Below are positions 1-64,000 of a stretch of 64,000 nucleotides of DNA, piece after piece. The DNA comes from Gyromitra esculenta (lineage: Eukaryota > Ascomycota > Pezizomycetes > Pezizales > Discinaceae). Below the pieces are notes generated by a model, which searched no databases, was not told the DNA's origin, and saw nothing but the letters and a program-made list of their open reading frames with translations. Position 1 is the first letter of the stretch; each line of letters begins with the position of its first letter. Both the position numbers and the translations under genes were made by a program. The stretch is from NCBI GenBank assembly GCA_038503075.1, contig JBCAML010000020.1, forward strand, positions 1-64,000, written 5' to 3'.

Positions 1-80
1 CCTAAACCCTAAACCCTAAACCCTAAACCCTAAACCCTAAACCCTAAACCCTAAACCCTAAACCCTAAACCCTAAACCCT
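1..80. repeat. Telomeric repeat array (CCCTAAA)n
   Basis: About eleven perfect tandem copies of the 7-mer CCCTAAA begin at base 1 and end at base 80. The C-rich strand reads 5'->3' inward from the left, as expected for a left chromosome end. The unit is the heptamer TTTAGGG on the G strand, not the TTAGGG hexamer usual in filamentous fungi. The array may be cut short by assembly. Confidence 0.96.
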
Positions 81-600
81 ATTAAGCCCATTTCTCGGAT
101 TAGGAAGGTGGTACAACCCTTGGCATCTTGGCACGGAACGGAACGGATGTTATCTCCGAGCCGCCTTGGCGTCTTGGCGTCGGACTTAGCGGAGCCCTCG
201 GGCCGACGGGCCGACCCGGACCGAAGATAGCCGACGGACCAAACAGCCGCCCCCTGCACGTAACACTGCATCGTGGCCGAGTGCATCACGCACGTAGTAT
301 CACCTGCATGTTTCTGGGTTTACCCCGAATTCTCCCGCATACCCGGATATTAGATGACGCGTACACAGGTTGAGATTACCCAAAAGAGTAACCAAACTCT
401 GCCGCCGCTAGTCAATCAAAATTGCATCATCCCAGCTCGGCCGAGAGGCCTTCCGCCCGGATCCCCCTAACATCCGCATCCACCAAGAGGGTTGTATATA
501 TCCCTGACTGTCTCAGCTAACTGAGGAGTCTAGAAATCAGACGAAACCTCGTAGACGTTCAACAACGCACACGGTCTTAGCTTTCGACTACCCTTCCTGA
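81..600. other. Subtelomeric spacer without recognisable gene
   Basis: GC-rich DNA between the telomere and the first readable LINE codons. Open frames here are short and do not resemble a family I know. The last 60 bases may be more of the decayed LINE, because the endonuclease frame can only be read inward from a TGA at 598-600. No telomere-associated helicase is seen. Confidence 0.5.
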
Positions 601-839
601 CTCCTTACCGCGACTATCTCCAGGAAACTAACGTTTCCCCTACACATAAGCTTTAATATTCATCACCCATCCACTGACCCACTTCGATCCATTTCCTCGC
701 AGGAATTCAAAGAAGGGGAAAAATACCACTCCTTTGCTAGAAACTCTAATTTTACACTCATCAACTCCCCAGGAATTTTTACTAGATTCCCCTATGGCTC
801 CCATTCTAGTCTAAGTGTCCTTGACCTTGCCTTCAGAAA
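601..839 (+). pseudogene. LINE endonuclease-domain fragment (5' part)
   Basis: Frame 1 is open from 601 to 839 and reads like the exonuclease-endonuclease-phosphatase domain of a fungal non-LTR retrotransposon. It contains an FNIHHPSTDP-like segment (compare the GDFN.HHP motif), then TRFPYGSHSSLSVLDLAF. It has no start codon, an in-frame TGA lies just upstream, and no ORF1 is seen, so the 5' end is lost or decayed. It stops at a solo LTR and resumes in frame at 1253 with a GSDHIPI motif, the conserved catalytic SDH. The original protein nicked target DNA for target-primed reverse transcription. Confidence 0.7.
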
Positions 840-1252
840 TCTCACGGTCAAGTTCCTCAGTTAAGCCCTTCAGTATCCCCGAAGGTAAGCAGTGCTACTT
901 AAGCGAGGTATCAACTCGTTTTGACGGGTGCAAGGTTTCTACAGGTCCTACAGGGAGTATACTTCAAGACGAAGTATCGGTGATGGTTCACAGCGACGGC
1001 AAGGAGTCTGAGGTAGAATCGAAGTGGTATTGAACCTAGTACAGGAGAAGTATAATGAGAACGTTGCTTAAGGAAAGAAGAAGAAGAAGACAGCAAACGA
1101 GTAAAATCCATCGCTTAAATACCCTGCTTTTCCGTACTACGATCCAAACCCGACAACAACCGAAACACAAAGACATTATTAACGTAACCGAAATCTACCG
1201 CAACCAACCAAGTAAAAAGACCTAACCTCATTCCTTCTTTCCATCCATGAAA
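840..1252 (-). mobile_element. Solo LTR of chromodomain Gypsy family (in LINE)
   Basis: A 413-bp LTR with plus-strand ends TCTCA...TGAAA. Flanking 5-mers are AGAAA (835-839) and GGAAA (1253-1257), a TSD with one mismatch. It carries the conserved terminal hairpin (about 857-907), the next hairpin with an ATACTTC/GAAGTAT stem near 958-976, and AACGTTGCTTAAGG around 1060. It interrupts the LINE endonuclease frame, which resumes exactly after it. No internal region remains, so LTR-LTR recombination is likely. Confidence 0.85.
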
Positions 1253-3015
1253 GGAAATGACCTTATCACTCCATTCATAAAAAAATGGGATTCTTCACTA
1301 CCCTCCACTGGCTCCGATCACATTCCCATAGCCATTCACCTCTCCAATCCTCAAAAATTCACCTCAGCATCTTCCCCAGATTGGTCCCGAACCAACTGGA
1401 AAACCCTCACACCCCTCATAAAAGACCTTAAAATCCCTGCTCCCTCCAATTTAACGAATCTAGATGAATGGTTTTCACAATCACTCAACCTAGTCACTTC
1501 ACCTCTTATTCGCTCCACCCCTTTTAAAAGATCTTCCCAATGGTCCAAAAAATGGTGGACACCTCTCCTCTCGCAACTCCGGAAAATCTTTCACTCAGTT
1601 GATAGATCGCATAAACGGAGCTTCAAAGGCTCGAAAGCCCCTCCCTCACCTGAAGTACGCGCTGCTAAATATGCCTACTTCCATGAAATCGCCAGATGCA
1701 AAAAGAACCATTGGAACTCTTTTCTCGCATCCGCCTCTCCATCAAATATTTGGGCAGCTAAGAGAATGAAAACTTCGTCCAACAACGATACCTTTCCCAA
1801 TCTCCCCAATATCAAAACACCATCCCAGCTTACCTCTACTCTCATCAACCATTTTTTTCCCCCCCGAAATACCTCTCCTCCACCATCCTATTTCTCCCAT
1901 TCCGACTTTATCGAAATTAACTTCGACGAGATATCCTCTGCACTCTGTAGCTCATCCAATTCATCCGCCCCGGGACCCGATACCATTCCATATGGCATCT
2001 GGAAAAAGATAAATAATATCAATCCTCAAATCATACATGGTCTCTTAAACCCTCTTGCATGGTTTGGTTACCACCCACTACAACTCAAAAGGGTTTTCGG
2101 AATCGTACTCCCCAAACCCAATAAAGAATCATACGATACTCCATCTTCTTTTAGAGTAATTGTTTTACTTGAAACCCTCTCTAAAGTTCTGGAACGAATT
2201 TTTGCATCCAGACTTGCCTTTTTTTCACGCACCAATGGCCTCATTCATCCCAATCAATGCGGCTCTCTCTCTCTAATTTCTACAGAAGATGCAGTATCTG
2301 CTGTACTTCATGATATTCAACTCCTCCAGGCAGCCAATAAAAAGGTCTCCACACTCTTCCTCAACATTAAAGGAGGCTTCGACAATGTCAACCCCGACAT
2401 ATTAGAAAAAAGACTCCATGATCATGCAATTCCATCCTACATGACTTCTTGGATAATCTCTTTTCTCAATAATCGGGAATGCACCCTCCTCTTTAAAGGC
2501 TCCCCACGCACCTTCATCCCTGTCTCAGTTGGCGTCCCACAAGGATCTCCCATATCTCTGCTCCTCTTTTGCATCTATGTTGCTCCTCTCCACCTGCAAA
2601 ACAACCATAAATTCACCTTCTCATACGTCAATGACTTCGCCATCACAGTATTTTCCAATTCAACCAGGAAAAAAGCGAAACTTCTTGAAAAGACTGCAAA
2701 TGATATTAATACCATAGGTAACGCCATAAAAGTTTCATTTTCCATCCCTAAAACTGAACTCATCCATTGGACTACCATTCACAATCGTCTCCCTCCATCA
2801 CCAGGTGTCTCCATTAATCTTAACGGAACCACCATTACCCCGCAACTTTATATAAGATGGCTAGGATTCTGGCTATCCAACAATTTTAATACCAATACAC
2901 ATTTTTTAAAGAGACTATCTGCAGCCCAGAAAGCTTTTTTCACTATCAAATCTCTTTCCTCATCTGGTTCTGGGCTTACAAGCTCCAACGCTCGCAAACT
3001 AGCTATGGGACTCAT
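1253..3015 (+). pseudogene. LINE ORF2: end of endonuclease plus reverse transcriptase
   Basis: The frame continues from the fragment ending at 839. It contains GSDHIPI at the end of the endonuclease, then a reverse transcriptase with the usual blocks: SSAPGPDTIPY, a LETLSKVLERIFASRL segment, and VPQGSPISLLLF. Two catalytic blocks are altered: FLDIKGAFDN is here FLNIKGGFDN, and the YADD box reads YVND, so the enzyme is predicted dead. The frame is cut at 3016 by solo LTR alpha after an AMGLIL-like segment and resumes 24.4 kb away at 27426. No stop interrupts this fragment, so decay appears moderate. Confidence 0.85.
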
Positions 3016-3121
3016 TCTCACGGTTCAGTTTCTCGTTAAGCCCTTCAGTATCCCTGAAGGTGAACAGTGCTACTTAAGCGAGATACTAACACGTTCGAGG
3101 AGTGCAGTGTTTCTACAGGTT
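3016..3121 (-). mobile_element. LTR alpha, left piece
   Basis: The U5-end part of an LTR starting TCTCACGG, with the conserved terminal hairpin at about 3032-3082. It is cut after AGGTT (3117-3121) by element beta; the remainder lies at 27125-27425. Alpha's outer TSD is CTCAT (3011-3015 and 27426-27430), which joins the two LINE halves. Alpha has no internal region, so it is a solo LTR. Confidence 0.88.
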
Positions 3122-3523
3122 TCTCACGGTTCAGTCCCTCGATAAGCCCTTCAGTATCCCTGAAGGTGAGCAGTGCTACTTAGGCGAGGTACTAACACGT
3201 TCGAGGAGTGCAGTGTTTCTACAAGTTCTACGAGGGGTCTATCTCAAGGCGAGATAAGTGCAGCGAGGTGGACAGCGACAGCGAGGGTTCTGAGATAGAA
3301 CCGAAATAGTATTTAAGATAATACAAGAACGTTGCTTAAGAAAAGAAGAAGAAGAAGAAGAACGAAAGCAACCAAAATCCTTCCTTAAATACCCCGCTTT
3401 TCAGTAGCACCAACAACAACCGAAACACAAAGACATTATTATAATAACCCAAAACCTAACCGAACAACAAAGAAATTATACAACCATCCGAACTACGACT
3501 CATCCCTGAATCAATCCATGAAA
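3122..3523 (-). mobile_element. Element beta 3' LTR
   Basis: 402 bp, differing from its partner at 26702-27124 by about five transitions and three small indels. It contains the terminal hairpin (3138-3188), a TATCTC/GAGATA hairpin, a GGTTCT/AGAACC hairpin, a GTATT/AATAC hairpin, the AACGTTGCTTAAG self-primer complement, and a TTAAATA promoter box. Confidence 0.9.
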
Positions 3524-3547
3524 GTAGCTCCCCCCTTCAAGCGTGAG
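3524..3547 (-). other. Element beta polypurine tract and pol C-terminus
   Basis: On the minus strand this reads GCTTGAAGGGGGGAGCTAC directly before the 3' LTR, a purine-rich plus-strand primer site. It also encodes the last residues of beta pol (after SSR), and 3543-3547 is the left copy of the GTGAG TSD made by element A. Confidence 0.75.
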
Positions 3548-3957
3548 TCTCAAGGAGCGAGATTCCCGTCAAGCTCTCAGGTATCCCCCGAGATAAGCAG
3601 TGCTACTTGAACGAGAAACCAACGACAGGAGAGTGTGCGAGGATTCTACAGGCTCTACTAATGGTTCAAGTTGTGATGACTTGAAGACGGCGACGGCGAA
3701 AGATTACAAGGTGTAATCCGGGGTTGTATTTGCAAGATACAGTGAGTGTACAATAGAAGACGTTGCTTAAAGAAAGAAGAAGGAAAAGTACAAGATGAGG
3801 GGAATCCCTTCGCTTATATACCACGTTCCAACTCTTTCGATGACAAAGACATGACTCATTGTAACGAGTAACCCATAGAAACACAAAGAACGCCAACGAA
3901 ATCCGACAACCATGTACCCATGTACCTAACCGATCAACATAACAACCATCCATGAAA
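3548..3957 (-). mobile_element. Element A 3' LTR
   Basis: Plus-strand ends TCTCA...TGAAA. It contains the terminal hairpin at 3565-3615, a TATATAA box in minus-strand sense (near 3816-3822) and the self-primer complement ACGTTGCTT (near 3760). A GGGGGG purine tract (3961-3968 as C on plus) lies just inside, next to the pol stop. Confidence 0.92.
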
Positions 3958-3968
3958 GTAGCCCCCCC

Positions 3969-6900
3969 TCATAGCCGTGAGCTCCTGCGAACACTAATCA
4001 CTCTTTCCCTTGGTTTATCCGGATATCGTTGGTGGAAAGAATCTACGGCCTTCGTCTCTTCATGGTACTCCGCAGGTTCCCAGGTGGGTAGTGCATAGCC
4101 AGTCCATTCGACCAAGTATTGAAGTTTTCCGCGGTGTAAACGGGAATCTAGGATAGCTTCAACAAGGTATTCCTCATGGTCGTTAACTTGAACGGGTGGG
4201 GGCGGTGTAATAATCTGACCGGGGAGTGGGTCGACGGGAGCTGCTTTGATCAACGAGACGTGGAACACAGGGTGGTACTTCATTGCTCTCGGGAGGTCAA
4301 TTTCATAGGCGTGAGCTGAAATAACACGTTTCACCGGGAAAGGGCCACTCCATTTCCAATCCAACTTCCTTGAATTCCGCGTTGTCCTCATGTTCTTCAT
4401 TGACACAAACACTTCGTCTTTTACCCTGAACATTGGAGCGGGAGTACGGTGCTGATTTGTGCTTGACTCGAAGGTATCCTGGGCTGTCCTCATCTGTACT
4501 CGGAGGAAATCTCTAAGTTCTTCCATCTTAGAAGCGAAATCGTCAGCATCGAGGGTCTGGGGAGAGCGGTCACTAGGAACAATTGAGGTGTCAAAGCGAG
4601 GGTGATAGCCATAATTCGCAAAGAAGGGCGTAGCCTTGGTACTTGCGGATTCTTGGTTATTGGCAGCGAATTCAGCGATGGGTAACCATTTTGACCAATC
4701 GTCTTGTTGATAGGAAACATAACAGCGAAGATATTGCTCCATTACGGCGTTGAGTCGTTCAGTTTGTCCATCGGTTTCTGGGTGGAAGGAGGTAGACATG
4801 CGGGCGGCAATATTCAAACGCTGACAGAGGTGCTTCCAAAACTTCGCTGTGAACTGTGTTCCCCTATCGGAGGTAAGATGGGAAGGGAGTCCATGGAGTT
4901 TCCAAACGTTTTGGAGGTATAATTCGGCGGTTTGCTCAGCATTAACGGTGGTATTACACGGGATAAGGTGTCGCATCTTCGAGAGTCGATCTACCACAAC
5001 CATAATAGCATCAAAGCCATTAGATTCTGGGAGACCGGTGACAAAGTCCATCGATAGCTCTTCCCAGGGGCGATTAGGAATTGGGAGTGGTTTCAAAACA
5101 CCATGGGTACCAAGAGTGCTTGGTTTAGCTCGTCGACAGGTATGACAGTTTCGCGTATAACGGCCAATGTACTCTCTCATCTTTGGCCAATAAAAGTGCC
5201 TTGAAATAAGTTCAAAGGATTTTTCACGTCCTGGGTGGCCAGCTGAGGGGGCATCATGGTGTCGTTGTAAAATAAAGAGGCGGAGGGGATCGTGATCAGG
5301 GATATAGAGTTTTTGCCGGTAATAAAGATGGCCGCTGATTTCACTGCAATCACCTAGGGTGATTTCCTTGGATTGTCGTTCACCATTTCTAAGTGCTAGA
5401 AGGATTTTTTGTGGGAACGGGTCAGCATTATATCCATGATTCATTAAGTTTTTAAGGGAGGCGTCCAGTTCAACGGGTTCATTTGATAAAGAACCCGAAA
5501 ACAAACTCAGCTTAGGATCAATGTTCTTCTCCTTCAAGACTACTTGGTGTTGATGTTTTAGTCTTTCATCCCCTTCTTCAGGGAGATCTCCTGATCTCCG
5601 AGTCAGTGCGTCCGGTTTTCCTCCTTGTACCCCTGGTCTATAGGTAATGACGAAGTCGAAACGTGAAAGGTATTCGGCCCATCTAACTTGTCGTCGATTA
5701 AGTTGCTTGGTGGTCATAAAATATTCCAAGTTCTTATGATCTGTAATAACAGAGATGGGTAATTCGGATCCTTCAAGTTCTGGTCTCCATTCTTCAAAAC
5801 AACGTATAATGGCGAGAAGTTCCTTATCATAAATCTCGTAGTTACACTCAGCTGGTGAATGTTTTTTGGAGAAGAAGGCTACAGGGTGGAGTACACCGTC
5901 GTCGTCAAGTTGGGAGAGAACACCGCCGGAGACGAAGTCAGAAGCATCAGATTCCACAAAGATTTTCTTTCGAGGGTCGAAGTGGACGAGAACGGGGGCT
6001 TTAGTGAAGGCATCCTTCAGGGCTTCAAATGCGAGTTCCGCTTCGACTGTCCATTCAAAGATAACACCCTTTCTTGTAAAAGCAGTAAGGGGGGCAGCTA
6101 ACCGGGAGAACCCTAGGATGAATCGTCGGTAAAAATTTGCGAAACCAAGGAAGGCTTGTACATCTTTGACTGACTTTGGGCGATTCCAGTCTCGGACGGC
6201 TTTGAGTTTATCATCGTCCATTTTAATACCTTCAGGGGTTAAGATTAGGCCGAGGTATTTGATGGATTGTACATGGAACTCGCACTTCTCGGGTTTGAGA
6301 AGGATATTATTGGCTTTTAAGGCATCGAGGACCTGTCGGACGTGTATCTTATGTTCGGCGAGGGTATCGCTGTAGATAAGGATATCATCGAGGTAGGCCG
6401 TGCAAAAGAGGTCTAAGTATTCTCGGAGAGAATCATTGACAAAGCGCTGGAAGGTACCGGGGGCATTGGTGAGGCCGAATGGCATAACCATGTATTCGTA
6501 AAGGCCGTAACGAGTCCTAAAAGCGGTCTTCCATTCTTCTCCCTCTGCGATACGGATTTGGTGAAATCCATCCCGAAGGTCTAGCTTGGAATACCATTGT
6601 GCTTTAGCGAGGCGGTCTAGGGTCTCTTTAACGAGCGGGGAGGTGTATCGGTCTTTGATGGTAAGAGCATTAAGTCCTCGGTAGTCTACACAGAGGCGTA
6701 GAGATCCATCGGGTTTTGCGGCGAAGAGGACGGGGGAACCGGCAGAGGATGAACTGGCGCGAATAAAGCCCTTCTCTAGGTTGTCTTCGATGTACTTCTT
6801 AAGGACTAGAAGTTCATCCCGTGACATACCGTAGAGGGGGCCGAATGGTGGTTCTTTGCCTTCTTGGAGGGTAATGCGATGATCATAGGGGCGACGGGGG

Positions 6901-7649
6901 GGGAGTCCTTGGGCCTTTGCTTTATCAAACATGTCCAGGTATTCGTGATACTCAGCGGGTATTCTTTGTCTCCATTCCTCTTTAGTGGTTTTGCTATCGA
7001 GGACTTTGTTTATTTCATATAGAGACATTGAATAGACCTGAATACCCTTTTTCCTGGCGAGCATGCGGAAACTGGCGGCTCCAATAAAGGCGGCGTTAAG
7101 TTTAGCCGGAGGTGGGATAGCAGCGACGGAGACAATAGGTTGTTTGGGGGCACAGTGGGTGGTGCAGAACTCAGAGTTGAATTCAATGCTTTTATTGGCG
7201 AATTGTAGGTGGACGTCATGGAGATTCATCCACGGGATGCCGAGCACTAGGGGGTAGTGTCCTAGTTTGGTGACGAAGAAGGGAGCTTTCTCGCTATGTT
7301 GTTGAATAGAAAGCTCCAAATGGCACAGATTGGTAATATCTCCCGAGGCAATTGTTCGGCCGTCAATGACTTCTAATTGGCGAGGGGTTTTAAGGGGAGA
7401 TAACGGTAGGGAATGGTGACGCACAAAATTTTCATCAATGAAAGCGAACCCTGAGGCTCCAGTGTCAAGAAGTGCGTGTGTTTTTATAACTTTATTTTGG
7501 TGGGAAAGGCTACAAGAGACTACAAAATGTTCCCCATCCAAATTATCCTCCACGCACATATCCGACACTGAAAACCCAGAAATAGAGAACGCTGACAAAG
7601 GAGAAAAAGGAACCGGAGCAGGGTCACAAGGCGACTCCGGTTGGACTAG
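3969..7649 (-). CDS. pol: Element A Pol polyprotein (PR-RT-RNaseH-IN-chromodomain)
   Basis: About 1,226 residues read in the -1 frame relative to gag, starting at the slippery site; there is no ATG at the start of the frame, so independent initiation is unlikely. Domains in order: retropepsin (LLDTGASGFAFID); RT with LCVDYRGLN, KLDLRDGFHQI and YLDDILIYSD; RNase H (FVESDASDF, DKELLAI); integrase zinc finger with HH and C-x2-C (NCHTCRRAK), catalytic core SMDFVTGLP, TSDRGTQFTAKF and SFHPETDGQTERLN; then a C-terminal chromodomain (EEYLVEAILD, LVEWTGYALPTWEP). It ends SSRL-stop next to the polypurine tract. All catalytic residues that I can see are present. The chromodomain would bind histone marks and steer integration. 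Confidence 0.95.
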   Translation of the reverse strand, partial: LVQPESPCDPAPVPFSPLSAFSISGFSVSDMCVEDNLDGEHFVVSCSLSHQNKVIKTHALLDTGASGFAFIDENFVRHHSLPLSPLKTPRQLEVIDGRTIASGDITNLCHLELSIQQHSEKAPFFVTKLGHYPLVLGIPWMNLHDVHLQFANKSIEFNSEFCTTHCAPKQPIVSVAAIPPPAKLNAAFIGAASFRMLARKKGIQVYSMSLYEINKVLDSKTTKEEWRQRIPAEYHEYLDMFDKAKAQGLPPRRPYDHRITLQEGKEPPFGPLYGMSRDELLVLKKYIEDNLEKGFIRASSSSAGSPVLFAAKPDGSLRLCVDYRGLNALTIKDRYTSPLVKETLDRLAKAQWYSKLDLRDGFHQIRIAEGEEWKTAFRTRYGLYEYMVMPFGLTNAPGTFQRFVNDSLREYLDLFCTAYLDDILIYSDTLAEHKIHVRQVLDALKANNILLKPEKCEFHVQSIKYLGLILTPEGIKMDDDKLKAVRDWNRPKSVKDVQAFLGFANFYRRFILGFSRLAAPLTAFTRKGVIFEWTVEAELAFEALKDAFTKAPVLVHFDPRKKIFVESDASDFVSGGVLSQLDDDGVLHPVAFFSKKHSPAECNYEIYDKELLAIIRCFEEWRPELEGSELPISVITDHKNLEYFMTTKQLNRRQVRWAEYLSRFDFVITYRPGVQGGKPDALTRRSGDLPEEGDERLKHQHQVVLKEKNIDPKLSLFSGSLSNEPVELDASLKNLMNHGYNADPFPQKILLALRNGERQSKEITLGDCSEISGHLYYRQKLYIPDHDPLRLFILQRHHDAPSAGHPGREKSFELISRHFYWPKMREYIGRYTRNCHTCRRAKPSTLGTHGVLKPLPIPNRPWEELSMDFVTGLPESNGFDAIMVVVDRLSKMRHLIPCNTTVNAEQTAELYLQNVWKLHGLPSHLTSDRGTQFTAKFWKHLCQRLNIAARMSTSFHPETDGQTERLNAVMEQYLRCYVSYQQDDWSKWLPIAEFAANNQESASTKATPFFANYGYHPRFDTSIVPSDRSPQTLDADDFASKMEELRDFLRVQMRTAQDTFESSTNQHRTPAPMFRVKDEVFVSMKNMRTTRNSRKLDWKWSGPFPVKRVISAHAYEIDLPRAMKYHPVFHVSLIKAAPVDPLPGQIITPPPPVQVNDHEEYLVEAILDSRLHRGKLQYLVEWTGYALPTWEPAEYHEETKAVDSFHQRYPDKPRERVISVRRSSRL

Positions 7650-8893
7650 TTTAAAGACTCAACTGAGTCTGCTGCATCAAAAGCAGGAAAGCGAGGAGGC
7701 AGAGGCGGCGGAAAAACAGAGGGAGCTGGAGGTGCGGCGGCGGCATTGGTGACGGCTCCTCTCATAGCGGGGCGCTTGGAGGCAGAAGGGCAGTTTGAGA
7801 AAATATGCCCTTCTCCGGCGCAGAACAAACAGCGATTATTTGTTTGTCTCCAGGATTTCTCTTCAGGGGACAGTTTTCTTCTTCCGTTTATCTGAACATA
7901 TCGTTGTTCAGGGGCAGGGCGAGAGGTGGAGGTGCGACCGAAGGAGAGGTCCATAGGGGCAAGTCCTCCAGGGGCGAAAGAGGAGGAAGCGGGAGTATAA
8001 GCGGCGGGGGCGGCGGCAGGGGCGGCGAATTGTCCCATGGTGTTGCGGACAGAATTTTTTTTCTCTTCTCTTCTTGCTCGGATTCGGTTATCTAAGCGGA
8101 GGAGGAAGGCGCAGAGGGAAGTGAAAGTAGTGGGGAAGTCAGCGACAGTCACTACCGCTTCTTTCAGCTCGTCTGACATGCCGAACTCTAGAGCATCATT
8201 CTTGGCTGACTCATCGTAGTTGAGGCGTCCCATGATGCGTTGAAAGTCGGCAAGGTAGGCGGAGAAGTCTCGTTTCCCTTGTCTGAGTTGGTGTAGTTCG
8301 CGGCGGGCAGTACCGAGAGGGTCGGGATCGCCGAAGGCTGTTTCCAAGGCGGTGATCAAATCGGCGGCGGAGTTCCAGGTGGTAGTTCCGTCAGGAAGGA
8401 CGGAGTGGCGAACTTGTTCGAGAGCGGCTCCCTCGAGACGGCTAATAGCATACAACACCATGTTGTTGCTATTGGAAAAACGGTCGGCATTGACCGAGAG
8501 CTTTGACCTGAGTTGCAGAACGAACCCGGGGAGTTTATCGCGAGACCCGTTGAACTTATCTGGGTCAGGCATTTTATCCGAGCGGCCTCCTTGAGTGTGA
8601 GCAGGAGGGGGTGGCGGCGATGGTGCAGGCGGTGGAGGAGCGGCGTTTTGGAGGCGGGCGATTTCCGTTTCGGCTGCCTGCAACTGGGATTGGCAGGTAT
8701 TGAACCTGGCCGTCATGTTGTTTCTTTCTTGGGTAGCTTCCTCAAGTTGCAAGTCTGCGTAGGTGAGGTTATCTACTCGCTGTTGGTAGTGCGAGCGGAT
8801 TTCCTCATAGGCGGAGGCGAGGTCGGCATTGGCGGCGGCTTGGAAGTTCTCAAAGGTAGGGAAGGTCCAGGGGGCGGGAGCGGGGTTGCTCAT
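7646..8893 (-). CDS. gag: Element A Gag
   Basis: 415 residues. I start at the ATG giving MSNPAPAPWTF, because copies B and D start at the equivalent ATG and the longer reading would begin inside the LTR. The N-terminal half contains a heptad-like coiled-coil stretch (DLQLEEATQERNNM), followed by a proline-rich linker and a capsid-like region (PDPDKFNGSRDKLPGFVLQL, FGDPDPLGTARRELHQLRQG). A CCHC zinc knuckle, C-x2-C-x4-H-x4-C (CLFCAGEGHIFSNC), lies near the C-terminus. The protein packages element RNA into virus-like particles. It ends ESLN-stop inside the frameshift signal. Confidence 0.94.
   Translation of the reverse strand: MSNPAPAPWTFPTFENFQAAANADLASAYEEIRSHYQQRVDNLTYADLQLEEATQERNNMTARFNTCQSQLQAAETEIARLQNAAPPPPAPSPPPPPAHTQGGRSDKMPDPDKFNGSRDKLPGFVLQLRSKLSVNADRFSNSNNMVLYAISRLEGAALEQVRHSVLPDGTTTWNSAADLITALETAFGDPDPLGTARRELHQLRQGKRDFSAYLADFQRIMGRLNYDESAKNDALEFGMSDELKEAVVTVADFPTTFTSLCAFLLRLDNRIRARREEKKNSVRNTMGQFAAPAAAPAAYTPASSSFAPGGLAPMDLSFGRTSTSRPAPEQRYVQINGRRKLSPEEKSWRQTNNRCLFCAGEGHIFSNCPSASKRPAMRGAVTNAAAAPPAPSVFPPPLPPRFPAFDAADSVESLN
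7649..7655 (-). promoter_or_regulatory. -1 ribosomal frameshift site T TTA AAC (element A)
   Basis: On the minus strand the gag codons TCT TTA AAC TAG form the X XXY YYZ heptamer T TTA AAC directly before the gag stop. Slipping back one base gives CTA GTC CAA CCG, which is the open pol frame. Site and frame relation are identical in B, beta and D. The downstream RNA structure was not folded. Confidence 0.85.
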
Positions 8894-8939
8894 GGTGACG
8901 TCAGAAGTGGATGGGTATTGGTAGAGGGTGTAGATAGGG

Positions 8940-8950
8940 AAGCAACGTAA
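8940..8950 (-). other. Element A primer-binding site, self-priming type
   Basis: Minus-strand TTACGTTGCTT directly follows the 5' LTR. ACGTTGCTT (8940-8948) is the perfect complement of AAGCAACGT (9163-9171) near the predicted RNA 5' end. No TGG-type tRNA complement follows the LTR, which argues for Tf1-like self-priming. Confidence 0.75.
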
Positions 8951-9360
8951 TCTCAAGGAGCGAGATTCTCGTCAAGCTCTCAGGTATCCCCCGAGATAAG
9001 CAGTGCTACTTGAACGAGAAACCAACGACAGGAGAGTGTGCGAGGATTCTACAGGCTCTACTAATGGTTCAAGTTATGATGACTTGAAGACGGCGACGGC
9101 GAAAGATTACGAGGTGTAACCTGAGGTTGTATTTGCAAGATACAGCGAGTGTACAATAGAAGACGTTGCTTAAAGAAAGAAGAAGGAAAAGTACAAGATG
9201 AGGGGAATCCCTTCGCTTATATACCACGTTCCAACTCTTTCGATGACAAAGACATGACTCATAGTAACGAGTAACCCATAGAAACACAAGGAACACCAAC
9301 GAAATCCGACAACCATGTACCCATGTACCTAACCGATCAACATAACAACCATCCATGAAA
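8951..9360 (-). mobile_element. Element A 5' LTR
   Basis: 410 bp, minus-strand ends TTTCA...TGAGA. It holds a TATATAA box near 9219-9225, then a pyrimidine-rich stretch and the AAGCAACGT self-primer at 9163-9171, giving a plausible start 45-50 bp after the TATA. The structured leader runs from there to the LTR end. Confidence 0.92.
8968..9143 (-). promoter_or_regulatory. Structured LTR leader RNA: four covarying hairpins
   Basis: Four hairpins lie between the RNA start and the PBS (plus coordinates): GTAT/ATAC at 9129-9143; GATTAC/GTAACC at about 9105-9121; TTCAAGT/ACTTGAA at 9068-9088; and a terminal bipartite hairpin at 8968-9018. In sense, the terminal hairpin is an outer stem CTCGTTCAAG/CTTGACGAG enclosing the linker TAGCACTGCT and an inner hairpin CTCGGG-GGATA-CCTGAG. 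Other LTRs here have different stems that still pair, with the same GGATA loop and TAGCACTG linker. See the findings for the comparison. The function is unknown; packaging, priming or translation control are possible. Confidence 0.7.
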
Positions 9361-9488
9361 GTGAGCTCCTGCCAACATCAGGCATAGTTAAGGTCGGGGT
9401 GATTAAAAACTTTTCCAGTGCCGAAGTATCTACTAGGTCTTCAGCGGGTTCCCAGGTAGGGTGAGCATATCCGGTCCATTCAACGAGG
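9361..9488 (-). pseudogene. Element beta pol: chromodomain C-terminal piece
   Basis: The minus strand encodes QYLVEWTGYAHPTWEPAED and then a tail ending GRSS, the second half of the chromodomain missing from the beta pol segment at 15888. It is bounded by the TACTG TSD of gamma (9489-9493) and the GTGAG TSD of A (9361-9365). Removing gamma/B and A restores continuity with the pieces at 15888 and 3542. Confidence 0.88.
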
Positions 9489-9493
9489 TACTG

Positions 9494-9670
9494 TCTCACG
9501 GTTGTGCCTCGAGTTAAGCCCTTCAGTATCCCTGAAGGTGAGCAGTGCTACTTAAGCGAGGTGACAACACGTTTTGAAGAGTGCGACGTATTCTACAGGT
9601 TCTACGAGGATATCTTTTATCTCAAGGCGAGATAAGTGCAGCGAGGGAGACAGCGACAGCGGGGATTCTG
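9494..9670 (-). mobile_element. LTR gamma, left piece
   Basis: U5-end part of a solo LTR starting TCTCACGG, with the terminal hairpin (about 9508-9560) and the ATCTC/GAGAT hairpin (near 9628-9645). It is interrupted after TTCTG (9666-9670) by element B; the remainder is at 15634-15887. Its outer TSD is TACTG (9489-9493 and 15888-15892). Confidence 0.9.
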
Positions 9671-10008
9671 TCTCAGGGGGCGAGGTTTATAATGTTCCAC
9701 AGGCTCTACGAAGTGTTTCAAGTATAGAAGACTTGAGGACGGCGACAGCGTAAGGTTATCTGGTGTAACCGAGGTTTGTATTTGTAGAATACGAAAGGTA
9801 CAATAGAAGACGTTGCTTAAGGAAAGAAGAAGGAAAAGTACAACAAGAGGGGGAATCCCTTCGCTTATATACCTCATTCCAACTCGTTCGATGACAAAGA
9901 CTTGACTCATTGCAACGGAAACCCAAAGAAACATAAGGAACAACAACGTGACACAATAACCTTGCACCCGTATACCCGACGAACCAACGAAAACAGTCAT
10001 CCATGAAA
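9671..10008 (-). mobile_element. Element B 3' LTR
   Basis: 338 bp, starting TCTCAGGGGGCGAGG on plus and ending CCATGAAA. The purine-rich strand of the adjoining 10009-10020 forms the polypurine tract. It keeps the TCAAGT/ACTTGA, GGTTA/TAACC and GTATT/AATAC hairpins, the ACGTTGCTT self-primer complement and a TATATAA box, but not the terminal GGATA-loop hairpin. Confidence 0.9.
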
Positions 10009-10020
10009 GTACCCCCTCCT

Positions 10021-13000
10021 TTATAGCCGTGAGCTCCTGCGAACACTAACCAGTCCTTCCTTGGGTTTACTCGGATATTGTCGGTGAAATACATCCACTG
10101 CTTCAGTCTCCGTATGATAGTTAGCTGGTTCCCACGTAGGCAAGGCATAACCTGTCCATTCAACCAGATATTGCAGTTTTCCATAACGAATACGAGAATC
10201 TAGGATACTCTCGACAAGATATTCTTCATGATCGTTGACTTGAACCGGGGGTGGTGGTGGGATAATCTGGCCCGGGAGTGGGTCAACAGGGGCAGCTTTG
10301 ATCAGTGAGACGTGAAATACTGGATGGTATTTCATGGACGGTGGCAAGTCGATTTCATAGGCATGCGCAGAGATTATTCGTTTCACAGGGAAGGGACCAC
10401 TCCACTTCCAGTCCAATTTCCTAGAATTCCTAGTCGTCCTCATGTTCTTCATGGATATGAAGACAAGGTCGTTGACCTTGAATGAAGGGGCGGGGGTACG
10501 GTGTTGATTGGCACTGGACTCGAAAGTATCTTGTGCTGTCCTCATTTGAACTCGAAGGAAGTCTCTAAGTTCTTCCATCTTAGAGGCAAAGTCATTGGCA
10601 TCGAGGGTTTGGGGGGAGCGGTCGTTTGAAACAACGGAAGTATCAAAGCGGGGATGGTAACCATAGTTGGCGAAGAAGGGTGTAGCTTTCGTACTAGCTG
10701 ACTCTTGGTTATTAGCAGCGAACTCCGCGATAGGTAACCATTTTGTCCAGTCGTCTTGTTGGTAAGAAACATAGCACCGAAGATATTGTTCCATAACGGC
10801 ATTAAGACGTTCGGTTTGACCATCTGTTTCTGGATGGAAAGACGTTGACATCCGAGCGGAGATATTCAGGCGTTGGCAAAGATGTTTCCAAAACTTAGCG
10901 GTAAACTGCGTTCCTCTGTCCGAAGTAATATGGGAAGGTAGTCCATGGAGTTTCCAGACATTTTGGAGGTAGAGTTCAGCTGTTTGCTCGGCGTTGACGG
11001 TTGTATTGCAAGGAATAAGGTGCCGCATCTTCGAGAGTCGATCCACCACAACCATAATAGCATCGAAGCCGTTAGACTCTGGGAGACCGGTAACGAAGTC
11101 CATTGATAGCTCTTCCCAAGGGCGATTAGGAATTGGGAGTGGTTTCAGGACGCCTTGGGTACCGAGGGTGCTTGGTTTTGCTCGTCGACAGATATGACAG
11201 TTCCGCGTATAACGGCCAATATACTCTCTCATCTTCGGCCAATAAAAATGCCTTGAGACGAGTTCAAAGGATTTTTCGCGTCCCGGGTGACCGGCTGATG
11301 GGGCGTCATGATGTCGTTGTAGAATGAGGAGGCGAAGAGGGTCGTGATCGGGGACATAGAGCTTTTGTCGGTAGAATAAGCGGTTATTGGTTTCAGTACA
11401 ATCGCCTAAGGTGATTTCCTTAGATTGTCGTTCCCCATTTCTAAGTGCTAGAAGGATTTTTTGTGGGAACGGGTCAGCGATATATCCTTGATTCATTAAT
11501 TCTTCGAGGGGGGCATCCAATTCAGCGGGTTCGTTTGATAAAGAACCCGAAAACAAACTCAACTTAGGGTCAACGTTCTTCTCCTTTAAGACTACTTGGT
11601 GTTGGTGTCTTAGTCTTTCATCCCCTTCTTCAGGGAGATCTCCTGATCTCCGAGTCAGTGCATCCGGTTTTCCTCCTTGTACTCCTGGTCTATAGGTAAT
11701 AACGAAGTCAAAACGTGAAAGGTATTCGGCCCATCTAACTTGTCGTCGATTAAGTTGCTTGGTGGTCATGAAATATTCCAAGTTTTTATGGTCAGTAATA
11801 ACCGAGATGGGTAGTTCTGATCCTTCAAGCTCTGGTCTCCATTCCTCGAAACAGCGTATAATCGCAAGAAGTTCCTTGTCATAAATCTCGTAGTTGCATT
11901 CAGCAGGTGAATGCTTCTTGGAGAAGAAAGCTACAGGATGAAGTACGCCGTTATCGTCAAGTTGGGAGAGAACACCACCGGAGACGAAGTCGGAAGCATC
12001 GGATTCCACGAAGATTTTCTTCCGGGGGTCGAAGTGGATGAGGACGGGGGCCTTGGTAAAGGCATCTTTCAGGGCTTCGAACGCGAGTTCCGCTTCGACT
12101 GTCCATTCAAAGACAACACCTTTTCTTGTAAAAGCAGTAAGGGGGGCGGCTAGTCGGGAGAATCCTAGGATGAATCGCCGGTAAAAATTTGCGAAGCCAA
12201 GGAAAGCTTGTACATCTTTGACTGACTTTGGACGGTTCCAATCTCGGACGGCTTTAAGTTTATCATCGTCCATTTTTATACCTTCGGGGGTTAGTATTAG
12301 GCCCAGGTATTTGATGGATTGCACGTGGAACTCGCACTTCTCAGGTTTGAGAAGGATATTATTGGCCTTAAGTGCGTCGAGGACCTGTCTGACATGTATC
12401 TTATGTTCGGCGAGGGTATCGCTATAAATTAGGATATCGTCAAGATAAGCGGTGCAGAAGAGGTCTAGGTATTCTCGGAGGGAATCGTTTACGAATCGTT
12501 GGAATGTGCCGGGGGCGTTGGTAAGGCCGAATGGCATTACCATATACTCATATAGGCCATATCGAGTTCGGAAGGCAGTTTTCCATTCCTCTCCTTCGGC
12601 GATGCGGATCTGATGAAAGCCATCACGTAGGTCAAGTTTTGAGTACCATTGAGCTTTCGCAAGTCGATCCAGTGTTTCCTTGACCAAAGGGGAGGTGTAA
12701 CGATCTTTTATCGTGAGAGCATTAAGGCCACGGTAGTCCACGCACAGACGAAGGGATCCGTCAGGTTTAGCGGCGAAGAGGACTGGGGAGCCGGCAGAAG
12801 AAGAACTAGCACGGATAAAGCCTTTTTCCAGATTGTCTTCGATATATTTCTTGAGAACTAGAAGTTCATCTCGTGACATACCATAAAGTGGGCCAAATGG
12901 TGGTTCCTTGCCTTCTTGCAGGGTGATCTTATGGTCATAAGGTCGTCGGGGGGGGAGTCCTTGAGCTTTAGCCTTGTCAAACATATCTAGGTATTCGTGG

Positions 13001-13701
13001 TACTCGGCGGGTATTCGTTGTCTCCACTCTTCTTTGGTAGTCTTGCTATCAAGGACTCTGTTAATTTCGTAGAGGGACATGGAATACACTTGAATACCCT
13101 TCTTCCTGGCGAGCATGCGGAAGCTAGCTGCGCCAATAAAGGCGGCATTTAGTTTTGCTGGAGGAGGAATGGCGGCGGCTGAGACGACGGGTTGCTTGGG
13201 GGCACAGTGGGTGGTGCAGAATTCAGAATTGAATTCAATGCTTTTGTTCGCAAATTGTAGATGAACGTCATGGAGGTTCATCCAAGGGATACCGAGTACT
13301 AGGGGGTAATGGCCTAGCTTGGTAACGAAGAAGGGGGCTTTCTCAGTATGCTGCTGGATGGAAAGTCCTAGATGGCAAAGATTTGTAATATCTCCCGAGG
13401 CAATTGTTCGGCCGTCAATGACTTCCAATTGGCGAGGGATTTTTAGGGGAGATAAGGGAAGGGAATGGTGACGCACGAAGTTTTCATCGATGAAAGCGAA
13501 CCCTGAGGCTCCAGTGTCAAGAAGTGCGTGTGTTTTTATGATTTTATTTTGGTGGGAGAGACTACATGAAACTACAAAATGTTCCCCATCCAAATTATCC
13601 TCCACACACACATCCGACACTGAAAACCCAGAAATAGAGAACGCTGACAAAGGAGAAAAAGGAACCAGAGCAGGGTCACATGGCGACTCTGGTTGAACTA
13701 G
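10021..13701 (-). CDS. pol: Element B Pol polyprotein (PR-RT-RNaseH-IN-chromodomain)
   Basis: About 1,226 residues, the same length and domain order as element A Pol. Seen in order are DTGASGFAFID (protease), YLDDILIYSD (RT), ESDASDF (RNase H), H-H and C-x2-C of the integrase zinc finger (NCHICRRAK), SMDFVTGLP, TSDRGTQFTAKF, ETDGQTERLN, and a chromodomain with LVEWTGYALPTWEP. The frame opens at the slippery site without an ATG. It is uninterrupted with catalytic motifs intact, and it differs from A by scattered, mostly conservative changes concentrated near the RNase H/integrase linker and the C-terminal tail. Together with the near-identical LTRs this is the best candidate here for an active element. 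Confidence 0.95.
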   Translation of the reverse strand, partial: LVQPESPCDPALVPFSPLSAFSISGFSVSDVCVEDNLDGEHFVVSCSLSHQNKIIKTHALLDTGASGFAFIDENFVRHHSLPLSPLKIPRQLEVIDGRTIASGDITNLCHLGLSIQQHTEKAPFFVTKLGHYPLVLGIPWMNLHDVHLQFANKSIEFNSEFCTTHCAPKQPVVSAAAIPPPAKLNAAFIGAASFRMLARKKGIQVYSMSLYEINRVLDSKTTKEEWRQRIPAEYHEYLDMFDKAKAQGLPPRRPYDHKITLQEGKEPPFGPLYGMSRDELLVLKKYIEDNLEKGFIRASSSSAGSPVLFAAKPDGSLRLCVDYRGLNALTIKDRYTSPLVKETLDRLAKAQWYSKLDLRDGFHQIRIAEGEEWKTAFRTRYGLYEYMVMPFGLTNAPGTFQRFVNDSLREYLDLFCTAYLDDILIYSDTLAEHKIHVRQVLDALKANNILLKPEKCEFHVQSIKYLGLILTPEGIKMDDDKLKAVRDWNRPKSVKDVQAFLGFANFYRRFILGFSRLAAPLTAFTRKGVVFEWTVEAELAFEALKDAFTKAPVLIHFDPRKKIFVESDASDFVSGGVLSQLDDNGVLHPVAFFSKKHSPAECNYEIYDKELLAIIRCFEEWRPELEGSELPISVITDHKNLEYFMTTKQLNRRQVRWAEYLSRFDFVITYRPGVQGGKPDALTRRSGDLPEEGDERLRHQHQVVLKEKNVDPKLSLFSGSLSNEPAELDAPLEELMNQGYIADPFPQKILLALRNGERQSKEITLGDCTETNNRLFYRQKLYVPDHDPLRLLILQRHHDAPSAGHPGREKSFELVSRHFYWPKMREYIGRYTRNCHICRRAKPSTLGTQGVLKPLPIPNRPWEELSMDFVTGLPESNGFDAIMVVVDRLSKMRHLIPCNTTVNAEQTAELYLQNVWKLHGLPSHITSDRGTQFTAKFWKHLCQRLNISARMSTSFHPETDGQTERLNAVMEQYLRCYVSYQQDDWTKWLPIAEFAANNQESASTKATPFFANYGYHPRFDTSVVSNDRSPQTLDANDFASKMEELRDFLRVQMRTAQDTFESSANQHRTPAPSFKVNDLVFISMKNMRTTRNSRKLDWKWSGPFPVKRIISAHAYEIDLPPSMKYHPVFHVSLIKAAPVDPLPGQIIPPPPPVQVNDHEEYLVESILDSRIRYGKLQYLVEWTGYALPTWEPANYHTETEAVDVFHRQYPSKPKEGLVSVRRSSRL

Positions 13702-14945
13702 TTTAAAGACTCGACAGAGTCTGCTGCATCAAAGGCAGAAAAGCGAGGTGGTAGAGGCGGTGGAAAGACAGAAGGAGCAGGAGGAGCGGCGGCGGCATTA
13801 ATAACAGCTCCCCTCATAGCGGGGCGCTTGGAGGCGGATGGGCAGTTGGAAAAAATATGTCCTTCTCCTGCGCAGAACAGACAGCGATTATTGGTTTGTC
13901 TCCAGGACTTCTCTTCAGGGGACAGTTTTCTCCTTCCGTTTATTTGAACATATCGTTGTTCAGGGGCGGGGCGAGAGGTGGAGGTGCGGCCGAATGAGAG
14001 ATCCATGGGGACAAGCCCACCAGGGGCGAAGGACGACGAAGCGGGGGTATAGGCGGCGGGGGCAGCGGCAGGGGCGGTGAATTGTCCCATGGTGTTGCGG
14101 ACAGCATTTTTCTTCTCCTCTCTTCTTGCTCGGATTCGGTTATCCAGGCGGAGGAGGAAAGCGCAGAGGGAAGTGAAGGTAGTGGGGAAGTCAGCAACAG
14201 TCACTACCGCTTCTTTCAGCTCGTCCGACATGCCGTACTCCAGAGCGTCATTTTTGGCCGACTCATCGTAGTTGAGGCGTCCCATGATGCGTTGAAAGTC
14301 AGCAAGGTAAGCGGAGAAGTCTCGCTTCCCTTGTCGGAGTTGGTGCAATTCGCGGCGGGCAGTGCCGAGAGGGTCGGGATCGCCGAAGGCTGATTCCAGA
14401 GCGGTGATCAAATCGGCAGCGGAGTTCCATGTGGTAGTTCCGTCAGGGAGGACGGAGTGGCGAACTTGTTCGAGAGCGGCTCCCTCAAGGCGGCTGATGG
14501 CATATAACACCATGTTGTTGTTGTTGGAGAATCGGTCGGCGTTGACTGAGAGCTTCGATCTGAGTTGGAGAACAAACCCAGGGAGTTTATCGCGAGACCC
14601 ATTGAACTTATCTGGGTCAGGCATTTTATCCGAACGGCCTCCTTGTGTGTGAGCGGGAGGGGGTGGCGGCGACGGTGCAGGTGGTGGGGGAGCGACATTT
14701 TGCAGGCGGGCGATTTCTGCTTCGGCTGCCTGTAATTGGGATTGGCAGGTATTAAATCTTGCCGTCATGTTGTTACGCTCTTGTGTGGCCTCTTCCAGCT
14801 GTAGGTCTGCATATGTGAGGTTGTCGACCCGTTGTTGATAATGGGATCGGATTTCCTCATAGGCAGAGGCGAGGTCGGCGTTGGCGGCGGCCTGGAAGTT
14901 CTCGAAGGTTGGGAAGGTCCAGGGGGCGGGGGCGGGGTTGCTCAT
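13698..14945 (-). CDS. gag: Element B Gag
   Basis: 415 residues starting MSNPAPAPWTF, with the same architecture as A Gag: coiled-coil-like N-terminal half, PPPPAPSPPPPP linker, capsid-like segment with GTARRELHQLRQGKRDFSAY, and CCHC knuckle CLFCAGEGHIFSNC. It ends ESLN-TAG overlapping the frameshift heptamer. The start is supported by the same position in A and D. Confidence 0.94.
   Translation of the reverse strand: MSNPAPAPWTFPTFENFQAAANADLASAYEEIRSHYQQRVDNLTYADLQLEEATQERNNMTARFNTCQSQLQAAEAEIARLQNVAPPPPAPSPPPPPAHTQGGRSDKMPDPDKFNGSRDKLPGFVLQLRSKLSVNADRFSNNNNMVLYAISRLEGAALEQVRHSVLPDGTTTWNSAADLITALESAFGDPDPLGTARRELHQLRQGKRDFSAYLADFQRIMGRLNYDESAKNDALEYGMSDELKEAVVTVADFPTTFTSLCAFLLRLDNRIRARREEKKNAVRNTMGQFTAPAAAPAAYTPASSSFAPGGLVPMDLSFGRTSTSRPAPEQRYVQINGRRKLSPEEKSWRQTNNRCLFCAGEGHIFSNCPSASKRPAMRGAVINAAAAPPAPSVFPPPLPPRFSAFDAADSVESLN
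13701..13707 (-). promoter_or_regulatory. -1 ribosomal frameshift site T TTA AAC (element B)
   Basis: Minus-strand codons TCT TTA AAC TAG at the end of gag. A slip of -1 on T TTA AAC leads into the pol frame, which is open from here to 10021. Confidence 0.85.
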
Positions 14946-15001
14946 GGTGGCGTTTGAGGGTGGTGTGGCAGTGTGTAAAAGCGGGGTAGAGGGTGTGGAT
15001 G

Positions 15002-15300
15002 AGGAAGCAACGTAATCTCACTTCCTCAATTGTTGCTAGAGTCTGCGTTGTTACAGACACTTGCGATGGTATTGACGCGGAGGTACTCGGAATCTAGCCA
15101 CTCAGGTAGGACTAGCGAGGGCTCAGTGGTCTCTGTAGGTTTTCGCGATGTCACACAAGGGAACAAACACACAAAGGATTGATGAATCCAAGTTGTAAAG
15201 CCCATGAAGTAAGTATGACTCCAAGGGGGTTTGAACACGTGGCCTTGTGTGGGAAAAGGTACACAGTATACCGCTGAGCTAAGGAAGCAACGTAATCTCA
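15002..15300 (-). mobile_element. tRNA-derived SINE-like insert at the element B LTR/PBS junction
   Basis: About 261 bp (15021-15281) flanked by 19-bp direct repeats (15002-15020 and 15282-15300) that duplicate the LTR end plus PBS. On the minus strand it begins TAGCTCAGCGG, a perfect pol III A-box (15271-15281), followed 45 nt later by GTTCAAACC, a B-box (15228-15236). This is the spacing found in tRNA genes. It does not fold as a full tRNA, since the acceptor and T stems do not pair. The long TSD fits LINE-mobilised SINE insertion. No poly(A) tail is seen. Confidence 0.65.
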
Positions 15301-15633
15301 AGGGGCGAGGTTTATAATGTTCCACAGGCTCTACGAAGTGTTTCAAGTATAGAAGACTTGAGGACGGCGACAGCGTAAGGTTATCTGGTGTAACCGAGGT
15401 TTGTATTTGTAGAATACGAAAGGTACAATAGAAGACGTTGCTTAAGGAAAGAAGAAGGAAAAGTACAACAAGAGGGGGAATCCCTTCGCTTATATACCTC
15501 ATTCCAACTCGTTCGATGACAAAGACTTGACTCATTGCAACGGAAACCCAAAGAAACATAAGGAACAACAACGTGACACAATAACCTTGCACCCGTATAC
15601 CCGACGAACCAACGAAAACAGTCATCCATGAAA
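15296..15633 (-). mobile_element. Element B 5' LTR
   Basis: 338 bp, identical to the 3' LTR except near its start (TCTCAAGGGG against TCTCAGGGGG). TATATAA, the self-primer sequence and three of the four leader hairpins are present; the terminal hairpin block is absent. Confidence 0.9.
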
Positions 15634-15887
15634 TTCTGAGATAGAATCGAGGTAGTATTTCGACGACTTTACAGCAGAAGGTAACGAGAACGTTGCTTAA
15701 GGAAAGAAAGAGAAAGAGAACACAAGCGACCAAAATCCTCCTTTTAAATACCCCGCTTTCTCGTAACACAAACAGCCATCTGGCAACAGCCGAAACATAA
15801 CCGAAAGACAAAGCCATTATACTCAAAGAAAACCCTTCGTAACTTCCACAACCATCCTAGCCCATTACCCGATTCTTATCCGTGAAA
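15634..15887 (-). mobile_element. LTR gamma, right piece
   Basis: Continues the solo LTR cut by B. It includes the second half of the TTCT/AGAA hairpin, GAACGTTGCTTAAGG, a TTTAAATA promoter box and the end CGTGAAA. The TSD TACTG follows at 15888-15892. Confidence 0.88.
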
Positions 15888-18800
15888 TACTGTTGTTTCT
15901 TGTGATATGTCCATTGGTCCAAGATTTTCTCGATATAATATTCTTCTTGGTCGTTGACAACAACAGGCGTTGGGGGAGGAATGATTTGTCCGGGAAGAGC
16001 ATCATGGGCCGCAGGTTTCAATAAAGAAACATGAAAGACAGGGTGGTACTTGACTGAGGATGGAAGGTCAACTTCGTAGGCAAAAGGAGAGATCATCTTC
16101 TTAATCGGATAGGGTCCCATCCATTTCCAATCCAACTTTCTAGCATTACGGGTAGTTCTAATGTTCTTCATTGAAACGAAGACATGGTCATCGACTCGGT
16201 AAGCTGGAGCAGGTATACGGTGTCTATTCGTGGCCGTTTCTTGAATATCTTGGGCCGTCCTTATTTGCGTTCGTAGATGGTTATAGAGTTCCTGCATTGT
16301 TTGACTAAACGAGGCAGCATCTAGGCTCTGAGGGGTCGCTTGGGTTGGGAGGAGAGTAGTATCAAAACGAGGATGGTACCCATAGTTAGCAAAGAAAGGA
16401 GAAACTTTGGTACTCGCAGATTCCTGGTTATTTGCTGAGAACTCGGCCATAGGTAACCAGTTACTCCAGTCCTCTTGTTGATAAGATACATAAGATCGTA
16501 GGTACTGTTCCATAACCGCGTTTAGTCTCTCCGTCTGTCCGTCTGTCTCAGGGTGGAAAGCAGTAGACATTCTGGCCTGAATCCCAAGGCGTTGACACAA
16601 TTCTTTCCAGAAATGGGCTGTAAATTAGGTACCTCGGTCTGATGTGATATGCGTAGGTAACCCATGTAATTTCCAGACATGTTGTAGATATAAATCAGCT
16701 ACATCTCTGGAGTTGACGGTAGTATTGCAAGGGATAAGATGGCGCATTTTGGACAGTCGGTCGACTACTACCATGATAGCATCATAGCCATTCGATTCGG
16801 GGAGGCCGGTAACGAAATCCATAGAGATTTCTTGCCATGGGCGATTAGGAATGGGTAGGGGACGGAGAACTCCTTGGGTACGTTGGGTAACTGGTTTTGC
16901 CTTCTGGCAAATATGACAGTTACGGACATATTGCCCGATCGACTTCCTCATCTTGGGCCAATAGAACCTTCTAGCAAGGAGTTCGAAGGTTTTATCACGT
17001 CCTGGATGGCCTGCGGCAGGGGCATCGTGGTGTCTCTTGATCAATTCAAGGCGGAGGGGGGCAGAGTCTGGAACGTAGATACAGTCTCGGTAATAGAGGT
17101 TTCCATTTTCCTCCTTGCACTCGCTTAAGGTAATCTCCTTGGATTGTTGGTCCTTATTCCTTAACGCTAGGAGGATCTTTTCAGGAAACTTGTCAGCGAT
17201 ATATCCTTCTGCAAATAGCTTTTTTAGGGGGGCGTCCAATTCAGCGGCTTCGTTTGATAAAGAAGCCGACAACAAACTTAGCTTAGGGTCAAGATTTTCC
17301 TTCTTTAGCACCACCTGGCTCTGATGTGCTAGTCGTTCATCCCCTTCCTTGGGGAGATCTCCTGATCTCCTGGCCAACGCATCCGGTTTTCCCCCTTGGT
17401 TTCCTGGTCTATACGTGATCACAAAATCAAAACGCGATAGGTATTCAGCCCATCTAGCTTGACGGCGATTGAGTTGCTTGGTACTCATAAAGTACTCGAG
17501 GTTCTTATGGTCACTGATCACGTCGATAGGGTGTTTCGAACCTTCGAGTTCCGGGCGCCATTCTTCGAAGACCCTGATGATAGCTAGCAGTTCCTTGTCG
17601 TAAATCTCGTAATTGCATTCCGCTGGGGAATGTTTCTTCGAGAAGAAGGCCACTGGGTGTAAAATGCCATTATCATCGTACTGCGATAGGACTCCTCCGG
17701 ATACGAAATCTGAAGCATCCGTTTCCACGATAATTTTCTTGTCAGGATCAAAGTGGATAAGGATCGGGGCAGTAGTGAAGGCGTGTTTGAGGTTTTCGAA
17801 AGCTATGTCGGCTTCGACAGACCATTCAAAAGAAATACCTTTCTTAGTGAGGGCAGTAAGAGGGGCAGCTAGTTTGGAGAATCCTAGTATGAACCGACGA
17901 TAGAAATTGGCAAAACCCAGAAACGCCTGAATATCTTTTACGCTCTTGAGTGTTCCCCACTCTCGAACAGCCTTGAGTTTCTCTTCATCCATTTTAATGC
18001 CATCAGGGGTGAGGATAAGACCAAGGTACTTAGTAGTCTGTACCTCAAAATCACATTTTTCAGGTTTTAGCAGGATATCGTTGTTTTTGAGAGTTTGCAG
18101 GACTTTGCTGACGTGAATCTGATGCTCCTCGAAGGTATCACTGTAGATGAGGATATCATCCAGATAGGCGGTGCAGAAGATATCCAGGTATTCCGTGAGG
18201 CAGTCATTTACGAATCGTTGGAATGTTCCGGGGGCATTGGTTAAACCGAATGGCATAACCTGGTATTCATAGAGACCATACCGGGTGCGGAAGGCGGTTT
18301 TCCATTCATCTCCCTCCACAATGCGCACTTGGTGATATCCATCACGAAGGTCTAGTTTGGTATACCATTGTGCCTTGGCAAGCCGGTCCAGGGTTTCGCG
18401 GATGAGGGGAGAGGTATAACGATCCTTGACGGTAATAGCATTCAGGCCTCGGTAGTCCACGCAAAGTCGTAGGGAACCGTCAGCTTTTTTGACAAATAGG
18501 ACGCGGGATCCGGCGGGAGAGGAACTAGCACGAATGAATCCCTTCTCAAGATTATCCTCGATATACTTCTTCAAGACAATCAGCTCTTCTCGGGACATTC
18601 CGTACAGTGGTCCGAAGGGGGCATCTTGTCCGTCCATCAGCTGTATCTTATGGTCATAGGAGCGGCAGGGGGGTAATCCTTGGGCTTTTTTCTTGTCGAA
18701 CATATCCAAAAATTCGTGGTATTCTGCAGGAATACGTGACTTCCACTCTTCTTTGGTCGTTTTGTCATCTATGATTTTATTTATTTCATATAGTGACATG

Positions 18801-19423
18801 GCATAGGCTTGTGAGTTTCGTTTTCTGGTGAGAGTTCTAAAACTGGCAGCACCAATAAACGAAAGGTTTAGCTTAGGGGGAGCTGGGATCGAGGAGGTGG
18901 TCACAACTGGTGAACGAGGAGCGCAGTGGGTGGTGCAGAGTTTGGAGTTAAACTCAATGCGTTTATCGGCAAAATGGAAGCGAACATCATGGTGATTCAT
19001 CCATGGTATGCCTAAGACCAGGGGGTAATGGCCAAGTTGTGTTACAAAACAGGGGGCTTGTTCACAATGGTTTTGTACCGAGAGGTTGAGATTGGCGATG
19101 TGTGTGATGTCTCCTGAGCTGACAGGACGACCATCGATGACTTCAAGTTGACGGGGAGTTTTTAAGGGGGTAAGAGGTAGGGAGTGGTGACTCGCAAATT
19201 TCTGATCAATAAATGCAAATCCGGAGGCTCCAGTGTCTAGTAGGGCGTGTGTTTTTATGGTTTTATTGCTATGGGAAATATTGCACGATATTACAAAATG
19301 TTCCCCATCCAATTGATCCTCCACGCTTATACCAGAAACCGAAAACCCAGAAATCGAAAAGGCAGATAAAGGTAAAAAATTTTGAACCAAGGTGGGGTCA
19401 CTGATCGACCTTGGTTGAACTAG
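15888..19423 (-). pseudogene. pol: Element beta Pol (protease to first half of chromodomain), nonsense-mutated
   Basis: Read in the -1 frame from the slippery site. It contains LLDTGASGFAFID, RT with LCVDYRGLN and YLDDILIYSD, RNase H with VETDASDF, integrase zinc finger with NCHICQKAK, SMDFVTGLP, TSDRGT and ETDGQTERLN. One in-frame TAA (minus strand, near 16625) replaces the glutamine codon in TSDRGTQF, a CAA-to-TAA change inside the integrase core. The chromodomain is cut at 15888 by gamma and continues at 9488. The protein is roughly the same length as A and B Pol but clearly diverged, so it is a separate subfamily. Confidence 0.93.
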
Positions 19424-19501
19424 TTTAAAGCCTCGCTTGAGGCGTTCGCAGACTCTAGGGCAAAAAATTGAGGCGGGAGAGGTGGCGGCGGTAAGGAAGA
19501 G
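19420..19501 (-). pseudogene. gag: Element beta Gag C-terminal piece with frameshift site
   Basis: The minus strand reads SSLPPPPLPPQFFALESANASSEALN-TAG, matching the proline-rich Gag tail of A and B. The frameshift heptamer T TTA AAC is at 19423-19429, and the pol frame follows at -1. It was separated from the rest of gag (25422-26627) by insertion of D. Confidence 0.82.
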
Positions 19502-19912
19502 TTTCATGGATGGTTGTTACAGTGATCGGTTAGGTACATGGGTACACGGTTGTCGAGTTTCGTTGTCGTTCTTTGTGTTTCTATGAGTTTTTCGTTACAA
19601 TGAGTCATGTCTTTGTCATCGAAAGAGTTGGAACGTGGTATATAAGCGAAGGGATTTCCCCTCATCTTGTACTTTTCCTTCTTCTTTCTTTAAGCAACGT
19701 CTTCTATAGCACACTCACTGTATTCTACCAATACATCCATAGATTACACCTCGTAATCTTTCGCCGTCGCCGTCTTCAAGTTACCTCAACTTGAACCCTT
19801 TGTAGAGCCTGTAGAATCCTCGCACCTTCTCCTGTCGTTGGATTTTCGTTCAAGTAGCACTGCTCATCTCGGGGGATACCTGAGAGCTTGACGAGAATCT
19901 CGCTCCTTGAGA
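19502..19912 (+). mobile_element. Element D 5' LTR
   Basis: 411 bp, TTTCA...TGAGA. It has TATATAA near 19640, self-primer AAGCAACGT at 19692-19700, a TTCAAGTT/AACTTGAA hairpin (19777-19797), and the terminal hairpin with GGATA loop (19846-19894). Confidence 0.9.
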
Positions 19913-19925
19913 TTACGTTACTTCC
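19913..19925 (+). other. Element D primer-binding site
   Basis: TTACGTTACTTCC directly after the LTR. It pairs with the D self-primer AAGCAACGT except for one position (ACGTTACTT against ACGTTGCTT in A, B and beta), which could weaken priming. Confidence 0.65.
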
Positions 19926-19970
19926 ATATCTACACCCTCTACCAATTACCCGCCTACTTTCAACGTCACC

Positions 19971-21218
19971 ATGAGCAGCTCCACTCCCGCCCCCTGGACC
20001 TTCCCTACCTTTGAGAACTTCCAAGCCGCCGCCAACGCCGATCTCGCCTCCGCCTACGAGGAAATCCGCTCGCACTACCAACAGCGAGTAGATAACCTCA
20101 CCTACGCGGACCTACAACTTGAGGAAGCTACTCAAGAAAGAAACAATATGACAGCCAGATTCAATACCTGCCAGTCCCAGTTGCAGGCAGCCGAAGCAGA
20201 AATCGCCCGCCTCCAAAACGCCGCTCCCCCACCACCTGCACCATCGCCGCCACCCCCTCCGGCTCACACTCAAGGAGGCCGCTCGGATAAAATGCCTGAC
20301 CCAGATAAGTTCAATGGGTCCCGTGATAAACTCCCCGGATTCGTTTTACAACTCCGGTCGAAACTCTCGGTTAACGCCGACCGCTTCTCAAACAGCAACA
20401 ATATGGTATTGTATGCTATTAGCCGCCTCGAGGGAGCCGCCCTTGAACAAGTTCGCCACTCCGTCCTTCCTGACGGAACTACCACCTGGAACTCCGCCGC
20501 CGACCTGATCACCGCCTTGGAAACAGCCTTCGGCGACCCCGACCCCCTCGGTACCGCCCGCCGTGAACTGCACCAACTCCGACAAGGGAAGCGAGATTTC
20601 TCTGCCTATCTTGCCGATTTTCAACGCATCATGGGGCGCCTCAACTATGATGAGTCAGCGAAAAACGATGCTCTGGAGTTCGGCATGTCGGACGAACTAA
20701 AAGAAGCAGTAGTGACTGTTGCCGACTTCCCCACCACCTTCACTTCCCTCTGCGCCTTCCTTCTCCGCTTGGACAACCGAATCCGAGCAAGAAGGGAAGA
20801 AAAGAAAAACGCCGTCCGTAACACCATGGGACAATTCGCCGCCCCTGCCGCCGCCCCCGCCGCCTTTACTCCTGCTTCCTCCTCCTTCGCCCCTGGAGGA
20901 CTGGTCCCCATGGATCTCTCTTTCGGTCGTACTTCCACCTCTCGTCCCGCCCCTGAACAACGATATGTTCAAGTAAATGGAAGAAGAAAACTATCTCCAG
21001 AAGAGAAATCCTGGAGACAAACCAATAATCGCTGCCTATTCTGCGCTGGGGAAGGACATATCTTTTCGAACTGCCCTTCTGCCTCCAAGCGCCCCGCCAT
21101 GAGAGGGGCCGTCACTAATGCCGCCGCCGCACCACCAGCTCCCTCTGTTTTTCCGCCGCCGCTGCCCCCTCGCTTTCCTGCTTTCGATGCAGCAGACTCA
21201 GTTGAGTCTTTAAACTAG
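19971..21218 (+). CDS. gag: Element D Gag
   Basis: 415 residues beginning MSSSTPAPWTF; the ATG is 58 bp after the LTR, matching A and B. It is intact, with coiled-coil-like N-terminus, proline-rich linker, capsid-like LHQLRQGKRDFSAYLADFQR and CCHC knuckle CLFCAGEGHIFSNC, ending ESLN-TAG. It would make particle structural protein, but D Pol is interrupted, so mobility would need a helper. Confidence 0.94.
   Translation: MSSSTPAPWTFPTFENFQAAANADLASAYEEIRSHYQQRVDNLTYADLQLEEATQERNNMTARFNTCQSQLQAAEAEIARLQNAAPPPPAPSPPPPPAHTQGGRSDKMPDPDKFNGSRDKLPGFVLQLRSKLSVNADRFSNSNNMVLYAISRLEGAALEQVRHSVLPDGTTTWNSAADLITALETAFGDPDPLGTARRELHQLRQGKRDFSAYLADFQRIMGRLNYDESAKNDALEFGMSDELKEAVVTVADFPTTFTSLCAFLLRLDNRIRARREEKKNAVRNTMGQFAAPAAAPAAFTPASSSFAPGGLVPMDLSFGRTSTSRPAPEQRYVQVNGRRKLSPEEKSWRQTNNRCLFCAGEGHIFSNCPSASKRPAMRGAVTNAAAAPPAPSVFPPPLPPRFPAFDAADSVESLN
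21209..21215 (+). promoter_or_regulatory. -1 ribosomal frameshift site T TTA AAC (element D)
   Basis: Gag codons TCT (21207) TTA (21210) AAC (21213) TAG (21216). Slipping back one base makes the next codon CTA at 21215-21217, and the pol frame is open from there through 21266 onward. Confidence 0.87.
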
Positions 21219-24200
21219 TTCAACCGGAGTCGCATTGTGACCCTGCTCCGGTTTCTTTTTCTTCTTTGTCAGCGTTCTCTATTTCTGGGTTCTCAGTGTC
21301 AGATGTATGCGTGGAGGATAATTTGGATGGGGAGCACTTTGTAGTTTCTTGTAGTCTCACCCACCAAAATAAAATTATAAAAACACACGCACTTCTTGAC
21401 ACTGGGGCCTCAGGGTTCGCTTTCATTGATGAAAACTTCGTGCGTCACCATTCCCTGCCATTGTCTCCCCTTAAAAACCCTCGCCAATTGGAAGTCATTG
21501 ACGGCCGAACAATTGCCTCAGGAGATATTACCAATCTCTGCCACTTGGAACTTTCTATTCAACAACATAACGAGAAAGCTCCCTTCTTCGTCACCAAACT
21601 AGGACACTACCCCCTAGTGCTCGGTATCCCGTGGATGAATCTTCATGACGTCCACCTACAATTCGCCAACAAAAGCATTGAATTCAACTCTGAATTCTGC
21701 ACTACCCACTGTGCCTCCAAACAACCTATTGTTTCCGTCGCCGCCATCCCGCCTCCAACTAAGCTTAACGCCGCCTTTATTGGAGCCGCCAGTTTCCGCA
21801 TGCTCGCTAGAAAAAAGGGTATTCAGGTCTATTCGATGTCTCTATATGAAATAAACAAAGTCCTCGATAGCAAAACCACTAAAGAGAAATGGAGACAAAG
21901 GATACCCGTAGAGTACCATGAATACCTAGACATGTTTGACAAAGCAAAAGCCCAAGGACTCCCCCCCCGTCGCCCTTATGATCATCGCATTACCCTCCAA
22001 GAGGGCAAAGAACCACCATTCGGTCCCCTCTACGGTATGTCACGAGATGAACTTCTAGTCCTTAAGAAGTACATCGAAGACAACCTAGAGAAGGGTTTTA
22101 TTCGCGCTAGTTCATCTTCTGCCGGTTCCCCCGTTCTCTTCGCCGCAAAACCCGACGGATCTCTACGTCTCTGCGTAGACTATCGAGGCCTTAATGCCCT
22201 CACCGTCAAAGACCGATACACCTCCCCGCTTGTTAAAGAGACCCTCGATCGCCTCGCTAAAGCACAATGGTATTCCAAACTAGACCTTCGAGACGGATTT
22301 CACCAAATCCGCATCGCAGAGGGAGAAGAATGGAAGACCACTTTTAGGACTCGTTATGGCCTCTACGAATACATGGTTATGCCATTCGGCCTCACCAATG
22401 CCCCCGGTACCTTCCAGCGCTTTGTCAATGATTCTCTCCGAGAATATTTGGACCTCTTTTGTACAGCTTATCTTGACGATATCCTTATTTATAGTGATAC
22501 CCTTGCTGAACATAAAAGCCACGTCCGACAAGTCCTTGACGCCTTGAAAGCCAATGATATACTTCTCAAACCTGAGAAGTGCGAATTCCACGTCCAATCC
22601 ATAAAATACCTCGGACTAATCCTCACACCTGAAGGGATCAAGATGGACGAAGAGAAACTCAAAGCCGTACGAGACTGGAACCGCCCAAAATGCATTAAAG
22701 ACGTCCAAGCCTTCCTCGGTTTTGCAAACTTCTACCGACGATTTATCCTGGGATTCTCTCGCCTGGCAGCACCCCTCACCTCTTTTACAAAAAAAGGTAT
22801 CGTTTTCGAATGGACAATCGAGGCAGAACTCGCATTTGAAGCCCTGAAAGATGCCTTTACCAAAGCCCCTGTACTCATCCACTTCGACCCTCGAAAGAAG
22901 ATCTTTGTGGAATCGGATGCTCCTGACTTCGTCTCCGGTGGTGTCCTCTCCCAATTCGACGATAGTGGTGTACTCCACCCTGTAGCATTCTTTTCTAAGA
23001 AACACTCACCGGCTGAATGTAATTACGAAATCTACGATAAGGAATTACTAGCCATTATCCGTTGCTTTGAGGAATGGCGCCCTGAGCTCGAAGGCTCTGA
23101 ACTCCCTATCTCTGTCATCACGGATCATAAAAATCTGGAATACTTTATGACCACTAAGCAACTGAACCGAAGACAAGTCAGATGGGCCGAATACCTTTCA
23201 CGTTTCGACTTTGTCATTACATATAGACCAGGAGTACAAGGAGGAAAGCCGGATGCATTGACTCGGAGATCAGGAGATCTCCCTGAAGGAGATGAAAGAC
23301 TACGACACCAACACCAAGTAGTCCTGAAGGAGAAGAATCTGGACCCTAAGCTGAGTTTGTTTTCGGGTTCTTTACTAAACGAACCCGCTGAATTGGATGC
23401 CACCCTTGAAACCCTAATGAATCAAGGATACAACGCTGACCCGTTCCCACGAAAAATCCTTTTAGCACTTAGGAATGGCGAACGATAATCCAAGGAAATT
23501 ACCTTAGGCGATTGTACCGAGATGAATAGCCGCCTCTTCTACCGACAAAGACTTTATATTCCTGATTATGATCCTCTTCGCCTCCTTATCCTACAGCGAC
23601 ACCATGACGCCCCCTCTGCCGGCCACCCAGGACGTGAAAAATCCTTTGAACTCATCTCAAGATGCTTTTACTGGCCAAAGATGAGAGAATACATCGGACG
23701 TTATACCCGGAATTGTCATATTTGCCGACGAGCAAAACCAAGCACCCTCGGTACCCACGGCGTTCTAAAACCACTCCCAATCCCCAACCGCCCCTGGGAA
23801 GAATTGTCGATGGACTTCGTTACTGGCCTCCCAGAATCTAACGGCTTTGATGCCATTATGGTCATCGTGGATCGACTTTCGAAAATGCGACACCTTGTCC
23901 CGTGTAATACTACCGTTAACACAGAACAGACTGCCGAGCTATACCTCCAAAACGTATGGAAACTCCATGGACTTCCCTCTCATATTACTTCCGATAGAGG
24001 AACACAGTTCACCGCAAAGTTTTGGAAGCACCTCTGTCAGCGTTTGAATATTGCCGCCCGCATGTCTACATCCTTTCACCCAGAGACTGATGGACAAACT
24101 GAACGACTCAACGCCGTGATGGAGCAATACCTCCGTTGTTACGTCTCCTACCAGCAGGACGACTGGTCAAAGTGGTTACCCATCGCTGAATTCGCCACCA

Positions 24201-24892
24201 ATAACAAAGAATCCACAAGTACCAAAGCTACGCCCTTCTTTCCGAATTATGGCTATCACCCTCGCTTCGATACCTCAATCGTTCCTAATGACCGCGCTCC
24301 CCAGACCCTCGATGCTGAAGGCTTCGCCTCCAAGATGGAAGAACTCAGAGACTTCCTCCGAGTACAGATGAGGACAGCCCAAGATATCTTCGAGTCAAGT
24401 ACAAACCGACACTGCACTCCTGCTCCAGTGTTCAGAGAAAAGGACGAAGTGTTTGTGTCAATGAAGAACATGAGGACGACTCGAAACTCAAGGAAGTTGG
24501 ATTGGAAATGGAGTGGCCCTTTTCCGGTGAAACGCGTTATTTCAGCTTATGCCTATGAAATTGACCTCCCAAGATCAATGAAGTATCACCCCGTGTTCCA
24601 CGTCTCGTTGATCAAAGCAGCTCCCGTCGACCCACTCCCCGGTCAGATTATTACACCACCCCCACCAGTTCAAGTGAATGACCATGAGGAATACCTCGTT
24701 GAAGCTATTCTAGATTCCCGTTTACACCGTGGAAAACTCCAATACTTGGTCGAATGGACTGGCTATGCACTACCCACCTGGGAACCCGCGGAGTACCATG
24801 AAGAAACGGAAGCTGTGGATTCTTTCCACCAACGATACCCGGATAAACCAAGGGAAAGAGCGATTAGTGTTCGCAGGAGCTCACGGCTATGA
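21215..24892 (+). pseudogene. pol: Element D Pol polyprotein with one nonsense codon
   Basis: About 1,225 codons in the same frame throughout, one codon shorter than A (a glutamate missing in DLPEGDERL). A TAA at 23486-23488 replaces the glutamine codon of the GERQSKEI segment between RNase H and integrase; the frame continues at once afterwards. Protease DTGASGFAFID, RT YLDDILIYSD, integrase SMDFVTGLP, TSDRGTQF and ETDGQTERLN, and the chromodomain are otherwise intact. The RNase H motif reads SDAPDF instead of SDASDF. Truncation would remove integrase and chromodomain unless the stop is suppressed. Confidence 0.93.
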
Positions 24893-24903
24893 GGGGGGGC
24901 TAC

Positions 24904-25374
24904 TTTCATGGATGGTTGTTACAGTGATCGGTTAGGTACATGGGTACACGGTTGTCGAGTTTCGTTGTCGTTCTTTGTGTTTCTATGAGTTTTTCGTTAC
25001 AATGAGTCATGTCTTTGTCATCGAAAGAGTTGGAACGTGGTATATAAGCGAAGGGATTTCCCCTCATCTTGTACTTTTCCTTCTTCTTTCTTTAAGCAAC
25101 GTCTTCTATAGCACACTCACTGTATTCTACCAATACATCCATAGATTACACCTCGTAATCTTTCGCCGTCGCCGTCTTCAAGTTACCTCAACTTGAACCC
25201 TTTGTAGAGCCTGTAGAATCCTCGCACCTTCTCCGGTCGTTGGATTTTCGTTCAAGTAGCACTGCTCATCTCGGGGGATACCTGAGAGCTTGACGAGAAT
25301 CTCACTCCATTTTCGTTCAGAGTAGCACTGCTCATTCCCGGTATACCCGGTAGCTCTGACGACCCTTCACTCCT

Positions 25375-25379
<5 letters not shown>
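24904..25379 (+). mobile_element. Element D 3' LTR with duplicated terminal hairpin
   Basis: Matches the 5' LTR nearly base for base to about 25308, preceded by the GAGGGGGGGCTAC polypurine tract (24891-24903). A second, diverged copy of the terminal hairpin follows (25312-25362): outer stem TCGTTCAGAG/CTCTGACGA, linker TAGCACTGCTCA, inner CCGG/CCGG. The LTR end CGAGA merges into the GA repeat. Confidence 0.8.

Positions 25380-25409
<30 letters not shown>
25376..25409. repeat. (GA)n microsatellite at element D/beta junction
   Basis: About 17 GA dinucleotides. The left flank of D also ends in AAGAG, so the expansion probably grew from the TSD or LTR end and hides the duplication. Confidence 0.9.
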
Positions 25410-25410
<1 letters not shown>

Positions 25411-26627
25411 GGAGCGTGCGGTTACGTGCGGTTAGCAGGTGGGGCGGTGAGGGCTCCTCTCATCGTAGGTTTTTTGGGAGCTGAGGGGCAATTGGCGTAG
25501 GAGTGATCCGGGGCAGCACAGAACATACACTTTCCAGTGGCGCGGCGCCATTGTTTCTCTTCCTCCGAAAGTTTTCTTCGTCCGTTGACCATTGTGTATC
25601 GTTGGTCTTGAGGAGGGTGAGAAAGATTGCTGGTACATCCGAAAGACAGGTCCATAGGGGCTAGTCCTCCTGGGGTAAAGGAGGAAGCAGGGGTGAAGGC
25701 GGCAGGGGCACTGAATTGACCCATATTGTCTCTGGCACTTCCCCGTTTCTCTGCCTTGCGGGCTCGGATTCGGTTATCCAATCGGGTAAGGGTAAGAATC
25801 ATCTCCGGGAGGTTCGCAGGGGCGATAGGTGCGAACACCATTGCTTCCTTGAGTTCTTTCGACATGCCATGTTCCAGGGCATCCATCTTGGAGTTCTCGT
25901 CGAAGTTTAGTTGGCCCATGATCCTTTGAAAATCGGCTAGATAAGCCGAAAAATCACGTTTCCCTTGACGGAGTTGGTGGAGTTCCCGTCGAGCGGTGCC
26001 GGTTGGGTCTGGGTCGCCAAAGGCAGTTTCCAGGGCGGCGATAAGTTGCTCTGCGCTGGTCCAGGTGGTGAGGCCTGAGGGGAGAACAGTGTGTCGAACT
26101 TGTTCTAACGCTGCTCCTTCTAGACGGTTGATAGTATAGAGGATCATTGTGGTCTCGTTGGCAAAGCGGTCCCGGTTGACAGTGAGTTTGGAGCGTAGTT
26201 GTAGGATAAAACCGGGGAGTTTGGTTCGAGATCCGTCAAACTTCTCAGGATCTGGCATCCGTTCCGATCGGTGAGAATTTGTTGACGGAGGTGGGGTGGC
26301 CGTAAGATTAGGTGGAGCGGGAGGGGCTTGGGTAGCGGCTCGAGCTTCGTTTCGCTCTTGTCGCAACCGAGCGATTAGACTTGCAGCCTCGGTAACTCGT
26401 TGGTCCTGTTCTGTGGCGTGGCGGAGGGCGTTATCGGTTTGAATGCGAGTGGTGTTGAGTTTGACCTCAGTTTCTCGCTCGCTTTCCTGGAGGGCATCGA
26501 TTTGGTCCTCTAGGGCTTGGTTGAGGTCCCTGAGTTCATTATAGAGCTCCGCGGGATCATCTCTGTAGGCTTGGGCAAAAGCTTCCCTGGTGGGGAAGCG
26601 TTTTGTGGCGACGGCGGCTCCTTCCAT
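25410..26627 (-). pseudogene. gag: Element beta Gag (main part), frameshifted and split
   Basis: 401 residues from MEGAAVATKRF to a premature stop at 25422. Architecture: charged coiled-coil N-terminus (ELRDLNQALEDQIDALQESE), spacer, capsid-like region with GTARRELHQLRQGKRDFSAY shared with A Gag, and a CCHC knuckle CMFCAAPDHSYANC. A tandem duplication of about 10 bp (25416-25435, two copies of CGTGCGGTT) shifts the frame just before the native tail; without it the frame joins the tail at 19501. Element D then separates the two parts. Confidence 0.9.
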
Positions 26628-26690
26628 GGTGGAGTCGATGGGGGTAGGTGTGCTTTGTGTGGATCAGGTGGTAGAAGATGTAGATGTTGG

Positions 26691-26701
26691 AAGCAACGTA
26701 A
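26691..26701 (-). other. Element beta primer-binding site
   Basis: Minus-strand TTACGTTGCTT follows the 5' LTR, perfectly complementary over nine bases to the AAGCAACGT in its own LTR. Confidence 0.72.
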
Positions 26702-27124
26702 TCTCACGGTTCAGTCCCTCGATAAGCCCTTCAGTATCCCTGAAGGTGAGCAGTGCTACTTAGGCGAGGTACTAACACGTTCGAGGAGTGCAGTGTTTCT
26801 ACAAGTTCTACGAGGGGTCTATCTCAAGGCGAGATAAGTGCAGCGAGGTGGACAGCGACAGCGAGGGTTCTGAGATAGAACCGAAATAGTATTTAAGATA
26901 ATACAAGTAGAAGTGACGAGAACGTTGCTTAAGGAAAGAAGAAGAAGAAGAACGAAAGCAACCAAAATCCTTTCTTAAATACCCCGCTTTTCAATAGCAC
27001 CAACAACAACCCGGCAACAACCGAAACACAAAGACATTATTATAATAACCCAAAACTTAACCAAACAACAAAGAAATTATACAACCATCCGAACTACGAC
27101 TCATCCCTGAATCAATCCATGAAA
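26702..27124 (-). mobile_element. Element beta 5' LTR
   Basis: 423 bp with terminal hairpin (26718-26768), the three further leader hairpins, self-primer and TTAAATA box. The TSD AGGTT follows at 27125-27129. Confidence 0.9.
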
Positions 27125-27425
27125 AGGTTCTACAGTGGGTATACTTCAAGGCGAAGTATTGGCGATGTTTCACAGCGACAGCGAGAGTTCTGAGATAGAA
27201 CCGAGGTAGTATTTAAAGTAATACAGGTAGAAGTGAACGAGAACATTGCTTAAGGAAAGAAGAAGAAGAACAAGAACGACCAAAACCCAACACTTAAATA
27301 CCCCGCTTTCTTTGACAAAACCCATAACCGAAAATAACCGAACAACAAAGAGATTGTACAACCGTCCGAACAACAATACAGCCAACGACCAAACCACAAC
27401 TTGTTGCCTAAGTTAATCCATGAAA
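27125..27425 (-). mobile_element. LTR alpha, right piece
   Basis: Continues the LTR cut at 3121. It includes an ATACTTC/GAAGTAT hairpin, a GTTCT/AGAAC hairpin, a GTATT/AATAC hairpin, the GAACATTGCTTAAGG primer region and the TGAAA end. The TSD CTCAT follows at 27426-27430. Confidence 0.88.
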
Positions 27426-28343
27426 CTCATTCGGCCCATATTAACATACGGTATGAATGTTTTCACACCATCCGCCACCATCTTAAAAAAAATCGATCCC
27501 TTCTGGAACAACGTTCTCAAATGGATTACAAATTGCTTCTCCTCAACCAATATAGGAGCACTCACTCGAGAAGCCTCCTTACCTCCTACCCTCACGTACG
27601 CCCTCTATCTTCGCAGACGCCATGTTATTCGTATAGCCACCTTGCCTGTTCTCTTCAACCCAGCCTCCGCCCGCCTTCCCCCAAATTTTCAGGCTGACGG
27701 CAAACCCCTTCCCCTACTAAGGATCCACCTCAAAGGCCTCGGTGCTAGAAGACCCAGACCATGGAACTCCAATGCTAAAAGCCGGGTCCGACCTTTGATT
27801 ATTGACGCTCTTGCAAACGAAGCATGGAATTTTCTCCCTGCCAACTACTACCCCGGGGCACTTGGTCCTATCTTAAACAAACCAAACCCCAACCGCACAA
27901 TGATATTAGAAAACAGCAACAAAGCTATTCTATTTCAACTTATTAACGACTGGGACATGCTTCTCCCTAGACCTTCCTACTACAACTATCCTACCACCAC
28001 AACTCCACATCTTTTCATGAAATTCTCAAAATTCATGGCTGGTCGTATCCATCAAATGAGAGCTCACAAAAGCTATCTCGCCGCTCACACTTCCTGGTCA
28101 CACCCAGGTCCTACTACATGTCCTCTTTGTGGAGAGGGTGATCAAAATTTTTCGCACGCTATTTTACACTGGTTTGCCCTATTATCTGAAAGAAATTAAT
28201 TTATTCCCTTTTTAAATTCTATAGATGAAGACTCTTTAGTGTGGAATAACATTTCCTTTTTAATTGCTCTTGCAGAATTTATTTCGAAATCAAAAACAAA
28301 TTTTCCTATTAAATCAAATATCGACTTAATTAGTCTTTCATAA
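27426..28343 (+). pseudogene. LINE ORF2 C-terminal region
   Basis: Resumes the LINE frame interrupted at 3015. The residues after the TSD (LIRPILTYGMNVF) are typical of the LINE region after RT. A zinc-finger-like CPLCGEGDQNFSHAILHW (C-x2-C-x8-H) occurs near the end, as in the C-terminal finger of fungal LINE ORF2. An in-frame TAA at 28197-28199 is followed by 47 more sensible codons, ending in TAA at 28341-28343, so it looks like a nonsense mutation. No RNase H domain is visible. Confidence 0.82.
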
Positions 28344-28601
28344 TCTGGCTCTTCTGATATTTTATCATCAAAATCTGCTCATTCTATATCTTTTTTTACA
28401 TCTCTTCTAGACTTTTTTGAGTCAATGGAAAATTAATCGTCTCATGCTGGATTATTTATTGTTGGCTTTTGCTGCCGCTAGGGAAACTCTGGATTGAAAT
28501 TTTCAGTTATATTTACTTTGTTCATTTTATTTTTGGAGTGTTGGAGATCGTGGGTTTTGTTCACGCTATAACTTCAGTTGCATGTGGCATTCTTGTACCA
28601 G
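28344..28601 (+). other. LINE 3' untranslated region
   Basis: T-rich sequence after the ORF2 end, running to the ACCAG target site of the solo LTR. It resumes at 29012 and ends in an A-tail. Confidence 0.6.
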
Positions 28602-29011
28602 TCTCAAGGGGCGAGGTTTTTCCTTCAAGCTCTCAGGTATCCCCCGAGATGAGCAGTGCTACTTGAATGAAAAACTAAGCGACAAGAGTATTCACGAGGT
28701 TCCACAGGCTCTACGAGGTGATCAAGTATAGAGGACTCGATAGCGGCGACAGCATAAGGTTATGAGGTATAACCGAGGGTTGTATTGTAAAATACAAGAG
28801 TGTACGATAGAAGACGTTGCTTAAGAGAAGAAGAAGGAAAAGTACAACAAGAGGGGAAAACCCTTCGCTTATATACCAAGTTCCGATCCTTTCGATGACA
28901 AAGACATGACTCATTGTAACGGAAACCCACAGAAACACAAAGAACAATAACGAAACACCGCAACCATATACCCATACAACTAACGAACCAGCAAAACAAC
29001 CATCCATGAAA
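28602..29011 (-). mobile_element. Solo LTR in LINE 3' UTR
   Basis: 410 bp, TCTCAAGGGG...TGAAA, exact TSD ACCAG (28597-28601 and 29012-29016). It is the closest relative here of the element B LTR but keeps the terminal hairpin, whose outer stem is TTTTTC.TTCAAG/CTTGAA.GAAAAA and whose inner loop is TATCC (GGATA in sense). TATATAA and ACGTTGCTTAAG are present. Confidence 0.9.
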
Positions 29012-29050
29012 ACCAGATTCAAACAATGAAACAATGATTTAACAAAAAAA
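29012..29050 (+). other. LINE 3' end with poly(A) tail
   Basis: ATTCAAACAATGAAACAATG..., then AACAAAAAAAAA ending at about 29050. The A-run marks the 3' terminus of the non-LTR element, so the disrupted LINE spans at least 601-29050. Confidence 0.7.
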
Positions 29051-31253
29051 AATAGTGTTTCATTGGCACGCCATCCCCCAAGATACCGATATCGGTTCGG
29101 TCAATACATGTAGTCTCACCTGCTAATGGGGGTTGCTCGGGTCGATCTATCCGGCGTCCAAAGAGCCTCCATAAGCCTGTTTATATATGACTCCATAGGG
29201 AGTATACATACGGAGCTCTATTCCCGCTCTTCTATCCTCTCTTCTCTTCTGTGTTTTACTCGAGACCGAACATCACATATCTATTCATCACGCTCAACAG
29301 TTATAGCCGCATCGTATGAACACGAGTGATATTTCATGCATCACCGGAAAGGGCTTCCCATAGCCTTAAGATCTAGGATTAGGGTTTATTTATACACTTA
29401 CACTTTTATCCATTTCTAGATTTGTAACTAGGCAAATAATGCGCAAAGCTCCGCGACCAGTGTTCGTGTAAAACATAAATGAAGATGCTTGACAGCTGCA
29501 TGTACCCAGGAACCCACAAATGGCCAGAGCGTCCCAGAGAATTCAATGTTTTATACTATCTATGCTTTCCATCGCCTTCTACTGGTCTAGGTTCACCCAT
29601 AGTATTCGGCGACCGAGTACCCACCCCTTCCGCCCGTCCTTTCCAACGTGATACTTCTTGCTTGTAGGGCTTAAGTGGTTAGTTGCTACGTCCCGTACTC
29701 CGTTCTGACCCTCTTTGTCAATGCGTTCCTCCACAGGATCTTTTTACCTTCAACCTGCTCTTCCATTTCAATCTCGACCTTGCCATCCTAGCCCTTATAC
29801 GTGTTTTTGGGGTATCATTTCTGGCTGGGATGTGTGTCCATCTCAAAGCAGGTATCCGCTGGTTTCGGGGTCGGGGATGTGATGGAAGCCTTAGCTTGAT
29901 CGAGGCAATGAGATGTTATATCGATAGCAGTCTTGTTTCCCCTTTTCTCTAGTATCGCTATCTTGGCCTTGAGCTTGACAAATCTTTTCTCGATCACTTC
30001 TTGTCTGAGCTCTAGTTTTGTCTATTCTGTGATCAGTTTCACGTGCAGTGCTTCATGTTGGCGAATTCTGGTGTCAGCTTCCCCCAAAACATTATCAGTT
30101 CTCATCATGGATTCTGGCGTAAAAAATATTCTACATAGACCAAGATTACGATATAACGCCTCGTAGTCCAGCAAACCTATGCATCAAGATCACAATCTTT
30201 AAGATATGCAAAAGACCAGAGGAAGTATCATTCCGCGTAGATATAGAATTCTTATTGCCCCAGGTATACAACACCTCTTTCCGATAGATCCAGAGTTGCC
30301 ACTAGAGTGTGTAAGCCTAGGGACATGCGACTGTCTGTCAGTCTGCCGGCATTGGTCGGGACCTGGAAACCACCAAAGATGTTGGAATACTAGGCACGAG
30401 AGCAATCGATTGTTTATATCGCTCTTGCTACTTCTCTAGGGCCTGGCAGCACTCGCCTATATACTTAAGAGTACCCTCCTAGAATCCCGGATACCCGTGT
30501 GCTCGGGCCTATGTCTCTCACTAATCTCCACACTGAAGGTTAGAGCATGTCCTCGGATTTAAGAATTATTACAATGCCGATTACACGCACCCAACTCAGG
30601 CTTTATAGTTATAGTGATTCATATCTTGATCAACCTCAACTCTTGATATATACAGATCTATAGATGACCAATATTCTGCTGGTGTGAGCAGAAATAAAGC
30701 CTCAAGCGCCAAAATCACGTCTATGACCAGAATCTTCCAACTAGCTTTCAGTCTTGCCTAATATCCCCTTCTATGAGCATTAAAATCTTAGGGGCATGAT
30801 AACTGGGGGTTTTTTTTGCGAGGACTAAAGTCAACACGTGGTAATAGAAGCAAGAAAAAACGGCGATAGGTAACAAGCAGAGAGCAAACACCCGCTGCCC
30901 CATCGAGGGCGTCGAAAATGTGCATGAGGAGCTCATTGAGGAGACCCAAAAGTAACATTGCCGCGTTTAGCTAGAACTATAGAGAAGTAGTTAGTAGAAG
31001 CACGCCCCTTTCATTAAGTTGGTGAGGATAAGTTTATGTGTGCCCTTACTGTAAGTTTTTTCAGCTTGTTGACAGTGGTGCTCGTGCTATTCATGATCAA
31101 AGATGGCGAAAACACCTAACCCTAACCCTCGATGTAGCTTTGGCCACTCGATGGAGGTAGAACGTTTGCAGCTAGTGAATTACCGATAGCTACATGTTGC
31201 TATATTCTATGTCATTTCGAGGTACCTGTCATATCAAAGTGATTATCTACCGT
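29051..31253. other. Gene-poor spacer
   Basis: No complete gene recognised. A TATATATGA box around 29180 followed by a pyrimidine-rich stretch (29219-29260) has the look of an old promoter or LTR remnant, but no partner was found. A decayed coiled-coil frame on the minus strand (29815-30108) is listed separately. Confidence 0.4.
29815..30108 (-). pseudogene. Possible coiled-coil protein remnant
   Basis: Minus-strand frame from an ATG at 30108 to a stop at 29815 (98 codons) with one internal TAG. The reading RTDNVLGEADTRIRQHEALH, then KLELRQEVIEKRFVKLKAKI is rich in K, E and L at heptad-like spacing. CAG to TAG would explain the internal stop. I do not recognise a family, and chance is a real alternative. 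Confidence 0.25.
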
Positions 31254-31507
31254 GTTCTGCGCCCGCGCGAGACTGCGGTTGCGCGAGAACTGGACAAATG
31301 GAGAATAGAGTTGAACTTAGGAGTTAGGTTTGCTGTAGCTTCTCAGTCTCGTGAAGTCACTTGCCCACCAAAGACGACAGCCCCGACCGTCAGTCTACTA
31401 ATATGCCAGCAACGACAGATTGATAGCACTTGAATCCCTTGCCCATCGGTAACTACATACTCCACTATCTATTCTACATTCGTTTAGTTCTCGCGCGGGC
31501 GCAGAAC
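31254..31507. mobile_element. MITE-like inverted-repeat element (254 bp)
   Basis: Perfect 19-bp inverted termini at 31254-31272 and 31489-31507 (GTTCTGCGCCCGCGCGAGA). The similarity continues inward for about 30 more bases (ACT..AC.AATG.AGAATAG) if a 16-bp internal duplication in the left arm is allowed for. There is no coding capacity and no clear TSD. Confidence 0.55.
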
Positions 31508-31794
31508 ATGGTACCTAGGTCGCACAATTACGTGCCCTGCATTGGACAGATGAATAACAGACCCGGACTTAACTCCCTGGCTACTAGCGACGCTTCGGTT
31601 GTAAATACTATACTATATAGTACTCTATAACCTACAGCTATGAATCTCCGTCGCAATCCAACTCCTACAACATGCTGCAGTTATTAAGCGCCTATTCCAT
31701 AATTTGTTTGTCTCCAGAACTCCCCATCGCAGAGACTATTTCTCCCCTTTCAAGCAGGTCATATAACTAGGCACCGGTGTCCGTCCAATAGTTT

Positions 31795-32014
31795 AAAAGT
31801 ATCGGACGAGCCGGAAACCCTAACCCATACAGGTCTGGTCTGGGTCCACAGCCTTCACCAGCATACATGTAAGTTACCGTCATAGAAGACTGTATAACAG
31901 CGGAGAACGGTGTTTGTTTTCATTCCTAACTCACTTTGACTTGTACACTTACTTGCATGTATTCTTCACTTCTCCCGCGTATGGGTTAGGGTTTCCAACT
32001 TGCTCGATACTTTT
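31795..32014. mobile_element. Inverted-repeat element with telomere-like arms
   Basis: 36-nt arms at 31795-31830 and 31979-32014 match at about 31 positions when inverted, including a perfect 18-bp core (31813-31830 and 31979-31996) that contains AACCCTAACCC. A further inner match pairs ATACATG.AAGT (near 31863) with its complement (near 31950). It ends about 140 bp upstream of the ligase start codon, so it is either a MITE or part of that promoter. Confidence 0.5.
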
Positions 32015-32157
32015 GAAACCTCGGTACTTCCGGAAGTCCAGATGATAGGCGGGAACACAATCCCTATAAAATGCTATCTGGCATTTTACACTACCTAGGG
32101 ATCTTTCGCTGCTAATTCCCACGATCCCACGCACAAATCACCTCAATCACAGAAGCA

Positions 32158-34125
32158 ATGTCGATGGAACCGTTCTTCAGAGGCCCAGAGGCAGGGCCGC
32201 TATCCTCCAAGGATCTGATCTCTTGGATGTTCGACAATCAGCCGTATCATGGCGACAAAAAGGTCAGAAATACATTCCTGGCACAACCGCGCGAATCACT
32301 TGGTTGATGGGAGGCGAGTATGGAATATATAGATTTACATCGATGCCAGCGATCACTCGCGATTTATCACGTCCGCCATGGCGCAAACTTACATCCGAAA
32401 ACTCGCAAAGGGCCTTCAAGATGCCGGACTGGTAAAGGGGGATTGTGTTCTGGTGCACTCCTTTAACGATGTCAGTATGCTTTTATTGCGCGGCGTGATT
32501 CCATCATCGCCAAAAACTAACAGCCGAAGATCCTTTACTCGATGTTGGTGTTGGGTATCGTGGCCGCAGGTGGTATATTCACAGCTACTAATCCTGCATA
32601 CACCGCTCGAGAAATGTCGCATCATATCAGGGCCTCAGACGCAGTATTCATCATCACCGAGCCGGATCTACTCCCCACTGTTCTGGAAGTCAAGAATGAG
32701 CATGATTCAGCAATTAGAAATATCTGGATTTTCCACCCTCTCAAAGACCAGAAAGTGCCACCAGGGCAAAAGTCATGGACGGAATTGCTCGATAAAGGAG
32801 AGAGTGACTGGGTGCGCTTCGACGACGAAGTACAATCGCGAGAAACAACAGCATTCCGACTTTTCAGCAGTGGCACGACCGGTCTGCCAAAAGCGGTCGA
32901 CATCACCCATCGAAACCTCGTAGCGCAGCATCTGGCTGTCAATGAATTCAAACCCAAACCATACGAGGTACATCTCACCCACCCCCCATTTCTGCTTTTC
33001 TCCCCCCTAACATCGACACTGGAAACAGCCGATAGCAATAATTCCTCTCCCCATGTTCCATGTTGCCTGTGTCCCACACGCACATGTGGTCCTCCTCAAA
33101 GCTGGGCGCACAGCTTACATCCTCCGCCGGTTCGATCTCGAGTTGTATCTCTCTACTATCGAGCGCTATGGTATCAACGAGTTGGCTCTGGTGCCTCCCC
33201 TGGCCGTACTACTGGTGATGAGCCCGTTGACGAAAAAGTATTCGCTGCGGAAGATAAAAGTTGCTTTGATCGGAGCAGCGCCGCTAAGCAAGGATATCCA
33301 AGCACGATTAAAAGAGGTGATAAATCCGGTAGACAAACCGCTGGTTAACCAAGTATGGGGGATGACTGAGAGCACATGCATCGCTACCATGTTCCATGGC
33401 GGCGAGGATGACAATAGCGGAAGCGTGGGTCGATTATTGCCAAATCTCGAAGCCAAGTAAGTATCCGCATATCATCCCAGCGCCAAGTAGTGGGCTAATA
33501 GTCGCTAGATTGATCGATGATGAAGGCAGAGATATCAGTGCCTATGATACCCCTGGGGAAATCTGTATAAGGTATGCATCCCCTCCGATATACTAGGCCG
33601 CGGGACATGGCCACTAATCCCCGCATCTGCAGAGGCCCCACGATAGTCAAAGGCTACCACAAAGACCATACTACAAACGCCGCCGCCTACGATTCGGACG
33701 GTTTCTACCATACCGGTGATATCGCAGTCTGTGACTCGAAATCCAAGAAATGGTATATCGTCGACCGTAAGAAAGAGATCATTAAAGTCCGTGGCTTTCA
33801 AGTCGCTCCTCCTGAGCTCGAAGGAATTCTCCTTTCCCACCCTCAGATAATCGATGCGGCCGTCATCGGTGTGGTGCACGAGAAACACGGGAGCGAACTA
33901 CCGCGAGCGTATGTGGTGGCACGACTAGGGGAGGATGGAAAAGCGTTGGGAGAGGAAGATGTGAAAAAATGGGTGAATGAGAAAGTCGCGAGTTATAAAC
34001 GGCTGGAAGGCGGGGTGGTGTTTGTGGATGCGATTCCGAAAAACGCAAGTGGGAAAATACTAAAGAGGGTGCTGAGAGAGATGGCCGTGGTGGAGATAGC
34101 AGGGGACGTGAAGGCAAAGCTTTAA
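32158..34125 (+). CDS. ANL-family acyl-CoA / 4-coumarate-CoA ligase-like enzyme
   Basis: Six exons: 32158-32262, 32333-32470, 32530-32967, 33029-33456, 33509-33571, 33633-34125. The five introns are 52-70 bp, all GT..AG and phase-consistent, giving 554 residues, normal for the family. Motifs: P-loop SSGTTGLPK (194-202), VWGMTEST (326-333), YHTGD (416-420), DRKKEIIKVRG (435-445) and PKNASGKILKR with the catalytic lysine at 532. The enzyme adenylates a carboxylic acid with ATP and transfers it to CoA; the substrate cannot be told. The C-terminus AKL is a PTS1-type peroxisomal signal, suggesting import into peroxisomes. The 5' donors GTCAGA and GTCAGT of introns 1 and 2 are less common. The start is the first ATG in frame with the conserved N-terminus. 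Confidence 0.9.
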
Positions 34126-35345
34126 CTGTCCAACAGATGCTTGTTGGTACAGTACATGATAGTTACACGATATCGGTGGTGATTTTATTCTCTATAGGGA
34201 GTCCGGCAGTCACTTTAATCAAATTTGAGCATTTCAGCAACGAAGAAGCTATCAATATAAATAAGGAGATCAGTGGTCACCGACAAATTCCACTACATTT
34301 ACCGATTTGATTACCTACACTGGACCACTTTTTGCCCTGCTTCAAGCTAGTCCTACCTCTGGCTAGTTGCCAATCCAATCCTAACCCTACCATTTGCTTA
34401 ATATCCATGCCCATAAACCATTACTATAGCTACATGCAGACAATTTAGATGATTTGTTTTGGCGTTACTTTGATATCGATCCCTGTATTCTATAGCTAGA
34501 GTGTATTCCAAACCTCAAGGTATTTATTTAAGCTTAACACATGTATGTGGTGCTCTATGCATCAACTTGTTCTTAATTGAGAGCTAGCTGCACCCTATCA
34601 ACCTAGTAATAAGTCCCTTTGGTACCTAGCTTCGAATTTCGATCATTCACTAGGTTTCTGTATCATCTTCTAATTTCTGGCGGTAGTTTCTCTAAAGTGG
34701 TTGGCTAAAAACCGCGAAAATAGGCCTTTTTAGTGGTACCTAAAACGATACCAACAACCCCTAAATAGCATAAAGGCCTCTAAATAACCATAAATAGTCT
34801 AGAGAAGCCCCCCGGCCATTATTCATATACATCTTATTTATCTACTCCTTGTAAGGGCTCTCAGGGTAAAAAGCGTCTTAGATGATCTAGATCTGTTACC
34901 TGGTGAAATACGTTCCTTGATCGTGAGCTCGCTAGCTTACCTATAATTAGCAACTATAGCACCGGGAAGGGGGGGCGAAATTGGTATGGTATTCGTACAT
35001 CATTCTCATGAATGCGGGAGTAAATCGGTAGTGCTACAGAGTTCTCAAAGGTAATACGGTAGTCAATCCTAAGTTATTCCTACATGTACACTTTCCAACA
35101 ATACGGTACCAAAAACACCCCACTTCCCGGAACTGTATCTAAAGTATTACTTACCAATCAATTAAGCACGCCTAGCACATGTCTGTTAAATCTTAGACTC
35201 TCACTCCATTACCAAGTGCCTGAATATTTCACGCGCACGACCACTAGCAGTGCAACATACGTGTACCGTTGGTCTATCTCTACCCCCAAGGTTAATGAAT
35301 CAGGTAATGCATCATTTTTTACAGCAAAATATTTGTGTGGGTAAA

Positions 35346-35417
35346 GCATCAATAAATGAATCATTACTTTGTATGGGTCAGGCATCAATAAATGAATCAT
35401 TAATTTGTATGAGAAAA
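35346..35417. repeat. Two 36-bp tandem repeats
   Basis: Units starting GCATCAATAAATGAATCATT at 35346 and 35382, followed by A(C/A)TTTGTATG. A more diverged half unit precedes them (around 35297-35335). Confidence 0.7.
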
Positions 35418-35718
35418 CCATTGGGAAATGTGTATATTAGTAGTGGGTAAGGCATCTGGAAAGTCGTAATAAGGGAAATCCGATGCCTTACCATCCCTTT
35501 AACCTTCCTTTACCGTCCCTCTAACTGCCCTAAAAACTCGAAAAAAAAAACCATTTTAAAAAGTGAAGTTCTCATTGCTGGAGTTGAACCTTCACCCTTA
35601 AGGGTCCACATATGGATCATTAACCTCTAAGTAGATCTTGACCACCTACACTACTGATTTCTATGAGAGCTACTTGAAATGCTACTTTACATGCAGATGT
35701 GTGGGGTAATTTTTTGAG

Positions 35719-35845
35719 AAAGGCATCAGGAAAAGCATCAGATAAGGCATCGGACAAGGCATCAGGGAATGTGTACTTGGGAAAGGCATCGGGAAATGTG
35801 TACAGGAAAAGCATCAGCTAATGTGTAGGGCAATGCATCTCATGA
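35719..35845. repeat. Cluster of AAGGCATCAG-type short repeats
   Basis: At least seven copies of (A/G)GCATC(A/G)G(A/G) spaced about 10-20 bp, mixed with GAAATGTGTAC. AAAGTCGT and ATGCATCA motifs nearby recur at 62.6-63.3 kb, suggesting one decayed repeat family. Confidence 0.55.
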
Positions 35846-38800
35846 TGCTTTTCCAACAGACATACCCCTAAAGCACATTTATTAGCACATTACCCCAAGT
35901 TTTTTGTATGGGCAATGTGTAAATTGATTCATTACCTCGCGCTGTAGAGCATCATGTAACCTCCCCATGCCATTTTACCCGATCTTGGATTACTAGCAAG
36001 ATCTCAACTAACTGCATTAAGTTGGCTAAGATGCTGGGTGGGACGGCTGACTGCCGGTTCGACCCAGTGCGAAAATAACACAGCGATTGTACATGCAAGC
36101 TACAAGACACCGGAGCATTTCAGGATCCGAATCTTGATTTCAAGTCTGTCCGAACGCACTAGTAGTCCAGTGTGTCAGATGTGCTAGACGTATACTTCAG
36201 GTTATTGGAAATCAAACTAGTTCGGAAAAAAAAATCGTTTTGTGGGTTTGATCCGGGTCATGATCCAACGCAAGAATTCTGGTAGCTGTCCGAGGCTGTG
36301 GTGTATAATCCCTGATTAGCACCCTGTTTGCCTATTCTGCAGCTTCCAGTTGGTGCTTGTTAAAATGGCGACTTGGAGAGTTTCAGTTCGTTGTTTTTTA
36401 TTCATTAGGTACATTCAACCCAAAGGTTATGGTACGAATTTCAGTTCGAATTGAGTGATTGAATTATATCTCTAATAGTTATGAGTTCCCAAAACCGGCC
36501 TTGTCGGTTCCGGTTAGCACGTGAATCGCTTTAAGGGTCACGCTTGAGTACATGTAGTCACGCAAGACGTTGGAATTTACTTTCTTGGGTAGAGTTTTAG
36601 TAGAATCCCTGTTTCCATCCACGAGCGCAATCCCAACATCTTGATTACGTGACGAGAGGAACTATTGGTGATTTAACGCTAGCTATAGGCCATACGAGGA
36701 TCAGTCACTTATTCTACATTAGGTATATCTAAGCTGTGCTTCTTAAGCAAATCCGGTCTAAATAGCGTTTTTACGGCGGAACCCATTCACCTAACACTTA
36801 CATCAATCAATTTTACACATATTTATAACAAAAACTAACATAAACCTATAGAAATTATACTAAGCTGCAGCACAGCCAGCTCAGACCACTCCAGGGTACA
36901 ACCAAGGGCGATGCGATTGGATCTATGGAGATCAGCAATCGCAAAAAGCGATGAATACCGAGTTGCACATCAGATTTTCCAGTCCGGGATCTATCGCTTA
37001 CTTTAAGTACATGCAGCTTATTCCTTCCCTGGGTTCGCAATGCTGGTCTTTCTGGGAGTTTCTCACCTATGCATACGTGGTTTGCAATTGTAGTACGTAC
37101 CTGAGATTCATCCAAAAGGGGAAGATATTCCGAAACTTACAGATCACTGATTCGTATTTCATGGCTAATACGTCCGAGCCGCAACGGATCCAAACCACTT
37201 GAACCGGGAAAACGCTATCACGGAACGAGATTTAAATGCAGAGATCTGCTCTCTTACACCGTAAGGACTCGATAAATCGGCTGTCAAATCGAGGGATTAT
37301 TATCCAAGGTGTTTTGGCTTAGCCGATATCGGTTTAGTGGTGACCTAGATTTGGTTTAGATGGCCTTCGTCGCTGCGGTTGCCGCTCGGTCTTGCTTCAG
37401 CGGTTCAGCCTCAGAAATTTCCTTTCCTAGCCACGGAGTTCAACCCCGAAGGAAGACACGGTCCCTACCGAGGAAAAAATAAAGTTTGACTGAGGCGTTT
37501 CGCTTGGGTCAAACCGAACCTGGCAAGAAGAAGAAGTCTTGGCATCATAGAGAGGGACCAGCCTACCTATCGCCATTGGCTCTCATGCGACAAGACCTGC
37601 TAGAAGCTCTTCAGCTCTCGCATAGATTGTAACAGCGCACTGTGCCAGTGCTTGGCAGTTTGCTTTTGTGGACGAGCGCCTTTAATCTTAAAGCACTACT
37701 TATTTTATTTATTTTTATTCCGCCTGTTTGAATGGCGGGGTTAAACAAGCATAGGTACTCTACTATACCAGTTGACAGGTAGGCCCATGGGATTATTGCA
37801 GGCTCGAGAAAAGGGATGGTGCTGCTAAACTAGCTAACGATTGATTGGAAAAGAGGATTCGAAGCGGCTTTCGGCTTCACATGTTGCTGCCGAGAGCTTT
37901 ATAGCCAAACAAACGCCTCGTGGGCTTACTTGCGATTGCCAAATAGTAAGGCGCGATCACTGAAGAGCCACACACAGCAATGTATTCGGTGGCCCGTGCT
38001 TGTGTACGGGTTTCTCCGTCCACCAAAGCACAGTGCTCTCCAGAACAGAGGTTCAACATCTTATCCGAGTCCTGTCTTCTGGTTTTAGAAACGCAGAAAT
38101 AAGGATCTTTTGGCAGCCTAAAGATTATCCCGCTAAAGGTGAGGCGCTTGCACTCCTTGGTCAGGTTCTATGCAGCATGTTAGGGGGATATCTGCCTAGT
38201 TACATCGCCAGTTTTGAACTTTCTAATTTCAATCCACGGAAAGAAAACATAAGCTGTTAAAAGTTTCGATACGTGTATGATTGTGAATTAACAAATTAAT
38301 GTGTTACGATTCCATAAATTAACGCCACTTCATGAGCTAGCTGACCGGGGGCGGGAAATTAGATAGAATTGCCTTACGCCTTAAGTTTCTACTTAAGTTC
38401 TCAATTGTCATTCGGAGCTATGAATGAATCTTCCATAAATTGTGTGCTATTAAGAGAGTATTTGAACGTGCTATTGGGTGTCGTCGATATTTATCGGCCG
38501 ATGAAATATATTTAACAGGGTTCTGGTAAATCACCTCCTGATGGTATAGCACGATATGTTGACCTTGAGATGAAACTGTATGAAGTTGAAGTACAAATTT
38601 TTACATTGACTGGATTACGGTATATGGACGCTAGACAGCTAGTTCTCAACGTTGGCCCGCGAGGCGTTTTTGATATTTACAGCGTAACCAGACAATCTTA
38701 CAACTATACCTAGTCAATCCCTCTAGCACTCCGCGGAGGACTTTAAGAAAATATGTGGAGCTGTTATAATTAGCAAGAGAATAATTTAGTTGGGCGTATA

Positions 38801-41380
38801 GCTTTGGCTATTGGAAAGAACTTCAATTTTACCAACACTCGAATGCTCTTAGATGATATGTCTGTCTCCTGTTTCTTAGGCAAGTGTCAAATTTAGGCGC
38901 TTGTTTGAATGTGGTATGGAAGACTACTGGTCGTAGTATCTCCTTTCGTCTGCTTTTGGAGATACCTGTAGACGTGTACACATAATTTTACCACGAAGTT
39001 GTTTCATAGTGCTGTTTCCGACAGAGAATATTCTTAGGATTTACCCCTGCCAGCGTTTTTTCTCTTTTTTTTTCTCTTGGCTAAAGGTTGGATGGTTCCT
39101 GACTGCTCGGAATTTGGACTATTTCATCACTGGTTTCAGAGCGGACATCATCCCAAAAAGGGTTTAAACCCCACACGTGGACGAACATGCTCAACCTACG
39201 GTCTACCCCCGATTTGACAAGTTTGAAGATGAAAACTACAGTTCCCCTAGGTCAAGACTGAGTACATGTAGTTTTGCTGTCGTTAGTTTGCATACTTGGT
39301 CTTGGGCACAGGCCATGCTACTGCCAGTTATCTGGCTCTGGGTGTGTAGAGATCTCGAGAGCGTATGAATTGGCCTCGTTCCGCTCTGCGCTAATCCTTA
39401 TACTAGGTCCCGGCAACTCTTGGTCTAGCGGATATCTTACCACGGCTGTCACATAATAATACATCCTGGCTATTAGTGGTGTCTCATAGCGTACACGAAG
39501 TTTGATTGTGACTCCCTCAGGCTTTTCGTATGGAACGTCGATGCGGCTACCTGCACAGTGCTGTCAAATACCAAAGCTCGGGCGGAATGGAAAGCCGTTA
39601 AGTGCTAAAATAGCACCGCGGCTCGGTCAGTAAACTAAATAGTGGCGATCGATGACGGGTTTGGAGGGTTACTAAAAAACGTGTTTTAGAAAATTTAGGA
39701 CAACCAGTAACCAACGACCAATATTTTACTTCTCCTGTTGTGGCTTTGGTCTACTCACCCCCGGGGTAGTTGTTATTAGAGCTAAATCTGCAACTCACCG
39801 CGTGTATCTGAGAAACTACATTCAGTCCTGGGCTAACAACAGGTCCGAAATTTCAGCTTCGATGAGGTTTGGAGAATGAGTGTAGAATTTAAGTTAAGGC
39901 GACTGGATTTCCTTTAACGGGTCTATGGTAATCGGGAGAAAAATAAAGCATTGGAGATTAACCATTCGCACGCGCAGCTAGGCATCACATATGCAGGTTG
40001 CTTTGCAATTGTAGATCCCTCTGCGGGTGAGTTATGGGAATATATACCGGCATATTATGAATTGAATTACAATTGGCAATCGGTACAGCTACCTTGATAT
40101 GACGACTTTATTTTGAGTAGGAGAACGGTTTAATTTGCCTAGAATGGGACGAAAAGGCATTGTGCTGAAAGCATATATCTAAAAATCTCCATCTACTAGG
40201 AGTTGACGGTCAACTCTGTCTTCATTCGAGAAATATTGTTCGAGAGACATGGGAGTCCCAGATACCAGACCCCAGGCACATAAGCTAGTAATTATTTATT
40301 TTCCATGAATGCCGTCAAATGTGCCTCTTGGCATGAGGCCAATCCAGGGGGCGGGCATGTGTTAGACGCACGTATGTACAAATATTGGCGACAACTTCGA
40401 GCTGAAGATGAGGTACTTAAGCTTCCCGAGGCCACTAATACTACCATCGATGATCACGGCTTTCGATTTGCTCCGCTTCCACAAGGCACAGACCAGGGCG
40501 GAATTGGGATCCGTCAGCAGTCGGTGACAAAAGGAGGTCAGCGATATCGACTCAATGGCAAAGCGGCTCCTAGTGGTGGGCTGTAGGAGTTGAGGTTCAC
40601 TCATACGGATTCTCTTCCTCTTTGTCGCTGTTACCTCTCGATCGGTCCCTTTCCAAACGGGTATCAAGTACCTGAACATAAATCCTGGAGCGTGCATGCT
40701 TAGGTGTCAGCCAGCCGTTATTGGCTGATATTCCAAAGCTCACAACCAGTCAAATTACTCAAGCAAAGTTAAAGATCCTAGAGCCGAGGTGGTGAAACTC
40801 TTTTCTTCTGACAAGACATATATATACAGGAGCGGTTGTTGTGGAATAGAGCTTTACACTTGGGCGTTCAAAGTAGGATTCTTGCCATAAATTACTTTGT
40901 ATTAATTGTAACATAGACCTCAATGAAAATACCACTATCTAGAAGTATTAGGGATGGAAACTGCGAGACAGAGCTCGAGAGGTTTGGTACCAGAAAAAAG
41001 CTATTTTGTGTGTCTCTCGGTAAGACAGGTATTCCAGTCCTAGCTTGGTTGGTCGACGTCCAAGACAATGCGCACCGTATATCTAATACGCGCAATTGTT
41101 TCTTTTCTCGTCCGCTGTGGGATTGGCCAACAAATATCAATACATACCCTTGAAATTAGTACAACCAGTTATAGTCAGAATTCGTTTTTCTTGAGAGGAT
41201 TTCCCCATAGGTGAGCCAGTGGCTGATCTAGCCAAGAAGCTGTGCCGTGGCCATGGAATAAGAGCTAACCTAGTTAGAGTTTTTTCAACTGCTGCAACAG
41301 CTTCGATTGTGAGCTGACAACGCATACGCTTTTCTTCGCAAGCAAAATGGCTATATCTTCTAACTTATCTTCTGTCCTGT

Positions 41381-41425
41381 GTATACGTATATATATATAT
41401 ATATGTATATGTATGCATATGCCCT
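41381..41425. repeat. AT-rich microsatellite
   Basis: (TA)n with interspersed TG and GC steps, about 45 bp, roughly 90 bp upstream of the glycosyltransferase start codon. Confidence 0.8.
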
Positions 41426-41512
41426 TCGATGGGAACTGCTTTTCTGACGTTCACCCACAATTAAGAAGTCAGTCTTTGATATCCTAGAACGACGATATAT
41501 TGTCGAACAGCT

Positions 41513-44037
41513 ATGAAAGGCGGGGAGATACAGCACCCCTCCATAGCGGATAATGTCCAACTGCCAACCACCGCCGACTTTGAGCGCAGGAGGCCAATAG
41601 CATCTAGAGCACGCAGGAATGACTTGGTGGTGGAGATACCAGTGGCACTTCTTGACATCTTCGAAAGGGACACAGTTGTACCGTTGTCCAGGGCAAGGAC
41701 CCATTCGAACACCGCAGCTCTACGTATTCGAAAGCTAGGCCTTGAATCCAGATCAAGATCTCTCTCGTCTCTCGTTGCCGACGGTAAATAGCATCCCCAC
41801 TGCCATACGACCGGTTCAAGACAACTGACTGACGCTTTATCACACAGGTGGCTCCGGGGAATCAGCTTCACGTGCGCGCAACCATAGCCATCTAGGCGAC
41901 CTACCAGCATTACCTTCAAAAGCCTACCTCCCAAAGAGGAAGCCGGTCCAAAGAAGCGAATCGCCATTATCATTTCAAGCGCCCTCGGAGATTTACACGC
42001 AGTTAAACAACTACTCTTTCGTCAGCTCAGGTACCAAGCCATCTGAAAGCACAACCTCAGATGATAGTATTACGGTTATACGAGATGTAGCACATGGCGG
42101 ATCTTCCTTGCTTGGACACGGCGCTACCACAAACATGATGCAGCAACCAAGTGACCTGCTCCGGAGATCTAGTATACATGGTATATGGGAGAAAGCTAAA
42201 AAGAAGCAAGCCAAGCTTGAAAGGAGCAAATGGGCCATGCTTGGTTTTGAGTATGGAGTATATGCCTTATTAATATTGTTTATATACTTTGTTCTAGTTG
42301 GGCGTCCTCTTTGGAAAGGTTTGACTTGGTACATATGGTAAGTTGGAATGTCTCACGAGGTTATGATGATCCTATATATGGTGATAGCAGCTATCGATTG
42401 AAGTTTCTATCCTTTGTACAACGTTGCTGACTGAGCTGTAATAATTAGGCTTGTCGTTGCCCAAAAATTCGCCCTGACTGCCGGGGTAGTAATATTTCTC
42501 GGAACGGCATTTTTTTACGCTTTCGCTCCGCTTTCGATATTCTTCGAAGACGACGTTGATGATGCTGAGAAGCGAGACACATCGGATACAGCGCTTATAA
42601 TACCATGTTATAAGTCTGCGTCGATCATCGAGGCCACTTTAGAGGCCGCCAAAAAGATTTTTCCCGCAGAACATATCTTCGTTATCGCAAATGGGAATAG
42701 TCCTACTCCACTGGATAACACTGAAGATATCTGTAAAAGGCATGGGGTACATCATGTCTGGATCCCTGTTGGATCGAAGGTATATCTAGATCTTATATTT
42801 CTTACCCAATAAGGCACCTTTGGTGGGATTCTAACATCCTGGTATAGATTGTCGCACAGTTTGCGGGATGCTATGTGACTAGGGCATTCAAGTACGTGCT
42901 TCTTATCGACGATGATTGCGCACTACCATCAAACTTTCCGATAGTAACAGATCGCATGACAGATGAGATCAAATGCATCGGGTACACTATCAAGTCAGTT
43001 GGAGCGAATTCTAGTATCGGGACGATTGTGCAACAAGCCCAGGATCTAGAGTACAAGATGTCCGGCCTCCAAAGGGAGTTTGCTGGAAAACTAGGGAGCG
43101 CTACCTTTCCGCATGGTGCGATTAGCATCTGGGATAGGGAGTTCTTGGCCGAGGCGTTCAAGTATCATCCGGGATTTTCGGTATCAGAAGACTGGTTCTT
43201 GGGTCATGTCGCAAGGATAAGAGGATCTCGAATCAAGATGTGTTCGCAAGTATTCGTGGAAACGGAAACGCCCACCAACATCTTTGTTGCCACTGGATCT
43301 CGCGGGGGATTCGGCGAGATGACCGTCTGGAAGCAGCGGTTCCATAGATGGAATTTCTTCTTTGTCAGTGGGATATGGTATGACATGCAGTATATCCTGT
43401 GCAGCTGGAAATTAGGATGGTGGGAGCTAGGAGCGAAGCTCTTCGTCTGGCAGGAGGTGAGGTTACAATGAATCCTTCCCTGAGTTTCATCGGATTTACT
43501 AAAATGCTTTTATTAACAAAATGGGTTTTATAGGTATACGAAACGATTCTGTATCTATTAACGCCATTCGTCCTGCCGATATCGTTTATGGTCAGGCCTT
43601 TTTTCGCGCTCTGGACTTTTCTCGGTGTCATCGGCCTTTATGCGATTCATGCTGTCATATTTAATGGCATTCATCTCCGGCGGAAAAAGGAGATGGTTCC
43701 ATGGCTTGCTGTTCTGTATTATGTCCCATATAAGATAGTCTTGACCTTTATCAACGTCACGTCATGTTACTGGTATGTCACAAATCCGTGAGCACTAATA
43801 AAAATTTAACTTGCTAATAAAGGCACTGCTGATAGGGCAATTTTCAAATATGCCCAATACTTTGCGAAGCGCCACCCAAAGGTCATTGAAGATGAGAAAT
43901 CGGTAGAGGTGGTAGTAAGGATCTCAGAGTCTCAGATTTTTGACTCAAGACCACAAAGTCTGTGGAACGAAAAGAGTCGGCCCCAGAGCATGCGGAATGA
44001 GATGAGGACCCTTGATGTTAGCTCGATTTATTCATGA
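41513..44037 (+). CDS. Polytopic processive GT2 glycosyltransferase (HAS/chitin-synthase-like fold)
   Basis: Six exons: 41513-41783, 41848-42337, 42449-42779, 42848-43456, 43534-43772, 43836-44037. Introns are 63-111 bp and GT..AG, giving 713 residues. The N-terminal 220 residues are Ser/Thr-rich and cytosolic. Two membrane segments follow (about 230-250 and 262-284), then the GT-A domain with IIPCYKS (304-310), DDD (385-387), SEDW (477-480) and QRFHRW (527-532), the full set for a processive beta-glycosyltransferase. At least three C-terminal membrane segments follow. It should polymerise and export a polysaccharide from a nucleotide sugar; which sugar is unknown. The start is the first ATG of an open exon with a conserved frame across the first splice. 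The C-terminal tail is charged and probably cytosolic. Confidence 0.9.
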
Positions 44038-44813
44038 CGATGAACCTTGAGCTTATAACTCAGAGATTTTCTTTCTCCGCTGCCTTCTAATCAGCTTGGC
44101 CCTATACGCTCCTTTGAAAAAGCTATGTTTCATTTCTTTTGTTTAGTTTCATTTTTGCTTCTCTTTTTTGTCGATTTCTCTGACTTTGTTCTCTGGATGG
44201 GATATGATAAATGTTTTTTGATCTGATGGGCTTACAGAATTACTTGTGAATGAGATGTCCGTAATATCAGGATATATATTTGATTGATGATTTAATTAAT
44301 TTGCTATACATACCCATACCACGTGATTTTCTGCCCGCTAACAATAGTGATTTTCGATTTTATAGAAACTAAAAGGTCCCCTACAAATACATACACTATT
44401 TTTGTGCATGTAATATCTAGAGCCTGAGATCCTCCTGCTAAGAGCTTAATAACTGAGATTGAATCTCTATACAACAAAAATGGCTAATCTCAAAAATCGA
44501 GTGATATGGAGTGACTAAGCACGAAAACTGTAAGCAAACCGAGTTCATCGGTGAGTTGGAGTGGAGTGGCTATATGGATTAACGCTCTATTATCACTCGT
44601 ATCCTTAAAGTATTACCTTGCATCTCTATAGCACTAACTACCTTGCGTAAACCTAGGTAAAATCTCAATTAATGTACTACCGTAAGCTGCGGACACCGCT
44701 GTCGAGCATTCGATTCTGCAGGCACTCGATCTGCACTATCTGCACAACCCAGACTAACAACACAAGATAAGGCCTATTAAAAATTAGTCTCATCTCATCT
44801 CATCTTGTTAGTG

Positions 44814-45047
44814 TCACAAACTGGCCAAGCGAATCCAATAAGCCTGAGTGCCCTTATCCGAAAATTGCACGAAGACAAAGCTTTCGACCCGAGGAGAGGT
44901 CGATGAGACATCGCTAATGTTGAGGGTAACACGGTCATGGGATAATAATATCTGCATTTGGGGGGCGGTGTAAAACGGTTCATGACATGATAGGTATATG
45001 TTTCCAGCCCAGAAATAAACACTTGGCACCAAAGTAGGTGAATACAT
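44814..45047 (-). CDS. Hypothetical 77-residue protein or terminal exon
   Basis: The minus strand starts MYSPTLVPSVYFWAGNIYLS and ends GTQAYWIRLASL-stop. It is rich in beta-formers, with no signal peptide or known motif. The composition looks more protein-like than neighbouring frames, so it may be the last exon of a larger gene, but no upstream exon with clean splice sites was found. Confidence 0.2.
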   Translation of the reverse strand: MYSPTLVPSVYFWAGNIYLSCHEPFYTAPQMQILLSHDRVTLNISDVSSTSPRVESFVFVQFSDKGTQAYWIRLASL

Positions 45048-46419
45048 ATGTCACTACGTATACTCAACCCCGAAATTTATCGTAGCTATTTCTAGGAAGC
45101 GAGTAACTACTTCCGATGCATTCGTTGTTAATCCGTTTCTATGCGGTATATATATCCAAGATTAGACACTCAGCGAATTTCTGGAGTTAGTAATCTTTAT
45201 TTAAGGCACCCCTGCAGTCAGGTTTCGGGAATTCGCACCTTTAATATAATAGCCCGAAAACAGCTTTCACGCCCTTGCTAGTACAATGCCTATAGCTATA
45301 TATTACCCTCTTCATATTCGCAAAATAATTTCACAAGTTTTAATTCTACTAGCAAATATATCTGAGCTGAATGGATCTGACGATACTAGTGCTCAGATGG
45401 CACATGTACACGTGGTATTCATTGGCTGTGCGGATGCCCTGGAATCTGGATGAATCTGGATATAATAAAAGTCCCTACAATTGCTGGCCATCGTAGCACT
45501 AAAAATGACCCTTCATTTATAATAGCCGCAAATTCAACACAGAGATATTCACGCTTCCGAATTCCAATCAGCCAATTGGCAGGGATATCTGCCAAATCGC
45601 CTCTCATGAGGCACTAGTCGATAGTCTCACTTTGACTAATCCGGAAATACCTGTGCATTACTATTGGGCAGAGAGGGCTTGGCTCTTGCCCAATCTGCGT
45701 TGCTGTCGTTAAGGCACAGTAGTGTAGGGTAGTCATGCAGCATCACTCGGGAGAATCTTCGTACACTCGTTCTTATGTTGGAGTACTGACAAGTAATTAC
45801 AATCACCGAAAGCACAGAGCGGATGTGATATTTAGGATTCAACAAGAATATCCAACAAGGCTAAAAAAGTATCTTGGCGAGTAAAGACAGGTAACTACTC
45901 GATGAAACGACTTGCTCGGGAGCAATTAACTCAGTGATCCGAGAAATACTGCAATGGTGTAACCAAACGAAGGGATCCTAGATGATGTATGAAGTAGACT
46001 CATGACCTCTCCCGGATAATGTGAGGCTTCATCAATCTCATGACTAGATATTGCTGAAAGCCCTGCGCATATTCGACGACTGACGACTTAGAGCTGATTG
46101 ATAGACTGACTCGCTAGCTAATTATAACATGCAGGTGACTGATAAAGGGGACATTCACTTCTACACTAACATATGAAATATACTAGAGCACAAGGCGAAC
46201 GATGGCACAATAAGCCGGTGCACACTCTACACTTCATGTAAGTATCTACTTGGACACCAACCTATTGGCCGCAAAAGCACATGTACCACTCCATCGTATG
46301 AATTAGTGACTAAGGCGCGCACTTTGTAAGGCACCCGGAATTAAAAACTTTGGTTCCACGTGGCTACCACCCCCGTATTCTAGGCCCTCAATTTAAACAG
46401 AGTTGTATTATAGTTCAGC

Positions 46420-46462
46420 AACCCTAACCCGTGTGCAGCATCGATTCAACCCTAACCCTAAA
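46420..46462. repeat. Interstitial telomere-like hexamer motifs
   Basis: AACCCTAACCC at 46420-46430 and AACCCTAACCCTAAA at 46449-46463, hexamer phase (TTAGGG). Similar single motifs lie at 31115-31129, 31816-31827, 31983-31994, 51343-51354 and 55088-55098. Confidence 0.7.
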
Positions 46463-47983
46463 AATCAAGCTTTTCCAGCAGTAAGACCGAAGAGTGCCCG
46501 AGCAGTTGGAAGCGGGAAGGAGAGCGAGCGGGAAAGAGCAGGTATTTGGTATTCAGGTATCTAGGTATTCCCAGGACACGAAGGTACACGCAAGTACCCC
46601 ATCATGTTTTCGTGTACTCTACTCTGCTCCGTAGAAGGTACTTTCACCCCAGTCTACCTTTGGTTCGGGCAGCCTGGATGCAAGGGTTTCCACAAAACCC
46701 TGATGGACCCTGCATCCACCTTTGTTACTAGAATAGTTACCAGTCAGCTAAGAAGCAGCAGTGCTGGCGTGCACGGCCATCAGCTATGCTTGACTTCACG
46801 CTCTGCCGGCGCATACGTACCTCAGCCTGGTGAATTCACGTCTTGGTGATTTGTTCACCTCAAAGACGTTTCCACGTTTCCACGCACAGTGACAAGCGGG
46901 TCCTGACAGGTTGGCTTACCGAGCGGTCAGAATGATTAACTGTGGAGGAGGGTGGGACAGACCCCCACACCACAGTTTGCTATTCACTCTTCGGGAGAGC
47001 GAGAGCGAGAGTTGGTATGTATCCATCCGCTCTTTCCAAGATGCTCACTACATGTTCACAGCTGGCCTCAAACGGATCAAACGGTTGGGCTGATGACGTC
47101 TGCGTGTCCCGCATTGACCGACCGGTGATCTTGCCTTTCTTCTTCCCACCACTTCCTCTCCTCCATTCACGTCCCTCGACCACCACGCCCTCCGCTCCCA
47201 CCACTCTCTCGCCTGCTCTCGCTCCTCCCTCCCATTCCCCGAGGCCTGGCCCCGTTGTGAATCTTGCGCAGGAAATTGAATGCGGTGAGTTGCGAAGCTG
47301 TAGCCAGTGGTCCAAGCAACCACCAGAAACGGAATTTGTCATGTTGGCTTTTCCGTGCAAACTCGCTCAGACCGGCCAATTGTTTATGTGTATGTGTGTG
47401 CAAAGATCGCCGAGGGACAGAGGAGAGATGGTAAATCTCATGTACTGGTAGAATGCTCTAGAGGGAAACACTCGATACGCGGACTGGATGGCCTGAGGCA
47501 CACAGAGGATAGTCTACTGGATTGTCTAGTGCCTAGAGAGGGGAACAGGATAGTCTACTCAAACAGACCAGATGGCCCAGAGAGGCGCACAGAGAGGATA
47601 ATCTACCCAAGCAGACTGTCAGGACAGGAAACACAGTTGCATCCCGTCTAGAGACGGAAACACACAGGCAAGCAGGCAGACAGTCAGGCCAGAGGACACC
47701 CGTAAAAACATACACCCAAACCGCTGTTGATCTTGTCTATCTCTTTACTGTCGATTGATTTTCTCTTACCCGAGTGCGATTCGGCCGCGATTCGGCCGGC
47801 GGTGGGGATGTTTGCTTCCATTGCAGCCGAGGAACTCTTATCCCCCCTTATACTCTTGAATCGCACACTGGATGGAAGATCTCGCATGCACATTCCTCCT
47901 GAGTCCGAAATAAAACACCTCAAGGCACAGTTCAATCCAATTCGCTTTCATCTGCAATCGCCATCGAAACCAGAATTCTCTCG

Positions 47984-48060
47984 TGGGGGGAGGGCAAAGA
48001 GGGGGGACGGAAGGGGGGCAGACAGGATAGAGAGGGGGGGGCGACACAGGACACGGGGGG
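47984..48060 (+). other. G-run cluster with quadruplex potential
   Basis: Six runs of five to eight G within 77 bases on the plus strand, separated by short A/C-containing spacers. It lies about 330 bp upstream of the 48392 start codon and upstream of its TATA box. Confidence 0.65.
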
Positions 48061-48284
48061 ACAGTCGACACAGCGGACACGGTGGGGAGGCCTGTATGCC
48101 TCGAGCGAAATAGAGGCGGAATATTATCCACCTACATATCCGCTTTGCTCACCTATTTACCTACTCGGCCGGATCTACCGCCAACTGCTCCACTTTGCGG
48201 TGATCTACACTCCTCTCTAACAGTCGCCTGTCGCTAGTTCCCCTCCACCAGGAACTGGTAATACCCATATGTCCGGGTCATATC

Positions 48285-48294
48285 TTTATATATA
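48285..48294 (+). promoter_or_regulatory. TATA box of the 301-residue gene
   Basis: TTTATATATA, 98 bp before the ATG at 48392. It lies downstream of another in-frame ATG (48269), which argues that translation starts at 48392. Confidence 0.55.
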
Positions 48295-48391
48295 CGGCCC
48301 CTCACCCCTTCCCTTTGCTCGCCATTTCCTCGAGTGCAGAGAATCCAGCTTTATCACGACAACGATAACGATAACGACAACGACAACGATC

Positions 48392-49297
48392 ATGTCGCGA
48401 AACAACTCGGTCTCGACAACCTCGACCACTCACTCCTCTTCCCTTGCCTCGACATCCACCACCCAGACATCGTTCTCCTCTATACAGTCATGCAAGAACC
48501 ATATCATCTCCGACTTTAACCCGACACTCGTCCTCCACATCCCTCCACATGGCGCTTTCAAGAAACCTCGCACAGGCATCGACATCCACGACATCACTCC
48601 CTTGCTACCAGGATACAACCACAACACGTCGATGATACAAGACAGCGTGGGTGTAGGGGATATCAAAGCTCTTGTTGCGGGTCGACGATGGTTAGAAGGC
48701 GATTCTACGGGAAGCAAGGGCGCAAGGGGAGCTGGGGGAGACATGGGGGAGAAAAATGCTCTGGGAGGACTGGCGCTAGTATCAAGACGCCATAGCAGAT
48801 TTAGTTCCAGATCAACTGTTCAATCTGCTCTGGAGGAACGAATCTACACCGAATCGGCAGAATGGAGGGTTCCTTGGGATATCATGAAGCCGTCGACCAT
48901 CACTTTAAAGTCCGTCGGTGAAGACAGGAAGATCGATGTCTGGTGTGGGAAGGAAGATCGCCGTGCGCAACTATGGGCAATGGGGGACGGTGTGAGCTAT
49001 GTGTGGCGCTGGGCAAAAGATGAAGAAGGCAAGGAAGAGTTGATATTAGAGAAAGAGGGTGGTGGGATGGGTAGTCATCGGATCGGTTGGTTTTTGTTCA
49101 AGGTGAGATTCTCAAAGTCGGGGAAGAGAGCGTTCAAATTGGGCACCCGTGGTTCAGATCAAATTAGAGATGTAGTGGTTTTTGATTTGGGTCTAGAGAG
49201 CGAACAGCGGAACCTGATTCCTTTCCTCTATCTTTCTAGCATTACTCTTGCTAACAAAAAACTAAGCAGAAGCCCCCTTCGTCCCACAACCCCCTAA
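48392..49297 (+). CDS. Hypothetical fungal protein, 301 residues
   Basis: A single open frame. I choose the ATG at 48392 (MSRNNSVSTTSTT), because an upstream in-frame ATG at 48269 precedes the TATA box and the extra residues encode only low-complexity threonine from CGATAACGA-type repeats. The N-terminus is Ser/Thr-rich, followed by FNPTLVLHIPPHGAFKKPRT and then a more ordered C-terminal half with WRVPWDIMKPSTI, IDVWCGKEDRRAQLWAMGDG, VSYVWRWAKDEEGKEELILE and HRIGWFLFK. I see no membrane segment, signal peptide or catalytic motif and do not recognise the family. The 3' end could be altered by an intron. Confidence 0.55.
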   Translation: MSRNNSVSTTSTTHSSSLASTSTTQTSFSSIQSCKNHIISDFNPTLVLHIPPHGAFKKPRTGIDIHDITPLLPGYNHNTSMIQDSVGVGDIKALVAGRRWLEGDSTGSKGARGAGGDMGEKNALGGLALVSRRHSRFSSRSTVQSALEERIYTESAEWRVPWDIMKPSTITLKSVGEDRKIDVWCGKEDRRAQLWAMGDGVSYVWRWAKDEEGKEELILEKEGGGMGSHRIGWFLFKVRFSKSGKRAFKLGTRGSDQIRDVVVFDLGLESEQRNLIPFLYLSSITLANKKLSRSPLRPTTP

Positions 49298-50479
49298 CGC
49301 CCTCTTCTGGAACTCTCATTCTCGATGAACGTGGTCTTTCTCGCATTGTCGCCGTCACCAGCATCCTCATATTCCTGAAGCGCGATCGCCAGAGGAGGAC
49401 TATAGGTGGGCGAACCTGACGCGCTGGAACGCTAGTCCATGGAGGAGCCTGGAGCCGTTGCCGTTGCTATGGGTGACATTTCCATCACTGAACAAGTAAC
49501 CGGGGGATGTGACGAGGGTATCGAGTCTTAGACTCCCCATTACGTCATCGGACACTTGCTATTCAAGATGGTTCGCTATAGTATATGCTACAGTGTACTC
49601 TCGATTCCTACCAACCCACTTATCGCTACTGGTCTGCGATTCCGGGTATGATAGCCACAAGGAATTACAGGATCTATGGACTGGCTTTAATTTCACGAGT
49701 TAAATAAAACCTCGCCAAGAGCGAATGCTGCACTTTTCTATTTCTTATTTGGCATGGAGTCTAGGAGTGTTCGGTGTATGGGATTGGGCTATTTATTATG
49801 ATGGTATATCTGATTGGGAGTCATGTTTTTTTCCCTTAAGTTTTTAAGTTATGGCACTTTGTTTCTGGAGGGAGTTTTCTATGGTCTGGGCAAAAAGGTT
49901 TCTTTTGTGGTGGTGTTGGTGCATATTGCATGGATGGATGAATGGACTGGGTCAAATGTCTCATGGTTCCTTTTAGGAGAGGGACAGCTCTTTGGTTATT
50001 TTTGTTGCAGGCTGGTTGGAATTGTGGGTTCTGCTGAGAGACGCTAGAGTGTCTTTGAGACTATATGGTGGATAATTATAGAACTATGACTTCAGAATTA
50101 CATACTTGAACCTGGTGCTACTCCCTGCAAGCCGTGGCCGCAATCACAGTTGGTCACTCGAGAATATGCTCGATCACGTAATAATTCTCATTGACACACA
50201 TCCCACGATGGCGACAACTTACAAAAGCTCAGCCGGGTACCTTGATTTCAAATTGGCGTACGTACTCTAGACTAGATGCCACAGGGCCCAACTCCACAGC
50301 ATTATCTCATACGAAGGTCATCACATTACTCGAGTCTACGGCACCATTTCGGCCGAGTAACAAGTAAAAAGAAGTAAAAAACTTCAAAAAGATCCACACG
50401 GAGAATTACATGCATTTTAACGCCGCGAGAACTACCGAGTCATACACCATCAAACACAAATACAAACAGAGCGTGTTAT
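49298..50479. other. Intergenic, no gene recognised
   Basis: T/G-rich stretch at 49730-50050 with one 77-codon frame of no recognisable content, then AT-rich DNA up to the convergent minus-strand gene. Confidence 0.5.
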
Positions 50480-50947
50480 CTATTTATCCTGGATTGGAAC
50501 ATCCTTTCCCGTGGTGCTCTTGTACTGGCCGCGAATGACTAAAAGCATGTTAGTATATGTTTCAACGGGGGGATCACCGCAAAATAAAGGGGGTAGAGAG
50601 GAGTCCTTACAATCACTGATCTGCTCGTCTTTCGCCTGTTCGAACGCACTCTCGTTGTCTTGTGGTCCTTGACCCAAAACATGCTCTTGGACGTAATCGA
50701 CACCTGTAATTACGATCGTTTATTAGTATTGCTATGGCACCAGATTTGGAAAAAGGGAACGGGGGGGGGGGTAAATAAATATACCCTTATCTAGAGCATC
50801 TTCGTTCTTTTCAGACTGCCTCCCGCCGCCGGCCATGGAGTTGAGTTTATCGGACCATCCCCCGCCGCTGGAAGAGTCGGTTGTTTGCTGCGGAGCGTTC
50901 TTCTGCTCTGTGTTACCGCCACCGATCATGTTCTTGATTGAGTCCAT
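50480..50947 (-). CDS. Small stress-type fungal protein (DDR48-like annotated family)
   Basis: Three exons on the minus strand: 50947-50785, 50703-50611, 50538-50480. The introns (81 and 72 bp) have GTATAT..CAG and GTAAGG..TAG ends and give 104 residues. The protein begins MDSIKNMIGGG, has a Gly/Ser/Gln-rich middle with GWSDKLNSMAGGG, then EDALDKGVDYVQEHVLGQG, ESAFEQAKDEQISDFIRGQY and KSTTGKDVPIQDK. This order is familiar from small, abundant, often stress-induced ascomycete proteins commonly labelled DNA-damage-responsive; the biochemical role is unknown. The first intron contains a run of 11 pyrimidines (C on minus) after its donor. The small size and hydrophilic character suggest a cytosolic protein. 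Confidence 0.75.
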
Positions 50948-53419
50948 TATGGGTGAAAGTAGAGTAGGTTTGTTGGATTTGACTTGATTTGATTTTGATG
51001 ATAAGATTGATTTTTCTTGAGAGTGATACGGAACTCAGATGGAGGAAGAGGAGAGGAGGTTTTATAGCGACGTTGAGGAAGAGTCTTCTGCTGTCTGTGG
51101 GTTTGGCTGGAGATGGAAACTCTGGATGCAAATAGTAGATGACGTCATGCTACGTACACAGCCAGGCGTGGCTTGATCTGTAAACCCTGTGCCGTTCCAT
51201 GCTTGTTTCCGCGACATGGGAACAGCAATGACGACAGTTTTACGGCGGATCGTCATCAGCCTTCGGTTCGATGCAGTGTAATTTCTATTCCTGCGTTATG
51301 GGAGAGTCGTACGGTGTGGAAGTTGGAACCTATCGGTGATAGAGGGTTAGGGTTGCGTTTGACAGTAGATGCTGGGATATGGGTACGGCTCTCATACTAC
51401 TGGGCATCATACTACTGGGTAGGGTAGTGTGATTAGGTGCTTAAATCAAGTATTATAATAGTATTTTTAGTACCATGGCACGTTCATCATTCGGTTGGCC
51501 TCACAAGGAGAAGGTTGGCGGAGCGAAACAAATCTTATGCACGACTGATCACTCGGCAACCCTCCCTAGGCCGATTGGTAGCTCTAGCTAAAATCAATAA
51601 ACGGGATGCTTGGTGCTAGATGTGATCAATCACTACCCCTACCATGTGGATGATCGTGAGTGATTTCCATCGCCTCCCTACCATGACCAGTAGAGATCTA
51701 GGGTAAACGAGCATGATGTTGAATTCGCCGAAGACACGCACGTAGGAGCCTTCCATCAGTGCTTTCGTATGAACTATTCTCTCTTTTGGCAGACGGGTTG
51801 TTGGGCTCTATGTTCTGAAATGTTGTAAGTCCCTGGGTAGCAAATTAAAGCAAGTATATAGACGGGGCGCAGGCGCCAGAGCGAGAAATCAAGCAATCAA
51901 GCAATCAGCTATCCTTCGCACGCACTCGGCTATTGTTATACGAAAGATCCTCTGAATGCATCGTGCAGCTGCAGTCCGGTAGGGACATGAATACGTTAAG
52001 TTTTGAATGGTGGATGGGTTGATATTGATCGGACAGGACAAGAATAAAGTTGGGTTCAGTAAATACAATGGCTATGGCGACGTGTACTTATGGACTCTGA
52101 TGATGCATTGATAATCATGGAGTTATGATACGCTATAGCAATGCTAATTTTATGTAGCGATTATCTCAGTAAGCAGATAGGATATATCGAAAGGTGTTGT
52201 CGGGGGGCTATCGATGCATGTGGGTGCAGGCTGATTGGTTACGGGTGTGACATCGGTGTGGACTCTAACCCTAGTGGGTGTTCTAGCGGGCCTGCGGCCA
52301 CAAATACTACCCGAAGGTCACTGCACGAGAAGCGCTTAATTAAGCCTGGATATTTAACGACACACATATTCATTCCGCTATATTACAATTAAGAAATAAT
52401 GGCTAATAATAATATTCCATAAACGTGTGCCAAGAAAGAAAAACAAGTAAAGACCGACAGCATAATGTCTACGCAATCAATTGGCCCCCCAACGTAGGGG
52501 CCCATATGTATCCGCCTCATCCAAGTTGATGATTATAACCAAGTACTACCTAAAAGCTTAATTCAATTTCTTTGGAGGCTTCCTAAACGGATTCCATCTT
52601 ATTTTCTTGGGAGGGAGATTGGGCCTCCGTATCCTATCAGCAAATTTTCCAACCTTGCAGCAAACGACGAGCTAGCGACTATCTGAGTCGTCGGAATCAA
52701 TCACTAGCACAAGTTCTTTTAGCTTCTAGATTCCAGGGATGAGGGGGAGAACAAATGTAAGCTACCTTATGTGATATAACTTCTAGTTGGGGTAAAGGTT
52801 CTGAACCTTACCGGCCAAAAACAGCAGAAGCAATATAGCATAAAATAAACGTAAAGAGAAGAAATCGCTGACAACATCGCAAGTAATAAATCCACATTAG
52901 TCATGCATCTTATCAGCCGGCCTGAAAACAGAAACCCCCCAGAACAAAGAGAAGCCTATAAGTAACGAAAGTGCGATCGATAAACTCGAGCTTAGACAAA
53001 GCAATAGCATAAACAAGGATGTAGAGCAGGGACCTCCAGAAAAAGTCGGTTCCCTTTTCCAAAAATGAGTACCAAACAAGAAATGATCGCTGGTATCGCC
53101 TATAGAAAGAATAAATAAGAAACAGAGTATACGTAGAGTGGTGATACTGACACCCCATTGGGTAATACGAAACTAGCTGGCGCTAGTAGTAACAAAAGCG
53201 TCCGAAAAGGGACGCAGAGAAAATCGAAGAAATCCGAATCCAAACAGGGGTATCTCAAAAACAATAAAAACAAAATAATAAAATATCAAAAAAGGAGCTG
53301 TTCAACGAAAGCTAAGTATTAAACAGCTAGGAAGATGTTTAGTGCCGTTGATTAGACTTGGTTTTAATTTGATCACTAACCGACTGGCTGAGTTGAATGG
53401 CGAATGAGAGGTACGAAAT
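50948..53419. other. Intergenic, no gene recognised
   Basis: The upstream region of the small minus-strand gene (50948-51200) is rich in T/A tracts suitable for a promoter. A hexamer telomere-like motif lies at 51343-51354. The rest shows only short frames. Confidence 0.45.
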
Positions 53420-54455
53420 TTAGGAGGAGCTGTCCGACATGATTATAAACTCATAGATATCATAATCATTCGATTGGGCTAAGTTTTGAGTAGCGGACGG
53501 GTGGATATCGTGATGCGCAGCCTGGAAATCACGCGTATGAGGGTCTAGGCTAGGATCGATGTTGGGTCCGGGGGCGAGGAGTTGGGATCCGGATGATTGG
53601 GATATGTTTTGTGAGGACTGGTGGGAGTATTCGGAGCGTCGTCCCATCGATTCGCCCTGGTCGGCCTGGGGCTGGTTCTTAAGGGAAGGACACCGTTTCT
53701 CTTTTTTATGCTTCACTAAACTGCGCGATCGTGGGAAGGTTGCGCTACAACTTCCATTGTTGCACTTGTATTTCCTGGAACGATCGTGCACCGCATGGTG
53801 ATCCCTGAAACCATTGAATTTAATTAGCCCCATAGTAGTGGATGGTGATACGCTCAAAGGATACATGCTAGAAATATACGTACTTCAACTTCGAGCGAAA
53901 CTCAAAGACCTTTTTGTTCTCGCAGCCCGGGAATGTGCACCTGAAGCCATATGCGTTATTCCGATTCCGGGCTTGTACTTTCCGCGGGGAGGTAATTGAA
54001 GGTAACTCCACTTCCTCCGAGTGGAACTCGAAAAAAATATCTGCCTGATTTTTTGTGGCATTATGGCTGAAGGAATTGTTTCGGGGGCTAGGATCATTGA
54101 TCCGGGTTACAAGAGAGGTGGTGAATACTTCCAGGTTAGCTGTACGAAGCTCACGGCCACCAGGCTCCGTAGTAGCATTTAGAGGGTTATAAGTATTATC
54201 ATCACTACCACGGGCTGACTGCGAGAGGAGAACCTCCTCGGTGGTTTGCTGAATTTGATCGAATAGTTGCCTGAGAAGAAATTTGGATTCTACTGTCAAG
54301 ATTCGAGACCAACTGGAGCTTTCTAAGGCACCCTCGGTTTCGGCATCGTCTAGGCGCTGCCTGGCAGAACCGGCATCCTTCTGAAGTGTAGTAAGTATTG
54401 ATATGAGCCAGTCGTTGGGATAAAGATCGGCCATATTTGATCGTGTGTTAGGCAT
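53420..54455 (-). CDS. C2H2 zinc-finger protein, putative transcription factor
   Basis: Two exons on the minus strand, 54455-53884 and 53804-53420, with a 79-bp intron (GTACGT..TTTCAG) that splits the first finger in phase 2; 318 residues. The spliced reading gives C-x4-C...H-x3-H across CTFPGCENKKVFEFRSKLK and DHHAVH, followed by a second finger, CNNGSCSATFPRSRSLVKH, ending C rather than H. The N-terminal 160 residues are acidic/Ser-rich without known domain; the C-terminus is Gln/Ser-rich. It is probably a nuclear DNA-binding regulator. The ATG at 54455 (MPNTRSNMADLY) is a choice: a GTAAGT donor near 54520 and a TTAG acceptor just before the ATG allow an upstream exon. Confidence 0.65.
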
Positions 54456-54549
54456 GACAGCTAATGCATATACTACTATTAGAACCATCCTCATACTGAT
54501 AGAGAAGGCTACACTTACATTATGAAGCAACTGCACTTTAGTAAGGATA

Positions 54550-55062
54550 CTAGACTACTAAATCTACCTGAGGTGTAGTTCCGGGATCTGTGTTGCGTAG
54601 GAGGAAGGCGCCTATGCCGGAACTGGGGACTGTGCCAGGTGGGGAATAGAGCCCCGGAAACCTAGCTTGCTTGATATATGTGGAGACGGGAGCTTTAGAT
54701 GAGTTCTGGAAGCCGGCAAGAAAGGTTTCGTAAATGCGCACAAAATTTTGAGGAGAAGAGCTGATGTCCTTGGAATGGTGAGAGATTTGGGTTTCCCACC
54801 GGGAAACTCGAGATATAGTTCCCCGCCTGCAGCTGGCGCGCAGGCATAGAGAAGAGCGCAGGCTTCTGAGTACTCTGCGCGCCTTTCGCATCTGGGACAC
54901 GTCTGCCACCGGATGTCCCCATTCCGAAGGTAGTTCCACGGAATAAACGTTAAATTGGCGATGTTGAAAGGGATTTTTGTTGAGGGTTTCGCTAAATTGT
55001 ATTTCTCCCATAATCTCAGGTATACTATCCAGGAACGGTGAGGGTTGAAATACTTCAATCAT
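54550..55062 (-). CDS. Uncertain open region upstream of the zinc-finger gene
   Basis: A 170-codon frame starts MIEVFQPSPFLDSIPEIMGE; a second overlapping 148-codon frame covers the same stretch. The first ends close to a plausible donor (CAG/GTAGAT) facing the zinc-finger gene, so it could be its 5' exon. No known domain, and codon evidence does not clearly favour either frame. Confidence 0.2.
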   Translation of the reverse strand: MIEVFQPSPFLDSIPEIMGEIQFSETLNKNPFQHRQFNVYSVELPSEWGHPVADVSQMRKARRVLRSLRSSLCLRASCRRGTISRVSRWETQISHHSKDISSSPQNFVRIYETFLAGFQNSSKAPVSTYIKQARFPGLYSPPGTVPSSGIGAFLLRNTDPGTTPQVDLVV

Positions 55063-56522
55063 ACCAGCTGGAGGCTGCGCGCCAAAGCCCTAACCCTATA
55101 GCATGCGTAATAGTGCGCAGGCGTTCTCCAACACCAGATCCTGTCACACCCAGACTGCTGACTACCGAAGCGAAAAAAATCTTCCGAGGCGATGGCGAGG
55201 AGCAGAACTCTTCACAGGCCTACTGCGCCCGGATCGATTTTCAAGGACTGATCGATTAGGATGCTGAGAAGTAATAGAGGTCTGGGTCGCGCTCCTGCGG
55301 CGCCGTGCCTATTTACCCCAGAAGCTTCGCTTCGGAAAAACAGTTGATGCAAGTTCCAACCAATACAGTTATTGAACTATGTACTCTCTTTGCCTCTGTG
55401 ACGTCTACGAGATTCTACTCCTGCAGGTCTTTCGAAACATAGTAAGTACTGCAAGCGATCGATCCATGCGTGAGAGTTTTTGGGCACCGATAAAAAGTTA
55501 GCTATCCCCGCTAAGGAAACAGAGTAGAGTAGAGTCAAGTGAACATTGATCTTGCTGATCATGATAGACATCGGTTCACATCAGTCTCCCTTATTGCCAG
55601 TGGGAAGTCAATCTTTGAACTATCGCCCTCTACCTAAAAAAAAGATAAACACGATTGAAGCTAAGCTTAACGCGATTATCAGAGCAGTACTACAATACGG
55701 ATACCAAGGCAAGTCTGTGGAAATGTGGCGGTGCAACTCTTTTCCTGGGGACTCAAGCCTGTTTTAGTTTCATCCTTTTGTAAGCTAACTTTGTTTAATA
55801 TTTAATACATAGCACTCTTAGTTCATGAGGGCTTTTTTCAGGTCTCTCAGGGAGTTATGGAGGCGTGGAAAGTTAACATCTCTTACTTGCACCGCCATCT
55901 GTCTACCGACTTACCCTGGCATCCGTAGTAGAGTACTAGCACCGCCAAAAGTTGCAGGTCAGTTTTCTTCGCTTGACATGCATATATGTAAGGCGTAGCA
56001 CGCCTCACATGGTCACGGATACATCACCAACCTGCGTAGCTTTCATCCACTCTTGAGATTCTTAATTATAACGATTCCACTTATTTTGCGCTTTTGAGAT
56101 CCTTAAAGCAAGAACGGCACGGAGAAATTGTTTCGTATTATGTGCAGAGTATTTCTGCGTACGAGATTTATATTCGAAAGCTGGGTGCTCTTGCATCTAT
56201 TGTGGTTAACACATCTTAGTCTCGTTCGATCGGATGAGTGAGCTTCCGCGCTACTGTATCTATGCTGCACATAATCTCCAAAATGGTCCGCTTCAAGCAA
56301 TATAAATTATATGTCAGCACTGTTACGCAGCGGAGTATGAAGCGGGGGGAAACGCAATGGTTGGTAATGACCAGTCTTCTTATGATGGTCCCAGTTATGT
56401 GTAGGGTTTATGGGTGGTATTATACAGTTCTAAGAAGCATGGTTCCTCCATCAATGTATCTATCTCTTAAAATTGCGACTTATTCTACTCGCCGTACTCT
56501 AACTGATTCTCTTTGTGTATGT
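55063..56522. other. Intergenic, no gene recognised
   Basis: Contains a CCCTAACCCTA motif at 55088-55098. Otherwise only short random frames. Confidence 0.45.
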
Positions 56523-57087
56523 GTTCCGACCCGTATGTAATTAAATATCATTGCAAAGTGGCCAACCGGTTAGTAAATGGGACAGCCTATTTACAAATAG
56601 AGCCACTTTGTACATGGGTTTGCCCATGTACAAAGTGAAGCTAGTAGATGGCCAATGTTAAAAAAACTTAAATGCACTAGTACATAAGTAAGCCAGAAAA
56701 AATTTCAACCTACAAGCTATCACTGATTCTACTGCTATGAACTGCCCCCCCCCCCAAAGTCACATTGCACGCTAGTAGATTTATAACTATATATTGATTA
56801 CCACAGAAGGGGTGATATAGATTACTAGTACCATAAATACCGATAGATAGGTATATGAATTGATGTATATGGTGGAGATGGCATTGGTACCGGTGATGGC
56901 GATGGCATTGGTGATGGCGATGGCAATATCAATGGCGGTGGTGGTGATAAAGGAATTTTGAATATGGGTCAATTATTGAAGGTGAGCCAACCAGTGTACA
57001 AGTGGCCCCATTTGTCAACCGGCTAACCCGTTTGTAAAGCAGGCCGGCCAATTTGTAAATGGGATTTAATTACATACGGGTCAGAAC
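56523..57087. mobile_element. MITE-like DNA element with 24-bp terminal inverted repeats
   Basis: Termini GTTC(C/T)GACCCGTATGTAATTAAAT at 56523-56546 and, inverted, 57064-57087, with one mismatch; 565 bp. Subterminal modules such as CCGGTTAGTAAATGGG and CCGGCTAACCCGTTTGTAAA recur inside. It contains a perfect 15-bp hairpin (56604-56637) and a GGTGATGGCGATGGCATT minisatellite (about 56872-56945). No transposase. The TSD is not resolved: TATGT-like sequence flanks both sides. Confidence 0.65.
56604..56637. repeat. Perfect 15-bp hairpin inside the MITE
   Basis: CACTTTGTACATGGG, loop TTTG, CCCATGTACAAAGTG. Confidence 0.9.
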
Positions 57088-60000
57088 ATATGTAAACTTG
57101 GATCCTGAGGGCTGCTGAGCGCCATGCATGCGCGCGACGTCTACTCTAACCCCTGGAAAACAGTCCGTAACCACTTGGCTTAGCTTTCTGTAAACCGGTA
57201 GGGATACTATATGTGTACTCTTCAAATACAACATGCACTAGCCCCGAGCCAACCCTAATATAGTACTATATGATCCAGTAAAAGCTTACGACTTGCAGAG
57301 CCACATACCGTTTATGTGTCTCTCTCAAGAAACCTTCTGAGTGGTAAGATATCGATACTTTGGCAACATTTTGCACCATATTATGTTTAGCTCGGGACAG
57401 GCGCAGGTCGTACTTGAAGAATAGGTACGGTAGGCACGGTGCATGAATTTAACGAAGATAAGGATGTCAGAACGCTCTTAGGCAAAATAGCTTCGGGCTG
57501 CTATATTTTGTGTAGCAGCCTGTATCTTTAGTCTAATTGTTGGTGTATCTAAGAGCATCGGTCCGGCTATGAAGTCAAATGGGGCTGACGCAAGTAAAAA
57601 TTCAGCGTATTTCTCATTACTACGCAAGTAATCCTAGTACCCTTTTTGCGAGGAGTGTTGACATCCTTACCCCCATTAAATTCATGCACCATATTACTAC
57701 TCGCAACAGGCATAAATTAAAGAACTCGGAAATGCAAACGAAAGTTAACTAACTAAGTCGTGTGTGTACTGGATTGGAGAGGATCGAAAATCATTACCAG
57801 CAAAAGCCATTTTCGGGTTCTTTACGCCTGTTGCCGGTACTTAATTACATTTCGATACCGTCTACCCCTAGATTCCCACTTTCCAAATGACGGTGTAGCC
57901 AAGTGACTTCAACGTTGGAGAAATGATTGAGATCCACAAAATCGCCGAGGCAAAGCGACTGAGTCACAGCATGTACTCCCTTCCCTAAAAGACTACACCC
58001 CCATCTACCGTGAAAACTCGAGCCTGAGCAACAGTAATCTGCGTTGAGAAATTAGAATTACCTCTATTGACCAAGTGGCTGTCAAGAGGGCCAAGTTAAC
58101 GGCGCCTTGCCTAGCTAGGAAATAGTTTCAACGTCTTAGTATGAAATCCGCTTCGAGCAGCGATAGCCCATGAGTTCTTAGAGAACTTAGCTATGACCCT
58201 ACAATTTTCTGAATTCATTTCTAATTTATTGCGATAGCATCTTTCAAATATATTTGCAAAGAAAATAGCCACTGTCCCTGTCTCGTGCCCAGACGTGGAT
58301 GCTTGGCGCCAAGGTTCGTTCCTCGCACTGCGTATTTGGCCATAATTGCACAATAAACAGAGAATTATGAAAAGTAGGCTGTACACGAGGCGTCCACTGT
58401 CCCTGAATAAGGAGCTTAGTGGTAAGCACTGTTCTAGTACTACGACAAACAGTTCGATATTGATAGCGTTATGCATGCTTAAAAATTCAGAGACAATACA
58501 GAAGGACGACCAAAAGATCTGGATCTGGCCTATCACTTTTACTTCATTTCTTTCTGACACGTCTACTCTCGAGCAGGATTAACACCTCACCAGAGCTAGG
58601 GTGGCTTGCGCCTGTAATTGCCCTCACTCCTTGGTATGCTGGTAGGTAACCGTGGCATGGGAAGCTCGAGAGGGCCTTGATCGACAGCAGCAAGGCTGTG
58701 AAGAGAGGCTCTGCACTATTGTTTATCTCGAAAGCAGGTTGCCATTGAGTATCATCTCTGGATATCACAATTTTTTTTTTTTGGCAAGAATCAACTTTCT
58801 TTTGCGATAGGGGTCATACTTGTCGTTTAACTCTAAAACGTCGGAAACTCGAAAGAGGCCTTGATTTTGCCTCATAGGAATAATCTGCCTCCCCAATGCC
58901 AACTCAGACATCAAGAGAAATCCCTGAGATCAGATGCTTGAACCATTAGATATACTTGTTGCAGTCGTGAAGAATCTGAACATGCAAGTGCGAATTGACC
59001 ATTCAATTCGCTGATGCACCTGGTTCGGGCGAATCAAAAATCGCTACCGGCGAAAGGCATTTCAAGTTCTTCATGTCTGCCCTGAGCATATGGAGTGGTG
59101 CTGTAATGGCTTGCGTGGCACTCGGACCACAGTGATCTAAGATCGATTTAAAATTTACTGGTTGTTATCAAAACCTTTTGTCACTCATACGCACTCATAA
59201 CCATCCTATCAATCGTGTAAACTAGTAGAATCGTTTCGTGTGCATGATCTTCAACTACGCTACCTGACCAACTAACGTAATATTTCCAAACTTCATTGGT
59301 TCCATGAGTAAATTCGGTATCCTCCCAAGATTGTCCGAAACTCCGTAAAGGAGCAACTACCGAAGGAGCAATTCCAGAGAAGCGAAACGCACGAGGTCCC
59401 GAAGCTCGGAGAATCGAAAAGGAAATAAAAAATCTTGGAGTCTAAAAAATAATCTCTTAGAACTTATCCCGCGAATTCTTTTTGCGTTTCACTACCACAG
59501 TAAGGGCACGAAGTAGTATTTAACTTTTGCGGATGATCAGATCTCAATCGACCTTCAGTTGACCTTGGCTACCTAGATATTCGCCGACTATCCTTACGGT
59601 ATCTTTCATTACTGCATCTGTTCCTTGGTGTATGACGATATGTATCAATTGCTGAGTGGCTGATGTCTAAGGTGGCTGGTGTGTGGCTAGATTCCCTGGT
59701 CCAGTAACTTAAGTAGACTTATTCTAGGCCACCCTCTAATTATAATTTCGCCAATGGCCTGCTGTTCCCATACATTCATGACTCGCCCGGTCCATTGGTA
59801 AATGGCCTGGAGAGACTAAAATTAGAGAAAGGGTAATTATATTTCCTGGGGCCACCTTTTGCTGGGAGTTATCTGCCATAGCTATCGTCAACTCTGGATA
59901 CCTATAGCTGTAGAGCTAAGAGGTACTACTAACTCAACTAATTTTCTTAGAAGTTTTCTCAGAATGATTAAGAATCGGCACCACAATATTAAGACCAACT

Positions 60001-62630
60001 TGCTTTAAATAATAATTGTGGAGGTTATGTAGTGGAAATTTACTAGGTGGTTACTCTAAACTGTCCTGCGTTTATTTGAATGTAGCACGAGGTGTCTTCT
60101 CTAAGTTATTAGGGCCGATGGGGGTCTGCCATTATTTTCTCTGGATCCCTGTAAGCTGGCACTTCTCCAGGTCATTGGCGAAATCGCGAAATCGGCGGGT
60201 GGCCCAGAAAAGACCTGTGAGATTCCTGAGTCCCAGATATTATGATTGGGTAGAACCCGAGACCACATCATTCCACCACCTGCAGGCTAAGCCATTGGAA
60301 CTCGGCAATCTCAAGCTTTCCAAGATTACGATTTTGGACTGTTTAGTTGCTCTCGATTAAAATATTTCGGCGGGATACTCGAGGCCTTGCCGTTTGAGAT
60401 ACAAGGTGAATTTAGATGTTACGAATATTTCATAGAGTCTACTCAGGGTGATCGTGAACACATCATCAATCGCTATCTCGATCATACGACTACTAGAGTA
60501 TTTAGAACTGCGGCAGTGGCTCGATATAAAAAATTTATTGATCTGCCGCAGACAAGTCTATCTCTAGTGATGCAAGAATTACAATCAAACTTGGAGCCCA
60601 CTGAGAAAACAAAAGTTGATCCAGTAAGAAAATACTAAAGACTAGGTATACGAGTACAAGTCACAAATAGTTCGCCGCCTATATGCACGGCATGCATATG
60701 CCATACAAATCTTAAGCATCTATTCTAATTCACGTACGAGCATAGCAGGTTGAACACATCACCAAAGATGGCGTGGCTTGCATTTTGCAATTACTCTCGA
60801 GCAGTCACGGGTATGCATGTAATTGCAGTACGCACATGAGCAGATATTTGGTTGAAAGCGGTGGGCTTAGATCTTATGCGAGGTAATATGTGGATGGTAG
60901 AGAAAATTTTGGACTTTTTTTCTTGTGAGCGCAGACTCTCGTATTATTTTGTAGTTATAGCCTATTGTACTCTCATAGGGTATACATCTAGCATATTGCA
61001 GGCGTTTGTTCAAAGAAATTGACTAGAGAAAATATCTCAGTAGTTGGCTTAGGTTGGAGAGAGGGAAAAGGCCTAGGTTTGCATAACGTGAAAATGATCG
61101 TTTGAGGCTGGCGGGATCCAGGACAAGAATCTCTACGATCAGATGACCTGATCGATCTCTGAAAATGCGGCTCGATTCCCGGAAGCGTGGAATCAAATGG
61201 CTGTGTGGCTCTTGAGCCACTCAACGGCCTGGCGCAATTTGAAACTTGCCAGTTCTCATCCAAACCCTGCAGCTGCCTTACCTGACAAGACCGAGACCCC
61301 ATTCAATTTGATTCTCAGCTACGCAGCTCCTAGCTCTAGCTGTTCCTGGCCATGTCTGGTTTCATGAACTTGCTCATCCACTGGAGGGCGTATACCAGCA
61401 GTGAACCCACTCTGCCTGGCAGGAGCGAAGCTGACATGACCAAGCTCGAGCGACCTCGGGATATTGTTTAGCCATGTAATGAGAATCTTCGCTGTAAGTT
61501 CCCTCAGGTCATCCTTTCTTATTGCCATAGACTCACGGGTTACCGGGGCGCGACGAGTCAGCTATGTTTTAGACCATAACAACGAGCTGGCCCAGGTCTA
61601 AGAGGTTGGACTATCTATCGTATTTTACCCAAGCTCGGTTAGCTAGCGGTAAAGAAAAAGGGCTAGAAACGGAATTGATACATGTATTTTATGGATACTT
61701 CTGCCCTCCACTTAAGTTTCTAGAAACACCATTAAAATGTTACTCGCTATTCCCCCAACAACAATTGCCGAGCGCGTGTAAAAGAAAACTGTTTCAAGTC
61801 GTTTAGCACAGCAAGGGTACGAGAGCTGCCCCTCGATGCCTATGAAGGATTGGCGAATGCGAGTTCCCAATCTATCAAACCTGTCACTTTATAGGTGCTC
61901 GGACCGATGGGGGCATTCTCTGAGTTAGGTAGAGAAAAAAGCATTCACGAAACCATGATTTTGTAATTATCGATGGCAAAAATGCCAGAAGCCGATTAGA
62001 GATTTCAAGAAAAAAAAATTTTGCCTCGCAGAAATTGGTATCAACAAGTTCGAGAGGCCTATCAAGATCGTCGGAGGACGGTTAGAGATGTAAAGATCCG
62101 ATCTCGGTTTCAATGAACGCTGTGATCCAGGATATGGAGCCTTTGAGTGGGCCACGATGAGTGTTGACCTCTGCCTAGTCGTAAAAGAGGAAGGCCATTG
62201 AAACCATGGTGTTGATTTCGAAATCAAGATCGTTAGGTACGGCGACGTCTACAGCGACGAGCCTATCATCCTTTCTATCTTGTTTCAGCTTATAGAAATC
62301 AATCTAGCCTTCAAAATATAGACTCCCAATGACAGGGAATCATGTAGACGACCAAAGTTCTTCCAGTCGGTTGCCGGTAGTTACCTTCTCCATAAGGATA
62401 CACTCAAATGTAAGTCTACTCTCTGCCGAACCGTCAATGCTATCACCTGGGCCACCAGGATTCAAGTATGGCGGTAGACATATTCGAGAGCTGCAGCCTC
62501 GTTAGCTGTCTTCAGGTAAGGATCCGCTGGCAAAGAGATCGGCATTACTAGGGGTATGAAGATGGAACAGACCCCACATCATCCCTACGGGGACCCTGTA
62601 GAACGAAAAACACTGGCCTTCCTCTACAAG
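57088..62630. other. Long region without recognised genes
   Basis: Only short frames; the longest (149 codons minus at 58111-58560, 114 codons plus at 60016-60360) have no family features. Two diverged copies of a roughly 60-bp sequence lie at 57783-57843 and 59030-59090. Confidence 0.45.
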
Positions 62631-62644
62631 GTGTGGAAATGCAT

Positions 62645-63263
62645 CATTCGACGACTTTCCCATATAAATGAAATGGGAAATGACACCAAATGATGCATTA
62701 ACAGGGGGTGTTGTGTGTAAATGCATCAGTTGATGCCTTTACAGACGACTTTACCATGAAATTATACATTTACAAACGACTTTACTACTCAATAATGCAT
62801 TTACTAACGACTTTCCCTATGACTTTTAATAAAATATAGGCACAGGACAGCGGGTAAACAGGATAGCTGGTATGAGGGAGATACTGAATGATATTGATGA
62901 TATCTAGAACTACTCCTATACCTCATACTTAAATGAAATCCATCTTAGTACTCCTGCCTTAGTACTATCGTTCCCCCGCACATTATTCTATCCGACTTGG
63001 TATAACATTCTATCCGAGTCGGTACAACTAACCATCCGCGCCGGGATATTGTATAGCCGATCACATGATATGCACGTGAGTCTTACTTTGACAACTTTCC
63101 CCCTCTTACGACTTTACTGACGACTTTTCCTACGACTTTCCCCGCTTTTACGACTTTACTGACGACTTTACAATGAATTTCCAACTGTAAAGTCGTAGGT
63201 AAAGTCGTAAGGAAAGTTGTCGATGGTAAAGTCGTCTGTAAAGTCGTAGGGAAAGTTTGTAAC
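62645..63263. repeat. ACGACTTT-motif repeat with foldback arrangement
   Basis: ACGACTTT(A/C)C motifs recur at 62650-62830, and about ten occur between 63091 and 63263, where orientation flips near 63180. The left part reads ACGACTTTACTGACGACTTT and the right part its complement GTAAAGTCGT, so the strand can fold back. No coding capacity. Confidence 0.7.
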
Positions 63264-63443
63264 GGGGGTAGTCCTACTGCTCCGTAGTGGGAATAGGTAT
63301 AGGAATACGGCCGTTGCAAATACTAAATCAGGTTGAGATGTTTGAAGAGTATTTCGTGCAAGGTACTCAATAATCTTAAGGGCTCTACTCGGTAGTATTT
63401 TTTATCTGATGAGACTGGGAAGAAGAGCAACAGGTGTCGGGGT

Positions 63444-63853
63444 CTCAAGGAGCGAGATTCTCGTCAAGCTCTCAGGTATCCCCCGAGATAAGCAGTGCTA
63501 CTTGAACGAGAAACCAACGACAGGAGAATGTACGAGGATTCTACAGGCTCTACCAACGGTTCAAGTTATGATGACTTGAAGACGGTGACAGCGAAAGATT
63601 ACTAGGTGTAATCTGAGGTTGTATTCGTAAGATACAGAGAGTGTACAATAGAAGACGTTGCTTAAGGAAAGAAGAAGAAAAAGTACAACAAGAGAGGAAA
63701 TCCCTTCGCTTATATACCACATTCTAACTCGTTCGATGACAAACACCTGACTCATTGCAACGAAAACCTAAAGAAACACAAGGAACGACAACGTAACACA
63801 ATACCCTTGTACCTTAGTACCCGGCGAACCAACGAAAACAGTTATCCATGAAA
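63444..63853 (-). mobile_element. Solo LTR of the element A/D family
   Basis: 410 bp, TCTCAAGGAG...TGAAA, exact TSD CGGGG (63439-63443 and 63854-63858). It contains the terminal hairpin, the TTCAAGT/ACTTGAA hairpin, TATATAA and ACGTTGCTTAAG. It shows that the family also inserts outside the nested cluster. Confidence 0.92.
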
Positions 63854-63858
63854 CGGGG

Positions 63859-64000
63859 TCATGCACTATCTTTATAGTGCTGCTGACTCGCCGTCCTCTT
63901 TCTGTTCTACTCTGCTGGGGGCCTGTCGTGACCCTGAGAACATGCCAAGATATTGCAAGCGGGGGGCCTCAGGATTCAGCTAATGATCACTTCGGCGCTC
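63859..64000. other. Window end, no gene recognised
   Basis: 142 bp of unremarkable sequence continuing beyond the window. Confidence 0.5.

Follow-up and report, generated by a model that had tools for sequence, protein, structure and literature searches.

What the structured leader RNA encoded in this LTR is for is the question that the locus raises. Within the window (the whole 64,000-nucleotide stretch of the Gyromitra esculenta genome analysed here, which is the start of one contig), a sequence-only reading had described four successive hairpins at 8968..9143 and had left their role (packaging, priming, IRES or cleavage) as unknown. That was too cautious: a primer complementary to a post-LTR site, a long-range duplex (P3) and a chromodomain Pol point to self-priming, and we consider it likely that the interval belongs to the R-U5 leader of a self-priming chromodomain retrotransposon of the Tf1/sushi type. 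Complementarity, covariation of the helices H2, H3, H4 and P3, LTR ends, copy numbers and protein domains were computed directly, and the features are collected in Table 1.

Table 1. Element A, its leader and its relatives, in window coordinates
Feature	Position	Strand	Basis or remark
LTR retrotransposon A	3548..9360	-	5′ LTR 8951-9360, 3′ LTR 3548-3957; self-BLAST and Pfam
TATA-like box TATATAAG	9216..9223	-	TATWTAAG ahead of the primer in most LTR copies
Self-primer AAGCAACGT (P1 5′ strand, predicted RNA 5′ end)	9163..9171	-	complementary to the PBS
H1 hairpin GTAT..ATAC	9128..9144	-	weakly supported
H2 hairpin, 6 bp	9105..9121	-	loop ACCTC or ATCTC in 61/85 leaders; covariation
Conserved linker CGCYGTCGCYGTY	9089..9101	-	between H2 and H3; alignments
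H3 hairpin	9068..9088	-	tree-based nulls; pair 100-112 significant in the all-pairs test
P3 5′ strand GTAGAGCCTGTAGA	9048..9061	-	conserved LTR block between H3 and H4; covariation
H4 terminal domain	8964..9021	-	covariance model match of 79.1 bits; predicted three-way junction
H4 outer stem	9009-9018 with 8968-8976	-	
H4 mini-hairpin	8999-9007	-	
H4 GGATA hairpin	8978-8996	-	
LTR 3′ end TGAGA	8951..8955	-	target duplications outside the LTR ends
PBS ACGTTGCTT (P1 3′ strand)	8940..8948	-	two T (2 nt) between LTR and PBS
P3 3′ strand TCTACACCCTCTAC	8921..8934	-	5 nt past the PBS; genome counts and pairing in 18 leaders
Beta element	9671..15633	-	both LTRs without H4
Second element of A's family	19502..25308	+	LTRs 19502-19912 and 24904-25308; same leader
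Gamma-type 5′ LTR	26702..27124	-	same architecture; compensated P3, GTAGAACTTGTAG with CTACATCTTCTAC

The stems quoted by that reading are present on the minus strand, inside the 5′ LTR of element A, and a covariance model of the terminal hairpin, run over the window, recovers 12 copies with E ≤ 2.2e-7, besides one chance-level match (E 0.14). The first 30 kb of the window consist of nested LTR retrotransposons, with one more LTR copy at 63443-63853, and the LTR pair of element A is 97.6% identical over a 412-bp self-BLAST alignment. Its frame pieces match the Pfam families RVT_1 (1.4e-38), RT_RNaseH (1e-33), rve (1.7e-12) and Chromo (9.5e-9), as well as Retrotrans_gag and DUF4939, with SH3_Tf2-1 just under the cut-off, and they follow the Ty3/gypsy Pol order of RT-RNase H-integrase with a C-terminal chromodomain. 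The RT-RNase H piece shares 72% identity, with 85% of the piece covered, with the ‘Transposon Tf2-9 polyprotein’ of Podosphaera aphanis, and most of the other named proteins among the 120 relatives listed for this piece are likewise fungal. The best matches in PDB were chains of Ty3 RT and integrase, and a search of NCBIfam returned weak, irrelevant matches only. Judged by similarity, element A is a fungal chromodomain Ty3/gypsy element of the Tf1/Tf2 type. Elsewhere among the nested copies, a frame at 1226-3145 (plus strand) resembles by eye the reverse transcriptase of a non-LTR retrotransposon and is flanked at both ends by LTR copies (838-1215 and from about 3015 on), and a gamma-type LTR at 3015-3226 (minus strand) carries a 106-nt tandem duplication of its terminal part including H4.

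The termini of the LTR were examined in 93 distinct copies with both ends, drawn from genomic loci and the window. Exact 5-bp duplications lie outside TTTCATGG..TGAGA in 22 of these copies, against a mean of 0.43 with shuffled partners. The 93 can be sorted into 47 that are followed by the PBS, 19 others that are preceded by ..TAC, AAC or GAC like 3′ LTRs (one with a duplication), and 27 remaining copies that look solo, 21 with a duplication and six with none. The duplications and this sorting together place the LTR termini at TTTC..GAGA, not TG..CA. Upstream of the primer, TATWTAAG is found in 85 of the 93 copies, in 84 of these at 50-55 nt before AAGC, and given this near-fixed distance and the pyrimidine-rich run after the box, the RNA 5′ end would lie at AAGC, with the A of AAGCAACG as the predicted start.

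Leaders were collected as 96 primer-to-LTR-end sequences, reduced to 91 by dropping those shorter than 205 or longer than 245 nt and then to 85 by removing near-duplicates of at least 98.5% and a leader whose tail was foreign; letters of the P3 3′ arm are present in 43 of the 85. All come from one genome (47.1 Mb in 23 contigs), in which copies were also counted, and scans of IMG/VR yielded no second species, the H4 pattern giving 0 matches and the RT piece 27 pattern matches with 0 confirmed as relatives. For each helix, 500 null data sets were simulated on a FastTree tree, with the root state and the number of substitutions of every column kept.

The 85 leaders contain 24 ATG, about 157 being expected from shuffles, and U3 has about five ATG per copy; such depletion fits a 5′ UTR that would be scanned by ribosomes better than an IRES. 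This bears on the notion that the leader is an IRES or a self-cleaving ribozyme, two of the roles listed earlier, for which a compact structured 5′ leader with conserved loops would speak. We give it hardly any credence, since, besides the ATG depletion, Rfam offers no match, ribozymes included, at the gathering threshold in the window and none up to E 5 in 8900-9800. The earlier reading could not assign the RNA to a known family, and no Rfam model matches it; the leader does, however, show the signs of Tf1/sushi self-priming.

One of these signs is helix P1. The predicted RNA start AAGCAACGU is the perfect complement of the nine bases ACGUUGCUU just past the LTR, which means that an RNA 5′ end placed from the position of the TATA-like box matches a PBS beside the 5′ LTR over 9 nt. 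The self-primer motif TTAAGCAACGTNCT has 1,239 copies in the genome against 2 of a control, and the LTR end joined to the PBS (GAGATTACGTTGCTTCC) has 403 against 0 of a reversed control. P1 is the longest conserved helix in an unbiased all-helix scan of the leader alignment (9 bp, 98.5%), and 99.4% of its cells are paired in a separate count of 18 leaders. Its 98.5% pairing exceeds a null mean of 94.8% and is reached by 117 of 500 nulls; covariation says nothing about P1, because primer and PBS hardly vary. In 84 of 85 leaders UCUY, which follows the primer, could lengthen the helix by pairing with GAGA at the end of the LTR; this extension likewise hardly varies. Some Ty3/gypsy elements use tRNAs, and a host tRNA or other RNA might prime at the post-LTR site, the match to the RNA 5′ end being a coincidence. 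tRNA priming would need a site beginning with TGG, and the site here reads TTACGTTGC; judged on the TGG start alone, the post-LTR sequence TTACGTTGCTT does not fall with the tRNA-primed Ty3/gypsy elements. Since in the families compared the site is also complementary to the predicted RNA 5′ end over exactly 9 nt and without a mismatch, we regard priming by another RNA as very unlikely.

Between primer and PBS lie the local hairpins, for which compensatory changes had been claimed, a claim that the simulations uphold. Pairing reaches 98.8% in H2 (null 69.7%), 98.2% in H3 (null 59.4%) and 98.0% in inner H4 (null 57.9%), values attained by none of the 500 nulls in each case. The outer stem of H4 pairs at 98.4% in its upper part (null 75.1%; 1 of 500 nulls) and at 77.6% in its lower part, where the alignment is poor (null 52.1%; 6 of 500). 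Same-branch compensatory co-substitutions number 11 in H2, six in H3, seven in inner H4 and three in the two parts of outer H4, and by a cruder measure, the number of double-change pairs, the nulls out of 500 that equal the observed value or better number 99 (H2), 13 (H3), 39 (inner H4) and 9 (P3). An independent count used 18 leaders, a subset of 38 aligned ones with the tail extended in four: 96.4% of 954 cells are paired, against 34-44% in slid structures, and 94 cells show double changes, against 28.7 in shuffles (0 of 500). Four of the six H2 pairs show double changes in this count, and H3 stands at only 87.3%, since 13 of the 18 leaders lack its outermost pair; in the TTCAAGT/ACTTGAA stem proposed earlier, that pair forms in only five. 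Support for the proposed GTATT/AATAC hairpin (H1) is weak: 40 of 85 leaders have a stem of at least 5 bp, compared with 18.5 after mononucleotide shuffling. H2, H3 and H4 thus stand out of the four hairpins suggested, and they are only part of the structure. The linker CGCYGTCGCYGTY, seen in element A and other leaders, has no pairing partner that we could find there and is possibly a protein site.

The terminal domain H4 is predicted to be more elaborate than a simple hairpin with a linker. Its stems are as had been described, and the domain would form a three-way junction: in the 10 local folds shown, the outer stem opens into two hairpins, a mini-hairpin of 3 bp and one of 7 bp with the loop GGAUA. 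The supposed linker TAGCACTG corresponds to this predicted mini-hairpin (AGC-ACU-GCU, with AGC-UCU-GCU in one of the 10 folds), and it is near-invariant rather than strictly invariant, 79 of 85 leaders reading TAGCACTGCTCA or TAGCACTGCTTA. Inside the junction, 3′ of UAGCACUG, seven pairs form in 77 of 85 leaders, and the 12-mer AGTAGCACTGCT has 2,129 copies in the genome against 6 of a reversed control. The junction left by the H4 deletion in the beta element occurs genome-wide, with up to two mismatches allowed, only at beta's own two LTRs; the deletion may date from the last replication cycle, and it was rejected as proof that H4 is dispensable because it then shows nothing of the kind. At 25310-25366 (plus strand) a diverged H4 domain with other stems (32.9 bits) is fused to the 3′ LTR end of the second element of A's family, and a DNA search finds it a single time in the genome.

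The interval first proposed contains the hairpins and omits one strand or both of two long-range helices, P1 and P3. P3 is a 12-bp helix with a central 2x2 internal loop, whose arms, about 110 nt apart, join a conserved LTR block that the first reading had not listed to sequence past the PBS. It was first spotted within the window, in element A and the gamma family, and then checked on genomic copies. The TGAGATT..CTACANCNTCTAC junction has 246 copies in the genome against 0 of a control, and the spacer between PBS and P3 is variable in sequence with a length of 5-6 nt in the matches shown. Both arms are in range in 52 of 57 distinct junctions examined; in 47 of the 52 all 11 positions tested are Watson-Crick pairs, and the other five contain either a G.U pair or one to two mismatches. 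Three pairs that differ between families are paired in all 52 by way of A-U/G-C switches, giving the variants GTAGAA/TTCTAC, GTAGGA/TCCTAC, GTAGAG/CTCTAC and TGTGG/CCACA. In the 18-leader count all 216 P3 cells are paired, and the 98.5% pairing (null 85.9%) is reached by 0 of 500 tree-based nulls. Pair-specific nulls give 0.002, 0.000 and 0.014 for the three family-variable pairs and 0.15-0.36 for the other variable pairs, which thus lack covariation, and there are three same-branch co-substitutions. The evidence for P3 is a handful of independent switches, and all copies come from one genome.

Since all sequences come from a single genome, shared ancestry and gene conversion might create such patterns without selection on structure. 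An R-scape-like all-pairs G-test with APC, the kind of check that had been suggested, could be read in favour of this, as 2 of 33,930 pairs are individually significant, one in H3 (E below 1/60) and one in inner H4 (E 0.017). This test has low power given the two deep clades, which is why targeted helix tests were used, and these gave far stronger results: nulls with equal substitutions per column never reach the pairing of H2, H3, inner H4 or P3, and slid structures pair far less, as given above. We therefore hold ancestry alone to be extremely unlikely. A palindromic pattern acting as DNA, for example as integrase or host protein sites, has in its favour that LTR ends are integrase substrates and that H4 falls in the last 70 bp or so of the LTR. 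On the sense strand, however, G.U outnumbers A.C by 82 to 25 over five helices (counts of cells, many of which are inherited states of few pairs), namely 13/2 in H2, 30/7 in H3, 7/3 in outer H4, 31/10 in inner H4 and 1/3 in P3, which alone lacks the excess. This points to sense RNA rather than to a DNA palindrome, and P3 moreover pairs the LTR with non-LTR sequence, which makes action at the DNA level highly unlikely. Selection on RNA shape, as had been claimed, is thus supported by compensatory changes that beat tree-based nulls and by the G.U excess.

H4, the LTR end and the PBS all lie inside P3, and the RNA 5′ end would pair into this enclosed domain; P1 and P3 would hence cross as a ‘pretzel’-like pseudoknot, for which the covariation of P3 supplies the duplex between LTR and PBS-flanking sequence. 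In pseudoknot-free folding the mean pair probability is 0.85 for P1, 0.76-0.93 for H2, H3 and H4 and 0.09 for P3, the last being low because such folding cannot combine P3 with P1, and the two helices would have to be formed simultaneously. The z-score of the fold energy averages -2.1 over 15 leaders, five of which are above -1. Among the leader pairings tested, no convincing candidate for a second flanking ‘pretzel’ duplex was found, the pairings being at control level or invariant. A kissing pair between the H2 loop and the LTR end was tried and rejected (81.2% against a null of 75.9%, reached by 164 of 500 nulls), as was its 4-bp version, which 10 of 500 nulls reach and an unrelated control stretch matches at 15 of 500.

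One subfamily counts against self-priming through this pseudoknot. Inside the beta element, an insert of about 275 bp at 15021-15295 (minus strand) lies between two LTR-end/PBS copies. It has 20 genome matches at 94-100%, 16 of them directly after LTR end and PBS and 16 followed by a second PBS start, and the insert-bearing subfamily seems to have multiplied. In these 16 copies the insert separates the first PBS from the downstream sequence, and in the window's copy the P3 3′ arm is found beyond the second PBS and some 280 nt away from the first one. Tract letters resembling the A-box and B-box of a tRNA can be seen in the insert by eye, and Rfam gave no tRNA match for it, only one chance match (E 4.7). 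A reading as a SINE is unproven, 19 of the 20 matches adjoining PBS or LTR-end sequence on one side or the other.

In the scheme that we infer for self-priming, which covers the RNA start, the coexistence of P1 and P3, cleavage, priming and protein contacts, the RNA would begin with AAGCAACGU and its 5′ end would fold back on ACGUUGCUU, two nt past the LTR, to form P1. P3 would join the LTR block after H3 to sequence 5-6 nt past the PBS and close a domain with H4, the LTR end and the PBS, the crossing by P1 making the pseudoknot. H4 would stand in place of the retroviral U5-IR stem-loop and, by analogy, probably position reverse transcriptase, and H2 and H3 would fill the other loop, where they may serve Gag. 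RNase H would then cut after the primer, the new 3′ end would prime minus-strand DNA, and the two T that separate the LTR from the PBS would enter the DNA copy and be trimmed at integration.

The conserved hairpins, H4 above all, may instead serve chiefly to package or dimerise the genomic RNA through Gag binding, with P1 as the sole requirement of self-priming, which we think rather unlikely. A near-palindrome in H4, AGCA-C-UGCU, could pair between two RNAs, but it has a central C.C mismatch and is predicted to form the local mini-hairpin. Loop and junction sequences that stay conserved while stems change would fit recognition by a protein, and in Ty1, signals for translation, packaging and priming lie together at the 5′ terminus of the RNA (PMC5454406); against this stands the location of H4 just before the PBS, inside the domain that P3 closes. 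A bolder variant of the self-priming scheme, which we hold to be improbable, takes H4 as a new three-way-junction module with a near-fixed junction and loop (UAGCACUGCU, GGAUA) that would stand in for a portion of the tRNA within the priming complex. One of its strands, AAGUAGC, can itself pair with the PBS bases that the primer would bind (seven pairs in 99.7% of cells, reached by 165 of 500 nulls), and this pairing might switch the RNA between translated or packaged and priming forms.

Compared with the retroviral PBS domain, P3 resembles the U5-leader stem that closes it, and H4 the U5-IR hairpin before the PBS; a U5-IR-like structure is reportedly known in Tf1, to go by the title of one study. 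The difference is that retroviruses use a tRNA there, for which the RNA's own 5′ end would substitute in the Gyromitra element. Ty1 of Saccharomyces cerevisiae, a tRNA-primed member of the Copia superfamily, also has a leader pseudoknot. Its 5′ leader carries those cis signals for translation, packaging and priming, in which the present one may resemble it.

The closest known systems are Tf1 and Tf2 of Schizosaccharomyces pombe, which are chromodomain Ty3/gypsy elements with an RNA 5′ end complementary to the PBS. In Tf1, 11 bases of the RNA 5′ end are complementary, RNase H cuts between bases 11 and 12, and the RNA folds into a ‘pretzel’ of three duplexes (PMC7175516; PMC10085805). Differences are the primer, 11 nt in Tf1 and 9 nt here, and the leader of about 240 nt with several extra helices; P3 matches one of the flanking duplexes of the Tf1 pretzel, and the other was not identified here with confidence. 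A predicted self-primer and ‘pretzel’ fold are also described for Tj1 and for Tosmo and Tcry of fission yeasts (PMC4600332; PMC10085805), and hairpin priming in several chromoviruses (PMC3601003). Self-priming is not universal in such elements, as in SM-Tcn1 neither tRNA priming nor self-priming was evident (PMC2864245). The last two nucleotides of 5′ LTRs in fission-yeast elements are always CA according to a legend in PMC10085805, whereas the element here has TTTCATGG..TGAGA with 5-bp target duplications. The folds of Tosmo, Tcry and Tj1 rest on visual inspection of predicted secondary structures (PMC10085805), and the one presented here on covariation across genomic copies.

The open-access literature, to which our search was mostly confined, gave descriptions of self-priming and pretzel folds for fission-yeast elements; in it we saw no description of the Gyromitra leader and no covariation test of a pretzel fold. 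Pretzel folds have so far come, in the parts of the sources available, from experiments in Tf1 and from predicted structures for its relatives. The 1,239 self-primer motif copies in one genome allow an evolutionary test, in which P3 and three hairpins change sequence and keep pairing, and they turn a proposed fold into a specific model at base-pair resolution. The model suggests a way for a retrovirus-like PBS domain to function when no tRNA takes part, and it singles out H4 as a candidate domain for recognition by reverse transcriptase or Gag. Self-priming itself is known from Tf1/sushi elements; the 9-nt primer, the LTR ends other than TG..CA and the elaborate leader are what would set the Gyromitra leader apart.
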